From NCBI GenBank assembly GCA_947453335.1, contig CANGFP010000001.1, positions 124,001-188,000 on the forward strand: a stretch of 64,000 nucleotides of DNA. Direction: 5' to 3'. The notes under the pieces are model-generated. The model made no database searches, had not been told where the DNA came from, and worked only from the letters and a program-made list of their open reading frames with translations. This DNA is from Opitutia bacterium. Its GTDB lineage: Bacteria > Verrucomicrobiota > Verrucomicrobiia > Opitutales > UBA953. Shown here piece by piece: positions 1 to 64,000 of the stretch (within the stretch, counting starts at the first letter, position 1; every line of letters starts with the position of its first letter). The position numbers and the translations under genes are program-made.

Positions 1-500
1 TCGGCGGCCTCCTGCGCGTAGCGCTCCAGGAGAGCCCGGTCGACCGGCGCCTGCGGATCCGCCGCCAGGTCGCGCTGCAGGAAGGAAGCCAGCACCGCCT
101 TGGCGCGGACCAGGTCGCCCTCGGCCGCTTTTCGGAAATACGCGCGGGCCACCGCGAGGTCGACCGGCGCGATCCGGTATTCCTTGGGCAACCGGTCCGT
201 CCGGCGCAGCCCGTAGACGAACTGCGCGAACGCGTGGCCCCCATCGGCCTTGGCCTGCAGCTCCTCGGCCGGACGCCGCAGGTCGTTCAGGCCATGGAAG
301 TCATCCCACCCATCCGCGACGTCCTGACGGATCGCGTGGGGCAGCCCCAGCAGGTTCGTCCGGTAGAGCCGGCAGCCCTCGTAGGCGCCGAAGGCCGCGA
401 CGAAACCCAGCGCCACCGGCAACCGCAGGCGCACGAACGCGCGCAGCCCCTGATGCCCGACCCAATTCACGCGCTGCTTCCAGGATCTCATCGTCCCCAT
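1..500 (-). CDS. Sel1-like repeat membrane protein, 5' part only
   Basis: This frame is open from an ATG at 500 to the left edge, so only about 166 residues are visible and the C-terminus lies outside the window. A hydrophobic segment at residues 28-42 suggests one membrane anchor. It is followed by alanine-rich helical pairs with the Sel1/TPR-like spacing, for example the ARAYFRKAAEGD stretch near residue 120. Sel1 repeats are protein-protein scaffolds, and the partner here is unknown. A second ATG at 491 is in frame. No strong ribosome binding site precedes either start. The minus-strand sequence upstream contains A/T-rich stretches that could be a promoter. Confidence 0.6.
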   Translation of the reverse strand, partial: MGTMRSWKQRVNWVGHQGLRAFVRLRLPVALGFVAAFGAYEGCRLYRTNLLGLPHAIRQDVADGWDDFHGLNDLRRPAEELQAKADGGHAFAQFVYGLRRTDRLPKEYRIAPVDLAVARAYFRKAAEGDLVRAKAVLASFLQRDLAADPQAPVDRALLERYAQEAA

Positions 501-543
501 CCCTAATCCCCACAGCATAAGAATACAAGAAGGGAGGGACCGA

Positions 544-829
544 TGAGGGTTGCGGGGTGTGGGTTGTGGGTCGCGAGTTGTCCTACCTCGGGTAGGGACG
601 GGACGGCGTCACGTCCTCGCGCAGGGGGTCAGGCTTTGTCGCGTTCACGCGACGTGGCCTGACTTCGTTGGCGCAGCCTCGAGGACTGAGTCGAATGATA
701 TGGCGGCTCCGCCGCCGCACTCCCCTCAACCCTAAACCCTCAACCCACAACCCACGCCGCCCCGGCCCGCGTCGCGTCCGTTCGCCGAGCAACGTACCAG
801 GTCGTGACGCCGTCCCGACCCTACCCGAC
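544..829. repeat. composite intergenic repeat upstream of the toxin-antitoxin pair
   Basis: The 454 bases between genes hold no credible gene. They begin with G/T-rich degenerate heptamers (GGGTTG-type, 544-582). An inward-facing terminal element at 590-617 (GGGTAGGGACGGGACGGCGT core) is matched by its inverted partner at 799-826 (ACGCCGTCCCGACCCTACCC core). Between them are a GCGGC-rich palindrome and A/C-rich heptamers. The same arrangement recurs immediately after the antitoxin gene and at many other intergenic sites in this window. Confidence 0.8.
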
Positions 830-954
830 ACATCCGCAGCGCGTTTCCCCCGCCCGCAACCCCCAACCCGCACCCCACAACCCTCATAGAATTACCCTCC
901 AGATTTCGACAATCCTACTGCAGGGCCCTGGTGGTTCCATAACTCCGCGGCGTC

Positions 955-1311
955 ATGTGGAAACTGCAACCTGCCGCCTCGTTCGAGAGGGCCCGTAAGC
1001 GTTATGAGAAGAAACGCCCAGGAGAGTTGGCGGCAGTCTTGCGCAACCTCGATCGCCTGCGCGAACACCTCGATGCTTTGCCCGATTGCCGCGCGGCGCA
1101 GATGGGCTGCCTTCACTTCGAGCCGCATGGCGTCTGGGCCATCGATCAGCATGGCCCCAGCAAGGTCCGCCTTCAGGAGACCCGCCTCTACGTATTCCCC
1201 TCAGGCGGCGATTGGACCTTGCACATTATAACTGTAGGGAATAAAAACTCCCAGGCGTCGGACATCCGTCTGTCCGCCGCGTTCGTCGCCTCCCTGCCTT
1301 CTTCCTCCTGA
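955..1311 (+). CDS. RelE/HigB-like toxin of a toxin-antitoxin pair
   Basis: This 118-residue basic protein has the size and layout of RelE/HigB-type toxins: an N-terminal helical hairpin rich in Arg and Lys, then a beta-sheet core with the L-Y-V-F and W-T-L-H-I-I-T-V-G strands near residues 77-95. Toxins of this superfamily usually cleave mRNA at the ribosome, so that activity is assumed by family and is not visible here. The stop codon lies two bases before the next ATG, which opens an XRE antitoxin gene. Toxin-first order is typical of higBA. The pair is bracketed by two copies of the composite repeat. Confidence 0.7.
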   Translation: MWKLQPAASFERARKRYEKKRPGELAAVLRNLDRLREHLDALPDCRAAQMGCLHFEPHGVWAIDQHGPSKVRLQETRLYVFPSGGDWTLHIITVGNKNSQASDIRLSAAFVASLPSSS

Positions 1312-1313
1312 CC

Positions 1314-1880
1314 ATGCGTTCCTCTCCGACCCAGAAAACCAACCTCAAGCCCGGTGCGCGTGCCTATGCTTCGGTGGAAGCGCTCATGAAAGGGGAGGGC
1401 GTCTCCGCAGAGGTCCAGCAGGCCTATGCTCGGCTCGTCGAGGATACCCGCATCACCGACGGACTGACCCGACTGCGCCGCTCCGCGAAGCTGACCCAGG
1501 CGGAAATCGCCGAGCGCCTATCCGTGACCCAGGCGGCGGTGTCCAAGATCGAGTCCGGCCGGGATGAGACCCTGACCTTGGCCATCATCAGCGCCTATGC
1601 CGCGGGGTCCAAGCAGCGTATCAACATCACGTTTGGCCGCCCCTTGACCCACGTGGAATCGGTAAAGGAACACGCCCTGGGTCTGAAGCATCACCTCGAG
1701 GCCTTGGCTAAGTTGGCTCACAAGGACGAAGCCATCGCCAAAGGCATCGAAGGCTTCTTCCACGAGGCCACCGTCAACATCGACCGCATCGTCTTGCGCT
1801 GCCGCGAACAGTTGCCCAGAAGCCGCAAGCCCGAGATCCGCATGCAGACGCACCTGGCGCCTAGTCCCGTTGCGAGGTAG
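1314..1880 (+). CDS. XRE-family helix-turn-helix antitoxin, HigA-like
   Basis: This protein of 188 residues has a canonical XRE/Cro helix-turn-helix at residues 51-90 (LRRSAKLTQAEIAERL, then VTQAAVSKIE). HigA antitoxins bind their own promoter and neutralise the upstream toxin. The two-base gap to the toxin implies co-transcription and probably translational coupling. Two features are unusual for HigA: about 45 residues before the HTH, and a helical C-terminal extension of about 75 residues (from residue 110). The extension may form a dimerisation or toxin-binding module, or the protein may be a regulator with a different partner. Confidence 0.75.
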   Translation: MRSSPTQKTNLKPGARAYASVEALMKGEGVSAEVQQAYARLVEDTRITDGLTRLRRSAKLTQAEIAERLSVTQAAVSKIESGRDETLTLAIISAYAAGSKQRINITFGRPLTHVESVKEHALGLKHHLEALAKLAHKDEAIAKGIEGFFHEATVNIDRIVLRCREQLPRSRKPEIRMQTHLAPSPVAR

Positions 1881-2192
1881 GGGCAGCACCGCGTGCTGCC
1901 CTAGCTGCCTTTGGTAGGGACGGGACGGCGTCACGTCCTAGTTGCGTCGGGCAGGGTTGGGACGGCGTCACAACCTCGCGCCAGGGGGCCAGGCTTTGTC
2001 GCGTTCTCGCGACGTGGCCTGATCTCGTTGGCGCGGCTGTAACCGCCTCGAGGACTGAGTCGAATGATATGGCGGCTCCGCCGCCGCACCCCCCTCAACC
2101 CCCAACGCGCAACCCTCAACCCACGCCGCCCCGGCCCGCGTCACGTCCGTTCGTCGAGCAACGTACCAGGTCGTGACGCCGTCCCGACCCGA
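1876..2192. repeat. second composite repeat, after the antitoxin gene
   Basis: Starting at the end of the antitoxin gene, this stretch holds a 12/11-base palindrome with a CGC loop (1878-1903), a forward terminal element (1913-1940), a second degenerate forward element (1951-1978), a GCGGC palindrome, A/C-rich heptamers and an inverted terminal element (2168-2191). It closely matches the repeat at 544-829 over most of its length, so the toxin-antitoxin pair lies between direct copies of one unit. An open frame running through 2173-2307 is repeat sequence and is not counted as part of the next gene. Confidence 0.8.
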
Positions 2193-2307
2193 GGCATCCG
2201 CGCACTCCCCTCAACCCCCAACGCGCAACCCACTCGGACTCCGCCTGCCCCGATTCTGCTTCTCTCACCGCTTCGCGCCGACTATTCATCCGGTAGGAAA
2301 TCAGCTC

Positions 2308-3183
2308 TTGCCTACCGAAGCCTCACCTCCGCCTGTTCCCGCCCCTGAAGTGACCTCGGCGCCGCCTTTGCCTGTCGCCACGCCGCCGGAGCTCCCGCTC
2401 CCGCTTTCGCGTCTTCGGCACCGTCGGGAAACCTTGGCCAAGACTCTTTGCCTCGTCGCCGGACTCATCGTCGTGTTCGGCATCCTGGTCCTCATCGGGA
2501 CCGAGCCGCAGCTCGCCGGCACCGTCGGCGCTGGTTTGGCCGCCGCGTTCGTCGCGGCTTTTTGGTTCACCGTCCGCTCGGCCCGCGCGCGCGGCAACGC
2601 CATCCTCATCTCCGCCGAGCAATGGCCGGAGCTGCACCGCATCGTCCTCGATTGCCAGGCCCGCCTGGGCCTCAGCGGACTCAAGGCCTACGTGGTGCAG
2701 GACCTCGTCCTCGAGCAATCCGGGCTCGGACTCGGGGACGACGGCCAGCTCCTGCTGCGCTCGAGCCTCGTCGACGCCGCGCTCGCGAAAGGCGAACTCG
2801 ACGTCCTCCGCTTCCACATCGGCAGGAAGTGCGGGCAGGTCGCCTTTGGCCATTACGGGTTCGTCTCGACCACCCTCGCGCACGTCGGCCGCGTCGTCTA
2901 TCCGCTCTTCGCCTGGTATCGCCGCTGCCAGGAAGCCTCGGCGGACCGCGCCGGACTTTGGGCGGCCGGACGGCGCCACCTCGCGCACCAAGGCCTCGCC
3001 GTCCTTTCGGCCGGCGTGCAGATCGGCAGCCGCCTGACCCCGCAAGCCGTCGCCGTGCAGCAGGACCAGACCTCGCATGGCCTCTGGGTCACCCTCGTCG
3101 GCTGGCACACCGAGCGCACCTTCTTCCCGAAACGCCTCGCCGCCCTCGACGCCTCCGCTCGCGAGCTCGCCATCCCCGACTGA
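2308..3183 (+). CDS. M48-like membrane protein with a lost zinc site (pseudopeptidase)
   Basis: I chose the TTG at 2308 because AGGAAA stands 8 bases upstream and because the frame before it is made of intergenic repeat. This gives 291 residues. After a Pro-rich leader come two hydrophobic segments (roughly residues 40-60 and 65-82), then a cytoplasmic domain laid out like M48 peptidases. At the expected HExxH site the sequence reads RKCGQ, so His-Glu-x-x-His is replaced by Arg-Lys-x-x-Gln. The downstream E-A-S-A-D-R-A-G-L motif and the following G-H of the helix are kept. The fold is therefore probably retained without catalysis. A scaffold or regulatory role is inference. A terminator follows. 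Confidence 0.7.
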   Translation: MPTEASPPPVPAPEVTSAPPLPVATPPELPLPLSRLRHRRETLAKTLCLVAGLIVVFGILVLIGTEPQLAGTVGAGLAAAFVAAFWFTVRSARARGNAILISAEQWPELHRIVLDCQARLGLSGLKAYVVQDLVLEQSGLGLGDDGQLLLRSSLVDAALAKGELDVLRFHIGRKCGQVAFGHYGFVSTTLAHVGRVVYPLFAWYRRCQEASADRAGLWAAGRRHLAHQGLAVLSAGVQIGSRLTPQAVAVQQDQTSHGLWVTLVGWHTERTFFPKRLAALDASARELAIPD

Positions 3184-3198
3184 TCGGGAAAACAAAAG

Positions 3199-3220
3199 AG
3201 CGGCCCTCGGGCCGCCTTTT
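3199..3220 (+). terminator. rho-independent terminator after the M48-like gene
   Basis: A GCGGCCC/GGGCCGC stem at 3200-3215 is followed by CTTTT. It lies 15 bases after the stop codon and also separates this gene from the converging minus-strand genes. Confidence 0.8.
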
Positions 3221-3286
3221 AACTTCACTCAGCTGAATCCCTATCCCCCGCCTCAAGGTGGGGACGCGACTGCCTACGTTGGTGCC

Positions 3287-4666
3287 CTAGTGGCGAAATT
3301 GTTCGGCCTGGATGTAAATTTTCACAGGACCGATCTCAGACATCCAATATCCGCCTTCCATGTTAATTGTCTGATCCGGTTGAACTTCTAGGGCGGCTTC
3401 GAAGGAGTCAGGTCGGCAGTAAATCTCGCCAAGAATCCAGTCGTGGTCAGGGGTGCGTAGCCGGAATCCGAAATGGCCCGCATGTTCAGTGGAGAAGAAA
3501 TGAGGCGTTTTGCGCTGCAGGCAGAGGTGCTTCAGCAAAGCATGAGTACCACGAGTTCCGCGTTCCCAGGGTGATGCCACGAATGCCCACCATGCTGGCC
3601 CGATGATTTTGAGAATGTCCTCTTGTCCGAGTCGCCCATAGGTCGCCTTTGTAGGTGCAGCCTTTTCAGAGCGCAATTTGAGGGCTTGCCACTTTTGTGC
3701 CACTAGTACGTGCAAGGGGTTTTCCGGGTTTGGTGATTCGAGGTCAAGCGGACCGCCTTGTGCCAGTTGGTTTCCGTACGCAGCTAACTTTTCGTCGAAG
3801 CTGCCGAGGATCATCGTAAGATTCCGGATTAGGCCTTCGGAGTCGTCGGGTCGATGATCGTGGGCCATGATCACCTCTCCGGGCCTTCCCGTGGTCAGAA
3901 ATTCGCCTGATTCTTCGATGAAATAGAAGGCAAGGGCTTTGGCCTTATTGCTCCGCTCGTGCTCTTTCCAGCGCAGTTGTCTGTGGCCTTCGTGTGGAAA
4001 GTGGCTGTATTCCTGGAATGTCGATAGCCAATGTAGTGAATGGGGAAGGACGTCGATCTTGGCGCAGCCCCCGATGCTTGTAGACCATTGATCATCGATG
4101 GTCACCCGAGTTGCGTTGGCATCGTTGTCCAGGTCAAAGTAAACCTGACAATGGTGAGCCATTGCATCGCCTAGGGTCTTGAAGCGGATGGCAGGTCCGA
4201 TGCCCCACTTTGGGTTGATGGCGTATGATTCGGCGGCGCGCTGAGCTAGCTCGATCGCTGGCTGCAGTTCCTCGATTTTGGCGCATAGTCGAGACCATTC
4301 GCCTTCCGACTCCTCGATGACGGTCTTAAGGGCCTTCTCGCTTTCTTGGCTAGAGGCTACCGTATTTTCCCTCTGCGACTTGAGTTTAGAAAGACGCGAC
4401 TCCTCGTCCTGGAGTAATTCGGCGTGTCGGCTGGTGTCATGGCCAGATGCGGAACCGCTGGCTACACGTCGTCGCAGGGTGTCGACAGTATTCTCGAGTT
4501 GAGCGATGTCCTCGTTGATCTGTTTCATGGCCTCGTTATGCTTGGTGTCGTGGGCTGTTGCAGCAGCGTGGGCTTCGCTCAGCGCTTTACGGACGGCGGC
4601 TAGTTCGTGCTTCGCCTGATCTAGGGGCTCGCTGTTGTGGAGTTCGGTGATGAGGATGGTGTTCAT
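3287..4666 (-). CDS. unknown protein with an N-terminal coiled coil
   Basis: I do not recognise a family. Starting at the ATG at 4666 the product has 459 residues. The frame extends another 99 codons upstream, but those codons lie opposite the tail of the neighbouring gene and have low-complexity composition, so the later start is preferred. Residues about 12-135 are strongly heptad-like, rich in Glu, Lys, Ala and Leu (KHELAAVRKALSEAHAA and similar), predicting a long coiled coil. The rest is a globular alpha/beta region with many Trp, His and Tyr and no recognisable catalytic motif. It lies 34 bases after the tandem-HEPN gene on the same strand, so the two are probably one operon. Base composition is lower in GC than nearby genes. 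Confidence 0.7.
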   Translation of the reverse strand: MNTILITELHNSEPLDQAKHELAAVRKALSEAHAAATAHDTKHNEAMKQINEDIAQLENTVDTLRRRVASGSASGHDTSRHAELLQDEESRLSKLKSQRENTVASSQESEKALKTVIEESEGEWSRLCAKIEELQPAIELAQRAAESYAINPKWGIGPAIRFKTLGDAMAHHCQVYFDLDNDANATRVTIDDQWSTSIGGCAKIDVLPHSLHWLSTFQEYSHFPHEGHRQLRWKEHERSNKAKALAFYFIEESGEFLTTGRPGEVIMAHDHRPDDSEGLIRNLTMILGSFDEKLAAYGNQLAQGGPLDLESPNPENPLHVLVAQKWQALKLRSEKAAPTKATYGRLGQEDILKIIGPAWWAFVASPWERGTRGTHALLKHLCLQRKTPHFFSTEHAGHFGFRLRTPDHDWILGEIYCRPDSFEAALEVQPDQTINMEGGYWMSEIGPVKIYIQAEQFRH

Positions 4667-4700
4667 GGTGAGAGAGGGTTCGGGTGGTTTAGGGTTGGGG

Positions 4701-5600
4701 TTAGATGTCGAGGTTGTTGCTGAAATTGCCTTCGCAGGTTTTCCCGCCGGCCTTGCTGAAGCGGATCTCAGCGAGGGCCAGGCCGATGGAGCCGTAGGCT
4801 TCCGTGATGATCTGCGCCTGTCGGGGCGAAGGAGTGATGATCGTGCCGTGCACGATGTGGTTGCGGATGAGCGCGCTGGCGCGGAACTTCTGCACGACGC
4901 CTTCGCGCTTGAGACAGCGTCTGTGGGCGCTCTCCACGCGGAGAAGCTCGAAGGCGCTCTCAACCGCCGGCAGATTATGGACCTGATGGGGTTCCAGAGC
5001 TTTGCGGATGTCGGATTCGGCTTCGATCGAGAGGTAGAGGAGCTTCAGCGTCGAAAGCATCTCGTCGGACGTGGCATCCGGCAGCGACTTCTTCGCCGCA
5101 TCGACCTGCGCCAGGCGTTCGACCAGCTGGATTCGCGGGGTCAGCTGTGAGTGGGTAGCCAGTTCCTGGAAGATGGCCCGGCTCCGCTTGCGGGTGCGGA
5201 TCCCGAACGAGGGCGTCTCGCCGTGGAGCACCTTGTCGCGGGCCAGCTTGAAGTGTTCGATCTCGTCGAGCAGCGGTTTCTTGAAGGCCTTCGCTTTACG
5301 CGCCTTGCCCAAGAGCAGCCCCAGCGGCGGCATCCATTCGCCGGGGGCTTCCGCGTAGCGACTAAGCGTCGATCCCACGGACTTGAACTGCTGATGGCCC
5401 GGCGCGAACCCGACCGCTTCACCGAGCATCTGTTCGATGCCCGCGCAGAAGAGGATGGCTTCGTAGTTCTGCAGCAGCTTGTTCTTGTTGAGTCTGACAA
5501 TGGTGCCGCCAGGCATCATGAAGTCGGCTGCGCCGGCTTCACGGACGGACTGGATGGCTTCCGCGTAGTTGCGCGGGCTAGAGTCGTTCGAGTTGATCAT
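4701..5600 (-). CDS. all-helical protein with two HEPN-type Rx4H motifs
   Basis: This 299-residue helical protein carries two HEPN-style signatures: R121-x4-H126 (RDKVLHG) and R246-x4-H251 (RNHIVHG), each at the end of a helix and followed by Gly. Rx4-6H is the RNase signature of HEPN domains, which commonly act as toxins or as effectors in defence systems. Two motifs in one chain suggest an internal HEPN dimer. That assignment rests on motif and helical content only. An independent terminator lies just upstream, so this gene probably has its own promoter and is followed by the coiled-coil gene. Alternatives include a nuclease-dead HEPN scaffold such as a nucleotidyltransferase partner. Confidence 0.6.
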   Translation of the reverse strand: MINSNDSSPRNYAEAIQSVREAGAADFMMPGGTIVRLNKNKLLQNYEAILFCAGIEQMLGEAVGFAPGHQQFKSVGSTLSRYAEAPGEWMPPLGLLLGKARKAKAFKKPLLDEIEHFKLARDKVLHGETPSFGIRTRKRSRAIFQELATHSQLTPRIQLVERLAQVDAAKKSLPDATSDEMLSTLKLLYLSIEAESDIRKALEPHQVHNLPAVESAFELLRVESAHRRCLKREGVVQKFRASALIRNHIVHGTIITPSPRQAQIITEAYGSIGLALAEIRFSKAGGKTCEGNFSNNLDI

Positions 5601-5619
5601 GGGGTGAAGGCTGGGATAA

Positions 5620-5643
5620 AGAGCCGGCCCTTTCGGGCCGGCC
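5620..5643 (-). terminator. rho-independent terminator after the GRDP-like gene
   Basis: A perfect 8-bp stem, GCCGGCCC/GGGCCGGC (5623-5642), carries a GAAA tetraloop when read on the minus strand and is followed there by TCTTTAT. It separates the GRDP-like/TauD pair from the HEPN gene. Confidence 0.8.
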
Positions 5644-5652
5644 GTGAGGGTG

Positions 5653-6219
5653 TTAGTCCTTGCCGCCCGAGCAGGCGTGCCAGCAGCGGCTTTCGCAGTC
5701 GTGCCAACAGTTCTCGCCGGCGGTGGCGCCGAGGGTCTCGTTGAAGGCCTCCTGGTAGAGCTGCTGGGTCCGACGGAAGGCCGACTCCAGGTCCTTGGCG
5801 TCCTGTTCGCCGCGCATCCCGAAGTACGGGTAGTGGTGCAGGTAGCCGCCGAAGAGCTTGTCGCAGTCTCCGACGTAGGCTCGGGTATCGAGGATGTGCT
5901 GGTGCCAGAAGAGGTCGATGGCGTTGGTCGGGACCATGCCCTTGCCGTGGCGCTTCACCAGCGTGAGCCAGCGCTTGTACTCGAGCTCGGACTCATCGGT
6001 CTGCTGGAGCGACCAGCCTTGGCCTTCGTCCTTGTCGCGCAGCTTCATCTTGACCATCTCGAGGTCGAGGGCCGCGATCTGCGGGTCGACTCCCTTGGCG
6101 ACGAGCCAGTCGATGCGTTCCTGTCCCAGCGGGGTGGGGAAGACCATATGGGCAGGCGCGGGGTTGAGGGTGGAGGCGTGGGCCAGGAAGGCTTCGGCCG
6201 TGGGGACTTCGGTATTCAT
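5653..6219 (-). CDS. GRDP-like (DUF1399) protein with a CX3CX3CX3C tail
   Basis: Residues 95-142 match the core of the glycine-rich-domain-protein-like family (DUF1399): a F-W-H-x-H-I-L-D motif at 104-111, the Y-x-x-D-C motif, then H-H-Y-P-Y-F-G near 128-134. The function of bacterial members is not established to my knowledge. The last 18 residues are striking: Cys171, Cys175, Cys179 and Cys183 are spaced exactly four apart, with Trp-His after the first and third, and the chain ends Ser-Gly-Gly-Lys-Asp. Such a tail could bind metal on one face of a helix, or be a modified peptide. The oxygenase gene 27 bases upstream is the likely partner. A terminator follows. Confidence 0.7.
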   Translation of the reverse strand: MNTEVPTAEAFLAHASTLNPAPAHMVFPTPLGQERIDWLVAKGVDPQIAALDLEMVKMKLRDKDEGQGWSLQQTDESELEYKRWLTLVKRHGKGMVPTNAIDLFWHQHILDTRAYVGDCDKLFGGYLHHYPYFGMRGEQDAKDLESAFRRTQQLYQEAFNETLGATAGENCWHDCESRCWHACSGGKD

Positions 6220-6246
6220 GGTATTTGTGGTTTTGGGTTTGCCGAT

Positions 6247-6912
6247 TTAGCCGACGGCGTTGGCTTCCCGGCCGCGTGTGCGACCGAAAGTGTCGAAAGG
6301 AGAAGCGATCCAGCGGCGGATCAGGAGGCGGTCCTTGTCTCCGCCTAGGGCCGATCGCCCGTGGAGCATCCGACCATTGTCGATGAGCAGGGATTCGCCC
6401 GGGTGGAGTCGGACGGACTGCGTGGGCGTTGCCTCGAGCGCCTGGATGAACTTGCGGAACGCAGGAGACGAATGACCGTCGGTCATCCAGGGCGTGAAGT
6501 AGACCCAGTCGGCACCATCGCCATCATTGCGCAGGACGGGGTACGCGCCGGCGTCATCGTGGAAGACGACGTGAGTGCGGATGGAGAGCTCGCGGAGTTC
6601 GTGGCGCTCGGCAGGCGTCAGCGAATCTAGAGCAGGCTTAGTGTCCTTGAGCAGGCTGAACCCGCCCTCAGAGGACTGGCGGACGCACTCCCAGCTAATC
6701 CAGCGGGCGCGCGGGTGGTCCGTGTGGAGCTGCATCTCCTTGTCCGTTGCCAAGGCCGCCTTGGCGTTGGCCTTCGGCGTGATCTCGGTCGTCTGGACAA
6801 CCAGCCCAAGTTGGGTAAGATGTTCGATCAGGGCCTCACGGGCCTGAGGGCGTAGGACGGTCCAGCCCTTGGCGGCAAGGCCGTAGGGAGTGGCGGATAG
6901 TGCGTCGTTCAT
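6247..6912 (-). CDS. TauD/TfdA-like Fe(II)/2-oxoglutarate oxygenase
   Basis: The 221-residue product has the iron-binding triad of the TauD/TfdA family: H63-x-D65 (LHTDH) and the distal H184 in M-L-H-G-R. An Arg pair at 199-200 lies in the position that usually binds 2-oxoglutarate. Family members hydroxylate or otherwise oxidise small molecules, or residues of peptides and proteins. The substrate is unknown here. The gene is first in a two-gene unit ahead of the GRDP-like gene, and the pairing with a Cys-tailed protein suggests that protein or its product as substrate, which is inference. It is shorter than the usual 270-300 residues of TauD. Confidence 0.8.
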   Translation of the reverse strand: MNDALSATPYGLAAKGWTVLRPQAREALIEHLTQLGLVVQTTEITPKANAKAALATDKEMQLHTDHPRARWISWECVRQSSEGGFSLLKDTKPALDSLTPAERHELRELSIRTHVVFHDDAGAYPVLRNDGDGADWVYFTPWMTDGHSSPAFRKFIQALEATPTQSVRLHPGESLLIDNGRMLHGRSALGGDKDRLLIRRWIASPFDTFGRTRGREANAVG

Positions 6913-7113
6913 GCGGTGAAGTATTGCATGGTTGGATTTGAACGAAAGAGGCGGCCCGCCTCCGGGTCGGCCCTTCGGCAGAATCGTTAACCCACTCTCT
7001 CAGATGGCCATAAAAGCCCAATAAAGACGGACTTTTTGGTTAACCGCGGACTTCAATAATTTTTAAGAGATGGTGTCACTTGACGGCTGGCCGATGAAAA
7101 CGAGCATAGGGCG

Positions 7114-8934
7114 ATGCAGCTTACTTCTTCGGTCACCAATCAACGGTGGGAGCATTTCCTGGTCTCTTCGCTGATGCATGCCTTGAGGAACGAGGCGGAA
7201 GCCAATTTCGCGAGCGATGTGGGGGACTACAAAGGAGCGAAGAAAGCCTTGAAGCGTGCTGAAGGTCTCAGGAAAACTTTGGCCTCGAAGAAACCCAAGT
7301 CGGCGAGTTCGACGCTGGCTAGTGCCAACAGCTTCATCCGCGACGCCGCAGGTGAACTGGGTGACTTCTTGTCAGGCCTTCAGCTGGTCGGCAGATTTAG
7401 GGACGGGTCGTCGTTGAGCAAGCAAGCGAAGGCCGTCTTGGAAAGGAACGGGCGCGTTGAGTCGGCGATGGCCTACTCCGAGGTTTGCCTCCGTTTGGTG
7501 CTGCCGGATCTGGTCGGATTGGATGAACATCGGTGGCCTGGCCATGTGTCCTATCGAGCCGGCCTGAATCATTTCGTGGCAGTATGCTTGCGAGTGCACT
7601 CGATTCTGCCGGAGGTCGACTTTGACGTGATCACCAAGGCGGCTGCGCGTCGGATCTTGGTGCCCGCCTTGGCTCATAACCTCAAGTTCTTCGCCAAGCA
7701 GCACGCCGAGGTCTACCGGATCTTTGTCTATTCGGACGACCTGCCTCTGCGTCACGGGAAGCCCCTCCGGAAGGAGGCGGTGGCGGAGGCCGTTCCGGGA
7801 GAGAGCAGGTACGTGGCAAGAAAATGGACACGGCTCTTCAATGCCTGCCTTGCGCTTGGCGACGAATGGGGCGGGAAGTTCCTGGGCGAACTATTCGTGG
7901 ACTTGCAGACGCTGCTCCGGGATTATGAAGCCGACCCCCGCTCTAGCCAGTTGTGGCGCGACCTTTCCATTTTGGCGGCAGGAGATATGGCCGTCGATGA
8001 GATGCTCGTCTCCTGGGTGATTGAGGACGTCGGTGGCGATCCTAAGGCCCAAGCCACGGGCCCCATCATCAATTGCGCGCGATCGCGGTTTGGTCTGCTG
8101 CGCTACGCCTACCTCATGGCCAATGAAGGGGAGGAGTTCCGCAGGGACTTTAGTGCGGGCGACCGGGCGGTGACCGAGTTGCTCGAGCGGCTTAGGAAAA
8201 GCAATGGCGGCGAACTGTCCGATCAACTGGTCAATCAGGTTTTCGGCTGGGCCTATCTGCTTTCCAGGAACAACTTGCTGGGAAGGAAATCGGTCGAGGC
8301 GCCCTTGGCGGAGAGGAATCTGGATCGCGCCGGAGAATTGCTCTTCGAGCTCCTTAACGAACTGCGGCTTAGTTCCGCTGTCAGCGAAATGCATCGGGCT
8401 TTGGCGTTGCGTTACTTGATCGGCTTTATGACGAACCCGCGTTTCATCAAGCCGTGGGTTAAGATCCGCGAGAATCCTCGGTCGCGAGCAAGCGTATACA
8501 GCTCCGGTACGGTGGAAGACTTGATCACGGACGCCGCAAAGATGAAGTTGATCCCGCAGAGCATCGTGCGACTGGCGAAGGCCCGGGTGGCCTTGCACCA
8601 CGCCTACATGCACCGTGGCGATGACGACCGCCATGCACAGGAGCTGCAGTCGTCGCTCGATCATTACGCCGCTATCCTCAAGGAACTGGATGAGCCCCTT
8701 GCTGCTGGTATCATGGATGGTGAGGTTATTGCCTGGGCGTTGCCCGAGATGTATTTTGCTGTCAATTCTTTGAAGCGGCATGACCTAGACAGCGCGGAGG
8801 ACTGGACGAACGTCCAGAATTCGCTCCAGGTTCTGGGCGAGATGCAGTACGGGGTCTTCTTTAGCCCAAAAGAAGAATTGGAACGTTTGGAAGAAGGCCT
8901 ACGCATGGCGATAGGGCCCTCCTTGGCGAAGTAA
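7114..8934 (+). CDS. large unknown protein, mostly helical
   Basis: I do not recognise this 606-residue protein. It appears almost entirely alpha-helical, without signal peptide or membrane segment. The first 110 residues are basic and lysine-rich (GAKKALKRAEGLRKTL and following). No nuclease, ATPase or NTP-binding motif is visible. It is divergent from the TauD-like gene across a 200-base region and stands upstream of the beta-CASP nuclease and R-M genes on the same strand. A structural or sensor role in that island is possible but unsupported by any motif. Codon use looks normal over the whole length, so it is likely a real gene. Confidence 0.75.
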   Translation: MQLTSSVTNQRWEHFLVSSLMHALRNEAEANFASDVGDYKGAKKALKRAEGLRKTLASKKPKSASSTLASANSFIRDAAGELGDFLSGLQLVGRFRDGSSLSKQAKAVLERNGRVESAMAYSEVCLRLVLPDLVGLDEHRWPGHVSYRAGLNHFVAVCLRVHSILPEVDFDVITKAAARRILVPALAHNLKFFAKQHAEVYRIFVYSDDLPLRHGKPLRKEAVAEAVPGESRYVARKWTRLFNACLALGDEWGGKFLGELFVDLQTLLRDYEADPRSSQLWRDLSILAAGDMAVDEMLVSWVIEDVGGDPKAQATGPIINCARSRFGLLRYAYLMANEGEEFRRDFSAGDRAVTELLERLRKSNGGELSDQLVNQVFGWAYLLSRNNLLGRKSVEAPLAERNLDRAGELLFELLNELRLSSAVSEMHRALALRYLIGFMTNPRFIKPWVKIRENPRSRASVYSSGTVEDLITDAAKMKLIPQSIVRLAKARVALHHAYMHRGDDDRHAQELQSSLDHYAAILKELDEPLAAGIMDGEVIAWALPEMYFAVNSLKRHDLDSAEDWTNVQNSLQVLGEMQYGVFFSPKEELERLEEGLRMAIGPSLAK

Positions 8935-9074
8935 GTTTGGATAACGTCTTCCCCAAATAAAATTGGGCCAGTTGGCCATTTTGTTCGTCGCCGATAACTT
9001 CGGGAGCGGCTTCTTGAGACCATATGTCTGGCATCGTTGTCCGCCTTGCTTGGTTGGCTGATGCTCTAGTTGTC

Positions 9075-9452
9075 ATGACTAATACCTCCGCTTGTCTTGC
9101 AACCTGTGATGCCCTCGCTCTCGTCGGCCGCATCGCTTGGCCCTCGTGCACCCGTTCGCCCGACGTTTTCAGCGTCGAGGAGATCCATTGCTCGCATGCC
9201 GCCGGGTTGCTTGCAGCTCAATATGGGTTCGAGGCCGTTGACTGTGGTTCACGGTTGGGCACCAACTGTGGTCAGCACTCCGTGGCATGCTGTGTTCTTC
9301 TCGATGCGGCCACGGAATCTGAAGTCTACCTCGCCTTTAACAACATGACTCGGCTCTCGGAACCAACGCCGAGTGCGAGCTCCATCGATCGCCAGTGGTC
9401 GTCGTTACTCGGGCACGCAACTGTGCCTACTCCCCAACCTATGGCCAACTAA
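9075..9452 (+). CDS. small Cys-rich protein before the beta-CASP gene
   Basis: This open frame codes for 125 residues from the ATG at 9075. An in-frame ATG at 9024 would add 17. It contains nine or ten cysteines, several in the middle (VDCGSRLGTNCGQHSVACC), without a recognised zinc-finger spacing. I know no family. Codon use is less GC3-biased than the neighbours, so the call is tentative. It ends 16 bases before the start of the beta-CASP nuclease gene, which supports co-transcription and argues that it is a real gene rather than leader sequence. Confidence 0.5.
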   Translation: MTNTSACLATCDALALVGRIAWPSCTRSPDVFSVEEIHCSHAAGLLAAQYGFEAVDCGSRLGTNCGQHSVACCVLLDAATESEVYLAFNNMTRLSEPTPSASSIDRQWSSLLGHATVPTPQPMAN

Positions 9453-9468
9453 GCCCAATTTATCACCC

Positions 9469-11958
9469 ATGCACATCCCCATGTCGCACCTCCAAGAGCT
9501 CTCCAACCTGCTCGATTCGTCCAAGACGGTCGGCCAGCTGAGCACCCCCAAGAAAGTCGATGCCGTAGGCGTCGGCAAACTCTCCGGCTACATGCAGCTG
9601 GGGCTACCTGATCATCGCGCGCTCTCGAAGTCACCGCTCTTCTACAAGCCTTTCGGCGCCTGCGGTACGGTGACCGGCTCGGCTCACTTCGTCTATCACT
9701 CCGCTAGCGGCAAGTGCTTCGCGGTGGACTGCGGCCTGCTTCAAGGCGAAAGCGATCCGGCAGCGAACGATGTCCAGCATCTGCCTATTCCTCCTAAGGC
9801 CTTGCACGCTCTTTTCCTGACGCACGCGCACGTCGATCACATCGGCAACCTCTTCGAGTGGCTACGGGCAGGGTTCCGCGGCAAGATCTACTGCACGGAT
9901 GTCACGTCGAAGTTGACGCTCCTCAGCCTCCGCGACGCCTTGAATCGTCAGCACCCCCAGGACGGCGATGAGGAGCTGTGGGAGATTCTCCCTACGTTGT
10001 TCGTCTGCCCGGACCGCAAATCCAACGCTTCACACGGGCGTCTCTTCCCGGTGGAAGGCGCCGAGGGGCTCCGCTACTCCTTTACTCCTACGTCGCATCT
10101 CATCGGGTGTGTCGCGCTTCGACTGATGTCCGCGGCCAAGGGGCAGTCTCACGCTGACATCATCTTCTCTGGCGACATCGGCCCGGTGATCGACTCGGCC
10201 GCGCACGGGGGGCTTGCACCCGCCCGGCTCTTGCCGACTTCTTACTCGGGCGTCGTAGTGCTAGAGGCGACCTATGGTGCCAGTGCTGACCGCGATCCGT
10301 TGACGTTGCTCGGCGAGGAACGTCTCAAGGCCCTGGCTGCGGTGATCAAGGAGGCTGTCTCAAGGGGCCCTAAGCCTCGGCTCATCGTGCCGGCGTTTTC
10401 GCTGGGGCGAACGACGGACCTCCTGTCGGATCTCTACCTGGTGCTGGCTTCGATGCGCAATGCCGCCGGCATCACCTCCACCGACGTGCCAGTCATCAAC
10501 GTCAGTTCCCAGCTAGCGGCGCAATATGCCGACGTCCTTGCCGAGTCCTATGCCTCTACCAAGGGCACTGGGGATTTCTCCTGGCTCAATCCGCACTCGC
10601 TCCTCGTAAAACTCGGTGGGCTGCCGTTGCTTAAGCGTCTTCTGTCGGCTTCGGCTGAGCCTATGCAGTTGCATGACGCCTCTGACGGCAAGGTCGTCGT
10701 CAACTGGGGCGAGGCCACGGATTCCGAGGGGCTTACCATCGTGATCGCAGGCTCCGGCACTTCCATCCAAGGCCGTGTTTGCCGTGAGATCATGGAGCAC
10801 GCCAAGAATCCTCAAGCGACGGTGCTGCTTTGCGGGTATTGCCCTGATTCGTCCTTGGGCAGTCAACTCCGTGACATTGAGCCTCGCTCCGTGGCGGAAC
10901 GGGCGGCCATGCCCCCTCTCTCCTTCCGTCTCTCCGAGGCAAAAGGCGGCAAGCCTCGTTTCTGGACCGAGCCAGCCGACTCGGTGAAGATCCACCTCGC
11001 TGACCTCTCGCCATACTATTCCGGCCATGCGGATTCCGGTTCGCTGATGAAGTACGCCCTTAGCCTAGGGAAGCCGCTCGATATTCCTATGGACTACATC
11101 CTGGTCCATGGCTCGAACAAAGCGCGTTCGCAATTGGCCCGCAAGCTGAAGGATGGGTTGGGCGCAGGCTATAATGTCGCCCGTGAGGTCCACTGCCCGT
11201 CCGCTAACTACCCGTGGTTCGATGTCGCGGAAAAGGAGTGGTGCTTTGAAGATCTCGGATCTCTGAGGTCTTCGATCCGCGTCAATGTGACCGAGCGCCT
11301 CGGGGCCGGCGTTTCTGCCTCCGGTGTAGCCCTTTCCATGTCCCGCGCCCTCGCACGCCACCTCAAGCTGAAGTCTCCGCAGGTGGCAGAAGGGAAGGGT
11401 GGTGCGCGTTTCGCGATCGTCGGCGAAATCTCCAAGTCTCGCTTCTCTCACGACGTGCACGTGATCGACCTGGGCGACGGAGACTTCGATCTCCGCGTCG
11501 ACAGCATCATCGGGAGCTGCCAATCAAACGAGGACTTCAAGGCTCGTTGCTTCCCTTGGGAGATGGCCGTGGCCTCGCTCGATGGATTCGTGGAGCTCGG
11601 CTACAAGCCCGTCGGTAAGGAGGAGGAGGTAGTCGACTTGATCCGTACCATCCGAGACCCGCAGCGCTCGTACCCTGTACTGCTCGTCACCAAACTCGGC
11701 GAGGATAACACCTGCGCCAAATTCCTAAGCAAGTCCCTCATGCTCGAGTCGGGTATCGTGCGCCTGGTGACAGGGCAGGGGCGTATCTTCGGCCGAGACC
11801 TCGGCCTGGATGTGCACTCCGGTGTTGGCATCTTCTTCGACGAGCGTCCAGGGTCTACCCCGGTCCAATTTTCGATTCTTCACCCCCTCGACAGCGCCCC
11901 GGCCTTCCTGGCCTGTCTGAACCGTCTGGAGGACGCCCGCCGGCTGTCTGCGGCTTGA
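9469..11958 (+). CDS. metallo-beta-lactamase/beta-CASP family nuclease
   Basis: The 829-residue product shows the complete motif set of beta-CASP nucleic-acid hydrolases. Motif 1 is the F-A-V-D-C-G strand; motif 2 is T-H119-A-H121-V-D123-H124; motif 3 is the His in T-S-H-L-I-G; motif 4 is the Asp in F-S-G-D-I-G. Motifs A to C follow as L-E-A-T-Y-G, the His in S-G-H-A-D-S and the His in L-V-H-G-S. This places it with CPSF-73, RNase J and related metal-dependent RNases or DNases. The C-terminal 250 residues or so are an extra domain I cannot name. ATGs at 9469 and 9481 are both possible starts. Its position upstream of a type I R-M operon suggests an accessory nuclease role in defence, which is inference. 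Confidence 0.85.
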   Translation: MHIPMSHLQELSNLLDSSKTVGQLSTPKKVDAVGVGKLSGYMQLGLPDHRALSKSPLFYKPFGACGTVTGSAHFVYHSASGKCFAVDCGLLQGESDPAANDVQHLPIPPKALHALFLTHAHVDHIGNLFEWLRAGFRGKIYCTDVTSKLTLLSLRDALNRQHPQDGDEELWEILPTLFVCPDRKSNASHGRLFPVEGAEGLRYSFTPTSHLIGCVALRLMSAAKGQSHADIIFSGDIGPVIDSAAHGGLAPARLLPTSYSGVVVLEATYGASADRDPLTLLGEERLKALAAVIKEAVSRGPKPRLIVPAFSLGRTTDLLSDLYLVLASMRNAAGITSTDVPVINVSSQLAAQYADVLAESYASTKGTGDFSWLNPHSLLVKLGGLPLLKRLLSASAEPMQLHDASDGKVVVNWGEATDSEGLTIVIAGSGTSIQGRVCREIMEHAKNPQATVLLCGYCPDSSLGSQLRDIEPRSVAERAAMPPLSFRLSEAKGGKPRFWTEPADSVKIHLADLSPYYSGHADSGSLMKYALSLGKPLDIPMDYILVHGSNKARSQLARKLKDGLGAGYNVAREVHCPSANYPWFDVAEKEWCFEDLGSLRSSIRVNVTERLGAGVSASGVALSMSRALARHLKLKSPQVAEGKGGARFAIVGEISKSRFSHDVHVIDLGDGDFDLRVDSIIGSCQSNEDFKARCFPWEMAVASLDGFVELGYKPVGKEEEVVDLIRTIRDPQRSYPVLLVTKLGEDNTCAKFLSKSLMLESGIVRLVTGQGRIFGRDLGLDVHSGVGIFFDERPGSTPVQFSILHPLDSAPAFLACLNRLEDARRLSAA

Positions 11959-12055
11959 TAGGGAAAAACAACCTAAAAGCCTCTTATTATTCCACCCAAC
12001 TGATTTTAGCGTAACCAAGTCATCCAAAAATCTACTAAAACAGGTTTGGTAAGCC

Positions 12056-12084
12056 TTGACAAAGTTGAGTCTTCTGCCCATAGT
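12056..12084 (+). promoter_or_regulatory. candidate sigma70-type promoter for the R-M operon
   Basis: A consensus TTGACA at 12056-12061 stands 17 bases before CATAGT (12079-12084), about 65 bases upstream of the Sel1 gene start. The region between the nuclease stop and the Sel1 ATG is unusually A/T-rich. If used, it would let the Sel1-to-HsdR genes be transcribed apart from the beta-CASP gene. Confidence 0.5.
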
Positions 12085-12150
12085 CCACCCATCGAGATCA
12101 CCCAAAGCAACGCGCCGACCCCACTTCCGCCCAATAAAATCAACCCTTCT

Positions 12151-13272
12151 ATGACCACCGCCATGACCCCCACCGCCACGATCACCGCCCCGTTCACCTC
12201 CACCCCTGAATCCCGCGAGGCCTTCGCCGAGGCCCGCCGCCTCATCAGCGACCGGGACTTCTCCGGGGCCATCACCCTGCTGACCCCCTTCGCCTGCTCG
12301 GGTGACCGTAACATCCTCTTCACCCTTAACTACGCCCACGAGCGCCGCCGCCTCCCTGGCGACCGCGTCAAGTCCTTGGCCTACCTGAAGGAGGCGGCCG
12401 AACTCGGACACCAGAAGGCTACCGAAATCATTGCCCGACGCAAGGTGGCCCGCCTCATCGGAAGCAAAGGTCAGATGACTGATCTGCGCCCCTTCCTGGT
12501 CGCGACCGCCAAAGCCTTCTTTCCCTTGGAGATTGCCAGCTCCACTGAGCTCGACACCTGCGGTCTCGCGGAACTTACCGCCTCGGTCGGGCTCGCCCTG
12601 GAGGAAGCGTCTAAGTCCGGCGATCGCCTCGCTCAGACCGCCCTCGCGGTGACGCTCCTCCATGCGGACACCCCCACCGATGCGTCTAACGCGAAGGCCC
12701 TCCGTCTTCTTCAGTCGGCTATCGATGACGGCCAGTACGAAGCGATCCGTTTCCTGGGCCGTGCCTACCTGGACGGGACCCTGATTCCGGCCGACTTCAC
12801 GAAGGCTTTCGAACTTTTCCACCTTGGTGCGGAAATGGGCTGCACCGAGTCCCGACACCGCCTCGCGGAGTGCTACCTCCGCGGTACCGGCGTCGAGGCT
12901 GACATCCCTGTCGCCGTGCGCATCCTTAAGGAGAACACGAAGGCGGGTCACCCCTACTCCCCGTGCCTTCTGGGCGCTCTTTATCTCGAGGGCACCAAGG
13001 TCCCGCAGGACATCATCTTGGGTCGCGACCTCCTGAAGCTCTCCGCCTCCCGCCGCTGCGCCACTGCCGCAGCCCAGCTGGCGCACTTCTTCCTCTGGAA
13101 TCCGGAGTACGCCCTGATCGGCTACGAGCGACAGGCCTATGCCTACATCGCCAAGGAGCTTGGGGACGATTCCAAGCTCGAGGAGTTGGCCGGGCTGCCT
13201 CTGGCCGAGTTCCCCGAACTCCTCAAGTCCGTGAAGCTCATCAAGTCGGTCACCCCCGAGCCCAACTTCTAA
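12151..13272 (+). CDS. Sel1-repeat protein in the R-M operon
   Basis: From the ATG at 12151 (an in-frame ATG follows at 12163) the product is 373 residues. At least five Sel1-type helical repeats are readable, with A-x-x-x-L-x-x-A and G-x-x-Y/L-x-x-G-x-G spacing, clearest at residues 175-330 (for instance RFLGRAYLDGT and HRLAECYLRGTG). No signal peptide is visible, so it is probably cytoplasmic, unlike many Sel1 proteins. Sel1 arrays bind other proteins, and the neighbouring genes suggest an adaptor or sensor role. It ends five bases before the next gene, consistent with one transcript through the R-M genes. Confidence 0.8.
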   Translation: MTTAMTPTATITAPFTSTPESREAFAEARRLISDRDFSGAITLLTPFACSGDRNILFTLNYAHERRRLPGDRVKSLAYLKEAAELGHQKATEIIARRKVARLIGSKGQMTDLRPFLVATAKAFFPLEIASSTELDTCGLAELTASVGLALEEASKSGDRLAQTALAVTLLHADTPTDASNAKALRLLQSAIDDGQYEAIRFLGRAYLDGTLIPADFTKAFELFHLGAEMGCTESRHRLAECYLRGTGVEADIPVAVRILKENTKAGHPYSPCLLGALYLEGTKVPQDIILGRDLLKLSASRRCATAAAQLAHFFLWNPEYALIGYERQAYAYIAKELGDDSKLEELAGLPLAEFPELLKSVKLIKSVTPEPNF

Positions 13273-13277
13273 ACCCC

Positions 13278-14168
13278 ATGTCGTACAACCACCGTAAGGC
13301 CGTCGCCGCGGCCGAAGACCAGGTCCTCCAGCTCGGAAAGCTCCTTGAAAAGGGTAGCTTGTCCGACCTCATCCACCCCGATCATGCCGCGCCTGAAGCG
13401 CGTTGGCGCGATGCCGGCTTCGCCATCCTGCTTAATGAGTCGGAGGAAAAGGACGCCGACGAAAAATACCTGATCATCTTCACGCCCCTCGCGCGCGAGG
13501 TCTCGGGTTTCATGCATCGCATCACCGACGGGTCGATGGCTGCGGTGCTCGAGAATACGGACTTCTCCTCGTTCTTCCTGCCTGTTTACCAGATCTTCGT
13601 CGACCACATGGTCAAGCCACGTGCCAAGGACCCGAAGCCGGGTGTCAAGTCCGCCCCGGCGCCCGCCTGGGAGGTCTTGGCGATGCGCGCTGTGATCTCC
13701 CACGCGCTTGCCTGGCTCAAGAAAGTGAAGCAGAAGGCGCCGTCGCCCGAGTTTGATGGCCTCGTGGAGGAACGTCCGAAATCCTACCAGGAATACCTCC
13801 GTCGCAAGGCGGAGCGCAACGGGGTGCCGAAGAAGGACGCCGACAACGAGTTCAACGAGCTCACCAAATCGATGGAGGAGCTCGCCGAAGGCGTCAAAGG
13901 CCTCGCTGAATCTACCAACCACGAGCTCAAGTACATCGCCCGAATCCCCGGCTACCTGACGTCCAAGGCCTGGTTCCCCCAGTTGAGCCCCTACCTCCGC
14001 ATCACCGAAAAGCAGCTGGTGCAGGTCTACAAGGTGCTGGTCCGCCTCAAGGTCGACCCCGCCCCTGCGATGAACCAGCTTTACGGGCATTACGTGGCCC
14101 ATTGTGGACATCTGGGGGTGGACACGAAAGCCCCCACGGGCAAGGTGAAGCCTCGTCGCAAGAACTGA
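13278..14168 (+). CDS. unknown protein between Sel1 and half-HsdS genes
   Basis: I do not recognise this 296-residue protein. It starts at the ATG at 13278, five bases after the Sel1 stop, and its own TGA is one base before the next ATG, so it is tightly embedded in the operon. It appears helical and highly charged, without membrane segments. A Lys/Glu-rich region at about 150-205 (SYQEYLRRKAERNGVPKK and following) may form a coiled coil. The C-terminus is basic (KVKPRRKN), which may contact nucleic acid. No catalytic motif is apparent. Its fixed position suggests a component of the R-M-associated machinery. Confidence 0.75.
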   Translation: MSYNHRKAVAAAEDQVLQLGKLLEKGSLSDLIHPDHAAPEARWRDAGFAILLNESEEKDADEKYLIIFTPLAREVSGFMHRITDGSMAAVLENTDFSSFFLPVYQIFVDHMVKPRAKDPKPGVKSAPAPAWEVLAMRAVISHALAWLKKVKQKAPSPEFDGLVEERPKSYQEYLRRKAERNGVPKKDADNEFNELTKSMEELAEGVKGLAESTNHELKYIARIPGYLTSKAWFPQLSPYLRITEKQLVQVYKVLVRLKVDPAPAMNQLYGHYVAHCGHLGVDTKAPTGKVKPRRKN

Positions 14169-14169
14169 A

Positions 14170-14901
14170 ATGCCCGCCGCTACACCCCAGTCCAAGCATC
14201 GCCAGACCACGCTCCGCGAACTCATCGTCGGGGGCGAGGAACAGGTGCGCCAGGTCATTTTGACCGGTCCGGTCGGCCCCCGTCGAAACCGCGAAGATGG
14301 CAAGGAATACGGATCGCGCGCACTCAAGGCCGAAGGCGAGCCCAACGTCGCCCTGATTTCCTTCGGGGATCTCAACCGCGATGGCACGATTGATTACCCG
14401 CAGACTCCGACGATCCCCTATTCGCCCGGTATCCATGACTACGTGGTCCGTCCGGGGGACATCCTCCTGCGCGGTCGCGGCTATGTCGGGTCCCAAAAGG
14501 TCGCGGTCGCCGCATTCATCGCTCGCGACGCTCACGATTTCGCGCTGCGAGACTTGCGTAAGAGCGCCTCGGAAGTCCACTTCGCCTACAACTCCTCGCT
14601 TTTGCGCATCCGTCTGCAGGGTGACGGGGTCAACGACGCTCCCGGCCTCGACCCGGAATACTTAGCCGCCTACATCAACTCTTCGGAAGCGCAGCGCCAC
14701 CTCGCCAATAAGAGCAAGGGCACCCTGATCGCTAGCGTCAGCAAGAGCGACATCCTGGACCTTCCGATCTCCCTTCCTCCCATCTCCGAGCAGAAGCTGC
14801 TCGTTCAATTGATACGTGCCCGGGCTGAGTACGCCCGGGTCTCCTCTCGCCTCAGCGAGTGCTATGGCCATCTGGCCAACCACGCCTTCAACCGATCCTA
14901 A
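14170..14901 (+). CDS. half-size HsdS-like specificity protein, single TRD
   Basis: At 243 residues this is about half the usual HsdS. It has one target-recognition-like domain (the P-N-V-A-L-I-S-F-G-D-L and V-V-R-P-G-D-I-L-L-R-G-R-G strands) and one conserved helix starting with the signature LPPISEQKLLVQLIRA near residue 198, then a short C-terminal helix. A full HsdS for the same system lies 1.5 kb downstream. Half-S proteins can dimerise into a functional specificity subunit or compete with the full one. Here it may provide a second specificity or serve another complex. It begins one base after the preceding stop and ends 19 bases before hsdM. Confidence 0.75.
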   Translation: MPAATPQSKHRQTTLRELIVGGEEQVRQVILTGPVGPRRNREDGKEYGSRALKAEGEPNVALISFGDLNRDGTIDYPQTPTIPYSPGIHDYVVRPGDILLRGRGYVGSQKVAVAAFIARDAHDFALRDLRKSASEVHFAYNSSLLRIRLQGDGVNDAPGLDPEYLAAYINSSEAQRHLANKSKGTLIASVSKSDILDLPISLPPISEQKLLVQLIRARAEYARVSSRLSECYGHLANHAFNRS

Positions 14902-14920
14902 TCCCTCCCTTTCCGAATCT

Positions 14921-16438
14921 ATGAGCAAACCCTCCTCCAAAGTCACCCAGGACCAGGTCAATGCGGCCGCCTGGAAGGCCTGCGATACCTTCCGCGGCGC
15001 CGTCGATCCGACCCAGTACAAGGACTACATCCTGGTGATGCTGTTCCTGAAGTATATTTCCGACACCCACAAGGCCCACCGCGCCGAGTTGATGGCGAGG
15101 TATGGGGACGACACCGTCCGCCTTGTTCGCGCCTTGGAGCGTGAGCGCTTCCAGCTTCCCAGTGGCTCCTCCTTCGACGAGCTCCACAAGGCCCGAGGCG
15201 AGGCCGACATCGGCGAGCGCATCAACAAGGCCCTCGAAGCGATCGAAGAGAAGAACCGTTCGAAGCTCGAAGGGGTGTTCCGCAACATCGACTTCAATAG
15301 CGAGACGCTCGGCCGTCCGACCGAGCGCAACCGTCGCCTCAAGGCCCTTATCGAGGACTTCGCCAAGGATGAGCTGGATCTGAGCCCCGGCCGCGTTGAC
15401 GTGGACGTGATCGGCGAGTGCTACATCTACCTGATCTCCCAGTTCGCGTCCGACGCCGGCAAGAAGGCGGGCGAGTTCTATACACCCAAATCCCTCGCCC
15501 AGTTGCTTGCCAAACTCGCTGCTGTCCAAAAAGGACAGACCATCTTCGACCCTTCGTGTGGGTCCGGCTCTCTCTTGCTGGAGGTATCCAAGGAGGTTGG
15601 AAGCCTCGACTTCGCTCTCTTCGGCCAGGAGGTCAACGGGGCGACTTGGGCACTGGCTCGCATGAACATGTTCCTGCACGGGCAGGATTCCGCGGTCATT
15701 AAGTGGTGCAATACGCTCACGGGACCTGAGTTGGTCGAGAGCGGCCGGCTGATGCAGTTCGACCGCATCGTGGCCAACCCGCCGTTCTCCTTGGACAAAT
15801 GGGGCGCGGAGGACGCCGAAAATGACCGGTTCAATCGCTTCCGCCGCGGCGTCCCTCCTAAGGGTAACGCCGACTACGCCTTCGTTTCGCACATTGTGGA
15901 GTCCCTCAAGCCGGGATCGGGTAAGGCTGCGGTGATCATCCCGCATGGTGTTCTCTTCCGCGGTGGCGCCGAGGGCCGTATCCGCCAGAAACTGCTCGAG
16001 GAGAACGTCATCGACACGGTTATCGGGATGCCTGCCGGCATGTTCAGCTCCGTCGGCATCCCGGTGGCCATCATGATCATCGACCGTAGCCGGGAACCGG
16101 GCGGGGCGAACGCCAAGCGCAAGGACGTCCTCTTCATCGACGCCTCCCGCGACTACCTGGAGAACAAGAAGCAGGTCACCCTGAGCGATGCCCAGGAGAA
16201 GAAAATCGTCGAGACCTACGTCTCCCGGAAGACGATCGAGAAGTATTCCCACGCCGCGACCTTTGACGAGATCAAGGAGAACGACTTCAACCTGAACATC
16301 CCTCGCTATGTCGACACCTTCGAAGCCGAAGCTGTCGTCGACATCGCCAAGGTCCAGCAGGAGATCCTCGACCTCGAGAAGAAGCAGGCCGAACTCCGCG
16401 TGAAGATGAGCCAGTATCTCAAGGAGCTTGGCCTGTGA
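14921..16438 (+). CDS. hsdM: type I restriction-modification methyltransferase subunit HsdM
   Basis: This 505-residue protein is the N6-adenine methyltransferase subunit of a type I R-M system. It has the N-terminal HsdM helical domain (AAWKACDTFRGAVDPTQYKDY). The SAM-binding motif I is F-D-P-S-C-G-S-G-S-L near residue 209, and the catalytic N-P-P-F follows near residue 286. It would act with HsdS to modify host DNA and with HsdR to cut unmodified DNA. I chose the ATG at 14921 because the open frame upstream overlaps the half-HsdS gene. The last four bases overlap the GTG of hsdS. Length and motif order are normal for the family. Confidence 0.95.
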   Translation: MSKPSSKVTQDQVNAAAWKACDTFRGAVDPTQYKDYILVMLFLKYISDTHKAHRAELMARYGDDTVRLVRALERERFQLPSGSSFDELHKARGEADIGERINKALEAIEEKNRSKLEGVFRNIDFNSETLGRPTERNRRLKALIEDFAKDELDLSPGRVDVDVIGECYIYLISQFASDAGKKAGEFYTPKSLAQLLAKLAAVQKGQTIFDPSCGSGSLLLEVSKEVGSLDFALFGQEVNGATWALARMNMFLHGQDSAVIKWCNTLTGPELVESGRLMQFDRIVANPPFSLDKWGAEDAENDRFNRFRRGVPPKGNADYAFVSHIVESLKPGSGKAAVIIPHGVLFRGGAEGRIRQKLLEENVIDTVIGMPAGMFSSVGIPVAIMIIDRSREPGGANAKRKDVLFIDASRDYLENKKQVTLSDAQEKKIVETYVSRKTIEKYSHAATFDEIKENDFNLNIPRYVDTFEAEAVVDIAKVQQEILDLEKKQAELRVKMSQYLKELGL

Positions 16439-17568
16439 AGTATACTTCCACGCCAATTTCAGACTTTGTGCGATCAAAGTCTGGAAACTCTTCTCTCATC
16501 AAAGGCAGGCTTGCTTCGATGCCTACTCGTAATCTTTACCCTGCATATTCTGCATCAGGTCAGGATGTTTGGCATACGGATTATTCACACGAAGGAGAGG
16601 CAATAATCGTTTCTGCAGTTGGTGCGCGATGCGGGAAAACTTTCATTGCTAGCGGGAAATGGTCGGCAATTGCGAACACGCACGTCATCTTTCCTGACAG
16701 GGACAAGGTTGACGTCTACTATCTAAATCTCATTTTAGACAACGAACATTTCTGGATTAGAGGCGGAAGCGCGCAGCCTTTTGTACTAGTAAAGAGGACT
16801 TTAAAAAAGAAAATCCCCCTCCCGCCGCTCGACGTGCAGCGCAAGGTAGCAAAAATCCTCCGGACCTGGGACGAGGCCATCGAAACCGCCGAAGCCGAGC
16901 TCAAGGCCAAGCAGGAGCGCAAGCGCTGGCTGATGCAGTCTGTGCTATCTGGTAGTCTCCGGCTTAAAGGGTGCAACAAGCCGTGGGACAAGAAGCGATT
17001 GGATCAAGTTGGCATGATTGTACCAGGCGGAACGCCGAGCACATCTATCCCTGAGTATTGGAATGGAGATGTGCCTTGGGCTACCCCAACGGAGATTACA
17101 AAACTTAAAAGCCCTTACATTTATAACACTGAAGCGCTGATCACTAGCGAGGGTGTCCGCAATAGCAGCGCAGCTTTGCTCCCGGCGGACAGCCTTATTG
17201 TCTGCACTCGGGCAACCGTGGGAGTCTGTGCAATTAACAAGGTGCCGATGACAACTAACCAAGGCTTTAAGAGCGTTGTTCCAGCAAGCACTGATGATAC
17301 CCTATTCCTTTATTACGTGCTGAACTCGATGCAGTCCACGTTCAATAGGTTGGCGCAAGGAAGCACTTTTTTGGAAATCTCGAAAACCCAATTCGAGAAG
17401 ATCACGATTATTTGGCCATCGGCCGATGAACGCCGTCTGATTGCAAGTCTGATGAGGACTTGCGACGAGCAAATCGAAAGCATTGGCGAGGCTATCGAAG
17501 TCCTCCGCACCCAAAAGCGCGGGTTGATGCAAAAACTGCTCACCGGCGAGGTCCGGGTGGCGGCATAA
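16435..17568 (+). CDS. hsdS: type I restriction-modification specificity subunit HsdS
   Basis: The 377-residue protein has two target recognition domains, each followed by a conserved helix with an Arg/Lys tail (LPPLDVQRKVAKILRTWDEAI near 125, and WPSADERRLIASLMRTCDEQI near 335). It sets the bipartite DNA site for HsdM and HsdR. GTG at 16435 gives the expected 4-base overlap with hsdM. The TRD-coding parts are visibly less GC-rich than the linker: 25 of 60 bases at 16441-16500 are G or C, against 41 of 60 at 16861-16920. This suggests that recognition domains were exchanged by recombination within conserved flanks. Confidence 0.95.
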   Translation: MKYTSTPISDFVRSKSGNSSLIKGRLASMPTRNLYPAYSASGQDVWHTDYSHEGEAIIVSAVGARCGKTFIASGKWSAIANTHVIFPDRDKVDVYYLNLILDNEHFWIRGGSAQPFVLVKRTLKKKIPLPPLDVQRKVAKILRTWDEAIETAEAELKAKQERKRWLMQSVLSGSLRLKGCNKPWDKKRLDQVGMIVPGGTPSTSIPEYWNGDVPWATPTEITKLKSPYIYNTEALITSEGVRNSSAALLPADSLIVCTRATVGVCAINKVPMTTNQGFKSVVPASTDDTLFLYYVLNSMQSTFNRLAQGSTFLEISKTQFEKITIIWPSADERRLIASLMRTCDEQIESIGEAIEVLRTQKRGLMQKLLTGEVRVAA

Positions 17569-17578
17569 CTTATAAATA

Positions 17579-20500
17579 ATGACGAACAAACGGGAAATCA
17601 TGCCGACGACGGAGGTCCACACTTCCCAGGTGCCGGCGTTGGTGATGCTTGCCGCCATGGGCTGGGAGATCTTGCCACAGTCCGAATGCGAAGCACACCG
17701 CGGACGCACGTCCCGCGTTTTGCTGGAGTCGGTGCTGATCGACCAGTTGCTGAAGATCAACCGCTACACCTACCGGGGCAAGGAATATGCGTTTGATGCC
17801 TCCGACGCTGCGGAGGCGATCCGTCAGCTTCGCCCTGATCCGACGGTTCAGCGCGGGCTGGTGGGCACGAATCAGATGCTGTTCGAGCGCCTGGTCTTGG
17901 GCGCGACGATCTCGAAGACGGTAGAAGGGGACAAGAAGAGCTACACGATGCGCTTCATCGACTGGGATAATCCGGAGAATAACCTCTTCCAGGCTACCCC
18001 TGAATTCTCCGTCGACCGTAACGACGGCAAGGGCGACCCCAGGGATGAGAAGACGGTCAGGAAGCAGGACGGGACCTACACGAGCCGCTGCGACATCGTC
18101 CTGTTGGTGAATGGCATCCCTTTTGGTGTGATCGAAAACAAGGCTCCTGGGGTGGAGGTAACGAAAGGGGTTCGCCAGCTGATCGCCTACCAGTCGCCGG
18201 CTGCGATCGCCCCGTTGTTCCACAGCGTCCAGTTGCTAATCGCGACCAACAAGAACGAGGCGCTCTACGCCGCTGTCGGTTCGGGTCGCAAGTTCTGGCT
18301 GAAGTGGCGCGAGCATCATGATGATGCGCTCATTGGCGGCCTGATCAATCGGCCCCTTTCGGCTGATAAGTTGCGGGACATCTTCACGGGTGATTTCGCC
18401 GGGGCCCGAGGTTACTACGATGAGCTCCGGTCGGCCGGGGTGGTCTCGGTGACTGAGCAGGATCGAGTGCTCCATGCCCTTTGCCGGAAGGAGCGGATCC
18501 TAGAGCTGGCCCGCACGTTCTCCCTCTTTGACGACGGTAAGCGCAAGATCGCCCGCCATCAGCAGTTCTTCGGCGTCAAGGCGGTCATCGAACAGATGAA
18601 GCAGCGCGACGGCGAAGGACGCCGAAAGGGCGGGGTGGTCTGGCATACCCAGGGTTCGGGCAAGTCCCTGACGATGGTGATGCTGGGCAAGGCCCTCGCC
18701 CTCGATAAGGAGTTCGAGAACCCGCGCTTGATCATCGTGACCGACCGCACCGAGCTGGATGTGCAGATCAAGCAGACCTTCCAGAACTGCGACCGTCTTG
18801 TGCGCCATGCCGGCACGGGGGCCGAACTCCTCGCGATGATCAAGGAGAAGACCACGGATGTCATCACGACGGTCATCAACAAGTTCGAGACGGCCGTGGA
18901 ACGCTCCGCAGGTTTCAAGGACGAGGACCCGAACATCATCGTGTTGGTCGACGAAAGTCACCGCACCCAGCACGGGACCTTGGCGACGAACATGCGTCGC
19001 TTGCTCACGAAGGCCTGTTATGTGGGCTTCACGGGCACGCCGGTGCTTTCCAAGGAAAAGCCCACCATCGGCCGTTTCGGGGGCATCATCCGACCGACGT
19101 ACACCATTGAGGATGCGGTCAAGGACGGCGCGATCGTGCCCCTGATCTACGAAGGTCGATTTGTCGCCCAGCACGTGCACAAGGAGACAATCGATGCCTG
19201 GTTCGAGAAGGAATCCGCTGGCTTGAGCGACAAGCAGATGGCGGACTTGAAGAAGAAGTATTCCCGCATCAACGTTCTTGGCCAGACCGGCCCCGCCATC
19301 TACGCGAAGGCACGCGATATCTCAGAGCACTTCTTCCGTGTCTGGAAGGGTAGCGGGTTCAAGGGGCAGGTGGTCGCCCCGAGCAAGGCGGCGGCTATCC
19401 GAATGAAGGAGATCTTCGACGACTTGGGTCAGATCAAGTCCGAGGTCATCATTTCCGGTCCGAATGCCCGCGATGGCGGGGACGAGGTCGAGGAAGACGG
19501 CGTCCCCGATGGGAGCGACGTCGTCAAGGTCTTCTGGAAGCAGATGATGGAGGAGTATCGTGACGAAGCGGGATACAACCGTGACATCGTGAAGGCCTTC
19601 AAGGGGGAGGGGGGGCCTGATGTGGTCATCGTCGTCTCCAAGCTGCTCACGGGCTTCGACTGTGATCGCAACGTGGCGCTTTACATCTGTAAACCGCTGA
19701 CGGAGCACAACCTTCTCCAGGCGATTGCTCGTGTGAACCGCAATTGCGAGCTGCCTCTTTCGGGAGGCGGCCTGGATGAGGATGGGGAGCCGGTCATGAT
19801 CCAGAAGCGTTATGGCTACATCTACGACTATGAGGGGCTACTGGGGGACCTCAACGAGGCCATGAACACCTACAAGGCACTCCAAGGTTTCGACGAGAAC
19901 GACCTCAAGGGAGTGGTTAAGCCGATCAAGGAGGTCATTGATGAGCTTCCTGGCGCGCATCGCCGACTGCTCGATCTGTTCAAGCCGGTGAAGAACAAGC
20001 TGGATCATGAGCAGATGGAACAGCACCTCCGCGATGATGAGGTTCGTAAGGAGTTCTCGAAGCGTCTTGCCGACTTCGCCCGTCTGATGGAGCAGGCCTT
20101 GGGGTCTGAGAAGGTCTATGAATACTTCGATGACAAGCAGATGGAGCAGTTCCGCGGGGACTGGGTTCGCCTCAAGAACCTCCGTCGTTCCGCCGCGCTC
20201 CGCTATCAGGACTCCATCGACATGCGGGAGTACGAGCCGCGCATCCTGCAGCTCCTGAATGACAACGTCGTGGCCGACCCGGCCAAAATGATCATCAAGC
20301 CGATCGACTTGAGCGTGAAGGGCGCTGTCGAGGAGGCCGTGGCCCAGTATGGCGTAACCACCGGCGGCGCGACAGGCGAGACGTCGCGCGCCAAGGCCGA
20401 CCGGATCGAGCGAGCCGCCAAGAAATACATCCGCGACAAGCTGGAGCAGCACGACCCGGCTTTGGCCCGGAAGTTCTCGGATATGATCGCCGAAGCCCTG

Positions 20501-20923
20501 GAAGCCTATGCCCAGAAGCGTCTCGATGACCAACAGTTGGCGGAGTCCTTGGCCAAGATCACCCAGGAGATGGTTGACGGACGCCGCGATGAGGCCCTGC
20601 CGGAAGGCGTGCGCAATGATAGCGACTCTGCGGCGTTCTATGGTCTCGTCGTGCCCTATGTAGTCGAACTCAAAGGTGCCGGCCAGGAGGCCAACCAGGT
20701 GGCGGCTGATATCGCGGTCAAGGTGAAGGAGCTGCTCCTGAGCCATCGCATCGTCCGCTTCTGGGCCAATGACGACGCCCTGAACCGCTTCAAGGGGGCC
20801 TTGGACGATTACTTCTTCGATGAGGTCGGTCGCAAGATGGGCATCAAGATCCCCGTCCAGAAGCTCGACGAACTCCAGGACTCGCTTCTTAAGACCGCCC
20901 AGCGTCGTTTCCCGGATGCCTGA
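17579..20923 (+). CDS. hsdR: type I restriction endonuclease subunit HsdR
   Basis: The 1114-residue product is a full-length HsdR. The N-terminal PD-(D/E)xK nuclease is seen as D172 with E186-x-K188 (DIVLL then ENK). The SF2 translocase follows: Walker A at G-S-G-K-S near residue 360, a DEAD-like D-E-S-H near 460, and the later G-F-T-G-T-P and A-R-V-N-R-N motifs. The helical C-terminal region, which normally contacts the methylase core, is present. It begins 11 bases after hsdS, so M, S and R form one operon. All key residues are intact, so the enzyme should be active. Confidence 0.95.
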   Translation: MTNKREIMPTTEVHTSQVPALVMLAAMGWEILPQSECEAHRGRTSRVLLESVLIDQLLKINRYTYRGKEYAFDASDAAEAIRQLRPDPTVQRGLVGTNQMLFERLVLGATISKTVEGDKKSYTMRFIDWDNPENNLFQATPEFSVDRNDGKGDPRDEKTVRKQDGTYTSRCDIVLLVNGIPFGVIENKAPGVEVTKGVRQLIAYQSPAAIAPLFHSVQLLIATNKNEALYAAVGSGRKFWLKWREHHDDALIGGLINRPLSADKLRDIFTGDFAGARGYYDELRSAGVVSVTEQDRVLHALCRKERILELARTFSLFDDGKRKIARHQQFFGVKAVIEQMKQRDGEGRRKGGVVWHTQGSGKSLTMVMLGKALALDKEFENPRLIIVTDRTELDVQIKQTFQNCDRLVRHAGTGAELLAMIKEKTTDVITTVINKFETAVERSAGFKDEDPNIIVLVDESHRTQHGTLATNMRRLLTKACYVGFTGTPVLSKEKPTIGRFGGIIRPTYTIEDAVKDGAIVPLIYEGRFVAQHVHKETIDAWFEKESAGLSDKQMADLKKKYSRINVLGQTGPAIYAKARDISEHFFRVWKGSGFKGQVVAPSKAAAIRMKEIFDDLGQIKSEVIISGPNARDGGDEVEEDGVPDGSDVVKVFWKQMMEEYRDEAGYNRDIVKAFKGEGGPDVVIVVSKLLTGFDCDRNVALYICKPLTEHNLLQAIARVNRNCELPLSGGGLDEDGEPVMIQKRYGYIYDYEGLLGDLNEAMNTYKALQGFDENDLKGVVKPIKEVIDELPGAHRRLLDLFKPVKNKLDHEQMEQHLRDDEVRKEFSKRLADFARLMEQALGSEKVYEYFDDKQMEQFRGDWVRLKNLRRSAALRYQDSIDMREYEPRILQLLNDNVVADPAKMIIKPIDLSVKGAVEEAVAQYGVTTGGATGETSRAKADRIERAAKKYIRDKLEQHDPALARKFSDMIAEALEAYAQKRLDDQQLAESLAKITQEMVDGRRDEALPEGVRNDSDSAAFYGLVVPYVVELKGAGQEANQVAADIAVKVKELLLSHRIVRFWANDDALNRFKGALDDYFFDEVGRKMGIKIPVQKLDELQDSLLKTAQRRFPDA

Positions 20924-21632
20924 TTACGTCCTCCGTACGGAACTCGACGGCAAGCGTCTCGATTGCCGTCTCGTATTCTCACGTCGCAAGACCCTCCAAC
21001 TGGAGGTCCTCCCCGACATGTCCGTGCGCATGATCGCGCCAGAAGGCACCAAGCCAGAGGTTTGCATGAAGATGCTGAATAAGCGCAGGGACTGGGTCCG
21101 CACCCAGCTGCGCTACTTCAGCCAGTTCCACCCCTTGACCAAGCCCCGGGAATATGTCTCCGGGGAGACACACCTCTTCCTGGGTCGCCGCCTGAGACTT
21201 AAGGTAGCGAAGGGCTCCGCCAAGGGCGTGAAGGTCACGAGGCAACACCTGACCGTCTGCGCCGGCCAAACGACCTCCGCACGCCTGGTGGAGGCTGAGC
21301 TATGGCAGTGGTATCGTGAGCAGGCCGCCGATCTGTTCCAGGAGCGAATGTTGGGCTGCATGGTGAAGCTTAACATCCCTAAGAACGACGGACCTAAGTC
21401 CCTCATCGTGCGCCGGTATAAGTCTCGCTGGGGTTCGATGAGCGCCGACGGCGTCCTTGGCCTCAACCTGGACCTCATCCGGGCCCCGATCGAGTGCATC
21501 GACTACGTCATCATCCACGAACTCTGCCACCTGCGCTTCCCGCATCATGGCCCGCGCTTCTGGGATCTGCTTGAGCGAGTCATGCCCGACTGGCGTAAGC
21601 GAAAGACCAAGCTCGAACGCCTGACAGCCTGA
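20916..21632 (+). CDS. YgjP/DUF45-like metallopeptidase (WLM/SprT-like)
   Basis: From the ATG at 20916, overlapping the hsdR stop by 8 bases, the product is 238 residues. It has the M48-superfamily YgjP-like fold: a central R-Y-K-S-R-W-G-S-M segment, then the zinc motif H-E-L-C-H near residue 198 and a downstream third-ligand H-G-P-R-F-W. YgjP-like genes are often found next to type I R-M operons, but their role there is not settled. Degrading or remodelling HsdR, or DNA-protein crosslink repair, have been considered for relatives. Translational coupling with hsdR argues for a function linked to restriction. Confidence 0.85.
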   Translation: MPDYVLRTELDGKRLDCRLVFSRRKTLQLEVLPDMSVRMIAPEGTKPEVCMKMLNKRRDWVRTQLRYFSQFHPLTKPREYVSGETHLFLGRRLRLKVAKGSAKGVKVTRQHLTVCAGQTTSARLVEAELWQWYREQAADLFQERMLGCMVKLNIPKNDGPKSLIVRRYKSRWGSMSADGVLGLNLDLIRAPIECIDYVIIHELCHLRFPHHGPRFWDLLERVMPDWRKRKTKLERLTA

Positions 21633-21640
21633 CTAATTTT

Positions 21641-22114
21641 ATGGTTACTGAGCCTATCCGTGTCAGCGAAGAGTATCTCCGGTTCATTTATTTGCCTGGC
21701 CACTGTTATAAAAGGGGCACGGACAAGGAATACTTATTGTATGCCACTCGATACGACCTCACGCTTCTCGACGTTGAATTCGTAAAGGAGGGATACGACA
21801 GAAATCTGCTCAATGGCGTGATGTACTCGAAGGACAACAACTTCGAGGCATGGTTCTACGACCACTGCATGAAGCGCATGATTCGACCAGTGGGTGCGAT
21901 GGAAGAGTTTAGGCAGTCTCAAGACGCCGAAATCCGAGGAATCGCCATTAAGGCGCTGTTCGACCGCTATGGCGTGACGGAGGCGGATCGCCTCTCGTCT
22001 CGGATGTCCGACGTCAATGAATCAGTAGCAAGATACGCCTTCTGGACGATGATGGCGACAGGCTTGTCGGCGCTCGCCGCGTTGGTTTCGTGCAGCGCAT
22101 CTCTTTGTAAGTAA
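21641..22114 (+). CDS. small unknown protein with a C-terminal membrane segment
   Basis: This gene codes for 157 residues and begins 8 bases after the metallopeptidase stop, so it is probably still part of the R-M transcript. The soluble part is rich in Tyr, Asp and Arg, and I recognise no family. The last 25 residues include one hydrophobic segment (WTMMATGLSALAALVSC), suggesting a tail-anchored topology with the bulk in the cytoplasm. Base composition is lower in GC than hsdR, which may indicate separate acquisition. A membrane-anchored accessory or effector protein is a possibility without direct evidence. Confidence 0.65.
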   Translation: MVTEPIRVSEEYLRFIYLPGHCYKRGTDKEYLLYATRYDLTLLDVEFVKEGYDRNLLNGVMYSKDNNFEAWFYDHCMKRMIRPVGAMEEFRQSQDAEIRGIAIKALFDRYGVTEADRLSSRMSDVNESVARYAFWTMMATGLSALAALVSCSASLCK

Positions 22115-22215
22115 CCTTCTGGACTAAGTGTCGCTCGCGTAACGAGCCCCTCGCGATTCACAAAATATAAGGCGAGCATATGGACGACTCCGTCTATCTG
22201 GGCATACTTTAGCTT

Positions 22216-22977
22216 ATGGTAATCATCGAGAATAAGTCCTACTTCGACACGCTGGATGACGAGGTCAGCCGGCTCATCACAGAGATCAATCCCAGCGATA
22301 ACCAGTTCGTTTACAGGAAGTCCAAGAAACGGCTGGAGGCCTATGTGCTTCGTCATCGCGGGGAGATGTTCCGTTTCCGTAAGGAGGCGCTATCGTTGGT
22401 CGGCAGCAATGACTCGGTGCTGATCAAAGTAGGTCCGGCCAAGCGCGGGCATCTGGCGGCCTATCGAGGCCATTGGGTCCGAGTCATCTGGTACGGTACC
22501 TATGGCTTCAGCATGGATTGCTTGGTGCACAAGGTGAAGATGTCTAAAGAGGTGGAAGCGAGGCTGATTCCGAGGGGGCCGTACACGAAGGAGGAGTTCA
22601 CCAAAGAGATGGAGAAGTTTTACCCATTCCACAGCGTTGTCGTGGGAGGGGAAACCTTGTTGCGCGCTCAAAGCGGGCGTTGGGTGAGCAACATCCCGAC
22701 GGAAAAGGCGTTGGATAACCTCGAGAAGGACGAGATTCCGGATGGGACCTACTACGACAGGAAGGTGCCGCATAAATCCGGCTCAAGCTACGACATGATT
22801 AGCTACAGAAAGCACGCAGGGCTCTGGATTAAGACGATTGTATCGCACGCGGAGGTCAATTCAGGGGCATTAGATTGGGCGCCAGCCGACACTCGCTTCC
22901 ACGTCCGGGGGACCCGGGATCTCCCGAGCGGCACCTTCATCCGGACGCAGGATGGTTGGAAGTTTGAAGGTCGATAA
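22216..22977 (+). CDS. unknown protein, soluble, alpha/beta
   Basis: I do not recognise this 253-residue protein. It has no signal peptide or membrane segment and is rich in Lys, Arg, Tyr and Trp, with several short beta-like strands (HWVRVIWYGTYGF, TYYDRKVP). No metal or nucleotide site is visible. It follows a 101-base gap holding no gene and ends 9 bases before the next gene, so the two are likely co-transcribed. Its composition resembles the preceding small gene more than the R-M core, which fits a cargo segment at the end of the island. Confidence 0.65.
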   Translation: MVIIENKSYFDTLDDEVSRLITEINPSDNQFVYRKSKKRLEAYVLRHRGEMFRFRKEALSLVGSNDSVLIKVGPAKRGHLAAYRGHWVRVIWYGTYGFSMDCLVHKVKMSKEVEARLIPRGPYTKEEFTKEMEKFYPFHSVVVGGETLLRAQSGRWVSNIPTEKALDNLEKDEIPDGTYYDRKVPHKSGSSYDMISYRKHAGLWIKTIVSHAEVNSGALDWAPADTRFHVRGTRDLPSGTFIRTQDGWKFEGR

Positions 22978-22986
22978 TCAGCTAAC

Positions 22987-24186
22987 ATGAAGAGAAGTAC
23001 GTTGTGTGAAGGTTTGCTTAGAAAGTCCTGGGAAGAGCTCGCTGGTCATCTCATTACCAAGAACGAACTGCGTGAAGGCGGATGGTCGGAGGCAAAGATC
23101 AAGTTGCACCTAGGAGCTCCATATGGCCGGCACCCCAGCACGCATTTCAGGAATCCGCTCGGCCAGCCGTTTTGGACGGGACAGCAGGTGCTCGGTGCGG
23201 CTGTGCGCGCCGGCTATCTGTCGTCCGAGGTCAAGGACTGGCCTTATCAGGTGCCCGTACACGGACTGACTCGCTCGGGTTGGTTCATCATGGCCGTTAC
23301 CCAGCAGGACAGACTGGTGATGCATCCCCAGGTCGATGAGGCCATGCGTTATCTGGTAAAGGTTAAGACCGACCTGACCAGCATCGCGGCAGCCAAGCCC
23401 AGACTGGCGGCATTGAACGATATTGCTGACCCCAGCCTAGGCTTCGGCGCGATGATGCTCAGGCATTTAAAGGTCCGGATGGAATATTTCCCTCCGCATC
23501 TTCCCAAAGAGGAGTGTGTCGAATTCCCGCTCTGGGCCTACGGTAATCCCGAAGATTTCTCGCGAGTACTGGTATCGTTTGCGGACAAGCAGATGCTGTT
23601 GTCTGAGTTGCAGATGTTGCCGACATCACAGGATGTCATCGACGTGCTGGCTGATGACCTGGATTTGAAGACGAACAGGTTCGAAGACCTAGATACGACT
23701 GAGCTAGCCAAGTTGTGCGGCATTGAGCCGGCCGACGGCGATGCCAACCGCGTGACCTATGCGCGTTGGGATGGCCTGGACGCCGGTGACCAGCTGCACG
23801 AGTACTTTGCGCAGATGGCGCCCTACGTCAGCCCCAAGCGCTTCGAGGAACTCCAGCGTTGGGCCGGGCGCATCGACGAATACGAAGCGGAGTTCGACGT
23901 AGGTAAACTGACGAAGAAGGAGAAGGAGGTGCTTGAACTCCTGTACAACACCAAGGATTGCGGCGACCGATCCTACTGGGCCGTCTGCACCCATCACCTC
24001 AAAAGCCGCAACGGCCAGACCGTTGCCTTCCAGTTCTGCGTCGGCGACGGCGGCGACATCGAGGACTCCAGCGGCCCCTATGCTTTCCACGAACCCAGTG
24101 GCTTCGATTGCGACGACCCCGACAACCTCGCCCATCCCAAAACCGGCCGGCGCCTCAAGGACCTCCGCTGGAAGGCTAAAGGGTAA
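22987..24186 (+). CDS. unknown protein at the end of the defence island
   Basis: This 399-residue protein matches nothing I know. The N-terminal 60 residues resemble a small helical DNA- or protein-binding module (KNELREGGWSEAKIKLHLGAP). The middle is helical, and an acidic C-terminal part contains several Cys and Asp-rich turns (CVGDGGDIEDSS, FDCDDPDN). It starts 9 bases after the previous gene, and its end faces a converging minus-strand gene 22 bases away, so it is the last gene of the plus-strand run. The C-terminal quarter is more GC-rich than the rest, which could reflect fusion or recombination. Confidence 0.65.
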   Translation: MKRSTLCEGLLRKSWEELAGHLITKNELREGGWSEAKIKLHLGAPYGRHPSTHFRNPLGQPFWTGQQVLGAAVRAGYLSSEVKDWPYQVPVHGLTRSGWFIMAVTQQDRLVMHPQVDEAMRYLVKVKTDLTSIAAAKPRLAALNDIADPSLGFGAMMLRHLKVRMEYFPPHLPKEECVEFPLWAYGNPEDFSRVLVSFADKQMLLSELQMLPTSQDVIDVLADDLDLKTNRFEDLDTTELAKLCGIEPADGDANRVTYARWDGLDAGDQLHEYFAQMAPYVSPKRFEELQRWAGRIDEYEAEFDVGKLTKKEKEVLELLYNTKDCGDRSYWAVCTHHLKSRNGQTVAFQFCVGDGGDIEDSSGPYAFHEPSGFDCDDPDNLAHPKTGRRLKDLRWKAKG

Positions 24187-24208
24187 CTCCGTTAGTTCGG
24201 TGTGAGGC

Positions 24209-25282
24209 TTAAATCTTAGGCGCTATGGCGCATAAGGTGTCCTTGCGTTTACGGGTGCGGGAGGAACTAAGGATAGCCAGTAAGGACGCTAAGTATGCGA
24301 TCGATACGTAGCTTGGCTCTGGGATGACTGTGAGGAAGCCATGAGCTTTGCCGGTGCCGTCCAAATAATACCCGGAGATCGTGTCACCAGAAATGCCGTT
24401 CGCCCATGTGCCGTAGGCAGGGCTTCCTCCGCCATCAAGTGAGCCAGATGCGTCGAGAATAGAGTAGCTGATACCATCGAAAAGAAAACCATGGGTTTTC
24501 CCTGTGCCGTCCTTGTAGTAGCCAACAACGTTATTCCCTGAGATGCCTGTGATCCAAGTCCCATATGAAGGGACGCCTGCGCCGCTGAAGGATCCTGGTG
24601 CGTCAATTTGGCTATACGATCCGCCCGTGAGCATGAATCCATGTGTCTTGCCTGTGCCGTCTTTGTAGTATCCTACCGAGGATTGTGCCGAGGAGCCCAT
24701 GACCCACGTTCCGTAAGAAGGGGCGCCTGCACCGCTAAATGACCCCGGGGCGTCCATTTGCGTGAACGTGAAGCCGTCATAAATGAATCCATGTGTCTTG
24801 CCTGTGCCGTCTTTGTAATAGCCTGTGATGTTGCCCTGATAGATCCCTGTGGCCCACGTCCCGTATGAAGGGACGCCTGCGCCGCTAAAGGAACCTGGGG
24901 CATCGAGTTGAGAATAAGCTCCTTGTGTATAGGCAAACCCGTGAGTCTTGCCTGTCCCGTCGTTATAGTAGCCGACGATCGTTGCGCCATCTGTCCCCCC
25001 TAGCCACGTGCCATAGCTCGGTGAACCAGAGCCGTCACGCGAACCTGGGGCGTCGACTTGGACATAGGTATTTGCACCGTCGTAGGTAAACCCATGCGTC
25101 TTGCCTGTGCCGTCTTTAAAATAGCCGACAGTTTGTGCTGTTGATGTTCCAGTTGCCCAAGTCCCGTAAGACGGGCTTCCTCCGCCGTCTAGTGAGCCTG
25201 GTGCATTCAGTGGTAAGTAGTCAAAAGCAGTACACGTTAAAGTCAGAGACTTTAAGGCTAGCAGACTAACTAGTCGTCGCAT
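24209..25282 (-). CDS. secreted HAF-like repeat protein with PEP-CTERM tail
   Basis: Starting at the ATG at 25282, the 357-residue protein opens with a signal peptide (MRRLVSLLALKS). It then has six tandem repeats of about 48-51 residues. Each contains A-P-G-S, P-S-Y-G-T-W, V-G-Y-Y-K-D-G-T-G-K-T-H-G-F and a short strand, the pattern of HAF-type extracellular repeats, which probably form a beta-propeller. The C-terminus has V-I-P-E-P, a hydrophobic stretch and an Arg/Lys-rich end, matching PEP-CTERM sorting signals cut by exosortase. It is therefore probably surface or matrix material. An alternative upstream ATG at 25339 gives a less signal-like N-terminus. Confidence 0.85.
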   Translation of the reverse strand: MRRLVSLLALKSLTLTCTAFDYLPLNAPGSLDGGGSPSYGTWATGTSTAQTVGYFKDGTGKTHGFTYDGANTYVQVDAPGSRDGSGSPSYGTWLGGTDGATIVGYYNDGTGKTHGFAYTQGAYSQLDAPGSFSGAGVPSYGTWATGIYQGNITGYYKDGTGKTHGFIYDGFTFTQMDAPGSFSGAGAPSYGTWVMGSSAQSSVGYYKDGTGKTHGFMLTGGSYSQIDAPGSFSGAGVPSYGTWITGISGNNVVGYYKDGTGKTHGFLFDGISYSILDASGSLDGGGSPAYGTWANGISGDTISGYYLDGTGKAHGFLTVIPEPSYVSIAYLASLLAILSSSRTRKRKDTLCAIAPKI

Positions 25283-25350
25283 GAGGCAGTACGCTGATGC
25301 GATTTGATTTGGGCGCAAAGCAATAACAGCCGCCCGCACAAGAGATCAGT

Positions 25351-25370
25351 TTTATAATATAACGGCTCTT
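25351..25370. promoter_or_regulatory. AT-rich near-palindromic promoter candidate
   Basis: The sequence TTATAATATAA (25352-25362) sits between two divergent genes and offers a TATAAT-type -10 hexamer for the plus-strand gene and a TATATT-type one for the minus strand. No clear -35 element was found on either side, so direction is uncertain. Confidence 0.35.
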
Positions 25371-25418
25371 TAATATCTCCGGCTTGCTGGCTTGTGCGCT
25401 CGTCGGTAGCGTCTAGTC

Positions 25419-26147
25419 ATGCGTTTCGAGTCCTGGGTGCTGTCCGCGGCCGGCGTCTGCCTGCTGCTCGTCGCGTTCTTCAACGGGGAGGAGCTGGAGT
25501 ATCATTCGTTTGGGGAGATGCACCAAGGGTTGCTGGCCGAGCAGGTCATCGAGCTGGTGAAGCGTAAGCCGATCTGCGAGCGGGAATGCAGCGAGGGAAT
25601 CTACACGAGCTATATTGGCGACTACGGCGCGGCCCTCGGATATGTGCTTATTCAAGAGCAGAAGGCCAACAATCCCGGACGTGTCCCGGTATTGAGGGGT
25701 TTGCTGGACGACCTCGATACCTTCACGGACGCCTACGCGACCTTCCTCGCGGGGACCAGTTGGGTGAACCAGCAAGGAGACTACGTAAACAACCAGATTC
25801 TGCTGCGGCAGGTCGTCGAGGGGCTGGACGCCCCGTCGCGTGCGCCTGGATCCATCATGACTCCCCAAGTCGATTACCTCGGCTGGCGCCTCGAAGGCAT
25901 GCATCGTCAGTTCAACGCCTCGGAATTGGAGCACAAAGACACGGTCGACTACGAGTTCTACGAGATCGAGAACTTCAACCGAAGGAAGCGTCCGGTCATC
26001 GCTGCGTGGTATCCCTTGGCCGCCCGACTCAAGCGTCTCCCCCGGCCCGTCGCCCTCCGCATCGTCCGCTACCTCGAGTACCGTATGAACATCGGTTACG
26101 ATTGCCACTACCAGGACAACTGGAAGTCGGGCGTGACCGTTTGGTGA
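25419..26147 (+). CDS. unknown membrane-anchored or secreted protein
   Basis: The product is 242 residues. The first 22 form a hydrophobic signal or anchor (SWVLSAAGVCLLLVAFF) with a single Arg before it. The remainder is soluble, acidic and helical with four Cys. I recognise no family. A C-terminal basic patch (RRKRPVIAAWYPLAARLKRLPRP) precedes a conserved-looking end. It is transcribed divergently from the HAF-like gene and is followed within 25 bases by a strong REP hairpin. Export to the periplasm or outer side of the inner membrane is likely from the N-terminus alone. Confidence 0.65.
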   Translation: MRFESWVLSAAGVCLLLVAFFNGEELEYHSFGEMHQGLLAEQVIELVKRKPICERECSEGIYTSYIGDYGAALGYVLIQEQKANNPGRVPVLRGLLDDLDTFTDAYATFLAGTSWVNQQGDYVNNQILLRQVVEGLDAPSRAPGSIMTPQVDYLGWRLEGMHRQFNASELEHKDTVDYEFYEIENFNRRKRPVIAAWYPLAARLKRLPRPVALRIVRYLEYRMNIGYDCHYQDNWKSGVTVW

Positions 26148-26170
26148 ATGTTTCCAGTTGAGTGACACCC

Positions 26171-26220
26171 ACCAATAATAGGGTCAGGCTACAACATTGG
26201 GGCCTGACCCTATTATTGGT
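26171..26220. repeat. REP hairpin, 19-bp perfect stem
   Basis: Bases 26171-26189 and 26202-26220 are perfect reverse complements around a 12-base loop. The core GGGTCAGGC/GCCTGACCC is shared with the repeats around the RAYT gene and near 60 kb. A further half copy (CCTGACCCCCG) follows at 26222. It probably also acts as a transcription-stopping structure after the preceding gene. Confidence 0.85.
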
Positions 26221-26287
26221 GCCTGACCCCCGTTGAGGCGGGCCTTATGTCTGTTGCGAAGTGGGTCTGCGGGTGTAGAGTATTGGC

Positions 26288-26830
26288 ATGAAAGCCGCCC
26301 AAGTCTTCCGATCGGTGCTCACGTTCGTCGGAAGTGTCTTGATGGTGGGGTGTCAGTCGGGGCCAGCGCGGGAGCCGCTGCGGGCGATCGACCGGCCCAT
26401 CAAGCTGGAGCGTTTCATGGGTGATTGGTATGTGATCGCGCATATCCCCGCGTTCATCGAGGACGAGGCTTTCAACGGGGTGGAGAGCTACCGGCTCGAC
26501 GCCGACGGGACCATCGCGACGACCTATACCTTCAATAAGGGCGGGTTCGACGGACCGCTGAAGTCCTACCACCCGACGGGCTTCATCTATAACCAGGAGA
26601 CCAAGGCGGAGTGGCGGATGCAGTTCCTTTGGCCGTTCAAGTCCGCCTACCTCATCGTCTACCTCGACGATACCTACGAGACGACGGTCATCGGCGTGCC
26701 CGACCGTGGCTACGCCTGGATCATGGCTCGCTCCAAGGCCCTTCCGGAAAAGCGATATCAGGAACTCGTTGGTCTGCTGTACCAGACAGGACACGACGTC
26801 AGCAAGCTCCGCCGCGTCCCACAGCGCTAA
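26288..26830 (+). CDS. blc: outer-membrane lipoprotein lipocalin, Blc-like
   Basis: This 180-residue protein is a bacterial lipocalin. The signal peptide ends in a lipobox (M-V-G-C, lipidated Cys near residue 22). The lipocalin signature G-D-W-Y-V-I-A-H-I-P follows near residue 45, then eight predicted beta strands, including the Y-x-V-x-x-D and R-x-x-x-x-x-x-Y regions typical of Blc. Blc binds fatty acids and lysophospholipids at the outer membrane during envelope stress. Length and motif order are normal. It stands between two REP elements with no operon partner. Confidence 0.9.
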   Translation: MKAAQVFRSVLTFVGSVLMVGCQSGPAREPLRAIDRPIKLERFMGDWYVIAHIPAFIEDEAFNGVESYRLDADGTIATTYTFNKGGFDGPLKSYHPTGFIYNQETKAEWRMQFLWPFKSAYLIVYLDDTYETTVIGVPDRGYAWIMARSKALPEKRYQELVGLLYQTGHDVSKLRRVPQR

Positions 26831-26837
26831 GCGCACC

Positions 26838-26874
26838 CACAACGGGGTCAGACACCCTTAATAGGGTCAGGCCT
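26838..26874. repeat. REP element, short copy
   Basis: The GGGGTCAG core at 26843-26850 and GGGTCAGGCCT at 26864-26874 sit between the lipocalin stop and the next gene. This copy is less symmetric than the others. It supplies the last codons of the converging minus-strand gene. Confidence 0.75.
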
Positions 26875-27375
26875 GGTTGGGCGTGGGCTTAGCGATTCCC
26901 GATGGGCGTGCAGCTGCTCGGCCCGGTTCTGCCAGGCGGTGATGACGGGCAAAGGCTTCCCGGCGAGCTGGGCGCATTCGGCGGCGTGCTGGGCGCAGAG
27001 GATGGCTTCTTCCACGGCGAAGCCGTAGCGGGCGAAGGTGTCGGAGGCCAGGGCCATGGCTTCGAATTCACGCTCGGGGTCGAGGGAGAGGCGGATGAAT
27101 CCGGTGAGGCGCAGGGTCGCGTGCGCCCCGAACAAGGGATGAGCCCCATACGCGACCAGCATGAGTCGGCGGAGGGGGTCCAGGTACTGCGAGGTGTTTG
27201 GGTATTTCTGGTACTCGGTCTCGAAGACCCGGATCGTTTCTTTGATCGGATGGGCTTGGAGGGCGAGCCATTGGTGCTTCTCGACGTGTTGCTCGCGGCT
27301 GGCCCAATCGGGCGGCAGCTGTTCCGCCGGATAATCCCGATGTTCGTAATCCTGATAGAAGAAGTAGGGCGTCAT
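26848..27375 (-). CDS. unknown soluble protein with a REP-derived C-terminus
   Basis: The 175-residue product matches no family I know. It has a Tyr/Asp-rich N-terminus (YFFYQDYEHRDY) and a helical body rich in Ala and Leu, without membrane segments. Its last eight codons (RPDPIKGV) are read from the REP element that follows, the same tail found on the RAYT protein next door. The original stop codon may therefore have been displaced when the repeat inserted. It converges on the lipocalin gene. The start at 27375 is the only ATG giving the full domain. Confidence 0.65.
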   Translation of the reverse strand: MTPYFFYQDYEHRDYPAEQLPPDWASREQHVEKHQWLALQAHPIKETIRVFETEYQKYPNTSQYLDPLRRLMLVAYGAHPLFGAHATLRLTGFIRLSLDPEREFEAMALASDTFARYGFAVEEAILCAQHAAECAQLAGKPLPVITAWQNRAEQLHAHRESLSPRPTRPDPIKGV

Positions 27376-27430
27376 GTCGGGCGTGTTCCCTCCATGATAT
27401 CACCCCTGTCCAATGGCCGCGAGGCCACTC

Positions 27431-27485
27431 AACGGGGTCAGACCCCCTTAATGGGGTCTGACCCTATTAAGGGGGTCTGACCCCA
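27431..27485. repeat. REP element, left flank of the RAYT gene
   Basis: GGGGTCAGACCCCCTTAAT (from 27433) and ATTAAGGGGGTCTGACCCC (to 27484) face each other, with an internal GGGGTCTGACCC copy. It ends about 70 bases before the RAYT start and matches the hairpin at the RAYT 3' end. Confidence 0.85.
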
Positions 27486-27557
27486 TCAGATAACAAGGTG
27501 ACCTGGTCAGGTAGTGGCGGCGATTGAGCTGCCGATAACGGCGACGAGCATCTGCCG

Positions 27558-28517
27558 ATGGCTCGCAAACTTCGGCAGGAAAGTCCGGACGCAATCTTCC
27601 ATGTCTACTCCCGCGGCAACTACCGTCAGAAGATCTTTGGTGACGTCGGGGCGTCCGGGTCATTCTTGACCTCCATTCACGAGGTCGCGCTCAGGGCAGG
27701 CTGGCATGTCTATACGTATGCCATCATGCCGAATCACTTTCATCTCATGCTCCGGACGCCACGCGCCAATCTGGGCCGAGGGATGCACCTGCTGCTTTCG
27801 GGGTTTGCCTGTCGTTTTAATGGATTACGCGATGAGCAGGGGCATGTGTTCCAAGGACGGTATCATGCCAAGCGCATGCCCGGTGGACTGTCAGCGGGTC
27901 GATTGTTTGACTACATCAACCTAAACCGGGTCCGGAAGGGACTGGCTACGGTTGATGAGCTTAGCAGGTCAGACCTCAGTGGTGTCTGGGCCCTTTGTCA
28001 TCCTGCCCAGCGCGGGCAGCTTCGGCCAGGCGAGGCCTTGGAACGGTTCATCGGCTATCCTGACACACCAGAAGGCTGGGCAAATTACAACGTGTGGCTG
28101 AAGAAGGTCAGCGAGGAGGATCCAGAAGCCAAGGTATTCGATGCAGATTGGACACATGAAGCGATGCTCGAGGCCGCAGAACTTGCCAAAAACCCGAAGG
28201 GCAGGGAGGCGCTGTCGGGACTTTCTGTGGAAGAGGCGGCGCTGCTCGAACAACGACATGTCGAATCGGCTTTTGACTCTCTCCTGACTCGCCTTGGGAA
28301 GTCCTCCTTAATGCTGGAGAAGGAGCATGGAGTAGTCAGTTGGAAGGTGGCCGCCGCGATAGAGATGCTCCGGGTCACCACGGTATCGATCCCATGGCTG
28401 ACAAGGCGCTTGAATGCCGGCAGCGTTACCAATTTCACCAAGGTCCTTCGCGAGTCCGCCAAGATGCAACGGGGTCAGACCCCCTTAATAGGGTCAGACC
28501 CCATTAAGGGGGTCTGA
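27558..28517 (+). CDS. REP-associated tyrosine transposase (RAYT, Y1 HUH family)
   Basis: The 319-residue protein is a RAYT. It has the IS200/Y1 core with the HUH motif H60-F-H62 inside Y-A-I-M-P-N-H-F-H-L-M. The catalytic Tyr is expected near residue 119 (D-Y-I-N-L-N-R-V-R), where most family members have N-P. RAYTs bind and cut REP hairpins and are thought to spread them. Matching GGGGTCAGACCCC hairpins lie on both sides, which identifies its substrate. The C-terminal 17 residues are encoded by the right-hand hairpin itself. The long C-terminal helical domain (residues 190-300) is common in larger RAYTs. Confidence 0.9.
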   Translation: MARKLRQESPDAIFHVYSRGNYRQKIFGDVGASGSFLTSIHEVALRAGWHVYTYAIMPNHFHLMLRTPRANLGRGMHLLLSGFACRFNGLRDEQGHVFQGRYHAKRMPGGLSAGRLFDYINLNRVRKGLATVDELSRSDLSGVWALCHPAQRGQLRPGEALERFIGYPDTPEGWANYNVWLKKVSEEDPEAKVFDADWTHEAMLEAAELAKNPKGREALSGLSVEEAALLEQRHVESAFDSLLTRLGKSSLMLEKEHGVVSWKVAAAIEMLRVTTVSIPWLTRRLNAGSVTNFTKVLRESAKMQRGQTPLIGSDPIKGV

Positions 28518-28524
28518 CCCCGTT
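28468..28524. repeat. REP hairpin, right flank of the RAYT gene
   Basis: Bases 28468-28489 pair perfectly with 28503-28524 (22 bp, AACGGGGTCAGA at the outer end) around a 13-base loop that itself carries another GGGTCAGACC. The hairpin overlaps the last 17 codons of the RAYT gene, so stop codon and hairpin coincide. Confidence 0.9.
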
Positions 28525-28568
28525 GCGGTGGGCTTGACGGATGGGCGGTCGTCGGGCTGGCTTGGGGG

Positions 28569-28877
28569 ATGAGTTCCTACCGCCATATCGTGATGTTCAA
28601 GTTCAAGGACGATGCGCCGGCCGCCAAGGTCCAGGGGGTCGTCGAGGCGTTCAAGGGTCTGCCGGCTAAGCTGCCGTCGGTCCAGGGTTTCGAGTGGGGC
28701 ACGAACGTGAGCCCGGAGGGCCTCGACCAGGGGTTCACCCATATCTTCACGCTGACGTTCGCCTCCAAGGCCGACATGGAACAGCGCTACCTCCACGAGC
28801 AGGCGCATAAGGACTTCGTCGGTCTGCTCGGCGGGGTCCTCGATAAGGTGTTGGTGGTGGATTACGTCGCGCAGTAA
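28569..28877 (+). CDS. Dabb-family (stress-responsive A/B barrel) protein
   Basis: This 102-residue protein has the dimeric alpha/beta barrel (Dabb) layout: an N-terminal strand with Y-R-H-I-V-M-F-K-F-K, a helix, then G-F-E-W-G-T-N and F-T-H-I-F-T-L-T-F strands, and a C-terminal Y-L-H-E-Q-A-H-K-D-F segment. Members include heat-stable and stress-induced proteins and some with cyclase activity. The substrate is unknown. A purine-rich GGGGG precedes the ATG. It lies directly after the RAYT hairpin and before a composite repeat, with no operon partner. Confidence 0.85.
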   Translation: MSSYRHIVMFKFKDDAPAAKVQGVVEAFKGLPAKLPSVQGFEWGTNVSPEGLDQGFTHIFTLTFASKADMEQRYLHEQAHKDFVGLLGGVLDKVLVVDYVAQ

Positions 28878-28885
28878 GGCGCGAC

Positions 28886-29097
28886 GTAGGGTTGTGGGTT
28901 GCGGGGTGAGGGTTGAGGTGAGTGCGGCGCAGCTGACACATCATTAGATTCATCCCTCGATTCCGTCATCGACGCAGTCCTCCATCCTCGACTCTGCGCA
29001 GGTCGATCGGCTACGCCGCTCACAACCCACAACCCGCAACCCGCAACCTTGCAAGGCAGCAGCTAGGTCGTGACGCCGTCCCGACCCTACCTCTTGC
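28886..29097. repeat. composite intergenic repeat
   Basis: This gene-free stretch has the full composite plan: G/T-rich heptamers (28886-28920), a GCGGC segment with ACATCATTAGATTC, a TCGA-rich spacer, A/C-rich heptamers (29018-29047) and an inverted terminal element ending in CCGTCCCGACCCTACC (29068-29095). Confidence 0.8.
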
Positions 29098-29098
29098 A

Positions 29099-29503
29099 CT
29101 AATGGCGGCTCAGGAATTGTCCGGGGGTGCGGATTGGGAGGCCGTAGACGGTATCGCCGAGTAGGTCCTGAAAGTCGTCGCGATCGAGGGTGAGCAGGAA
29201 ATCGGCCCGGAGGCCAAGGGCGGAGATGACCACGGGGCGATCCTTGACCGCTCGATGAACGAGCGGCCTGTCGAGCACGACAGAGGTATCATGGACGGTG
29301 AGCGTCGGGCGAATGGTCCGGCGCCATGCCCGGGAGGCGAATGGGCCTAGCTTGGGGAGGTTATGTTCGGCTTCCTGGATGCAGTAGTCGGATGTCAGCA
29401 GGGACCAGCCTTCGTCCTTCGCGGCAAGGAACAGGACGCGGGACGCGCCCGAGGAGGAGCCGGCTGCCGCAAGCAAAACGCTCGAATCCAGGAACAGCTT
29501 CAC
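29099..29503 (-). CDS. vapC: PIN-domain toxin, VapC-like
   Basis: The 134-residue protein is a PIN-domain nuclease. The first acidic residue is in F-L-D-S-S near residue 6, a Glu is in I-Q-E-A-E near residue 43, and the late Asp residues are in L-T-L-D-R-D-D-F near residue 110. VapC toxins cleave tRNA or rRNA and are held inactive by the upstream VapB partner. The start overlaps the end of the AbrB-like antitoxin gene by four bases, the usual vapBC coupling. The length is normal and all acidic positions are present, so it should be active. Confidence 0.85.
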   Translation of the reverse strand: MKLFLDSSVLLAAAGSSSGASRVLFLAAKDEGWSLLTSDYCIQEAEHNLPKLGPFASRAWRRTIRPTLTVHDTSVVLDRPLVHRAVKDRPVVISALGLRADFLLTLDRDDFQDLLGDTVYGLPIRTPGQFLSRH

Positions 29504-29745
29504 TTCTTCCGTCTAAAGGCCTTCAGGTCCTTGGCGTCGGCTTCGTCATTGAGGATCCACTGGCGGATGGTCGCCTTGGGGAGATCTCGGATAGGCATGG
29601 CCACCGCTGATTGCAGGAATAGTCCGCCGTCACGCTCTTCGACAATCACGAGCGGCGAGGCCACTTGGTCCAACTGGAGGCGCCGGCGGAGTTCAGGCGG
29701 CAGCGTCAAGGTGCCGCGTTTGCTTATGGGAAGAGTGTACGTCAT
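29500..29745 (-). CDS. vapB: AbrB/SpoVT-fold antitoxin, VapB-like
   Basis: From the ATG at 29745, the product is 81 residues with the swapped-hairpin AbrB fold near its start (YTLPISKRGTLTLPPELRR), the DNA-binding half. The remaining 45 residues form the toxin-binding tail. It would repress its own promoter and neutralise the downstream PIN toxin. A longer open frame upstream lies inside repeat sequence and is not counted. Direct repeats of TGCCGTAAT overlap the start and may be its operator. Confidence 0.85.
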   Translation of the reverse strand: MTYTLPISKRGTLTLPPELRRRLQLDQVASPLVIVEERDGGLFLQSAVAMPIRDLPKATIRQWILNDEADAKDLKAFRRKK

Positions 29746-29775
29746 GCCGTAATGCTGTATTGCCGTAATACGGTG
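29744..29775. promoter_or_regulatory. candidate VapB operator
   Basis: TGCCGTAAT occurs at 29745-29753 and 29762-29770, 17 bases apart, and GTATT/AATAC forms a short inverted repeat around the second copy. The location at the start of the antitoxin gene fits autoregulation by an AbrB-type dimer. Confidence 0.4.
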
Positions 29776-29794
29776 ACAAGAGGGAAGAGGGCCT

Positions 29795-29975
29795 AGATGG
29801 GGGTTGCGGGGTGCGGGTTGAGGGTTGGGGCGTGGCAAAAATTACGGAGTGCCGATTACTGATTACGGAGAGGGCAGGGGGAGGGCAGCGTCGATCGCAG
29901 CGTAGAGGGTAGGGTCGAGATAGCCGGCACCCCAAGATGGGAGGCGCGCTCTCTCTAACCGCCAATCGCTAACCG
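29795..29975. repeat. intergenic repeat tract upstream of vapBC
   Basis: This non-coding stretch holds G/T-rich heptamers (29798-29832), a 38-base unit with CTGATTACGGAG-type sequence (29840-29878) that recurs at 33295-33333, and a TCGA-rich AGCGTCGATCGCAGCG segment shared with 30690 and 33340. No gene is seen between 29776 and 30105. Confidence 0.7.
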
Positions 29976-30105
29976 CAATTACCTATCCTGGCAGGGTCGG
30001 GCATTCTTTAATAGCGATTGCCTGTCAATCAGACCCCTGGCGTTTCTTTCAGGTAAAAGACTCCAGGCTTGGCGGCTTGAGGCTTGGTCAAGGAATCCGA
30101 CTTTG

Positions 30106-30635
30106 ATGCTGATGCATTTACCTGAAAACGTCGGGCCTCTGATTCGCACGATTCGCCAGCAAAGAGTGATCTTAGCGGCTGATTTGGCAGAGTTGTACGG
30201 TGTACCTGTGCGTCGACTGAATGAACAGGTGCGACGTAACCATGAGAGGTTCCCTCTAGACAACTGACTGTGGACGAGTGGCGGTCTTTGAAGTCGCAAA
30301 TTGCGACTTCAAAAGGACGAGGCGGGGTTCGCAAGTTGCCATGGGCTTTTACGGAGCATGGGGCGATTCAGGCAGCTAATGTCTTGAACAGCCCCCGCGC
30401 GATCCAAGTGGGCTTGGCGGTGGTCCGGGCTTTCGTGGCCCTTCGTATTGCCCATGCCAATTATGCGGAGCTGGAGGAATCCGTCCGGCAGTTGGCAGAT
30501 AGGGTGGATGGCCATGATGCGGCCCTCGTCGACATCGTCGCCACGATCCGTCGACTGGCTTTACCGACGGCTCCGACGCGAAAACGGAAAATCGGTTTTG
30601 GCGACGGATCTTCGGGCGAGGTGCCACGAGCATAG
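30106..30635 (+). pseudogene. ORF6N/KilA-N-type domain gene broken by a frameshift
   Basis: From an ATG at 30106 (AAGGA 11 bases upstream) the frame encodes the start of an ORF6N domain: helix, L-A-E-L-Y-G-V, then R-R-N-H-E-R-F-P-L-D, ending at a TGA at 30267. The continuation, beginning L-T-V-D-E-W-R-S-L-K-S-Q-I, is in another frame from about 30265 and runs to 30635 with the A-F-T-E-H-G-A-I-Q-A segment typical of the family. Joining the two frames would give an intact domain plus coiled coil. ORF6N proteins are phage and mobile-element DNA-binding proteins. A small deletion near 30262-30268 explains the break. Confidence 0.75.
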
Positions 30636-30689
30636 GTGGAGTGCCCGCGAGGGGTAACTGGGTTTGAGGGCGGGGCGGAATCGAGGACA

Positions 30690-30849
30690 GCGTCGATCGC
30701 AGCGTAGAGGGTAGGGTCGGGACGGCGTCACGACCTGGTGTCATCGAGAATAGCCGACATGGTCGGTGGCATGCGTGGATCGGCGAACAGACGCGACGCA
30801 GTCGCGTCCCTACCCGGGGTAGGACTTGACGCCGTCCCGACCCTACCTA
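30690..30849. repeat. 141-bp repeat unit, first of two near-identical copies
   Basis: The unit 30709-30849 begins with GGGTAGGGTCGGGACGGCGT and ends with its inverse. It contains an internal GACGCGAC-GCA-GTCGCGTC hairpin (30790-30808). The copy at 33361-33501 has the same length and almost the same sequence. It is preceded by an AGCGTCGATCGCAGCG segment that is also shared. Confidence 0.85.
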
Positions 30850-30935
30850 GGGGCGATTGGGCACGGTTGTGGGCTGATGACACATAATAGAATCGCGCTG
30901 AGTTAGGGAATGACCGAGATTGCGGCATCGTCCCC

Positions 30936-32306
30936 ATGAGCACTCCTGACTCGTCTCCCGCCAAGTCGTCCTGGTTCCGCACCGAGGATTTCTGGGCCAT
31001 CCTGCTAGGTCTTGGTTTCGTCATCGCCTCGGCGCTGCTGGTGCTCAACGGGAGCAGCCTGAAGTGGCTCGCGGTCATGCCGGCGAAATGGACCGACGCG
31101 GGCGCGGCGGTGCAGCAGCTGTTCCAGTCGTCTTTGCGTTACCTGGCGCTGTTCGCGGTGCTGGCCGCCGCGCTCGGTCTCGGCGCCCGGGCGCTGGGGT
31201 TGTCGGTCGGGCGCTTCCTCCTGTCCTTCGCGGTCGTCTTCGCGGTGACGACGGTCATCATCTTGCTCGGAGCCTGGTCCGAAGCGGGGCGCTACACGCT
31301 GGAGCCGCCGTTGGTCGCCCTCGCGGTCGGCCTGCTGATCTCCAACTTCCTGCCGTTGCCAGCGTGGCTCGGCGAAGGCCTGCGCGTGGAATACTACGTT
31401 AAGGTCGGCATCGTGCTGCTCGGCGCGACCTTGCCCTTGAACCTCCTGCTCTCGGCCGGTCCGGTCGCCATCGGCCAGGCCGCGGTGGTCTCGCTCGTCA
31501 CCTTCGGGGTCATCTTCTTCGTCGCCCGCCGCCTCGGCCTGGACCAGCGCTTCGCCGCCACGCTCGGCGCCGGTGGCGCGGTCTGCGGCGTCTCGGCTTC
31601 CATCGCCGTCGCCGGCGCGGTCGGCGCCAAGAAGGAGCAGGGCCCCGTGGCCATCACCATCGTGGTCTTCTGGGCCATCGTCATGGTCTTCGCGCTGCCG
31701 CTGCTGGCGCGCGCGTTCGGCCTCCCGACCGGCGTGGCCGGCGCGTGGATCGGGACCTCCGAGTTCGCCGATGCGGCGGGCTTCGCCGCCGCCCAGACCT
31801 ACGGTGGCTACGCCGGTAAGGTCGCCGGCATCGCCGGGACGCCCGAGGACGCCGTGAACGCCTTCACGCTGATGAAGGTGATCGGCCGCGACCTCTGGGT
31901 CGGCATCTGGGCTTTCGTGCTTTCGTTCATCGCCGTCAGCCGCTGGAGCGACACCGGCGTCGATACCCGCGTCGGCGCGGGCGTGGTCTGGCGCCGTTTC
32001 CCGAAGTTCGTCCTCGGGTTCCTGCTCAGCTCGCTCATCGTCGCCTGGGTGGCCTCCACCTACAGCGCGGCCGACTTCAAGCGCGTCCTCGAGCCCGAGC
32101 TCATCGCTCCGCTGAAGAACCTGCGCGTCTGGGCGTTCACGTTCTGCTTCCTCTGCATCGGCCTCTCGACCCGCTGGCGCGACCTCGCCGCGATCGGCCG
32201 CAAGCCGTTCCTGGCCTTCACGGCCGGCGTGGTCGTCAACGTGCTGCTGGGCTACTTCCTGTCCGTCGTCGTGTTCGGCAAGTACTGGTCGACCCTCGGT
32301 CGCTGA
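30936..32306 (+). CDS. YeiH/UPF0324 family membrane transporter
   Basis: The 456-residue protein has about eleven hydrophobic segments and the UPF0324 signature T-L-G-A-G-G-A-V-C-G-V-S-A-S-I-A near residue 210, with G-A-T-L-P-L-N upstream. The family includes YeiH, proposed to export sulfate or related anions. The substrate is not proven for this branch. The first 40 residues carry a longer cytoplasmic leader than E. coli YeiH, and the protein is about 100 residues longer overall through additional segments in the middle. It starts with ATG at 30936. A small zinc-ribbon-like gene follows 7 bases later. Confidence 0.85.
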   Translation: MSTPDSSPAKSSWFRTEDFWAILLGLGFVIASALLVLNGSSLKWLAVMPAKWTDAGAAVQQLFQSSLRYLALFAVLAAALGLGARALGLSVGRFLLSFAVVFAVTTVIILLGAWSEAGRYTLEPPLVALAVGLLISNFLPLPAWLGEGLRVEYYVKVGIVLLGATLPLNLLLSAGPVAIGQAAVVSLVTFGVIFFVARRLGLDQRFAATLGAGGAVCGVSASIAVAGAVGAKKEQGPVAITIVVFWAIVMVFALPLLARAFGLPTGVAGAWIGTSEFADAAGFAAAQTYGGYAGKVAGIAGTPEDAVNAFTLMKVIGRDLWVGIWAFVLSFIAVSRWSDTGVDTRVGAGVVWRRFPKFVLGFLLSSLIVAWVASTYSAADFKRVLEPELIAPLKNLRVWAFTFCFLCIGLSTRWRDLAAIGRKPFLAFTAGVVVNVLLGYFLSVVVFGKYWSTLGR

Positions 32307-32313
32307 GGTCCGG

Positions 32314-32541
32314 ATGCGCGCCTGGCTGCGACGGTTGTTCCACCGCGCGCCGCAGGAGCGGACCTGCGCGCGGTGCCGGCGTTTCGAGGACGATCCCCGC
32401 AAGCTGGAGCAGGCCTCGCCTGGACTCAGCAGCCTCAGCTCGGCCTACGGATCCGTCCGCGGTGGCGATGGCCTTTGCACCCGCCATCGGCGCTATGTTT
32501 CCCCCGGGTCGACCTGCGGGGAGTTTGAGGGGAAGAAGTGA
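32314..32541 (+). CDS. small conserved-looking Cys protein, probable metal site
   Basis: This 75-residue protein begins 7 bases after the transporter stop. It has an N-terminal basic stretch, then C-A-R-C, a P-G-L-S-S-L-S-S-A-Y-G-S-V-R segment, C-T-R-H and a final Cys near the C-terminus. The spacing CxxC-x(30-40)-C-x(10-15)-C suggests a single bound zinc or iron, and I recall similar small proteins in other bacteria, without known function. The repeat tract downstream makes a larger operon unlikely. Confidence 0.7.
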   Translation: MRAWLRRLFHRAPQERTCARCRRFEDDPRKLEQASPGLSSLSSAYGSVRGGDGLCTRHRRYVSPGSTCGEFEGKK

Positions 32542-32544
32542 TGA

Positions 32545-32780
32545 AATGAGGGTTGAGGGGTGCGGGTTGGGGGTTGCGGGGAGTGCGGCGGCGTTGCCGC
32601 CACATCATTCGATTCGGTCATCGACTCATCGATCGACACAGCCCTCGACGCTGCGATCGATGCTGTCAAAGGCAGCTAGGGCGTAACGCCGTTCCGCCCC
32701 TACCCGAGGCAGCTAGGGCAGGACGCGGTCCTGCCCCTACCAAAGCAGATAGGACAGCACGCAGTGCTGCCCCTACCTGT
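32545..32780. repeat. composite repeat with two short palindromes
   Basis: This gap of 321 bases has no gene. It holds G/T-rich heptamers (32549-32580), a GCGGC segment with CATCATTCGATTC, a TCGA-rich spacer, a degenerate terminal element (32678-32705) and two hairpins: TAGGGCAGGAC-GCG-GTCCTGCCCCTA (32714-32739) and TAGGACAGCAC-GCA-GTGCTGCCCCTA (32750-32775). The remaining 80 bases before the next gene are unremarkable. Confidence 0.8.
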
Positions 32781-32862
32781 TGCATAATCAAATTATCTTT
32801 CGTGGGAGCGGATTCTTCGGGCTTGGGCGGATGGGCTGGGTGGCGTAGTTTCGGGGTCTTCC

Positions 32863-33288
32863 ATGAGCGTTGAATTGCCTGAGGAATTGGCGGCGTTGGT
32901 GACGCGGCTTTACGCGACGCAGCAGTTGCGTATGGCCGACGAGGCCGGCGGAGTGGCGATCAGTTTCATCACCAACAACCGGCTCTATCGATTGATGGTC
33001 CAGACGGAGGATGCGCCGGAGCAATTCACCCTTTCGGTCGGCGCGGAGAATCCTTACATGGAGGCCCCTTCTGGGCTCATGCAGACGTTCGTCCAGCAGA
33101 TGCGCGCCCGCTACCCGTCGGCGAACTACGGACCGCGCGGTCCTCATGGGGCCGATTTCGGCGCCACCGCGTCGGGCCGGCGTTTTCCTGGCCTGCCGCT
33201 GGAGGCCGAGTTCCTCCGCTGCAAGCAGACCGTGGACCTCTGCCTCGATGGAACCTCGGCCGTTGTCCGCGAGGTAGATCCGGATTGA
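32863..33288 (+). CDS. unknown small soluble protein
   Basis: The product is 141 residues with no signal peptide or membrane segment. I recognise no family. It has a central beta-like part (AISFITNNRLYRLMVQ, QFTLSVGAENPYM) and a helix with Q-T-F-V-Q-Q-M-R-A-R-Y. It stands alone between two repeat tracts, with no neighbour close enough to be an operon partner. Codon use follows the high-GC pattern of the window, which supports it as a real gene. Confidence 0.6.
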   Translation: MSVELPEELAALVTRLYATQQLRMADEAGGVAISFITNNRLYRLMVQTEDAPEQFTLSVGAENPYMEAPSGLMQTFVQQMRARYPSANYGPRGPHGADFGATASGRRFPGLPLEAEFLRCKQTVDLCLDGTSAVVREVDPD

Positions 33289-33294
33289 AGAGAA

Positions 33295-33501
33295 GATTAC
33301 GGAGTTCTGATTACTGATTACGGAGAGGGCAGGAGAGGGTAGGGTCGATCGCAGCGTCGAGGGTAGGGTCGGGACGGCGTCACGACCTAGCGCCATCGAG
33401 AATAGCCGACATGGTCGGTGGCATGCGTGGATCGGCGAACGGACGCGACGCAGTCGCGTCCCTACCCGAGGCATGTCGTGACGCCGTCCCGACCCTACCT
33501 A
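33295..33501. repeat. 141-bp repeat unit, second copy, with a 38-base unit
   Basis: A CTGATTACGGAG-type unit (33295-33333) is followed by a TCGA-rich segment and the 141-bp unit at 33361-33501, almost identical to 30709-30849, including the GGACGCGAC-GCA-GTCGCGTCC hairpin at 33441-33461. Confidence 0.85.
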
Positions 33502-33523
33502 GGAGAAGGACGGCGCGTGGCGC

Positions 33524-34936
33524 TTAGTACGCGATGAGCAGGATGGCGCTGGCCGCGGGCACCTCGATGACCCCGGCGCCGGCTTCGATGCGGAGGGCTT
33601 TGCGTAACGGCGCCGGCGACCACTTGCCTTCCGGGGTGACCGCGGTGCCGCCGAAGGTGACGTCCGCGGTGGCGCTGGCGGAGGGGGCGGCAAGGGGCCA
33701 GACGTCCGCCTTAGTGTACGATTTGCCCAGGTCGAGCTTAGCGACGACGCCTTGGGTGAGGTCCTTGTTCAGGAGCGTGACGCGCAGCTTGCCGTCGGCG
33801 CCGAGGACGCCCTGGGCGGTGAAGTTCGCGGCGCTCTTGGTCTCGGTCGGCACGAGCCGCCCTTGCGCGGCCTGGCTGAAGAACAGGAGCCCGTAGTAGA
33901 GCGGGGCCGGGCCGTAGGCACCGGTCTTCTTGTCGAAGACGATGGGCGAGTAGTTGTTGGCGGTGAAGCTCCCGTGCAGGTTCACGCCCTTGCCGCCGAG
34001 GCGCGCGACGTCGAAGAGGAAGTCGATGGACCACAACGCGGACGCGAACGCGTTGCTGACCCCGCGCTTCCCGCCGCCGGAAGCGCTGTTGCACTCGGCG
34101 ATGCGGAACGGCACGCCTGCGGCCTGGGCGTCGGCGAGCTTGACCGACCAGTCCTCCGGATGCTTCTCCCCGAGGAGCTTCTCGATCGACGTGAAGCGCT
34201 CGGCCTTCGGGTCGGTCTCGGGCGCGGACAGCGGGTAGACGTGCGACGTCGCCAGCACGATGCGGTCCTTGAAGTCACCCAGGAACAGCGGCATCCACTT
34301 CGTGCTCTTGGTCACGGCGGGCCCGGTCAGCGGGGCCTTCGGGCTGCGCGCGACGATGGCGTCGGCGGTGGCGGCGAACTCCGCCTTGTACTGCGGGTAG
34401 CCCCAGTTGCCCGGGCGGATGCCCTCGCGCTTCGGGCCCTTTGGATAGAGGTTGGGCTCGTTGCCGATCTCGATGGCCAGGAGCTCCTGCGAACCGACCT
34501 GGAGCGCGTAGGCGGCCTCGGCGGCGGCCATCGCAGGGTCCTTGGCGCCGAGGTTCACCCCGTAGACCACCTTCCAGCCCGTCGCCCGGGCGAAGTCGAA
34601 GAACGCCTCGACGGCCTTCGGCCCGATCGTCCGCGGCTCGGTCACGTAGCGATTGTCCTGCATCGATTCCAGCGCCGGGTTGGCGTCGGCTTGGTAGAAC
34701 GTCGAATCGACGTTGTTCGCGCCGATGCGCCAGACGCCTGGTCCGAGCGTGCGGCAAAGGTTGATCAGCTGGGTGTTCCGGCCGCTGAAGCAGTCGCGCG
34801 TCATCAGCTTCTTCTCCGTGCTTAGCCCGACGAAGTCGGCGGGGATGGCCAGGCCCGGCCGGTCGGCCTGGACGGTGACCGTCGCGGCGGTCGGTTCGAC
34901 GGCCGCGAACGTGGCGGCGAAAAGCAGGGAGAGCAT
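33524..34936 (-). CDS. GH79-like secreted glycoside hydrolase
   Basis: The 470-residue protein has a short signal peptide (MLSLLFAATFAAVE). A TIM-barrel layout like GH79 beta-glucuronidases/heparanases follows, with the acid/base Glu160 in A-I-E-I-G-N-E-P-N-L-Y and the nucleophile Glu281 in F-R-I-A-E-C-N-S-A-S. A beta-sandwich C-terminal domain begins near residue 395. It would release uronic acid or related sugars from polysaccharides outside the cell or in the periplasm. The exact substrate is not visible. The gene stands alone on the minus strand, with repeat tracts on both sides. Confidence 0.8.
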   Translation of the reverse strand: MLSLLFAATFAAVEPTAATVTVQADRPGLAIPADFVGLSTEKKLMTRDCFSGRNTQLINLCRTLGPGVWRIGANNVDSTFYQADANPALESMQDNRYVTEPRTIGPKAVEAFFDFARATGWKVVYGVNLGAKDPAMAAAEAAYALQVGSQELLAIEIGNEPNLYPKGPKREGIRPGNWGYPQYKAEFAATADAIVARSPKAPLTGPAVTKSTKWMPLFLGDFKDRIVLATSHVYPLSAPETDPKAERFTSIEKLLGEKHPEDWSVKLADAQAAGVPFRIAECNSASGGGKRGVSNAFASALWSIDFLFDVARLGGKGVNLHGSFTANNYSPIVFDKKTGAYGPAPLYYGLLFFSQAAQGRLVPTETKSAANFTAQGVLGADGKLRVTLLNKDLTQGVVAKLDLGKSYTKADVWPLAAPSASATADVTFGGTAVTPEGKWSPAPLRKALRIEAGAGVIEVPAASAILLIAY

Positions 34937-35025
34937 CGAAGGGTCGTGGTGTGACCCGCTAGGTTAACGAGTATGCCGGAGACGCAAGAGCGCGTGCGCC
35001 GCGTGGCGAACGGACGCGACGCTTC

Positions 35026-35132
35026 GGGAAGGTCGTGACGCCGTCCCGACCCTACCAAAAGAAGCTAGGGCAGGACGCGGTCCTGCCCCTACCTCTCTCG
35101 CAACCCTCACCCCTCAACCCACAACCCTCAGC
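35026..35132. repeat. composite repeat between GH79 and peptidase genes
   Basis: An inverted terminal element (35028-35056), a hairpin TAGGGCAGGAC-GCG-GTCCTGCCCCTA (35066-35091) and A/C-rich heptamers (35100-35130) fill the 210-base gap. The 11-12-bp hairpin is the same as at 32714-32739. Confidence 0.8.
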
Positions 35133-35146
35133 GGGTCTTCGCCCGC

Positions 35147-36457
35147 TCAGTTCGGGCGCATCACGTAGATGCCGAAAGTCTCGGCCCACGCGTCGGCGAG
35201 CTTCATGCGCTTGAGCTCGTGCTTGGGGCCCCAGGAGTCGGTGTAGAGGATCTCCGCCGTCTTGGCGTTGTAGCCGATGATGAGGCGGATGTGGCCGCCC
35301 TGGGCCTGAGGGATGTCGGGCTCGGGGACGATGCCGAGGTGGACGGCCCAGATGACGGGGTTGGCGCGGTCGATGGCCTCGCGGACGGCGCGGTCGAGCG
35401 TGGCCATGCCGGACTTGTCGGCCTGCCGGACGGCGGCGAGCTGCTTGGGGTTCAGGTTGTCGAGCGCGACGTAGAACGTGTACGGGTTCTGCGCGAGCTG
35501 GGCGGGGATCGGGGTGCCGTCCTTCTTCTTCCCGGCGATGGTGTAGTCCTTGATGATCTTGGTGATCATGCGCTCGTCGCCGCCGGAGAGGTAGGTCTGG
35601 AAGCGCAGCCCGAAGCGGGTCGCGATGCGCTTCATCTGCTCCTCGAACTTCTGGCCGCTGGTGCCGCCTTCGGTCTGGCAGGCCTGCGCGAGCTCATGCT
35701 CGTCGGCGTCCTTGCCGAAGTAGCGCAGCACGCGCTCGCCGGTCGCGACGGCGCAGTAGCCCTTCTGGCCCTGGTCGACCATGGGGACCGTGCCGATCCA
35801 CTTGTCGCCTTCGGGGTTGGTGCGCAGCTGGTCGGCCGGGTTCCAGCGCAGGGCCGCGGCGTTGGGCGTCGCGAGCGTCTGCGCCGCGCCGATGACCACG
35901 CGGATGAACTCGGGGCGGTAGGGGACGTTGCGGGCGCGGTCGGCGCGGGTGCTGCTCCATTCGAGGCGCACGCTGCCGGCGGGGCATTTCCAGGCGAGCG
36001 CCTTGGCGCGGACGATGACCGAGGCCGCCGCGACCGGGGCCGCGGGGTTGCCGTAGGACTTGGTCAGGGACTTGGTGATGACGTCGACGTTCTCGTTGAA
36101 CTTCTCCTCGGTGATCGGGCCGAGGTCGCCGATCGAGTAGACGATGAGGGTGAGCTCGTTGCCGGCCGGGGTGAAGCGCATGACCGACTCGACGAGCGGG
36201 AAAGCCTGGAAGGTCGGGGCGAGGTTCTTCGGGAACATCTTCCCGTCGATGCGGGCGGAGTCCTTCTTCTCGGACGTGAAGCGGAAGCGCGTGTTCTTGG
36301 CGACGAAGTCCTCGGCGGTCGCCTTCACCAGCTTGTCGTCCTCGAGGAAGGACTCGAACTCGCTCGAGCCGACGAAGGCGGGCAGCTCGACGACGCGGAC
36401 GGTCTTCTGGGCGAAGGCGAGCGTTGTCGCGAGGAACAGGGCGAAGAGGAGGCGCAT
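35147..36457 (-). CDS. secreted C39-like cysteine peptidase
   Basis: With the start at 36457, the product is 436 residues and opens with a clear signal peptide (MRLLFALFLATTLAFA). The C-terminal half has a papain-fold triad: Gln near residue 231 with Cys235 (QGQKGYCAVAT), His389 in G-G-H-I-R-L-I-I-G-Y-N and Asp407 in L-Y-T-D-S-W-G, as in C39-like peptidases. The N-terminal half, residues 25-200, is of unknown fold and may be a prodomain or binding domain. The protein is probably periplasmic or surface-exposed. It lies 83 bases after the TonB-like gene on the same strand. Confidence 0.75.
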   Translation of the reverse strand: MRLLFALFLATTLAFAQKTVRVVELPAFVGSSEFESFLEDDKLVKATAEDFVAKNTRFRFTSEKKDSARIDGKMFPKNLAPTFQAFPLVESVMRFTPAGNELTLIVYSIGDLGPITEEKFNENVDVITKSLTKSYGNPAAPVAAASVIVRAKALAWKCPAGSVRLEWSSTRADRARNVPYRPEFIRVVIGAAQTLATPNAAALRWNPADQLRTNPEGDKWIGTVPMVDQGQKGYCAVATGERVLRYFGKDADEHELAQACQTEGGTSGQKFEEQMKRIATRFGLRFQTYLSGGDERMITKIIKDYTIAGKKKDGTPIPAQLAQNPYTFYVALDNLNPKQLAAVRQADKSGMATLDRAVREAIDRANPVIWAVHLGIVPEPDIPQAQGGHIRLIIGYNAKTAEILYTDSWGPKHELKRMKLADAWAETFGIYVMRPN

Positions 36458-36540
36458 GGGACGGCGGGCGGGGGCGGCCTCCTGTTGTGGCATAGTTTAT
36501 ACAAGAGTCCACCGGGAAAGGGCCCCGGCCGTCCCGGCCG

Positions 36541-37833
36541 CTAGCGCCTGACCCCGCGGCCGGCCGTGAAGACGGGCCCGTCGAGGAAGGGCTTCACCCC
36601 GGCCGGCGCGCCGGCCTTCTCCATCAGGTCGCGGAGCTCCGCGTCGGGCTTGCCCACGAGGAACAGCGGCAGCATCCCGCCCGGGGGCAGGGCGCCGCCC
36701 TTCTTGTGCCAAGGCGCGGACCGGTAGTCGATGGACACGAAGGCGCCGTAGGCTCCGCCCGTCTCCCCGAGCACGATGGTCACGTCGGCGTCCGTCCCCG
36801 GCTCCAGGCGCACCCAGTCCCCGTAGACGAAGTTGAAGTTGTTCGTCGCAGCCCGCGCCGGATGGCCCGGGATGGGCTCCGTCGTCTGCTTCCAGTCCGC
36901 GGCGTAGTAGTGCTTCACCGAGCCGCCGGGCATGTACTTGAGGCTGCCGTCCAGCACCAGCTTGCCGTTGACGATGACCAGCAGCACGTTGTCGCAGCCG
37001 CCGACGAAGCGGAACTGGTCGGCGAAGGGCGCGCGGATGCGGCCGCGGTAGACGCCGAGCCAGAGCACCGGGGCGACTTCCTTCTCCACCCCGAAGGCCT
37101 TGGGCGCCTCGGCCGCGTTCATCGTCGGCTGGAAGATGCCGTTGGCGGAGAGCACGGCGTCCGCCCGGAAGTACTTCTCGAGCGCCGTCGTGGCGTCGCC
37201 CTTCGCCGCGACGATCCTGCGGATGGCGCGGAAGTAGTCGGAGATCTCGTCGTCGGTGTAGCCGTAGGTCCCGACGCCGTTGCGCAGGGTGATGAGCGGC
37301 TTCCTGTCCTTGGCGTGCTTGATGTCCCAGAACTCGCCGACCAGGCCGTTGCCTTGCCCGCGTCCGCCGAAGAGCGAAACGAAGTTCTTGCCGCCCCCGA
37401 CGCCGACGCCGATCCCGCCGCCCATGCCGCCGCCGGAGCCGCCGCCGAAACCCTTGGACGAACCGCCGCCGGCCAGGCCGGAGTTCATCGCGGACATCGA
37501 GACGGTCGGGACATCGGGCAGGGCGATCGTCGCGGACGCGCTCTTGGAGGTGATGCGCGTCGGCGTCTTGGCGGTCGCCTTCGGGTTCTTCGGCTGCAGC
37601 CGCGTCTGGAACTGTTTGGCCTGCGTCCCTGCCGTGCCGCCACCCGCGCCCGGCGTGAAGGAGTCGGGCTCCTTCTTCGCCGAGTCCTTGGTCACCGAGA
37701 CGATGAAGTAGCCCGCGATCAGCACGAGCAGCAGGTGGACCACCACGGACGCGAGGAAGCCCTCTCCGCCGAGCCGTCTCCAGAAGGAGCGGCGGCGCTG
37801 GGGCACGACGTCGATGGCGGGGGGTACGCTCAC
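36541..37833 (-). CDS. TonB-like anchored protein with a glycine-rich linker
   Basis: The 430-residue product has a cytoplasmic start rich in Arg, one membrane segment at residues 27-46 (FLASVVVHLLLVLIAGYFIV) of the TonB/TolA type, a basic linker, and a Gly-rich region at 120-150. A globular periplasmic domain starts at about residue 165 (L-V-G-E-F-W-D-I-K-H). Its Y-R-G-R-I-x-A-P and D-G-S-L-K elements resemble sugar- or adhesion-related PA14-type folds, but that is uncertain. It is probably co-transcribed with the peptidase gene. No TonB C-terminal domain is present, so energy transduction should not be assumed. Confidence 0.65.
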   Translation of the reverse strand: MSVPPAIDVVPQRRRSFWRRLGGEGFLASVVVHLLLVLIAGYFIVSVTKDSAKKEPDSFTPGAGGGTAGTQAKQFQTRLQPKNPKATAKTPTRITSKSASATIALPDVPTVSMSAMNSGLAGGGSSKGFGGGSGGGMGGGIGVGVGGGKNFVSLFGGRGQGNGLVGEFWDIKHAKDRKPLITLRNGVGTYGYTDDEISDYFRAIRRIVAAKGDATTALEKYFRADAVLSANGIFQPTMNAAEAPKAFGVEKEVAPVLWLGVYRGRIRAPFADQFRFVGGCDNVLLVIVNGKLVLDGSLKYMPGGSVKHYYAADWKQTTEPIPGHPARAATNNFNFVYGDWVRLEPGTDADVTIVLGETGGAYGAFVSIDYRSAPWHKKGGALPPGGMLPLFLVGKPDAELRDLMEKAGAPAGVKPFLDGPVFTAGRGVRR

Positions 37834-38006
37834 GCCTGCACTATTGCCGCCGCCGCGGATTGGGCAAGTTCGCCACGAGCGCCGGACGTATCATGTTCGT
37901 TCAATTAGCCCCCGCCAAATACCGCAAAACCCCTTGGTTTATCCAGCTGCGGCGAGTTTCCGCTTGCCCGTTCCCGCCGTAATCGCTTCCTCAATGGTCC
38001 TGGTTA

Positions 38007-38094
38007 GGAGAGGTGGCAGAGTGGTCGATTGCGTCTGATTCGAAATCAGATGAACCGCAAGGTTCCGGGGGTTCGAATCCCTTCCTCTCCGCCA
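38007..38094 (+). tRNA. tRNA-Ser (anticodon CGA)
   Basis: A complete class II tRNA with a GGAGAGG/CCTCTCC acceptor stem, a D arm with the expected GGC-AGAG-GG pattern, anticodon CGA at 38041-38043 in a TTCGAAA loop, a long variable arm, a T arm with GTTCGAATC, discriminator G and an encoded CCA. The 3' 19 bases are repeated 195 bases downstream. Confidence 0.95.
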
Positions 38095-38385
38095 GGAAAC
38101 TTTAAACGATACAAGGGTATCGGGTTGAGGGTCGCGGGTTGAGGGAATGGCAGGACCTTCAAAAGGTAGGGATGAGAACCCCCGGAGGGGGTCGACGGAG
38201 CAAGGCGTCAGCCTTGCGGAGATGGGCGTTGCCGCAGGCAACGGGGCGATCGCCCTGAGCGCAGCGAACCAATCCCTTCCTCTCCGCCAGGAAACTTTAA
38301 ACGATACAAGGGTATCGGGTTGAGGGGGCGCGGGTTGAGGGAATGGCAGGACCTTCAAAAGGTAGGGATGAGAACCTCCGGAGGA
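38076..38385 (+). repeat. tandem duplication of the tRNA-Ser 3' end and flank
   Basis: The block starting AATCCCTTCCTCTCCGCCA at 38076 begins again at 38271, giving a 195-base period. The second copy is nearly identical through the following TTTAAACGATACAAGGGTAT and the GGGTTGAGGG tract, and fades out near 38385. Only the 3' 19 bases of the tRNA are duplicated. The segment inside the first unit also holds short palindromes (CGGAGCAAGGC, GTTGCCGCAGGCAAC). The 362 bases from 38095 to the next gene hold no coding sequence. Confidence 0.85.
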
Positions 38386-38456
38386 AGTGGGTAGGTCAAG
38401 GACGTGACGCACCGGCACCTTGCCTCTCTGTTGGGATCCGCTAAGGTGGTTCGTCG

Positions 38457-38867
38457 ATGGACGAAGCCCCGCCCCAGACCGCATTCAACCGCGCCCTCTT
38501 CGTCGTGGCGTTGCTCGTGTCGGTGCCGCAGACGCTGGTCTTGGCCGGATCGGCCTTGGGCCTGACGTTCTTCGGCACCCTCGCCCTCGCCGCGAAGGAT
38601 GGCCGTCATTATTATCCGTTCCTGTTCGGCGGCGCCTGCCTGTTGGCCGCCTACCTCTACAACTATTGGCGGCTGGTCTGGCTGGCCGCGACGAACCGTC
38701 TGGCCGGCCCATGGTTGCAGTTCTCGGCCGTCCTCCTGTGCCTCCTCGCGTGCGGCTGGGGTTGCTGGGCTTTCCTTGGTGCCGGGGTCGGCGGCGGTTT
38801 CCTGCTGCTTGCATGGGCGGGGCCACCATTCGTCTGCTGGGTCTACGTCTTTTTCCGGACCTACTGA
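38457..38867 (+). CDS. small four-helix membrane protein
   Basis: The 136-residue protein consists of four hydrophobic segments (approximate residues 10-32, 35-58, 83-103 and 108-130) with short loops, and contains no recognisable motif. It could be a small transporter subunit or a holdin-like protein; nothing decides between them. It starts with ATG at 38457, and its frame is continuous with clear membrane-type composition, unlike the overlapping open frames. Repeat sequence follows. Confidence 0.7.
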   Translation: MDEAPPQTAFNRALFVVALLVSVPQTLVLAGSALGLTFFGTLALAAKDGRHYYPFLFGGACLLAAYLYNYWRLVWLAATNRLAGPWLQFSAVLLCLLACGWGCWAFLGAGVGGGFLLLAWAGPPFVCWVYVFFRTY

Positions 38868-38875
38868 AGAAAAGG

Positions 38876-38940
38876 GCGTAACGCCGTTCCGACGCTACCC
38901 GAGGCAGCACCACCGCAACCCGTACCCCTCAACCCGCATC
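38876..38940. repeat. short intergenic repeat
   Basis: A degenerate terminal element (38876-38902, CGCCGTTCCGACGCTACCC core) and A/C-rich heptamers (38912-38938) fill the gap between the converging genes. Confidence 0.7.
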
Positions 38941-38943
38941 TCC

Positions 38944-41900
38944 TTACTTCGTGTAGAGCTTGTCCTTCGGGTTGCCGCCGGAGATCAGGAAGGCGAGGAG
39001 GTCGGAGAGCTCCTGTTCGTTGAGCGAATTGAGGAGGCCGACGGGCATCGGGCTGACCGCCGAGCGGTCGATGGCGATGATGTCGGAGCGGCTGATGGTG
39101 ACCTGGACGGAGGGGTCGAAGGCGTTGACGGCCAACTGCAGCTTGTCGCCTTCCTCATTGAGGATGCGGCCGATGACCTTGCCGCCGTCGACGCGGGAGA
39201 CCTCGGAGTTCGCGTACTGGTCGGAGATGACCGCGCTGGGCAGCACGATGTTCATCACCAGGTCGCCCGGGTTCATGCGCGAGCCCACGCCGGTGAGGTC
39301 GGGCGCCTGCGCGCCGCCGAGGTCGCCGACGCGGTGGCACTGCGAGCAGAGCGCCGCGGCGAACATCTTCCTGCCGTTCTCGAAGTCGAAGGACTTCTTC
39401 GCGGCGGCGTCCTGCCACGCCTTGGTGGCGTCGGCCTGGGTCCAGAGACGGCCCGGGCCGGCGGCGGCCGGGATCTTCGCGACCTTGGCGACCGGCGCGG
39501 ACGCCTCGAGCGCGGCGCGTTCTTCGGCGGGCGCGGCGGCCACGGCCTCCTTGCGGATGTTCTTCACGAAGCCCTTGAGGGAGTGGCCGCCCTCGGCGGC
39601 GCCGAGCTCGTCGAGGAAGCGGAAGAACTCCTTGCGCGTTTCCGGCGTCCATCCGGCGGTGGCGCGCACGAGGTAGACCGCGAGGCCGATGCGGGTGGAG
39701 GCGGGCGTGACGGACATCGCCGCCTTGACCGAGTTGCCGTAGCCCGGGTTGCGGGCGATGACCTCGGGGTCGGCCTCGACGGCCGGACCATAGCTGGCGA
39801 GCTTCATGGCCTTGAGCACCTGCGCGGGCGCGGTCGGCTCCTGGAGGAAGATGGCGACCAGCGCGAGCTGGCGGTCGAGCACGGTGTCGCCGGAAGGCAG
39901 GCGCTTGGCGGCGTCGGCGCCGATGGCCTTGGCGCGGGCGGCGGAAGGCGCCCCGTGGCGCGAGAACGCGACCTGCATCACGCGCAGGATGTCCTTCTGC
40001 ATCTGCAGCGACGGCTTGTCCGCGGCAGGTTGGTCGAGCGCCTTGAGGACGGCTTCGAGGTCGCCTTGGTTGCCGCAGCGCGCAAGGGCGAGCGCGGCGT
40101 TGGCGGCGGCCTCGCCGTTGGGATGCTTGGCGGCGACGCGGGCGCGCCAGCCGTCGACGGGTTGGGCTTCGACCAGTTGGCGGGCGGCGAAGCGCACCCA
40201 GCGGTCGGCGTGGCCGAGGAGGCTCCAACCCTTCTCGAGGTTGGCGGCGGAAGCCGGCTGGAGGCGCAGCGCCTCGAGCTCGCGGCGGAGGGCCTGCTCG
40301 GGCGTGGACTTGTGCCAATCGACCTGGGCGGTGGATTCCGCGCCCGTGTAGGTGATGCGGTAGAGCGCCGACTGGCCGCCGCGGCCGCCGATGGTCACGT
40401 ACATGTGTCCGTCCTGCGGGCGGATGATGACGTCGGTCACGGAGAACGGCTTACCGCCGGCGAAGACCTCCTTGGTGGCCGTCCAGCCGCCGCCGTTGGG
40501 CGTGAGGTGGATGGCGTAGAGCGTGGCGTAGGTCCAGTCGCAGGCGAAGAACGCGCGCTGGTACTTGGCCGGGAACTTGGCGCCGAGGCCGAGCGCGGAG
40601 CCCGTCGGGCTGCCCGGGCCGACGTCGACGAGCGCGGGCTGCGCGTCGAGGATCATAGGCTGGTTGTTGCCGGAGCCAGAGCGCCAGCCGAGCTCGCCGC
40701 CTTCGGTGGCGAGGTAGATGCGCGTCGGGCGGTACCACGGGGCGCCCATGTCCCATTCCATGTCGGAATCGTAGACGAAGATATCGCCGTCGGGGGCGCG
40801 CGAGATGTCGTACGCGTTGCGGAAACCCGTCGTCACGGCGCGGAAGTTCTTCCCGTCCTGGTCGACGCGGCCGATCCAACCGCCGGTGGCCTTGATGCCG
40901 ACCGCGTGGCCGTTGGGGTCCTCGAACTTCTTCAGCAGGTCGTCCTCGTCCCAGCGATGGGCCGGCGCCGGCACTTCATCGGCCGGCATCTTGGTGTGGT
41001 TGCCGGCGACGACGAGGATGGAGCCGTCCTTCGGGTCGAGGATGAGCTGGTGCGGGCCGTGTTCGCCCGAGCCTTGGAAGGAGCGGAGCTTCGTCTGCTC
41101 GGAATAGGAGTTGTCGCCCTTCGGGTCGCGCAGGCGCCAGAGGTCGCCCTTGCCCCTTTCGGAGGTCAAGGCGTAGAGCGCGCCGTGGGCGTAGAGGAGC
41201 CCGTGGGCGCCGACGAGGGACGTCTCGATCTTGGTCGCGACGGGCTTGTTGGCGTCCTTCATGGAGACGTGCCAGAGCGTGCCGCCTTGGTCGCCGGCGA
41301 TGAAGTCGCCCTTCGGGTCGGCCACGAGGCTGACCCACGAGCCCTGTTCGGAGCGCGGGACCGTGTAGAGCAGCTCGGCCTTGAAGCCCGGCTGGAGCAC
41401 GAGCGATTCGGGCGCGGCGACCGAGCCCGCGGAGCCGTTGCCCTTCTTGCCGTTGCCGGCGGTCTTGCCCGCGCCGTTGCCGAAGACGTTGCCCCACGGC
41501 CCTTCGCCCAGCTGCTTCACGGTCGTGGCCTTTTCCCACTTCGCGTCGTCGAACTCGGCCGTCTGCCATTTGGCGTCGGGCTTGGCGTTGGTCACGCGCC
41601 AGGTGGCGTTGGATTCGGCAAGGACGTCCTTGCCGGACTCCAGACGCACGACCAACGCGGCGATGCCGCCGTCGTTGCGCGCGAGCACGGCGATGGTGTT
41701 GCGTCCAGGCTTGAGGAACTTGGCGACGTCGGCCTTCGAAGCCTGGGCCCAATCGTCGGACTTGCCGGCCGGCTGTCCGTTGACCCAGACCTCGATGTGG
41801 TTGTCGGCGGAGGCCAGCAACGTGGCCTTCGCCGGGACCTCCTTGAGGTCGATCACCGTGCGGCCCCAGGTCTGCTGGTTCGTCACGTTGTTCTTGGCGG

Positions 41901-41988
41901 TCCAGATCCACTGCGTTTCGGCGAACGTGGCAATCGGGGAGGAAAGGACGGCCAAGCAGGCCGCCGCGAGGAGGGGCAATCGGGGCAT
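38944..41988 (-). CDS. PVC-type dehydrogenase with C-terminal cytochrome c
   Basis: From the ATG at 41988 (another at 42003), the 1014-residue protein has a signal peptide (MPRLPLLAAACLAVLSS), a beta-sandwich sugar-binding-like domain (residues 25-150), and a beta-propeller dehydrogenase region starting near L-V-L-Q-P-G-F-K-A-E. HEAT-like repeats follow, then a C-terminal cytochrome c with one haem site (C-S-Q-C-H). This layout is characteristic of Planctomycetes and Verrucomicrobia, where such proteins are thought to oxidise sugars or alcohols in the periplasm. The gene has no close same-strand neighbour; the next one (42129-43217) lies 140 bases upstream. Confidence 0.85.
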   Translation of the reverse strand: MPRLPLLAAACLAVLSSPIATFAETQWIWTAKNNVTNQQTWGRTVIDLKEVPAKATLLASADNHIEVWVNGQPAGKSDDWAQASKADVAKFLKPGRNTIAVLARNDGGIAALVVRLESGKDVLAESNATWRVTNAKPDAKWQTAEFDDAKWEKATTVKQLGEGPWGNVFGNGAGKTAGNGKKGNGSAGSVAAPESLVLQPGFKAELLYTVPRSEQGSWVSLVADPKGDFIAGDQGGTLWHVSMKDANKPVATKIETSLVGAHGLLYAHGALYALTSERGKGDLWRLRDPKGDNSYSEQTKLRSFQGSGEHGPHQLILDPKDGSILVVAGNHTKMPADEVPAPAHRWDEDDLLKKFEDPNGHAVGIKATGGWIGRVDQDGKNFRAVTTGFRNAYDISRAPDGDIFVYDSDMEWDMGAPWYRPTRIYLATEGGELGWRSGSGNNQPMILDAQPALVDVGPGSPTGSALGLGAKFPAKYQRAFFACDWTYATLYAIHLTPNGGGWTATKEVFAGGKPFSVTDVIIRPQDGHMYVTIGGRGGQSALYRITYTGAESTAQVDWHKSTPEQALRRELEALRLQPASAANLEKGWSLLGHADRWVRFAARQLVEAQPVDGWRARVAAKHPNGEAAANAALALARCGNQGDLEAVLKALDQPAADKPSLQMQKDILRVMQVAFSRHGAPSAARAKAIGADAAKRLPSGDTVLDRQLALVAIFLQEPTAPAQVLKAMKLASYGPAVEADPEVIARNPGYGNSVKAAMSVTPASTRIGLAVYLVRATAGWTPETRKEFFRFLDELGAAEGGHSLKGFVKNIRKEAVAAAPAEERAALEASAPVAKVAKIPAAAGPGRLWTQADATKAWQDAAAKKSFDFENGRKMFAAALCSQCHRVGDLGGAQAPDLTGVGSRMNPGDLVMNIVLPSAVISDQYANSEVSRVDGGKVIGRILNEEGDKLQLAVNAFDPSVQVTISRSDIIAIDRSAVSPMPVGLLNSLNEQELSDLLAFLISGGNPKDKLYTK

Positions 41989-42128
41989 GCCCGATATGAC
42001 CATACGCACAGGGGGGAGTTCCACTCTAAACGGGGGAGAAGAAGAGGGTTGGGGGTTGCGGGTTGGGGAAGGCAGCGTCGAGGGCGAGATCGAGGGATGA
42101 GTCGAGGACGGTGTCGGGCTTCGAGGGC

Positions 42129-43217
42129 TCAGGGTTTCAAAACCTTGCGTATCGCCTCAAGCCGCTGCTGGTCCGGCCGGCCCGTCGGCGTCCAAGTCGG
42201 GCAGAGCCAGCCCCCTTCGTCGTGCTCGTTCCAAGCATACATGATCACCGTCCGCGCTGGACAGGTCTCCGGGTGACCGGCGGTGAACGCGAGCGCGCGG
42301 GAGAGGTGCTCGGCAATCTCCGTGGGTGTCGCCGAAGCAGGGAAGGTCGGTTGCGAGAGATACGCGGCACCCTTCTCCCAGGACACCGGATGGTCTTGGC
42401 GAGGACGCTTGTCCCAGCCTGTCGTCACCAACGGCACGTAGGGCGTCCGCGTCCGCTGGGCCGAGTCCCAGGCATGTCGTTCGAACGCTTCCACGTAGCG
42501 GACGAAGCTCGGTTCGGAACCAGGGTGCGCGTAGGCGGACACCGCCGCGAAGCCTTGGGCGGCGTGCGCGGAGAAGTCCTTCGCCGGGTCCCAGCCCATG
42601 AAGACGAAGTACGGGTCCAAGGACGCGGAGCGCAGGGACGCGCGGAGTTCGGTCCAGCGGCGGGCTACTTCCGGTTGGGCCAGGTCGACGCCGAACACGA
42701 ACACCAACGGCCGACCGAGGACGCGCTGGTAGCCCTTCTCCTGCAGGAGGCGCAGCACGCGGTCGCGTTCCGCCGGCCAGCGCGTGGTCGGCACCCCGAA
42801 GGTCTGGTGCAGGATCAGGCAGAAACCGAGTCCGCCTCGTCGCGGACTGGCCAGGTAGCGGGAGAGCGCCGAACTCATCGCATCGTCCTCCGGGTAGGTC
42901 AGGAACGCCCAGTAGTCGAGCCCCGCGCCTTGCGCGTAGGCGATCTCCTGTTCCATCACGCCGGGAGCCGAGCCGTCGATGTGCGCTTGGCCTGCGCCGT
43001 CGACTTGGGCGAACCACGGGAGACGCCAGCGGTGTTTCTCGGGGCTCAAGGAGCTTTCGACTTCCTTGGTCACGCCGCCGCCGCTCCACGCGTCCCAGCG
43101 GATAGCGCCGACGCTCGGGCGTTCCGTTCCAAGCGCGGGAAGGCAGAGCAGGAGGAGGGCGAGACGAAGCACCGAGCCAAGATGGATCAGGCCACCGGGG
43201 AGGGCAAGCAGAGGCAT
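42129..43217 (-). CDS. GH99-like secreted or anchored protein
   Basis: The 362-residue product starts at the ATG at 43217, giving a hydrophobic signal segment (VLRLALLLLCLPALG). It is TIM-barrel-like, with R-W-D-A-W near the start, D-Y-W-A-F-L-T-Y, Y-F-V-F-M-G-W-D, and a final W-N-E-H-D-E-G-G-W. The last is the signature of GH99-like/WbsX-type proteins that act on mannose-containing or other glycans. Whether this one is a hydrolase is not provable from sequence alone. Its start codon overlaps the start of a divergent gene (CATG). G/T-rich heptamers (42045-42070) and TCGA-rich sequence lie in the 140 bases downstream. Confidence 0.7.
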   Translation of the reverse strand: MPLLALPGGLIHLGSVLRLALLLLCLPALGTERPSVGAIRWDAWSGGGVTKEVESSLSPEKHRWRLPWFAQVDGAGQAHIDGSAPGVMEQEIAYAQGAGLDYWAFLTYPEDDAMSSALSRYLASPRRGGLGFCLILHQTFGVPTTRWPAERDRVLRLLQEKGYQRVLGRPLVFVFGVDLAQPEVARRWTELRASLRSASLDPYFVFMGWDPAKDFSAHAAQGFAAVSAYAHPGSEPSFVRYVEAFERHAWDSAQRTRTPYVPLVTTGWDKRPRQDHPVSWEKGAAYLSQPTFPASATPTEIAEHLSRALAFTAGHPETCPARTVIMYAWNEHDEGGWLCPTWTPTGRPDQQRLEAIRKVLKP

Positions 43218-43485
43218 GTGGGTTGACGGCTCCGTCGTCCGTGGCCCTGATGCCAAGGTGCTCCCCAGCCTAGCCATCCTCGCCCCTCGTGGACTCTTCC
43301 TGCTGAGCGGCCTCGCCATCGCCTGCCTGTCGAGCGGCTGGTATCTTTGGTCGAGCCGCGGCCTGTCCGGCTTCCGCATGGTCCGGATCCAGGTGTGGAT
43401 GGTGTTCATCCTCTCGGCGCTGACGCTCGCCTTCCTTGGCTACGTGCTTTGGTTCGCGGACTTCTCTTGGATGAATCAGAAGTGA
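43216..43485 (+). CDS. small two-helix membrane protein
   Basis: This 89-residue product has two hydrophobic segments (roughly residues 28-46 and 60-80) and a C-terminal F-S-W-M-N-Q-K. No family is recognised. The ATG at 43216-43218 shares three of four bases with the start of the divergent GH99-like gene, so neither gene has upstream untranslated sequence free of the other. A later start is possible, for example at 43378. The membrane-type composition and codon use support a real gene. Confidence 0.55.
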   Translation: MWVDGSVVRGPDAKVLPSLAILAPRGLFLLSGLAIACLSSGWYLWSSRGLSGFRMVRIQVWMVFILSALTLAFLGYVLWFADFSWMNQK

Positions 43486-43509
43486 TGCGGGCGGAGCCCG
43501 CGGGTGTGT

Positions 43510-43676
43510 GTGTGGTGAGGGTTGGGGGAAATGCAGGCGGCGTAGCCGCCACATCATTCGATTCATTCCTCGATTTTGCGCAGGTCGATTGGCTGCGCCG
43601 CTCGCAACCCACAACCCGTAACCCGCGACCCTGCAAGACAGCAGCCAGGTCGTGACGCCGTCCCGACCCTACCCAA
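43510..43676. repeat. composite intergenic repeat
   Basis: G/T-rich heptamers (43514-43531), a GCGGC segment with CATCATTCGATTC (43533-43563), A/C-rich heptamers (43602-43628) and an inverted terminal element (43645-43673, ACGCCGTCCCGACCCTACCC core). A GGCGGCC...GGCCGCC palindrome follows at 43683-43702 and may end the converging transcripts. Confidence 0.8.
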
Positions 43677-43744
43677 TGAAGAAGGCGGCCGAGTGGCCGC
43701 CTTCCGGGTGTCGATCCGGGGATCGACGATCGCGCTGGTCGCGC

Positions 43745-44872
43745 TCAACCAGGCAGCGTGAACGCGGGGAGCTTGCGGATCTCGCCGCCGGCCATCGCGG
43801 ACTCGTGGGCGAGGATGCCCGTGCAGGTCCAGTTGGCGGACTGGCGCGCGTTGGGGAACGGTTCGCGTCCGGCGACGAGCGCCTGGATGAACTCGTTCGC
43901 CAGGTGCGGGTGGGAGCCGCCGTGGCCGCCGCCCTGCGTGAAGGACAGGTGGTCTTCGCCTTCGCCGTAGACGCCCTTGGTCGTGAAGCGCTGGATCTCC
44001 TTCGGCAGACGGTGCGCGAAGTCGGGCACCTTGACCTTGGCCGGGATCTCCGGCTCGGGCTTCTTCGCCGTGTGGATGACCGGCTCCTCGCCTTCGACCA
44101 GCGGCCATTCGAAGGACTTCTTGGAACCGTAGACGTCGATGGACTCGCGGTACTGGCGGGCCGTGTCGAAGAGCGAGCGGATGATGCGCGCGGACACGTC
44201 GGACTTGTGGAACTTGATGTGCGCCGTCTCGACGGCGAACGGCGAGTTGTAGATCGGGATCATGTCCTCGGCGATGCGGCCGGAGCCGAAGCACGACACG
44301 TACTCGGCGTCGGCCTGGGTGAGCGCGAGCATGGGGCCGACGCAGTGCGTGGCGTAGTACATGGGCGGGAGGCCGGGCCAGTAGCCGGGCCAGCCTTCCA
44401 TGTCCTGCTGGTGCGAAGCCTGGAGGAACTGCAGGCGGCCGAGCTCGCCCTTGTCGTACATCTCCTTCACGAAGAGGAACTCGCGGGCGTAGACCACCGT
44501 CTCCATCATCATGTAGCGGAGGCCCGTGGCCTTCACCAGCTTCACGATCTCCTCGCACTCGGCGATGGACGTGGCCATCGGGACGGTGCAGGCCACGTGC
44601 TTACCGGCCTTGAGGGCGGCGATGGACTGGCGGCCGTGGTCGGGGATCGGCGTGTTGATGTGGACCGCGTCGATGGTCGGGTCCTTGAGCATCTCCTCGT
44701 AGGAAGTGTAGCGCTTGGCGATGCCGTAGCGGTCGCCGATCTCCTTCAGTTTGTCGGGATTGCGCTGGCAGATGGCGGCGATCTCCGCGTTGGGGTGGGC
44801 GAGGTAGATCGGGATGAACTCCGCGCCGAAGCCGAGCCCGGCCAGCGCGATGCGGATTTTCTTGGTGCTCAT
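43745..44872 (-). CDS. Gfo/Idh/MocA-family oxidoreductase
   Basis: I chose the ATG at 44872 because GGAGG stands 8 bases upstream; the product is 375 residues. It has the NAD(P)-binding Rossmann start (I-R-I-A-L-A-G-L-G-F-G-A), the I-D-A-V-H-I-N-T-P segment and G-K-H-V-A-C-T-V-P, where most family members have E-K-P. The C-terminal alpha/beta domain includes G-G-G-H-G-G-S-H-P-H-L. The family oxidises or epimerises sugars and inositols, and the substrate here is unknown. The E-K-P to T-V-P change removes the Lys that is often catalytic, which may alter chemistry. An MFS transporter gene upstream on the same strand ends with a terminator. Confidence 0.85.
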   Translation of the reverse strand: MSTKKIRIALAGLGFGAEFIPIYLAHPNAEIAAICQRNPDKLKEIGDRYGIAKRYTSYEEMLKDPTIDAVHINTPIPDHGRQSIAALKAGKHVACTVPMATSIAECEEIVKLVKATGLRYMMMETVVYAREFLFVKEMYDKGELGRLQFLQASHQQDMEGWPGYWPGLPPMYYATHCVGPMLALTQADAEYVSCFGSGRIAEDMIPIYNSPFAVETAHIKFHKSDVSARIIRSLFDTARQYRESIDVYGSKKSFEWPLVEGEEPVIHTAKKPEPEIPAKVKVPDFAHRLPKEIQRFTTKGVYGEGEDHLSFTQGGGHGGSHPHLANEFIQALVAGREPFPNARQSANWTCTGILAHESAMAGGEIRKLPAFTLPG

Positions 44873-44961
44873 GGGGAAGGCCTCCATTCAGCCCCGAAGC
44901 CACGGGGACGGAAGCCGATTTCCTTGGAAGATAACGACAGCCGGCGGCCGATCCGGGCAAC

Positions 44962-44990
44962 AAAAAGGCCGCACGTTTCCGTGCGGCCTT
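44962..44990 (-). terminator. rho-independent terminator after the MFS gene
   Basis: An AAGGCCGCAC/GTGCGGCCTT stem with a short loop is followed on the minus strand by TTTTTG. It lies 24 bases past the MFS stop and so separates it from the oxidoreductase gene. Confidence 0.85.
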
Positions 44991-45013
44991 CGCGGGGAGC
45001 GAGGGGCGGGCGC

Positions 45014-46567
45014 TTAAGCCTGCTCTTCGATCTTCAGGGCGCGGTAGCCGCCGATGCTCTTGAAGTAGAAGAGCAGCAGCAGGTAGATCGCGGCCATGGT
45101 CAGCGGCAGGAAGGAGTCGGCCTTCAGCGTGGCGCGGTCGCCGGCCTGGTTGGCGGCGACGATGGCCTTCTGGTCGGCCGTGCCCTTGTCGCCGGCCTTC
45201 TTGGCTTCCTCGAGCTTGGCGCCGTCGACGGCGTTGACCGAGGCGAAGACGAGGAACTTGGACTCGTCCTTGGACTTGTTGGCTTCGTAGACGGCCGCGT
45301 TGGAGGCCTTCAGGGATTCGCTGGTGAAGCGGTCCTTGGCGTAGCCGAGGCCGGGGCCGCCGATCAGGCCGGCGGAGAGCATGCCGATGCCGCCCATGAT
45401 GGACATGGCGACGGCGCCGGAGCGCGGGAAGCGGTCGCCGACGACGGCGAGCATCGTGGGCCAGAAGAACGTCTTGCCGAGGGCGTAGATGCCGAGGGCG
45501 ACGAGGGCGGCGCCGAAGGTCGACATGCCGCTGGCGAGGGTCAGGCCGGTGAAGGCGATGAGCGAGGCGGTGACGAGCAGGCCGATCGGGGAGAGGCCGA
45601 TCTTCTTCTCGATGAACTCGGCGCAGAAGCGGAGCGAGAACATGATGAGGGACGTGTAGAAGAAGAGGAACTTGCCCTGGTCAGGCGTGAAGAGGTTGCC
45701 GGTGATGGCTTCGATCCAGGAGTCGGTGCCGAGCTCGACCGCGCCGACGATGGCGTGGGTGAGGAAGAGCACGAAGAGCAGCAGGGAACCGAAGGAGAAG
45801 CGCGTCACGACGCCGACGGCGACGACGAGGAGGCCGGCGATGACCAGGCCGAGGGTCGGGTTGCCGAAGACGTTGCCGAGGAAGATCGACACGAGGTAGC
45901 CGGCGACGGCCGCGCCGAGGAGGCCGACGTCCTTGAACATCTCGGAGAAGGAGGCGCCCTTTTCGGCGGCTTCCGACTTCGGGAAGGTCTGGCCCATGAA
46001 CATCACGGCGTACGCGACGGTGGGGACGAGGTAGAAGGCGAGCTGGCCCTTCCAGCCGAGGTGCAGCGTGGAACCGAGGACGTAGGAGGCGACGGCGCCG
46101 ACCATCATGCCCAGAGGCCAGGAGGCGTGCAGGATGTTGAGGTAGTGCGTGCGGTTCTGCGGGAAGACCGTGGCCACCAGCGGGTTGGCGACGGCTTCGA
46201 GCGTGCCGTTGGCGTACGCGAAGAGGAACATGCCCCAGTAGAGGAAGCCGTAGGCGTTCTCAGGGGTCGAGGCGCCGAAGGTGACGAAGGCCGAGAGGAT
46301 GTGGCCGGCGAGGGCGACCGCGACGAGCTTGCCGTAGCCGATCTTGTCGACGAGCACGCCGCCGATGATGATGCCGAAGCAGAAACCGGAGAAGCCGGCG
46401 CCGCCGATCGCGCCGAGCTGGGTGGCGCTGAAGTGGTACTCGGAGGCCCAGTTGCCGAAGATGCCGCCGCGGAGGGCGAAGCCTACGCCGGCAGCCAGGA
46501 TGGCCATGAAGCCGGCCCAGAGGAGACGCTGCGCGTTGGGCGCAGCCGAGGGTTGTTCGTCGGTCAT
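45014..46567 (-). CDS. MFS transporter, sugar-type
   Basis: The 517-residue protein has about twelve membrane segments in two halves. The first half has G-x-x-x-D-K-I-G-Y-G-K between helices 2 and 3 (near residue 73), the MFS signature. A soluble insert of about 60 residues (430-490, rich in Lys, Asp and Ala) lies before the last helix. That insert is unusual and may be a regulatory or binding loop on the cytoplasmic or periplasmic side. The substrate is probably a sugar or related compound, judging from neighbours. The promoter-like sequence CATATATTAAT directly precedes the ATG. Confidence 0.85.
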
Positions 46568-46641
46568 ATTAATATATGGTTATGGTGAGGGAGGGGGTAC
46601 GGGTGTGAATAAAGCCGATTTCCCGCCTCTGTCGAGACGGC

Positions 46642-46663
46642 AAAACGCCCCCGGACGGCCGGG
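46642..46663 (-). terminator. possible terminator after the AraC-type gene
   Basis: A short CCCGG/CCGGG stem (46650-46663) with an ACGG loop is followed on the minus strand by GGGCGTTTT. The stem is only five base pairs, so the assignment is moderate. Confidence 0.45.
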
Positions 46664-46664
46664 T

Positions 46665-47417
46665 TCAGGCTTCTTTTCCGCTCTTATGCATCCGCCGAAA
46701 GGCCGTCGGGCTCATCTTCATGGCCCGTCGGAACTGCCGGGAGAAGTCGCTGGCGTCGTAGAAACCGGTCCGGTCCGCGATCTCCGAGGGGCGCAGGGCC
46801 GTGTCCTTGAGGAGGTCGGAGGCCGCGGCGACCCGCATCCGGACGTGGTAGGCGCGGGGGCTGACCTGGTAGGCCTTGTGGAACTTGCGCTCGAACTGGC
46901 GGATCGAGAGGCCCGTCAGCTTGGCCAATTTCGCGATGTTCAGGGCGTCGGCGAGGTTCTGTTTGATGAACTCCGCGGCGGCCTCGACCTTGAGGAAGGG
47001 CTCCAGCAGGGCCTTGGTGCCTTCATAGCTGCGGACGGTGCCGAACACGCCGCAGGGCTTGCCGTGCAAGTCGAAGATGGGGAGCTTGGTCGTCTCGTAC
47101 CAGACGTGTTCGCCGTCCTCGTTGGGGAAGAGCTCGACGAGGCGCATGGCGGGCTCGCCGCTCTGGCAGACCTGCACGTCCTTCTTCCGGAACGCGGCGA
47201 CGAGCTCCGGCGGGAAGACGTCGGCGTCGGTCTTGCCGAGCAGCGACGCCTCGTCGGGCTGGCCGCAGCGCTGGGCGAAGGCGAGGTTGGCCATCGTGAA
47301 GCGACCCTCGAGGTCCTTGGCGAAGAACATCACGCCCGGCAGGTGGTCGAAGACCGTCCGCAGGCTGCGCACCTGGACCTGGTTCAGCCAGACATCGAGT
47401 GTCGGTGTCGTTTTCAC
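46665..47417 (-). CDS. AraC-family regulator with N-terminal PAS domain
   Basis: The 250-residue protein has a PAS-like sensor at residues 20-130 (G-V-M-F-F-A-K-D-L-E-G-R-F-T-M-A-N, then W-Y-E-T-T-K-L-P) and two AraC helix-turn-helix motifs at about 150-245 (L-S-I-R-Q-F-E-R-K-F, and the D-A-S-D-F-S-R-Q-F-R-R signature). It would regulate transcription in response to a small ligand. The MFS and oxidoreductase genes downstream on the same strand are likely targets, though this is inference. It diverges from the cytochrome c gene across 226 bases without other genes. Confidence 0.9.
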   Translation of the reverse strand: MKTTPTLDVWLNQVQVRSLRTVFDHLPGVMFFAKDLEGRFTMANLAFAQRCGQPDEASLLGKTDADVFPPELVAAFRKKDVQVCQSGEPAMRLVELFPNEDGEHVWYETTKLPIFDLHGKPCGVFGTVRSYEGTKALLEPFLKVEAAAEFIKQNLADALNIAKLAKLTGLSIRQFERKFHKAYQVSPRAYHVRMRVAAASDLLKDTALRPSEIADRTGFYDASDFSRQFRRAMKMSPTAFRRMHKSGKEA

Positions 47418-47643
47418 CCCATTTAACTACAGCGCCACGGTCGGCAGGTCGATGCGATTAATCAAAGCCTTTAGGTCATCTGGCCTGCGTCTGCCGGCGG
47501 TTTCTGTGTCGTTTTCATACAAACCAACGCCGCTGCCCCGCTTATCCGCCAAGGGGCGGTCGCCTAATGACCATGGCCGGGCCAGCATTTTCGTTTTGAG
47601 GTCTGGGGCCAACTCGGCTCCTTTGTCGGTCAACCTACACGTC

Positions 47644-48111
47644 ATGTCCTCCCTGAAGTACCTCGCCCTCGCCACCCTCGCCACGACCGCCTTCGCCGCC
47701 GACGCGGCCAAGCCCGACGCCGCCACCCTCGAGCGCGGCAAGGCCGTCTACAGCCGCACCTGCATCGCCTGCCACCAGCCCACTGGCGCCGGCCTGCCCC
47801 CCGTCTTCCCGCCCCTCGCCGGTTCCGAGTGGATCGCCAAGGGCGCCTCGATCGCCGTCCGCAACATCACCAACGGCATGCAGGGCGAGGTGAGCGTCAA
47901 GGGACTCAAGTACAACAGCATGATGCCCCCGGTGGCCGGCGTCTCCGACAAGGACATCGCCGACGTCGTCACCTACGTGAACAATTCCTTCGGCAACGCC
48001 GGCCCGGTCGTCACCGAAGCCGAAGTGAAGGCCATCAAGGCCAAGTACGCCGACCGCAAGACCCCCTGGACCGCGGCCGAGTACGAGAAGGAAGCTAAGG
48101 AAGCCAAGTAA
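47644..48111 (+). CDS. small secreted cytochrome c
   Basis: Starting at the ATG at 47644, the product is 155 residues with a signal peptide (SSLKYLALATLATTAFA). One class I haem site follows (C-I-A-C-H near residue 40), with an axial Met candidate in N-S-M-M-P-P near residue 105 and a Lys/Glu-rich C-terminal tail. It resembles the small cytochromes that accept electrons from PVC-type dehydrogenases, two of which lie in this window. The open frame upstream to 47038 belongs to the opposite strand's gene and is ignored. The ebo-like genes follow after 114 bases. Confidence 0.85.
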   Translation: MSSLKYLALATLATTAFAADAAKPDAATLERGKAVYSRTCIACHQPTGAGLPPVFPPLAGSEWIAKGASIAVRNITNGMQGEVSVKGLKYNSMMPPVAGVSDKDIADVVTYVNNSFGNAGPVVTEAEVKAIKAKYADRKTPWTAAEYEKEAKEAK

Positions 48112-48225
48112 GCCGGCCTCGGCTCGGGCCGCCGCCGCCAACGGGCGGGGCGGCTTGACCCGTGGGGACCTCTGCCGCACCTTGGTGTCTCACCACACCA
48201 AGGGCGCTGCGGCGTCCTCCCCCAC

Positions 48226-48528
48226 ATGTCCGACCCCAACCCCCTCGCCGGCACGCCTCGCCGAACCCGCGACCAAGTGGCCGACCTCCACTTCATGGAC
48301 GCGCGCTACAAGCTCCTCGACCTCGCGGCCTTCCTGGACCGCCTCGAGAAGGCCACCGGCCCCGAGGACCATCGCGTCCGCGGCCTCCGCGCCGCGCTGC
48401 CGATCCTGCTGAAGGCCGACGGCGACCGCGTCGCGCAGATCCTCCACCTCTGGAGCGACCCTTCCGTCGCCCCCATCGAAAAAGCCGACACCAAGGCCGC
48501 CTCGGGCGTCTGGCCCGGCCTCAAGTAA
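48226..48528 (+). CDS. small protein at the EboA position of the ebo cluster
   Basis: At 100 residues this protein precedes eboB by 10 bases and stands where eboA is found in other ebo clusters, but it is much shorter than the usual EboA. It is helical, with the phrase Y-K-L-L-D-L-A-A-F-L-D-R-L-E-K-A near residue 28 and a basic, Pro-rich N-terminus. I cannot confirm homology to EboA. It may be a trimmed equivalent or a lineage-specific replacement. The close spacing and shared strand make it part of the operon. Confidence 0.6.
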   Translation: MSDPNPLAGTPRRTRDQVADLHFMDARYKLLDLAAFLDRLEKATGPEDHRVRGLRAALPILLKADGDRVAQILHLWSDPSVAPIEKADTKAASGVWPGLK

Positions 48529-48538
48529 GCCCCCGACC

Positions 48539-49354
48539 ATGCGCTACATTGAACCCCACGGCCACATGGTGAGCCGCACCACCGACGACTACCAGGCGAT
48601 GGCCTTGGCGGGCTGCGCGGCCATCTGCGAGCCGGCCTTCTGGGCCGGCTTCGACCGCAAGACCGCGGACGGCTTCTACGACTACTTCTGCCAGCTCACG
48701 CAGCACGAACCCAAGCGCGCCGCCAAGTACGGCCTCCCGCACTACTGCTGGCTCTGCATCAACCCGAAGGAGTCCGAGGACATGAAGCTCGCCGACGACG
48801 TCCTCGCGCTCATCCCGGGGTTCCTCCAGGCCAAGACCGTGCTCGGCATCGGCGAGATCGGCCTGAACAAGAACACGCGCAACGAAGTCCGCATCCTCGA
48901 GAAGCACATCGAGCTCGCCGTGAAGCACGATCAGCTGATCCTCGTCCACACCCCGCACCTCGAGGACAAGCGCAAGGGCACGCGCCTCATCATGGACGTC
49001 CTCAAGGCCGCCGGGAAGGTGAAGCCGGAGCGCGTCATCATCGACCACGTCGAGGAGCACACCATCGGCGAGGTCCTCGACCAGGGCTTCTGGGCGGGCA
49101 TCACGCTCTATCCGGAATCGAAGGCCACGCCCGTGCGCGCCGTCGACATGCTGGAGAACTTCGCCTCGCAGCGCGTGTGGCTGAACAGCGCGTGCGACTG
49201 GGGCCACAGCGACCCGCTCGCCGTGCCGAAGGCCATGCAGGAGATGCGCCGGCGCGGCCACTCCGCCGCCGCCATCGACAGCCTCGTGTACGGCAACCCC
49301 GTGCGCTTCCTGTCGCAGTCCAAGAACTTCAAGGACCCGCAGGCCCTGCGCTGA
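48539..49354 (+). CDS. eboB: EboB-like TatD-type metal-dependent hydrolase
   Basis: The 271-residue product is a TatD/amidohydrolase-fold protein with a metal-binding H-x-H at the start (E-P-H-G-H). Further ligand motifs are G-E-I-G-L near residue 104, V-H-T-P-H near residue 139 and I-D-H-V-E-E-H near residue 166. In the ebo cluster this gene is EboB, of unsettled function, in a pathway linked to the export or maturation of secondary metabolites such as scytonemin in cyanobacteria. It is followed after two bases by eboE. Confidence 0.85.
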   Translation: MRYIEPHGHMVSRTTDDYQAMALAGCAAICEPAFWAGFDRKTADGFYDYFCQLTQHEPKRAAKYGLPHYCWLCINPKESEDMKLADDVLALIPGFLQAKTVLGIGEIGLNKNTRNEVRILEKHIELAVKHDQLILVHTPHLEDKRKGTRLIMDVLKAAGKVKPERVIIDHVEEHTIGEVLDQGFWAGITLYPESKATPVRAVDMLENFASQRVWLNSACDWGHSDPLAVPKAMQEMRRRGHSAAAIDSLVYGNPVRFLSQSKNFKDPQALR

Positions 49355-49356
49355 AC

Positions 49357-50529
49357 GTGAAGCTCACCTCCGGACTCAGCCTCGCCTACTGCACCAACGT
49401 CCATCGCGGCGAAGGGTGGGCGGAGACCTTCGCGGGCCTGCGTGACCACGCCTTGCGCGTGCGCGACCGCGTCTCGCCGGGCAAGACCTACGTCCTCGGC
49501 CTCCGCCTCGGCGACCGCGCCGCCGCCGAGCTCGCCGACCCCGCCACGCTGACGGCCTTCCGCCATTGGCTGGACAAGGAAGACTGCGTCGTCGCCGGCA
49601 TCAATGGCTTCCCGTTCGGCCCGTTCCACGGCCAGGCCGTGAAGGACAACGTCTTCGCGCCGGATTGGTGCGAGCCCGCGCGCCTCGAGTACACCAACCG
49701 CCTCTTCGACCTCCTCGCCGCGTTCGGCCCGCCGGACAAGGTCGGCACCGTCAGCACGCTGCCGGGCTCCTTCAAGGGCTTCGGCCGGAACGCCGACGAG
49801 CTCAAGGCCATGCGCCGCAACCTGCTCGCGTGCGGCGAACACCTCGACCGGCTCCGCGACCGCACCGGCGTCACGTTGCGCCTGGCGCTCGAGCCCGAGC
49901 CCATCGGCCACGCCGAGAACACGCCCGAGGCGCTCCGTCTCTTCGAGCAGCTCCGCGCCGAAGAGCCCTCGAAGGGCCTCGTCGACCGCACCCTCGGGAT
50001 CGCCTACGACACCTGCCACTTCGCGCTGCAGTATGAGCAGGCCCATGAAGCCATCGCCCGCTTGAACGCTGGCGGTGCGCCCGTGCTCAAGTTCCACCTC
50101 AGCTCGGCGCTGCGCCTAAAGCCCACGGAAGTCGCCCTCGCGCGCCTCGCGAAGATGCACGAACCCGTGTACCTGCACCAGACCATGGGCCGCGCGAAGG
50201 ACGGCTCCATCGTGCGTTTCAAGGACATCCCGTTGGCCATGGCCGCGGTCGACCAGCTCCGCGCGCTCGAGGAGCTCCGCGTGCACTTCCACGTGCCGGT
50301 GAACGCCGACCGACTCTCCGACGAGCTCTCGACCACGAACGACCACCTGCGCGACGCCATCGCCGTGATCGGCAAGGACCCCGGCCCGTGCCGCGAGCTC
50401 GAGATCGAGACGTACACCTGGGAGGTCCTGCCGCCCGAGGTCCGCACCGCGGACGTCGCCGACATGATCGCCGCCGAGTATCGCTGGACCCTCGCCGAAC
50501 TCGCGAAGGCCGGCATCAAGCCGCGCTGA
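49357..50529 (+). CDS. eboE: EboE-like sugar-isomerase-fold protein
   Basis: GTG at 49357 gives 390 residues and a two-base gap to eboB. The product has the xylose-isomerase-like TIM-barrel layout, with E-P-E-P-I-G-H near residue 183, D-T-C-H-F-A near residue 214 and a late E-I-E-T-Y-T-W. These are the metal-ligand-like positions of the family, and the length agrees with EboE. The upstream open frame lies inside eboB and is not used. The gene stops one base before the ATG of eboC. Confidence 0.8.
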   Translation: MKLTSGLSLAYCTNVHRGEGWAETFAGLRDHALRVRDRVSPGKTYVLGLRLGDRAAAELADPATLTAFRHWLDKEDCVVAGINGFPFGPFHGQAVKDNVFAPDWCEPARLEYTNRLFDLLAAFGPPDKVGTVSTLPGSFKGFGRNADELKAMRRNLLACGEHLDRLRDRTGVTLRLALEPEPIGHAENTPEALRLFEQLRAEEPSKGLVDRTLGIAYDTCHFALQYEQAHEAIARLNAGGAPVLKFHLSSALRLKPTEVALARLAKMHEPVYLHQTMGRAKDGSIVRFKDIPLAMAAVDQLRALEELRVHFHVPVNADRLSDELSTTNDHLRDAIAVIGKDPGPCRELEIETYTWEVLPPEVRTADVADMIAAEYRWTLAELAKAGIKPR

Positions 50530-50530
50530 C

Positions 50531-51508
50531 ATGTGGGCCAAGATCCGAGCCTGGCTGGTGCTGACGCGTGGTTCGAACCTGCCGACGGTCTGGAGCAACC
50601 TCTTCGCCGGCTGGCTCTTGGGCTACATCTACACCGACCGCTTCCCTTGGGTCCTCGCGTTGCTCGGCTCGCTCTACGGCCTGTTGTTCGGCGTCTCGCT
50701 GCTCTACGTCGGCGGGATGATCCTCAACGACGTCTTCGACGCCGCCTGGGACACCGAGCGCCGTTCCACGCGTCCGATCCCCGCGGGGCTCGTCACGCGC
50801 CGGGCGGCCGCGGTCGTGGGCGTGCTGTGCCTCGTCTTCGGCGCCTGGTTCACCATCGGCTCCTCGCTGACCGACCATCGTAAGATCACCGCGATCCTCG
50901 TCGGTCTGCTAATCGCGTGCATCCTCGTCTACGACCGCTGGCACAAGAACGTCGCTTGGGCGCCGGTCGTGATGGGCGCCTGCCGGGCGTTGCTGCCGTT
51001 GGTCGGCTTCTTCGCCGTCGGCGGGCTCATCGACGGACCGCACTTCCGCGGCGGCGAGCTCTTCAAGCTCCTCGCGCACCCGCTCGTGCTGTGGGCCCTG
51101 ACGCTTTCCATCACCGTCGTGGCGCGCCACGAAGCCACGCCGGGCCGCCCGCCGCGTTGGGCCGAGTGGTTGCTGTATCTCGTGCCCGTACCGTTGTTGT
51201 TCACGAGCACTCGCGCCGCCGTCGCGCTCTTCGCCTGCATCCTCTATTGGGCTTGGCTCTCGTGGTCGGCGCGCCGGAACCCGTTGCCGGCAGGCGTCGG
51301 TCGTCGCGTCTCGGACCGCCTCGCCAGCCTGCCGCTCATCGACCTCGCCGCCGCCGGTCTCTTCTATTCCCAGGTCGGATTCCTGCAGAACGGCCAGGAT
51401 CCGGTCCAGGATGGCTGGGCCCATGTCGCGACGGGTTTGGCGTGGATGGTCCCGCTCGGCGCTTTCGGCCTCACGCTGGTCCTGCGCCGCTGGATTCCGC
51501 AGACCTAG
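50531..51508 (+). CDS. eboC: EboC-like UbiA-family prenyltransferase
   Basis: This 325-residue membrane protein has about eight hydrophobic segments and the UbiA motif N-D-x-x-D-x-x-x-D (N-D-V-F-D-A-A-W-D near residue 65), followed by R-P-I-P-A-G. The second motif, D-x-x-x-D, is replaced by V-Y-D-R-W-H-K-N. UbiA enzymes transfer isoprenyl groups. In ebo clusters the EboC substrate is unknown. It begins one base after the eboE stop codon, so translation is probably coupled. Confidence 0.85.
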   Translation: MWAKIRAWLVLTRGSNLPTVWSNLFAGWLLGYIYTDRFPWVLALLGSLYGLLFGVSLLYVGGMILNDVFDAAWDTERRSTRPIPAGLVTRRAAAVVGVLCLVFGAWFTIGSSLTDHRKITAILVGLLIACILVYDRWHKNVAWAPVVMGACRALLPLVGFFAVGGLIDGPHFRGGELFKLLAHPLVLWALTLSITVVARHEATPGRPPRWAEWLLYLVPVPLLFTSTRAAVALFACILYWAWLSWSARRNPLPAGVGRRVSDRLASLPLIDLAAAGLFYSQVGFLQNGQDPVQDGWAHVATGLAWMVPLGAFGLTLVLRRWIPQT

Positions 51509-51597
51509 CCGTTTTGGCGGGATTTGGATGGGCCGGGGGAGGGAACAGGGCTTGCTCGCGGGGGTCGTAGGGTTTCTGATGAACCCTCCCCAGGGCT

Positions 51598-52749
51598 ATG
51601 GCAGACTCCCTTGACCTCGAATTCACGGTGACCTATCGCCACCGCATCTTCTTCACGGAGCATGCGTTCGCGGCGGGCAACCGCGTCCTCGCGGACCTCT
51701 TCGCCGGGGCCAAGGTCATCCCGATCCTCGATTCCGGCCTGGCGACCTCCCGTCCGGGTTTCGTCGCGGAGATCGCCGCCTACGGTAAGGCCATGGGCGT
51801 GCACTTCACCCGCGCCCCGCTCGTCCTGACCGGTGGCGAAGCCGCCAAGAAGGACTCCGCCGTGGTCAAGGCCGCCCTCGCCGCGATCGAGGCCGACAAG
51901 ATCTGCCGCCACTCGTACGTCCTCGCCATCGGCGGCGGCGCCTTCCTCGACGCCGTCGGCTTCGCCGCGGCCACCGCCCACCGCGGCGTGCGCCTCGTGC
52001 GCATGCCCACCACGACCCTCGGCCAGGGGGACGCCGGGGTCGGCGTGAAGAACGGCATCAACACCTTCGGGAAGAAGAACTTCACCGGCGCCTTCGCCGT
52101 CCCCGCCGCCGTCGTCAACGACCTCGGCCTGCTTGCTTCGCTCGACGCCCGCGGCCTGCGCGACGGCCTCGTCGAAGCCGTGAAGGTCTCGCTGCTCAAG
52201 GATCCGGTCTTCTTCGCTTCCCTCGAGAAGGACGCCCCGCTCCTCGCCGCCGGCGACATCCCGGCCATCGGCCGCGCGATCCGTCGTTCCGCCGAGCTGC
52301 ACGCCCGGCACATCGCCGGCAACGGCGATCCTTTCGAACTCGGCAGCGCGCGTCCGCTCGACCTCGGGCATTGGGCCGCGCACAAGCTGGAATCGATGAC
52401 GAACCATCGCCTCACGCACGGCGAGGCCGTCGCGGTCGGCCTGGCCTTGGACATCCTCTGCGCCCGCGACCTTGGGCATTTCGGCCAGGAAGAAGCTGAG
52501 CGCACGCTCAACCTCCTCACCGCCCTCGGCTTCCGCACCTACGCTCCGGAGATGCACCTCGACGGCGGCGTCCCGATGCTCGCCGGCCTCGAGGAGTTCC
52601 GCGAACACCTCGGCGGCCAGCTCACGCTCGTCCTGCCCACGGCCATCGGCAAGTCGACCCAGGTCCACGAGATGGCCATCGCCATCGTCCGCCGCGCGAC
52701 CGACGAGCTCCGCGCGCGCGACCAGCAGACATGCGCCGCGCGGTCCTGA
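51598..52749 (+). CDS. eboD: EboD-like 3-dehydroquinate-synthase-family enzyme
   Basis: The 383-residue product belongs to the sugar-phosphate cyclase superfamily. It shows G-G-G-A-F-L-D near residue 118, the M-P-T-T-T-L-G-Q-G-D-A-G-V-G-V-K-N-G nucleotide/phosphate region, and zinc ligands in E-A-V-K near residue 197, L-G-H-W and the H-G-E-A-V motif. EboD is the ebo relative of 3-dehydroquinate synthase and EEVS/DOI synthases. Its substrate is not fixed. It follows eboC after 89 bases of gene-free sequence and overlaps eboF by 19 bases. Confidence 0.85.
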   Translation: MADSLDLEFTVTYRHRIFFTEHAFAAGNRVLADLFAGAKVIPILDSGLATSRPGFVAEIAAYGKAMGVHFTRAPLVLTGGEAAKKDSAVVKAALAAIEADKICRHSYVLAIGGGAFLDAVGFAAATAHRGVRLVRMPTTTLGQGDAGVGVKNGINTFGKKNFTGAFAVPAAVVNDLGLLASLDARGLRDGLVEAVKVSLLKDPVFFASLEKDAPLLAAGDIPAIGRAIRRSAELHARHIAGNGDPFELGSARPLDLGHWAAHKLESMTNHRLTHGEAVAVGLALDILCARDLGHFGQEEAERTLNLLTALGFRTYAPEMHLDGGVPMLAGLEEFREHLGGQLTLVLPTAIGKSTQVHEMAIAIVRRATDELRARDQQTCAARS

Positions 52750-54095
52750 ACGTCGTCGGGCTTTCCGCGCGCGACCTGTCGTCCGGCGTGATGCCGCGCC
52801 TCGCCGCGCGCGCCGCGAAGGGCTCCGTCGCGAAGGTCCGCCCCGCGTTCCCCGCCGTCACCTGCACCGCGCAGTCCGATTACCTCACCGGTAAGACGCC
52901 GTCCGCGCACGGCATCGTCGGCAACGGTTGGTATGACCGTGCGCTCAGCGAGGTGCAGTTCTGGAAGCAGTCCAACCGCCTCGTCGGCGCGCCCAAGGCC
53001 TGGGACGAGCTCCACGCGAAGCACCCGAAGCTCAAGGTCGCGAACCTCTTCTGGTGGTACAACATGGGCACCGCCGCGGACATCTCCGTCACCCCGCGCC
53101 CCATCTACAAGGCCAACGGCGGGAAGATCTTCGACATCGCCAGTTTCCCGCACGCCTATGCCGCGCGCCTGAAGCAGGACCTCGGCGCCTTCCCGTTTCA
53201 TTCCTTCTGGGGCCCGCGCGCCGGCCTGCCGTCCTCGCAGTGGATCGCCGCCTCGGCCCGCTGGGTCGAAGAGCATGACCAGCCGGACCTCAGCTTGGTC
53301 TACCTGCCTCATCTTGATTACGACCTCCAGCGGTTCGGGCCGAACGACCCGCGCAGCGATGCCGCGCGCCGCGAGGTCGACGCGCTCGTCGGCGACCTCG
53401 CCGATTTCCTCGAAGCCCGTGGCGTGGACGTCGTCATCGTCTCCGAATACGCCATCACCGCCGTCGACCGGGCCGTCCCGCTCAACAAGGTGTTGCGCGA
53501 GCACGACTGGCTAGTCTTCAAGCACGAGGACGGCAGCGAGACCCTCGATGTCTTCAACTCGAAGGCCTTCGCCGTCGTCGACCACCAGGTCGCGCACGTC
53601 GTCGTCCTCGACCCCGCCATCCGTGAGCAGGTCCGCCAAGTCCTCCTCGCGACCCCAGGCGTCGCGCAGGTGCTCGACGCCGCCGCCCAGGCCGCCGCCG
53701 GCATCGCGCACCCGCGCAGCGGGGACTTCGTCGTCGTCTCGGACAATCACAGCTGGTTCTCGTATTACTGGTGGGAAGAAGGGCAGGGCGACCCGGACTA
53801 CGCGCGCACCATCGATATCCATCGCAAGCCCGGCTACGACCCCGTCGAGCTGTTCATCGATCCGAAGATTCGCTTCCCGATGCTCAAGATCGCCTGGTTC
53901 CTCCTGAAGAAGACCCTCGGCTTCAAGGCCCTCATGGAAGTCGTCTCGCAGGACGCCTCGCTCGTCAAAGGCTCGCATGGTCGCATCCCCGAGGACCCGC
54001 TCGATTGGCCCGTGTGCATCGCCGCCCGCGAGGCCGCCTTGCCGACGCAGGTCGCCTCGACCGACGTCTACGCCCAGGTCGTCCGCGGTTTCTGA
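52731..54095 (+). CDS. eboF: EboF-like alkaline-phosphatase-superfamily protein
   Basis: This 454-residue protein has the nucleotide pyrophosphatase/phosphodiesterase layout: a Thr nucleophile in P-A-V-T-C-T-A-Q-S near residue 43, D-Y-L-T-G-K, L-P-H-L-D-Y-D with metal-ligand Asp and His, V-V-D-H-Q-V and S-D-N-H-S-W. In place of the usual S-D-H-G motif the sequence reads V-S-E-Y-A-I, which could change metal binding. The start overlaps the end of eboD by 19 bases, so the two are translated together. It completes the six-gene cluster. Confidence 0.8.
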   Translation: MRRAVLNVVGLSARDLSSGVMPRLAARAAKGSVAKVRPAFPAVTCTAQSDYLTGKTPSAHGIVGNGWYDRALSEVQFWKQSNRLVGAPKAWDELHAKHPKLKVANLFWWYNMGTAADISVTPRPIYKANGGKIFDIASFPHAYAARLKQDLGAFPFHSFWGPRAGLPSSQWIAASARWVEEHDQPDLSLVYLPHLDYDLQRFGPNDPRSDAARREVDALVGDLADFLEARGVDVVIVSEYAITAVDRAVPLNKVLREHDWLVFKHEDGSETLDVFNSKAFAVVDHQVAHVVVLDPAIREQVRQVLLATPGVAQVLDAAAQAAAGIAHPRSGDFVVVSDNHSWFSYYWWEEGQGDPDYARTIDIHRKPGYDPVELFIDPKIRFPMLKIAWFLLKKTLGFKALMEVVSQDASLVKGSHGRIPEDPLDWPVCIAAREAALPTQVASTDVYAQVVRGF

Positions 54096-54163
54096 GGACC
54101 CGCCCGCTTGCGGGGTGGACTCGGAACCTTCGCCCCGCATCGTGGTCGTCAGCCCCGACCCCG

Positions 54164-57100
54164 ATGGATGCCCGCCCCTATGCCTTGTTGTTCGCCCTGA
54201 CCTTGGGGGCGGCGCCGTTCCCGGAACCCACGAACAACCAGCCGGAGACGATCCCGCTGCTCAAGCCCGCGGACGCCCTTAAGGCCCTGCATGTCCCCGA
54301 AGGCTTCCGCGCCACGCTCTTCGCCGCCGAGCCGGACGTCCGTCAGCCCATCGCCCTGTGCTGGGATGAGCGCGGCCGCCTCTGGGTCGCCGAGAATTAC
54401 ACCTACTCCGACGGCAAGGAACGCTTCGACCTCAAGCTCCGCGACCGCATCGTCATCTTCGAGGACACCGACCACGACGGCCGCTTCGACAAGCGCACCG
54501 TCTTCTCGGACGACGTGCAGATGCTCACGAGCATCGAGCGCGGCTTCGGCGGCGTGTGGGCGATGTGCCCGCCGAACCTGCTCTTCATCCCGATGGACGG
54601 CGACAAGCCTGCGGGCCCGCCGCAGGTCGTCCTCGATGGCTTCAGCACCACCGCCGCCAGCCGGCACACTTTCGCGAACGGCCTGAAGTGGGGTCCCGAC
54701 GGTTGGCTCTACGGCCGCGTCGGCATCTCAAGCACCTCGTGGATCGACGTCCCCAGAGTGCCGAAGGACCGCCGCCAGCCGACCGCGGGCGGCCTCTGGC
54801 GCTACCATCCCGTCACGAAAGTCTTCGAGCCCTACTGCCACGGCACGACCAACCCGTGGGGCTCCGACTGGACCAAGGACCACGAGCTCCTCTTCATCAA
54901 CACCGTCATCGGACACGGCTGGCAGGGCATCCACGGCGCGCACTTCAAGCGCATGCACGGCGAGGACCCATATCCGTTCGTCTACGAACTCCTCGACCAG
55001 CAGGCCGACCATTACCATTGGAACACCGGCAAGAAGTGGAACGACGCCGAAGGCGGCCGCGGCGGCGCGGACGAGTTCGGCGGCGGCCACGCCCACGTGG
55101 GCATGATGATCTACCAGGGCGAGAACTGGCCGGCGGCGTATCGCGACAAGCTCATGACGCTCAACCTCCATGGCCGCCGCACCAACGTCGAGGCCATCGA
55201 GCGCGTCGGTAGCGCGCTGGTCATGAAGCACCAGCCCGACATCCTGAAGTCCGACGACCCCTGGTTCCGCGGCATCGAGATCAGCCAAGGCCCGGACGGC
55301 GCCGTCACCATCCTCGACTGGAGCGACATCGGCGAGTGCCACGACCAGGACGGCATCCACCGCACCAGCGGCCGCATCTACCAGGTCGCCTACGGCACGC
55401 CGCAGCAGCCTGGCGTCGACCTCGCGACCGCCCCGCCCGCGCAACTCGTCGAGCTCCAGCGCAGCCGCAACGAGTGGCTCGTGCGCATGGCCCGATGGGA
55501 ACTCCGTGAACGCGCGTGGAAAGGGCAGGACCTCTCGTCCGCGCTCCCCGCGTGGGAGAAGCTCGCCGCCGATGCGGACCCCGTCCTCGCGCTCAACGCG
55601 CATTCGACCCTCCGGGCGCTGCGTTCAGTCAAGCAGGCTGACGCGCCCTTCGCGTCTCAGCAGCAGGCCCATTACTCGATCGCCGCGATCCTCGCCGAGC
55701 GGCGACCGGACGTCCTGGCGCGCCTCATCGAGCGCGAACTCACCGAGCCTCTAGTGTGCCGCAACAACTCCCTGACCAAGTACCGCGAGTACCTCGGCTT
55801 CATCCCCTCCTGCGCGGAACAGGAGGACGCCCTGCTGCAGCTCGCGAGCCGTCCGCATGGCCAGCGCGTGCGCCTCGCGCTCGCGGAAGCCCTCCCGCAC
55901 CTCACCGCGCCGATCCGGGCGCTCGTAGCGCAGCAGCTGCTCCGCTACGAACAGGACACCACCGACCATAACCTCCCGCTCCTCGTCTGGACCGGCATCC
56001 GCGAACTCCCCCTTGAAGCCTTGGCGGACCTCGCGCACGTCTGCCGGGTCCCGCAGGTCAGCAAGCTCATCGCCCGGCGTTTGGCCGAAGCCTCGGACAA
56101 GCAGCCCGATCCGCTGAACACGTTGCTCGCCTCCGCGGCGGATATGCCCGACGGCCATGGCCCGATCGTGGCCGGGCTCGCGGACGGACTCAAAGGTTGG
56201 CGCAAGGCCCCGAAGCCCGCCGCTTGGGACAAGTTCGTCGCCTCCATCCCCGCGTCCGAGACCGCCGCGCTCGCCGCCGTCCGCCAGCTCAACGTCCTCT
56301 TCGGCGACGGCCTGGCCCTCGAAGCCATCCGCCAGATCGCCTTGGACGAACAAGCCCTCACCGAGCAGCGCCGCACCGCGCTCCTCGCGCTCATCGCGGC
56401 CAACGACGCGCACCTCCGCGCCGATTGCGAAAAGCTTATCACCGTCCGCGGCGTCGCCATGGAAGCCATCCAAGGCCTGACCAAGTTCGACGACCCCGCC
56501 GTCGCGAAGAAAATCATCGCGCGTTACGACCAACTCTACCCGCACGAACGCCCGCAGGCCATCATGGCCCTCGTCGCCCGTCCCAAGTTCGCGAAGGAAC
56601 TCCTCGCTGCCGTCGCCGCCGGCAAGATTCCTAAGTCGGACCTCGGCTCCGCCGCCGCTCGCCAGATCCGCGGCTTCAACGACACCGCCCTCGCCGCGCA
56701 GCTCGTGGCCGTCTGGGGCGAATCGCGCGAGACCCCGGCGGACAAGCTCAAGCTCATCGCCGAACTCTCGGTGCGGCACACCGCCGAATCCTTGGCGAAA
56801 GCCGACCTCGCCGCCGGCAAGACGCTCTTCGCGGGCGTGTGCGGACAGTGCCACAAACTCTTCGGCCAAGGCGGCGCGATCGGGCCCGACCTCACCGGCA
56901 GCGGCCGACGCGACCTCCATTACCTCCTCGAGAACATCGTCGACCCCAACGCCGTCGTCGACGCCGCCTACTACCTCAACACCCTCACGCTGAAAGATGG
57001 CCGCGTCCTCAGCGGCATCGTCGCCGCGCAGACGGAACGCACGCTCACGCTCCGCTCGATCGGCCAGGAGACCACGCTCGACAAGACCGACATCGCCAAG

Positions 57101-57220
57101 CGCGAAACCCTGCCCATCTCCCTGATGCCCGAAGCCCTCCTGCAGGCCTTCACCCCCGAACAACAGCGCGACCTACTCGCCTACCTGATGAGCGAAGCCG
57201 GCGTGCCGGCGGGGAAGTAG
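54164..57220 (+). CDS. PVC-type dehydrogenase with HEAT repeats and cytochrome c
   Basis: The 1018-residue protein has a short signal-like start (MDARPYALLFALTLGAAPFP). Its beta-propeller dehydrogenase has G-F-R-A-T-L-F-A-A-E-P-D-V-R-Q-P near residue 50 and the W-G-P-D-G-W-L-Y-G-R motif. HEAT-like helical repeats fill the middle, and the C-terminal cytochrome c has one haem site (C-G-Q-C-H, then the G-P-D-L-T-G motif). It is the second such protein in the window and lacks the N-terminal beta-sandwich of the first. A periplasmic sugar or alcohol oxidation role is likely from the family. It lies 69 bases past eboF but is probably a separate unit. Confidence 0.85.
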   Translation: MDARPYALLFALTLGAAPFPEPTNNQPETIPLLKPADALKALHVPEGFRATLFAAEPDVRQPIALCWDERGRLWVAENYTYSDGKERFDLKLRDRIVIFEDTDHDGRFDKRTVFSDDVQMLTSIERGFGGVWAMCPPNLLFIPMDGDKPAGPPQVVLDGFSTTAASRHTFANGLKWGPDGWLYGRVGISSTSWIDVPRVPKDRRQPTAGGLWRYHPVTKVFEPYCHGTTNPWGSDWTKDHELLFINTVIGHGWQGIHGAHFKRMHGEDPYPFVYELLDQQADHYHWNTGKKWNDAEGGRGGADEFGGGHAHVGMMIYQGENWPAAYRDKLMTLNLHGRRTNVEAIERVGSALVMKHQPDILKSDDPWFRGIEISQGPDGAVTILDWSDIGECHDQDGIHRTSGRIYQVAYGTPQQPGVDLATAPPAQLVELQRSRNEWLVRMARWELRERAWKGQDLSSALPAWEKLAADADPVLALNAHSTLRALRSVKQADAPFASQQQAHYSIAAILAERRPDVLARLIERELTEPLVCRNNSLTKYREYLGFIPSCAEQEDALLQLASRPHGQRVRLALAEALPHLTAPIRALVAQQLLRYEQDTTDHNLPLLVWTGIRELPLEALADLAHVCRVPQVSKLIARRLAEASDKQPDPLNTLLASAADMPDGHGPIVAGLADGLKGWRKAPKPAAWDKFVASIPASETAALAAVRQLNVLFGDGLALEAIRQIALDEQALTEQRRTALLALIAANDAHLRADCEKLITVRGVAMEAIQGLTKFDDPAVAKKIIARYDQLYPHERPQAIMALVARPKFAKELLAAVAAGKIPKSDLGSAAARQIRGFNDTALAAQLVAVWGESRETPADKLKLIAELSVRHTAESLAKADLAAGKTLFAGVCGQCHKLFGQGGAIGPDLTGSGRRDLHYLLENIVDPNAVVDAAYYLNTLTLKDGRVLSGIVAAQTERTLTLRSIGQETTLDKTDIAKRETLPISLMPEALLQAFTPEQQRDLLAYLMSEAGVPAGK

Positions 57221-57307
57221 CCCGTTTTGGCGGGTTTTCGGGGGTGGCGGGATTATCTTTCGTTTTGACGCAGGGGCGGGGAGTCCCATCGTCAGACGAC
57301 TCAGGAC

Positions 57308-57381
57308 AGTCCGATGGTGTAATGGCAGCACAGGAGATTCTGATTCTCCTTGTCTAGGTTCAAATCCTAGTCGGACTACCA
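57308..57381 (+). tRNA. tRNA-Gln (anticodon CTG)
   Basis: A 74-base tRNA: AGTCCGA/TCGGACT acceptor stem, D arm with GGTGTAATGGCAGCAC, anticodon CTG at 57340-57342, T arm AGG-TTCAAAT-CCT, discriminator A and encoded CCA. A terminator follows 13 bases later. Confidence 0.95.
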
Positions 57382-57393
57382 CCTGAAACACGA

Positions 57394-57417
57394 AGCCCTC
57401 CTTGCGGAGGGCTTTTT
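57394..57417 (+). terminator. rho-independent terminator after tRNA-Gln
   Basis: An AGCCCTCC/GGAGGGCT stem with a TTGC loop (57394-57413) is followed by TTTTT. It may also end the converging lipoprotein transcript. Confidence 0.85.
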
Positions 57418-57422
57418 CGTGC

Positions 57423-58373
57423 CTACTTCGCCGACTGCAGGAGCCGGGCCGCCGCGGCCTTCGGGGCTTCGCCAGGGTGGACGTCTTCGAGTCGGTAGGT
57501 GTTCGTGCACGAGGTCGAGTCGCCGACGCGCAGGGTCGCGAGGTGGCCGAGGGTCTCGAGTTCGACATAGGCCCAAGGGTCCGGGCTGATGTAGATCTCG
57601 GTGCTGCATCCGTCGTCGGGGAACGTCCCGGTCGCCTCGCCGGGCGTGGCGGAGATCAGCAGCGTGTGCTTGTCGCCGACCCAGGCGAGCGCGTGTCCGT
57701 CGGTGCCGATCTTGGAGCAGACGTCGGGGAAGCGCTTCCAGTAGAGCAGGCCCTTTTCGATTTCGATGCCCTTGAGCGGACCGAACATCGGATTGAGCGG
57801 CGGCTTGCCCTGCTTCGCCGTCGTCGCGATCGCGCGCGGCTCGGACAGCTGCGTGATGACCCAGACGCCGATCTGCACCGGTTCGCCTTGGACCTTGGTG
57901 TAGGTCGTGGTGACGGCGAGCGTGCGGAAGCCCGCCGGACGGATGAGGCGCGTGAAACGGACGCCTGAACGGGCGTCGACGGCGGACTCGAGGAGCACGC
58001 CCTCGGCGGTGACGCTCGCCCGCAGCGGGAGCTGGTCGAAGACCACCGGCGGCATCCATTTGCCGGCCGCGTTCTTCATCCAGACCGACTCCGGCGCGGG
58101 CCAGGTCTTGTCGCCGCCGAAGTTCGTCCAGGATTTGCCGGTCGGCTGGGCCGGTTGGCCGAGGAGGTCGGGATTCTGCCAGAGCACGCCGTCCTTCTCG
58201 CCCGGGCGCCGGATGTCCATGATGCGGCCGATGGAGGGAACCACCACGGCCTCGATGTCGTCCCCGCGGACGACGACGGGGTCGGTCCATCCGCGGTAGT
58301 TCTTGGCCGATTCGGAAGAAGCGCAGCCGACGAGCGCGAGGGCGGCGAGGAAGGCGGGCAGGAGGCGAGGCAT
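57423..58373 (-). CDS. DUF4380-like lipoprotein
   Basis: The 316-residue product has a lipoprotein signal with a lipobox (L-V-G-C, near residue 17). A beta-rich domain follows, resembling the galactose-mutarotase-like superfamily and DUF4380, with V-V-V-P-S-I-G-R-I-M near residue 45 and a late P-D-P-W-A-Y-V-E-L. Such proteins are common in Verrucomicrobia and are thought to bind sugars; catalysis is not shown. It heads leftward, and the next gene upstream on the same strand is the small zinc-ribbon gene, whose stop lies only 4 bases from this start. Confidence 0.7.
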   Translation of the reverse strand: MPRLLPAFLAALALVGCASSESAKNYRGWTDPVVVRGDDIEAVVVPSIGRIMDIRRPGEKDGVLWQNPDLLGQPAQPTGKSWTNFGGDKTWPAPESVWMKNAAGKWMPPVVFDQLPLRASVTAEGVLLESAVDARSGVRFTRLIRPAGFRTLAVTTTYTKVQGEPVQIGVWVITQLSEPRAIATTAKQGKPPLNPMFGPLKGIEIEKGLLYWKRFPDVCSKIGTDGHALAWVGDKHTLLISATPGEATGTFPDDGCSTEIYISPDPWAYVELETLGHLATLRVGDSTSCTNTYRLEDVHPGEAPKAAAARLLQSAK

Positions 58374-58377
58374 GGCG

Positions 58378-58650
58378 TCAGGCGCGGGGTGCGGTGAGGC
58401 CGAGGCGTTGGCGCAGTTCGGTCAGCTCTTCGGGTGTGAGGAAGGACTGCACGTGGCCGCAGTTGGGGCAGACCAGCGCGCGGGATTCGTAGGACGAGCC
58501 GCCTTTCCAGAAACCGCGGTTCAACGCGCGGTCGAGCAGGGCGATGTAGCGGGCTGAGTAACGTTCATGGGACGAGCCTGCAAGGCCCACCAGGAGCTCG
58601 GGATGGGCGCAGGCCAGGCAGGGACGGGAGAGGCGGGTCGCTTCGCTCAT
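58378..58650 (-). CDS. small zinc-ribbon-like protein
   Basis: From the ATG at 58650 the product is 90 residues with two CxxC pairs, C-L-A-C near residue 10 and C-P-N-C-G-H near residue 62, fitting one bound zinc. Its ATG overlaps the stop codon of the upstream FG-GAP gene by four bases and it ends 4 bases before the lipoprotein start, so the three genes form a tight operon. A regulatory or metal-handling function is possible. No specific family is recognised. Confidence 0.7.
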   Translation of the reverse strand: MSEATRLSRPCLACAHPELLVGLAGSSHERYSARYIALLDRALNRGFWKGGSSYESRALVCPNCGHVQSFLTPEELTELRQRLGLTAPRA

Positions 58651-59768
58651 CGGGCATTCCAGAGGATGACGAGGTTCTTGGTCTGGCGGCCGGCGACGAT
58701 GAGGTCGGGCTTGCCGTCGCCATCGAGGTCGGCGGCCTTGAAGTCTTCGACCGCGATCTCCTTGGTCGTGAGCGTGCTCGTGCGCCAGGTTTTGCCGGCG
58801 TCGTCGAGCGGCGTCAGCAGGCGGATGCCGGGTTCGGTCCCGCGCCAGCCGACGACGTATTGGTCGGAGCCCGTGCCGAGGAAGTCGGCGACCGCGACCG
58901 CGTGGCCTTCCTTGAAGCCGTCGAGCAGCTGTTGGCGCGTCCACTTGCCGTCGGCGTCCTGCGTGTAGACCGCGGACATCGTGCCGTGGAACGGTTCGAC
59001 CGTCGCGAGGAAGCGTTGGCCGTTGCCCAGCTTGCCGTCGCGGAGTTCGCCCGTGGGGACGCTCGTCAGCGCCGTGTTGGTCCAGGCGCCGTCCTTCCGG
59101 GAGTTCAGCCAGATGCCTACCTTGGAGCCGGAGAGAATCTCTTGGGCCGGGCCGCCGCTCCAGCGCGTCGGTTGCAGGTTGTGCGTCACGTGGCCGAGCT
59201 CATTGACGACCGTGAGCTTCCAAGGCTGCTTGGGGTCGGCGGGCTTTTCATAGGCGATCATCTTGGCGCCGGCGCCCACGGTGTTCTTGTTGCCGCGGCC
59301 GTGGAGCGGCTGGACGACGAGGTCCCAGCGCTTCGCGTCGACCTGCACCCACTGCATGCGGTGGACCGTCGGTTCATGCGGCAGTTCGATGGCTTCCCAC
59401 TTCTGGGTCGGGTCGGCGGGCGCCTTGAGGTAGAAGACCGCGCCGCTGTTGACCGTATCGGAAGGATTCCAGCCGGCGCCCACGGCCACCTCGCATTTGC
59501 CGTCGATGACCTGGGCCGCGATGCAGACGTGGTCGAGCTTCGTCAGGTTCTCGGCGATGACGTGCTTCTTCCAGGTCGGATTCTGGTACCACTGGATCGT
59601 GTGCTGGTCGGCCAGGAGGATGTCCGGCTTGCCGTCGCCGTCCACGTCGGCGATGGCGAGCCCGTAGCCGATCGAGACCTTGTCGATCTCCTGGAGGCGG
59701 AACTTCGGCTCGGCGGGGGCGGCGCAGGCGAGCAGGGGGCAGAGGACGAGGAGCGGGGTCAGCTTCAT
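58647..59768 (-). CDS. FG-GAP/VCBS repeat lipoprotein
   Basis: Starting at 59768, this 373-residue protein has a signal peptide with a lipobox-like L-L-A-C near residue 15, so it is probably a lipoprotein. At least two FG-GAP calcium-binding signatures are readable, with D-V-D-G-D-G-K-P-D near residue 43 and D-L-D-G-D-G-K-P-D near residue 352, plus further beta-rich repeats between, which together suggest a seven-bladed propeller. The protein would be on the cell surface or in the periplasm, binding glycans or proteins. It is the first gene of the three-gene unit and converges on the phosphoesterase region across REP sequence. Confidence 0.8.
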   Translation of the reverse strand: MKLTPLLVLCPLLACAAPAEPKFRLQEIDKVSIGYGLAIADVDGDGKPDILLADQHTIQWYQNPTWKKHVIAENLTKLDHVCIAAQVIDGKCEVAVGAGWNPSDTVNSGAVFYLKAPADPTQKWEAIELPHEPTVHRMQWVQVDAKRWDLVVQPLHGRGNKNTVGAGAKMIAYEKPADPKQPWKLTVVNELGHVTHNLQPTRWSGGPAQEILSGSKVGIWLNSRKDGAWTNTALTSVPTGELRDGKLGNGQRFLATVEPFHGTMSAVYTQDADGKWTRQQLLDGFKEGHAVAVADFLGTGSDQYVVGWRGTEPGIRLLTPLDDAGKTWRTSTLTTKEIAVEDFKAADLDGDGKPDLIVAGRQTKNLVILWNAR

Positions 59769-59820
59769 GGCGGGGGTTCTAAGCCGTCCGACCCCGCCTG
59801 TCCACCGCGGTTCCCGCCTC

Positions 59821-59890
59821 GGTGCCACCCACGAACAACGGGGTCAGGCTACGATGTTGTAGCCTGACCCCATCGTCGGTGGGTGGCACC
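59821..59890. repeat. large REP hairpin before the phosphoesterase gene
   Basis: A two-part hairpin: GGTGCCACCCAC (59821-59832) pairs with GTGGGTGGCACC (59879-59890), and GGGGTCAGGCTAC (59840-59852) pairs with GTAGCCTGACCCC (59859-59871). The core is the same as the RAYT-associated REPs, with an added outer arm. Confidence 0.85.
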
Positions 59891-59933
59891 GATATCGGTT
59901 TGAGGTCTTACGCGGCGTATATAGAAATCCCGC

Positions 59934-61028
59934 ATGCTACCCCGCAGGTCCTTCCTGAAGCTTGGTGCCGCCGCGTCTCTCGCCGCTCTTCCGGGAGTCA
60001 CGGCCCGTTTGGCGGCCGCCGCCCAGCCGGCCTTCACGCCCACCGCATTTGCCGTTGTCGGCGACACGCACTACTTCGCCGACAAGGACGACCCGACCTC
60101 GCTCCAGGCCACTTCGCGCGCCACCACCTCGGCGCTCATCGAGCAGCTCAACCGCCTGCCTGGCGCGGAACTCCCCGCCTCGTTGGGTGGCGGCAAGGTC
60201 CTGCCGTTGAGCCAGGTGATCCACGTTGGCGACTGCATCGACAGCGGCGACAAGAACGGCGCGGTCATCTCCAAGATGCAGGCCACCGAGTGGAAGGAAT
60301 GGCAGGCCGACTACGGCTTGGACGGCAAGGACGGCCGCCTGAAGTTCCCCACGTACGAGATCCACGGCAACCATGACGGACCGCACGGCAAAGGCCTCGT
60401 CCTGGATGGCATCATCGCGCGCAACAAGCAGCGCAAGGACCTCAAGGCGATCTCGAGCAACGGCCTCCACTACGCGTGGGTCGTGAACGGCATCCACTTC
60501 GTCAACCTTGGCATCACCGTCGGCCAGGTGAAGTCCGTCGCCCGTCGGCGCCGCTACGACCCGATGGACAGCCTCGACTTCCTCGTCGACTACCTCGCCA
60601 AGCACGTCGGGAAGTCGGGCGCCCCTGTCGTCATCTCCCACCACGTCGACTTCGCCCGCTACGCCTTGCCGGTCTCCGACGAACTCGTCCTCAAGAACGA
60701 GTGGGATTACGCGGACGTGCACGCCTTCCATGAGGCCCTCAAGCCGTACCGCATCGCCGGCATCTTCTACGGCCATACCCATGTCCGCGCCGTCTTCGCG
60801 TGGCGTGGGCCGAAGCCCGACCCCGTCGTCGCCGGCAAGCCGCTGCCGGCGGGCATCCCCACCTTCAACACCGACAACGCCGCCCACTTCGGCGGCCCCA
60901 CGCAGGCCTTCCTGTACGTCGAAGTCCACGCCGAGGACATCCTCGTCCGCGAACTCGCCACCAAGGACTACTGGAAGACCTCGTACTGGACCGAGCTCAG
61001 CTGGCGCCTTCCGCACTACACGGGCTGA
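59934..61028 (+). CDS. Tat-exported calcineurin-like metallophosphoesterase
   Basis: The 364-residue product begins with a twin-arginine signal (L-P-R-R-S-F-L-K). It carries the metallophosphoesterase motifs G-D-T-H near residue 43, G-D-C-I-D near residue 98, G-N-H-D near residue 143 and the final G-H-T-H near residue 281. It would hydrolyse phosphoesters in the periplasm with a two-metal centre. Folding before export through Tat agrees with metal loading in the cytoplasm. The specific substrate is unknown. Related REP hairpins stand on both sides of the gene (59821-59890 and 61034-61113). Confidence 0.9.
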   Translation: MLPRRSFLKLGAAASLAALPGVTARLAAAAQPAFTPTAFAVVGDTHYFADKDDPTSLQATSRATTSALIEQLNRLPGAELPASLGGGKVLPLSQVIHVGDCIDSGDKNGAVISKMQATEWKEWQADYGLDGKDGRLKFPTYEIHGNHDGPHGKGLVLDGIIARNKQRKDLKAISSNGLHYAWVVNGIHFVNLGITVGQVKSVARRRRYDPMDSLDFLVDYLAKHVGKSGAPVVISHHVDFARYALPVSDELVLKNEWDYADVHAFHEALKPYRIAGIFYGHTHVRAVFAWRGPKPDPVVAGKPLPAGIPTFNTDNAAHFGGPTQAFLYVEVHAEDILVRELATKDYWKTSYWTELSWRLPHYTG

Positions 61029-61033
61029 CCTTA

Positions 61034-61113
61034 GTGCCGCCCACGAACAACGGGGTCAGGCTACGATGTTGGTGCCTGACCCTGTTGTTGTAGCCTGACC
61101 CCGTCATCGGTGG
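61034..61113. repeat. REP hairpin after the phosphoesterase gene
   Basis: GTGCCGCCCACGAACAACGG at 61034-61053 and GGGGTCAGGCTAC (61052-61064) face GTAGCCTGACCCC (61090-61102) and a degenerate GTGG arm, with a second GCCTGACC copy inside. It matches the hairpin at 59821-59890 in sequence and plan. Confidence 0.8.
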
Positions 61114-61121
61114 CCCTGGGA

Positions 61122-61751
61122 TCAGCGGACCAGCGCCGGGAAGAGTTTGCCGAGGCCGTCGGCCATGATCTCGACGCCGATGGCGGCGAGGACGAGGCCC
61201 ATGAGGCGGGTCATGACGTTGATGCCGGTCTGGCCGAGGAAGCGCGTTATGCGCGCGCTGGCCGCGAGGCAGGCGAATGTCGCGAGCGCCCCGACGACCG
61301 CGTAGCCGACGAGGAGCGCCTGATCGGCGAAGCCGTGCGACTTCTCCGCGTAGATGACCATCGTCGAGATCGTGGCCGGTCCCGTGATGAGCGGCACCGC
61401 CAGCGGCGAGACCGCCACGCTGTCGCCGGCGTCCAGCTTCTCCGTCGCCTGGTTGAGGTCGCTCGAGGAACTGTCGGCCGGTTGGGCGTTGAGCATCTGC
61501 ACGGCGTTGATGAGCAGCAGCACGCCGCCGCCGACCTGGAAGGACGCGATGGAGATCCCGAAGAAGCGCAGCAGCTGCAGACCCGCGAGCGCGCTCAGCG
61601 CGATCACGAGGAACACCGTCAGCGTGCTCACCCAGATGGTGCGCTGCCGTTGGGCCGGCGTCAGGCGCGACGTGAAATGGATGAAGAACGGGATCACCCC
61701 GATGGGGTTGAGCACGGCGAGCAACGTGAGCAGCGGCTTCAGGACATCCAT
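61122..61751 (-). CDS. MarC-family integral membrane protein
   Basis: From the ATG at 61751 the product is 209 residues with six hydrophobic segments, the N-P-I-G-V-I-P-F-F motif near residue 15 and P-L-A-V-P-L-I-T-G-P-A-T-I near residue 119, which define the MarC/UPF0056 family. Its transported substrate is not known; early links to multiple drug resistance were not upheld. Length and motif order are normal. No co-directed neighbour lies near enough for an operon. Confidence 0.9.
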   Translation of the reverse strand: MDVLKPLLTLLAVLNPIGVIPFFIHFTSRLTPAQRQRTIWVSTLTVFLVIALSALAGLQLLRFFGISIASFQVGGGVLLLINAVQMLNAQPADSSSSDLNQATEKLDAGDSVAVSPLAVPLITGPATISTMVIYAEKSHGFADQALLVGYAVVGALATFACLAASARITRFLGQTGINVMTRLMGLVLAAIGVEIMADGLGKLFPALVR

Positions 61752-61869
61752 GGCGAGCGCTTCACGATGCGGCGCGCCAGGGCGGACGCAACGCCGTGAA
61801 ACGACCAGCAACGCTCATTCCGGCGAGGGCCGCCGGTTGTCCGACCGCATTCGCTCCTTAACGCGGCGG

Positions 61870-62733
61870 TTACGCCGTCAAACGCTCAAGGCACTCCGCG
61901 TAGAGCGCCTGCGTCTTCGCCACGACGTCGTCGGGCAGGCGCGGGCCGGGCGCGGTCTTGTTCCACGGCTGGGCCTCGAGCCAATCGCGCACGAACTGCT
62001 TGTCGTAGGAAGGCTGGGCGCGGCCGGGCTGCCAGGTGGACGCCGGCCAGTAGCGGGAGGAGTCGGGCGTCAGCACTTCGTCGATGAGCACGAGCGAGCC
62101 GTCGGGCGCGGTGCCGAACTCGAACTTCGTGTCGGCGAGGATCACGCCTGCCTTGGCGGCGCGTTCGGCGCCCATGCGGTAGAGCGCGATGGACGTGTCG
62201 TGCACCGTGCGGAAGACCTTGGCGCCGAGGATCTGCTCGCACTGCGCGTTGGTGATGGCCTCGTCGTGGCCTTCGGCGGCCTTGGTCGACGGCGTGAAGA
62301 TCGGCGTCGGCAGCTTCGAGCCGTCGAGCAGGCCCGTGGGCAGGGCGTGGTCGAGGATGGCGCCGCTCTTCTTGTACTCCTTGAAGCCGCTGCCGGCGAG
62401 GTAGCCGCGCACGACGGCCTCGACGGGCAACGGCTGCAGCTTGCGCACCAGCATCGAGCGCGGAATCAGGTGCTCGTGGCCCTTGAGCGCGCGGGCGAGC
62501 GCGGCGGCATGGTCGGGCACCAAATGCGTCGGGAAGAGCGCCTTCGCCTGTTCGAACCACCAAAGGCTGATGTGCGTGAGCAGGATGCCTTTGCCCGGGA
62601 CGCCGTTGGGCATGACCACGTCGAACGCCGAAAGTCGGTCGGTCGCCACGATGAGGTAGTGTTCGCCCAGGTCGAAGACCTCGCGGACCTTGCCCTTGGC
62701 CTTCAGCGGGAAAGGCAGGCCGGTCACGGTCAT
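61870..62733 (-). CDS. purC: phosphoribosylaminoimidazole-succinocarboxamide synthase
   Basis: PurC makes SAICAR from CAIR, aspartate and ATP in purine synthesis. The product has G-K-V-R-E-V-F-D-L-G near residue 15, L-I-V-A-T-D-R-L-S-A-F-D-V, the V-V-R-G-Y-L-A-G-S-G-F signature and L-I-D-E-V-L-T-P-D-S-S-R-Y-W. I chose the ATG at 62733 because AAGGAAG lies 5 bases upstream, giving 287 residues. The ATG at 62766 would add 11 residues. The motif set is complete, so it should be active. It is divergent from the TatD-type gene. Confidence 0.95.
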   Translation of the reverse strand: MTVTGLPFPLKAKGKVREVFDLGEHYLIVATDRLSAFDVVMPNGVPGKGILLTHISLWWFEQAKALFPTHLVPDHAAALARALKGHEHLIPRSMLVRKLQPLPVEAVVRGYLAGSGFKEYKKSGAILDHALPTGLLDGSKLPTPIFTPSTKAAEGHDEAITNAQCEQILGAKVFRTVHDTSIALYRMGAERAAKAGVILADTKFEFGTAPDGSLVLIDEVLTPDSSRYWPASTWQPGRAQPSYDKQFVRDWLEAQPWNKTAPGPRLPDDVVAKTQALYAECLERLTA

Positions 62734-62867
62734 CAAGGCTTCCTTGGGCAAGGGCGGCGTTTTCATCCTGCCACGGAGATAGGCGAGGGCGGGGCGAGAG
62801 GGCAAGGAGAACGCGCGCCGATTCGGCGTTGAGGCGCGGCCCTGTTCCTTCAGGATGGCGGTCCCGG

Positions 62868-63665
62868 ATGCTCGTCCACGACGCCCATTGCCATTACCAG
62901 TTCGCCGAAGTCCCGGCCGCGGCCGTCGACCTCGCCCGCCGCGAAGGCGTCGGCTACGCGGTCGTCAACGGCAGCGCGCCGGTCGACTGGCCGGACGTCG
63001 CCGCGTTGGCGGCGCGGGACGCCCGCAACCTGCCGGCGTTCGGCCTGCATCCTTGGGACGTCCCTACCGCGCCCGTCGGGTGGGAAGCGTTGCTGCGGGA
63101 GACCCTCGTCGCGCATCCGCAGGCCTCGGTCGGAGAGATGGGCCTGGACCGTTGGGTGGAAGGCCACGACCCGGTCGCGCAGGAAACCGCCTTCCGCGCG
63201 CAGCTTGCTTTGGCCGTCGAGCTGGAGCGTCCGCTGACCATCCACTGCGTCCGCGCCATCGGACCGCTCATGGACATCCTCCGCGCCACGCCCGTGCCTC
63301 GGCGCGGGTTCCTCCTCCACAGCTGGAACGGCCCTGTCGAACTCGTGCCCGAGCTCGCCGGCCTCGGCGCCTACTTCTCCTTCAGCGCGCATCACCTCCG
63401 TCCGACCAAGGCGGACCTCCGCGCGCAGTTCGCCGCCGCGATCCCCGCGGACCGCGTGCTCGTCGAGACCGACGCCCCGGCGCTGTGCCCGGCGCCCGAA
63501 CATCGCCGGTACGAACTCCCGCCGGACGCCGCGGGCGTCGCGCAGAACCACCCCGCCAACCTCCTCGTCAACCTGGAGGAACTCGCGCGCACGCGCGGGC
63601 TTTCTCCGGAAACGGCCGCGGAGCTCACGTGCGCGAACTTCGCGCGCCTATTCCTGGGGCAGTAG
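62868..63665 (+). CDS. TatD-family hydrolase
   Basis: Starting at the ATG at 62868, the 265-residue product is a TatD-type metal-dependent hydrolase with the H-C-H metal motif (D-A-H-C-H near residue 8), G-E-M-G-L-D near residue 87, I-H-C near residue 124 and the late D in E-T-D-A-P near residue 204. TatD proteins are 3'-5' DNA exonucleases or act in quality control. The specific role of this copy is unknown. Its stop overlaps the end of the converging TcdA-like gene by 18 bases. Confidence 0.9.
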   Translation: MLVHDAHCHYQFAEVPAAAVDLARREGVGYAVVNGSAPVDWPDVAALAARDARNLPAFGLHPWDVPTAPVGWEALLRETLVAHPQASVGEMGLDRWVEGHDPVAQETAFRAQLALAVELERPLTIHCVRAIGPLMDILRATPVPRRGFLLHSWNGPVELVPELAGLGAYFSFSAHHLRPTKADLRAQFAAAIPADRVLVETDAPALCPAPEHRRYELPPDAAGVAQNHPANLLVNLEELARTRGLSPETAAELTCANFARLFLGQ

Positions 63666-64000
63666 CGCGAGCCGCAGCGCCTCGCCCGCGGCCGCCAGCC
63701 CGAACGCGCCGGCCACGTGGGACGCCGTCCCGTAGCCCCATTCGCAGTTCGGGTGCAGGTCTTCGCCCTCGGGGATCTCGCCGCCCGGCAGCCCCGCGCA
63801 ATCTGTCGGCTGCGTGAACGGCTCGTCGGACCACACGCACGACACCCCGAACGGCGCCTTGCCGCGGGGGAAGTCGAAGTTCTGCCGCAGCCGCTTGCGG
63901 ACCAGCATCATCAGCGGGTCGTCGCGCGAATCGCGGAGGTCGGTGACCTTGAGCCGCGTCCCGTCGAGCCGCCCCGCGCAGCCCCCGACCGTGACCACGC
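63648..64000 (-). CDS. tcdA: TcdA-like tRNA threonylcarbamoyladenosine dehydratase, 3' part
   Basis: Only the C-terminal 116 or so residues are in the window; the start is beyond the right edge. The region has D-L-R-D-S-R-D-D-P-L-M-M-L-V-R-K-R-L-R, typical of the E1-like TcdA/CsdL C-terminal part, then the P-F-G-V-S-C-V-W-S-D-E segment and a G-T-A-S-H-V-A-G-A-F-G-L-A-A-A-G-E-A helix. TcdA cyclises t6A to ct6A in tRNA using ATP. The ATP-binding half is not visible, so activity cannot be judged. It converges on and overlaps the TatD-type gene. Confidence 0.85.
   Translation of the reverse strand, partial: VVTVGGCAGRLDGTRLKVTDLRDSRDDPLMMLVRKRLRQNFDFPRGKAPFGVSCVWSDEPFTQPTDCAGLPGGEIPEGEDLHPNCEWGYGTASHVAGAFGLAAAGEALRLALLPQE

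What the first reader, a model, noticed from the sequence alone, without database searches (positions are those of the whole stretch)
9469..21632. Type I R-M operon preceded by a complete beta-CASP nuclease, a Sel1 protein and a half-size HsdS
Standard type I loci carry hsdR, hsdM and hsdS. Here the same-strand run also has a beta-CASP metallo-beta-lactamase nuclease with all seven motifs, a cytoplasmic Sel1 protein, an unknown protein, and a single-TRD HsdS-like protein 19 bases before hsdM, with a YgjP-like peptidase coupled to hsdR. Known type I loci sometimes embed an RNA-cleaving backup such as PrrC that acts when restriction fails. A beta-CASP RNase tied to HsdS-like adaptors would be an analogous but different arrangement. 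The operon structure is seen; the function is inference.
Basis: partly seen in the sequence, partly recalled or inferred. Interest (0 to 1): 0.85.

Follow-up and report, generated by a model that had tools for sequence, protein, structure and literature searches.

The report
RNase module riding on type I restriction
A bacterial DNA-cutting defence operon carries, in addition to its usual genes, a probable RNA-cutting enzyme whose closest relatives also sit inside antiviral defence gene clusters, which suggests a second line of attack when the first is blocked.

Summary

(1) Half-HsdS and the YgjP peptidase are not special partners of the beta-CASP gene. They are core to this type I R-M subfamily: half-HsdS directly precedes hsdM in 74 of 78 loci and YgjP follows hsdR in 86 of 86, across several phyla, almost always without beta-CASP.

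(2) The beta-CASP/Sel1/unknown trio is a rare module. The whole gene order recurs in one congener (Verrucomicrobiota BS8), under purifying selection, with only hsdS swapped. Another congener has hsdMSR without it.

(3) The link between this beta-CASP subfamily and defence looks real: in a 388-genome phylum sample its four members all sit in defence loci (three different type I R-M, one BREX), against 0 of 20 ordinary beta-CASP loci.

A conserved promoter separates beta-CASP from Sel1, so there are probably two transcription units. Best reading: a cargo-bearing type I system carrying a beta-CASP RNase as a PrrC-like backup effector. RNase activity, gating and defence are inferred. Type I operons with embedded effectors are known; I found no report of beta-CASP in that role.

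The parts
9469..11958 (+). beta-CASP metallo-beta-lactamase nuclease, 829 aa; core about 60-594, plus an orphan C-terminal domain 595-829
   Evidence: Lactamase_B 31.5 and RMMBL 22.7 bits (above cut-off), Beta-Casp 26.3 (cut-off 27.7); PDB TTHA0252 3.7e-24; motif residues intact; dN/dS 0.115 against BS8
12056..12084 (+). promoter-like site TTGACA-17-CATAGT between beta-CASP and Sel1
   Evidence: 10 of 12 consensus; conserved in the aligned BS8 gap
12151..13272 (+). Sel1-repeat protein, fast evolving (likely start ATG 12151; frame opens at TTG 12046)
   Evidence: Sel1 8.9e-22; 54% identity and dN/dS 0.33 against BS8
13278..14168 (+). orphan protein, 296 aa
   Evidence: no family; only relative found is in BS8, 75%
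14170..14901 (+). half-HsdS: one target-recognition domain plus one long helix
   Evidence: PADLOC Specificity_I 1e-9; profile A7 hits HsdS structures 1e-19; model pLDDT 77.5 and Foldseek match to Esub1 and HsdS
14921..16438 (+). HsdM, NPPF motif present
   Evidence: N6_Mtase 5.1e-97, HsdM_N 5.2e-28
16435..17568 (+). HsdS, two recognition domains
   Evidence: Methylase_S two stretches 8.4e-37; 30% identity to BS8
17579..20923 (+). HsdR
   Evidence: TIGR00348 388.5 bits, cut-off 284.55; HSDR_N and SWI2_SNF2
20916..21632 (+). YgjP-like metallopeptidase (HELCH motif)
   Evidence: YgjP-like 2.5e-54; follows hsdR in 86 of 86 loci

Best explanation
The locus is a type I R-M system of a subfamily whose conserved core is half-HsdS, HsdM, HsdS, HsdR and a YgjP-like peptidase, and which habitually carries exchangeable defence genes. 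Here the cargo is an upstream module: a beta-CASP nuclease, a Sel1-repeat protein and an orphan protein. Most likely working: HsdM2-HsdS modifies and HsdR restricts; the beta-CASP enzyme, probably an RNase because motif C is His547, is kept latent through the Sel1 and orphan proteins docked on the R-M complex, and is released when a phage blocks or overwhelms restriction, cutting RNA to stop the infection (a PrrC-like guardian). Shown: gene content and order, intact active sites, purifying selection, recurrent association of the nuclease with defence loci. Inferred: RNA as substrate, latency, trigger, docking and any defence phenotype. The confidence given is for the cargo/effector reading as a whole; for the specific guardian trigger I would give about 0.3.
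For: Whole gene order conserved in BS8 with dN/dS 0.08-0.33 for every gene except the swapped hsdS. Relatives of the nuclease sit in two further, different type I loci and one BREX locus; 0 of 20 ordinary beta-CASP loci have hsd or brxC genes; Fisher p 0.002 for type I, 9e-5 for any defence locus. The same R-M subfamily carries Shedu, KwaB, kinases, SMODS, TIR, Abi_2 and others between hsdM and hsdR. Motif C His as in CPSF-73, where SNM1/Artemis DNA nucleases have Val (PMC7458816). Precedents: PrrC in EcoprrI (PMC3874165) and DarTG between hsdS and hsdR in the RRDM island (PMC12255303).
Against: BS8 is a congener (rpoB 98.1%), so the full module is one evolutionary instance. Only four subfamily members came from the 388 genomes, and the subfamily boundary was drawn by score. 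A conserved promoter puts beta-CASP in a separate transcription unit. No experiment and no structure of any complex; the model of the nuclease is poor.
Confidence: 0.5

Rival explanations
1. Independent neighbours: the beta-CASP module is a stand-alone defence gene set parked beside a type I R-M locus in a defence island, with no mechanistic coupling.
For: A conserved promoter separates beta-CASP from Sel1. A relative occurs beside BREX without hsd genes. Congener VK4/G685 has the R-M genes without the module. Defence genes cluster in general (background knowledge).
Against: Sel1 and the orphan protein run without a gap into half-HsdS and hsdM, the order is kept in BS8, and in G342 the beta-CASP gene is the one directly before hsdR within the hsd run.
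Confidence: 0.3
2. beta-CASP is a housekeeping-type RNase or RNA-processing factor that controls expression of the R-M genes, for example by cutting the long hsd transcript, rather than an infection-triggered effector.
For: Its closest solved relatives are RNA-processing enzymes (TTHA0252, aCPSF1, CPSF73). It has its own transcription unit. R-M genes often need regulation (background knowledge).
Against: It occurs in loci with unrelated hsd genes and in a BREX locus, where a dedicated target transcript would differ. Ordinary beta-CASP RNases are not found near hsd genes.
Confidence: 0.1
3. On the half-HsdS specifically: it is a working specificity subunit that dimerises and, with HsdM, makes a second methyltransferase with a symmetric site (a 'Type 1 1/2' enzyme), so the locus has two specificities.
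For: One TRD plus one dimerisation-type helix. Adjacent to hsdM in 74 of 78 loci. Single-TRD S subunits and homodimers are known (PMC3874165).
Against: It keeps 74% identity between window and BS8 while HsdS is swapped to 30%, and it keeps nearly invariant motifs across phyla, which suggests a constant structural part rather than a diversifying specificity.
Confidence: 0.35

Closest known systems
EcoprrI-PrrC: type IC R-M with embedded anticodon nuclease (PMC3874165, PMC12707154)
   Same: A type I operon that carries an RNA-cutting enzyme; the proposed logic is a backup when restriction is blocked
   Different: PrrC is a tRNA anticodon nuclease of another fold, embedded in the hsd operon; here the enzyme is beta-CASP, upstream and probably separately transcribed, with Sel1 and orphan partners; gating not shown
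RRDM island: RptR-HsdM-HsdS-DarTG2-HsdR-M48 (PMC12255303)
   Same: Type I genes with an embedded toxic module and a zinc metallopeptidase gene downstream; hsdS-hsdR gap as cargo site
   Different: Has the repressor gene rptR upstream where this subfamily has half-HsdS; cargo is DarTG, not beta-CASP
Alphaproteobacterial half-HsdS/HsdM/HsdS/HsdR/SprT loci (for example Mesorhizobium pB2-1-8, Paracoccus albus p3)
   Same: Same R-M core, same order, HsdR 49-50% identical
   Different: Carry other cargo (DUF6119/TIGR04141, Shedu, HAD, RhuM, kinase); none has beta-CASP, Sel1 or the orphan protein
MBL nuclease-protease pairs in AVAST, Lamassu, Hachiman and DRT (PMC12799240)
   Same: Metallo-beta-lactamase-fold nuclease recruited repeatedly by unrelated defence systems
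   Different: Those are ComEC-like DNases activated by a trypsin-like protease; the paper does not mention beta-CASP, restriction or BREX
Cas14 of type VII CRISPR (beta-CASP nuclease)
   Same: Best NCBIfam neighbour of the nuclease (84 bits); a beta-CASP enzyme serving a defence system
   Different: Far below that family's cut-off of 800 bits; different gene context (type I R-M genes, not a CRISPR operon)

Membership tests
Type I restriction-modification system | HsdM, two-TRD HsdS and HsdR encoded together | tested here: met
   TIGR00497 and TIGR00348 above cut-off; Methylase_S in two stretches
Type I restriction-modification system | Intact catalytic motifs in HsdM and HsdR | tested here: met
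   NPPF in HsdM; GSGKS, DESH and the VIENK nuclease motif in HsdR
Type I restriction-modification system | Bipartite m6A methylation and restriction | not testable with these tools
   needs a methylome and phage plating
beta-CASP nuclease | Metallo-beta-lactamase core with motifs I-IV and A-C | tested here: met
   all residues present; Lactamase_B and RMMBL above cut-off; Beta-Casp 26.3 bits against a cut-off of 27.7
beta-CASP nuclease, RNA-type | His rather than Val in motif C | tested here: met
   H547, invariant in all five relatives; rule from PMC7458816
Cas14 (type VII CRISPR) | Score above the NCBIfam cut-off of 800 bits | tested here: not met
   83.8 bits
PrrC-type guardian | PrrC family protein | tested here: not met
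   no such match in any window protein
PrrC-type guardian | RNase kept latent by the R-M complex and released on its inhibition | not testable with these tools
   needs biochemistry and phage assays
MADS (methylation-associated defence system) | MAD2 and MAD5 above their NCBIfam cut-offs | tested here: not met
   59.9 against 720 bits (HsdM) and 22.6 against 400 bits (half-HsdS)

The most novel reading that the evidence does not exclude
The modification half of a type I enzyme, reinforced by a constant single-domain half-HsdS, acts as a DNA sensor that gates a beta-CASP RNase. In BS8 a second half-HsdS plus a methyltransferase-like protein that has lost NPPF stand directly before the nuclease and would be a catalytically dead type I sensor dedicated to it. 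This would be a restriction-coupled RNA-cutting immunity distinct from PrrC.
Probability: 0.15. Interest if true: 0.85.

Novelty: new variant of a known kind. Interest (0 to 1): 0.6.

Why it matters
If true, beta-CASP nucleases, known mainly as housekeeping RNA or DNA processing enzymes and from type VII CRISPR, are also effectors recruited by type I R-M and BREX, which widens the small set of enzymes known to back up restriction. Separately, the half-HsdS that precedes hsdM across several phyla is a fourth HsdS/HsdM/HsdR-type gene of a large type I subfamily for which I found no described role; a deletion plus a methylome would test it directly.

Tried and rejected
beta-CASP as a pure chance neighbour: made unlikely by the control of 20 ordinary beta-CASP loci. 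Half-HsdS as a nuclease-specific adaptor: rejected. Recent transfer of the locus between unrelated genomes: not supported, because BS8 is a congener by rpoB (98.1%). Cas14 or MADS membership: rejected on scores. Orphan protein and C-terminal domain of the nuclease: no relative besides BS8 in plasmids, viral contigs, phylum or order genomes; no credible PDB match. One PDB hit of the orphan profile at 8.5e-6 is to a designed coiled coil (8qae) and was set aside as compositional. AlphaFold2 of the nuclease: too poor to use (pLDDT 49.7). In 151 genomes of another class only beta-CASP hits of ordinary length (472-513 aa frames) were found. Rfam: nothing in 6000-25000. TTG 12046 as the Sel1 start: rejected because it precedes the conserved promoter. 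A first rpoB comparison failed because of strand and frame choice and was redone. The methyltransferase-like protein of BS8 has no match in plasmids.

Full report
Observation. The window is C1:124001-188000 of a 1.13-Mb, 63%-complete genome assembly. On the + strand lie beta-CASP 9469-11958, Sel1 about 12151-13272, an orphan protein 13278-14168, half-HsdS 14170-14901, HsdM 14921-16438, HsdS 16435-17568, HsdR 17579-20923 and YgjP 20916-21632. A 606-aa protein (7114-8934) precedes them on the same strand but has no counterpart in the related BS8 locus. The beta-CASP start at 9469 is supported because similarity to BS8 begins there. In the gap after beta-CASP a promoter-like site, TTGACA-17-CATAGT at 12056-12084, is conserved in BS8. 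Sel1 therefore most likely starts at ATG 12151, and beta-CASP and the run from Sel1 to YgjP are probably separate transcription units. The promoter scan as a whole found no more sites than shuffled sequence (3 against 4.6), so this argument rests on position and conservation.

The nuclease. The core (residues about 60-594) matches Lactamase_B and RMMBL above their Pfam cut-offs and Beta-Casp just below its own (26.3 against 27.7 bits). Its best solved relative is the RNase TTHA0252 (3.7e-24), then aCPSF1, CPSF73 and Cas14. All motif residues are present. Motif C is His, as in the RNase CPSF-73; the SNM1/Artemis DNA nucleases have Val there (PMC7458816). Residues 595-829 form a domain with no match in plasmids, in PDB at a meaningful E-value, or in 103 genomes of the order; the AlphaFold2 model there is uninformative.

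The R-M core. tblastn of half-HsdS and of HsdR hit the same two plasmid records (Mesorhizobium, Methylomonas), and five plasmid neighbourhoods show half-HsdS, HsdM, HsdS, cargo, HsdR, SprT/YgjP in that order. A scan of one genome per species with an HsdR alignment gave 80 loci. Over these plus the plasmid and order loci, half-HsdS stands directly before hsdM in 74 of 78 loci with enough upstream sequence, and YgjP follows hsdR in 86 of 86. By record titles these include Alpha- and Gammaproteobacteria, Acidobacteria, Actinobacteria (Streptomyces, Cryobacterium), Cyanobacteria and Binatia, and Verrucomicrobiota from the order search. The loci were chosen for HsdR similarity, so the figures describe this subfamily only. 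The half-HsdS model (pLDDT 77.5, 43 sequences) is one recognition domain plus one long helix and matches the single-domain Esub1 and HsdS structures. Most loci carry extra genes between hsdM and hsdR. Of 86 such proteins 13 are DUF6119, 10 RhuM, 10 DUF3800, 10 HAD, 7 kinases, 6 Shedu and 3 KwaB, with single SMODS, TIR, Abi_2, SEFIR and Schlafen proteins. This R-M type is thus a platform for exchangeable defence genes.

The module. Beside this R-M type, beta-CASP, Sel1 and the orphan protein were found only in the window and in Verrucomicrobiota bacterium BS8 (L050), in the same order. Identities are beta-CASP 78%, Sel1 54%, orphan 75%, half-HsdS 74%, HsdM 88%, HsdR 88% and YgjP 86%, but HsdS only 30%. 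dN/dS (Nei-Gojobori) is 0.08-0.33 for all but hsdS, so the genes are maintained. In BS8 hsdR and YgjP are split or shortened by frame changes, which may be long-read errors. BS8 is close (rpoB 98.1%), closer than VK4 (94.2%); G685, a same-genus genome whose hsd locus gives identical matches to that of VK4, has hsdM, hsdS, hsdR and YgjP without half-HsdS or the module. The module is therefore one evolutionary instance, not two. The orphan protein was found in no other of 388 phylum genomes and, of 36 further genomes, only in BS8.

Recurrence of the beta-CASP link. In a 388-genome phylum sample, full-length relatives of the nuclease are few: G221, G006 and, weaker, G342. G221 has HsdR, HsdM, HsdS, an AAA protein, a 317-aa protein and then beta-CASP. 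G342, outside the class, has HsdM, HsdS, an ABC-3C CTD9 protein, AAA_23, DUF4268, beta-CASP, HsdR and an HNH protein in one same-strand run, with beta-CASP directly before hsdR. G006 has beta-CASP directly after an FGE-domain protein, about 4 kb from a divergent BrxC gene. None of 20 ordinary beta-CASP loci from the same phylum (mostly about 19 kb each) has hsd genes or brxC. Fisher p is 0.002 for type I and 9e-5 for any defence locus. The sample is small, the subfamily was delimited by score, and the hsd and brxC queries included sequences from these very loci, so these are indications; the domain calls themselves are independent.

BS8 extra genes. Directly before beta-CASP, BS8 has a second half-HsdS (301 aa) and a 600-aa N6-methyltransferase-like protein in which the expected NPPF position appears to read ALVHS (my reading of the sequence). 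Neither was found in the window, and the methyltransferase-like protein was not found in plasmids.

Mechanism. Shown: gene content, order, selection, intact active sites, recurrence in defence loci. Inferred: RNase activity, gating by Sel1 and the orphan protein, release when restriction is blocked. The closest experimental models are PrrC in EcoprrI and the RRDM island, with DarTG between hsdS and hsdR and an M48 peptidase downstream. That R-M operons carry toxin-like accessory genes is an established idea (Makarova 2012, PMC3506569). Metallo-beta-lactamase nucleases recruited by other defence systems are ComEC-like DNases with a protease partner (PMC12799240). A full-text search for beta-CASP together with restriction-modification and type I returned two papers, a CRISPR review and a Thermococcales review; neither was read. 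The library lacks most subscription journals, so absence of a report is weak evidence.

Verdict. Real and somewhat surprising: a new effector type on a known kind of platform, together with a conserved half-HsdS whose role I did not find described. The functional reading is unproven.

Noticed in passing
L169:6800-9508, minus strand (BS8, directly upstream of beta-CASP): A second half-HsdS (301 aa) and a 600-aa methyltransferase-like protein that seems to have lost its NPPF motif precede beta-CASP in BS8; absent from the window.
   Followed up: partly
L050:10001-13816 (BS8): hsdR is split into two overlapping frames (10001-10486 and 10483-13299) and YgjP is shortened; long-read indels or real inactivation.
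   Followed up: no
window 7114-8934, + strand: 606-aa protein without any family match, on the same strand upstream of beta-CASP; absent from the BS8 locus.
   Followed up: partly
window 22216-22977, + strand: 253-aa protein without a PADLOC match, 44% identical to a protein in the same position downstream of YgjP in BS8; it may belong to the island.
   Followed up: partly
window 24209-25339, - strand: Protein with about six tandem repeats around 'SYGTW...TGKTHGF' and a PEP-CTERM-like end.
   Followed up: no
G000:C2:3066-3536 (own genome): A further ResIII-type helicase frame of 1087 aa, possibly another restriction subunit; the window hsd proteins do not match the stretch around it (L048).
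   Followed up: partly
L121 and L124 (Synechococcus assemblies): The same R-M type with unusually long arrays of extra genes between hsdS and hsdR.
   Followed up: no
L201:4283-19243, minus strand (G342): A type I run that carries an ABC-3C CTD9 protein, an AAA_23 ATPase, DUF4268 and beta-CASP between hsdS and hsdR.
   Followed up: partly
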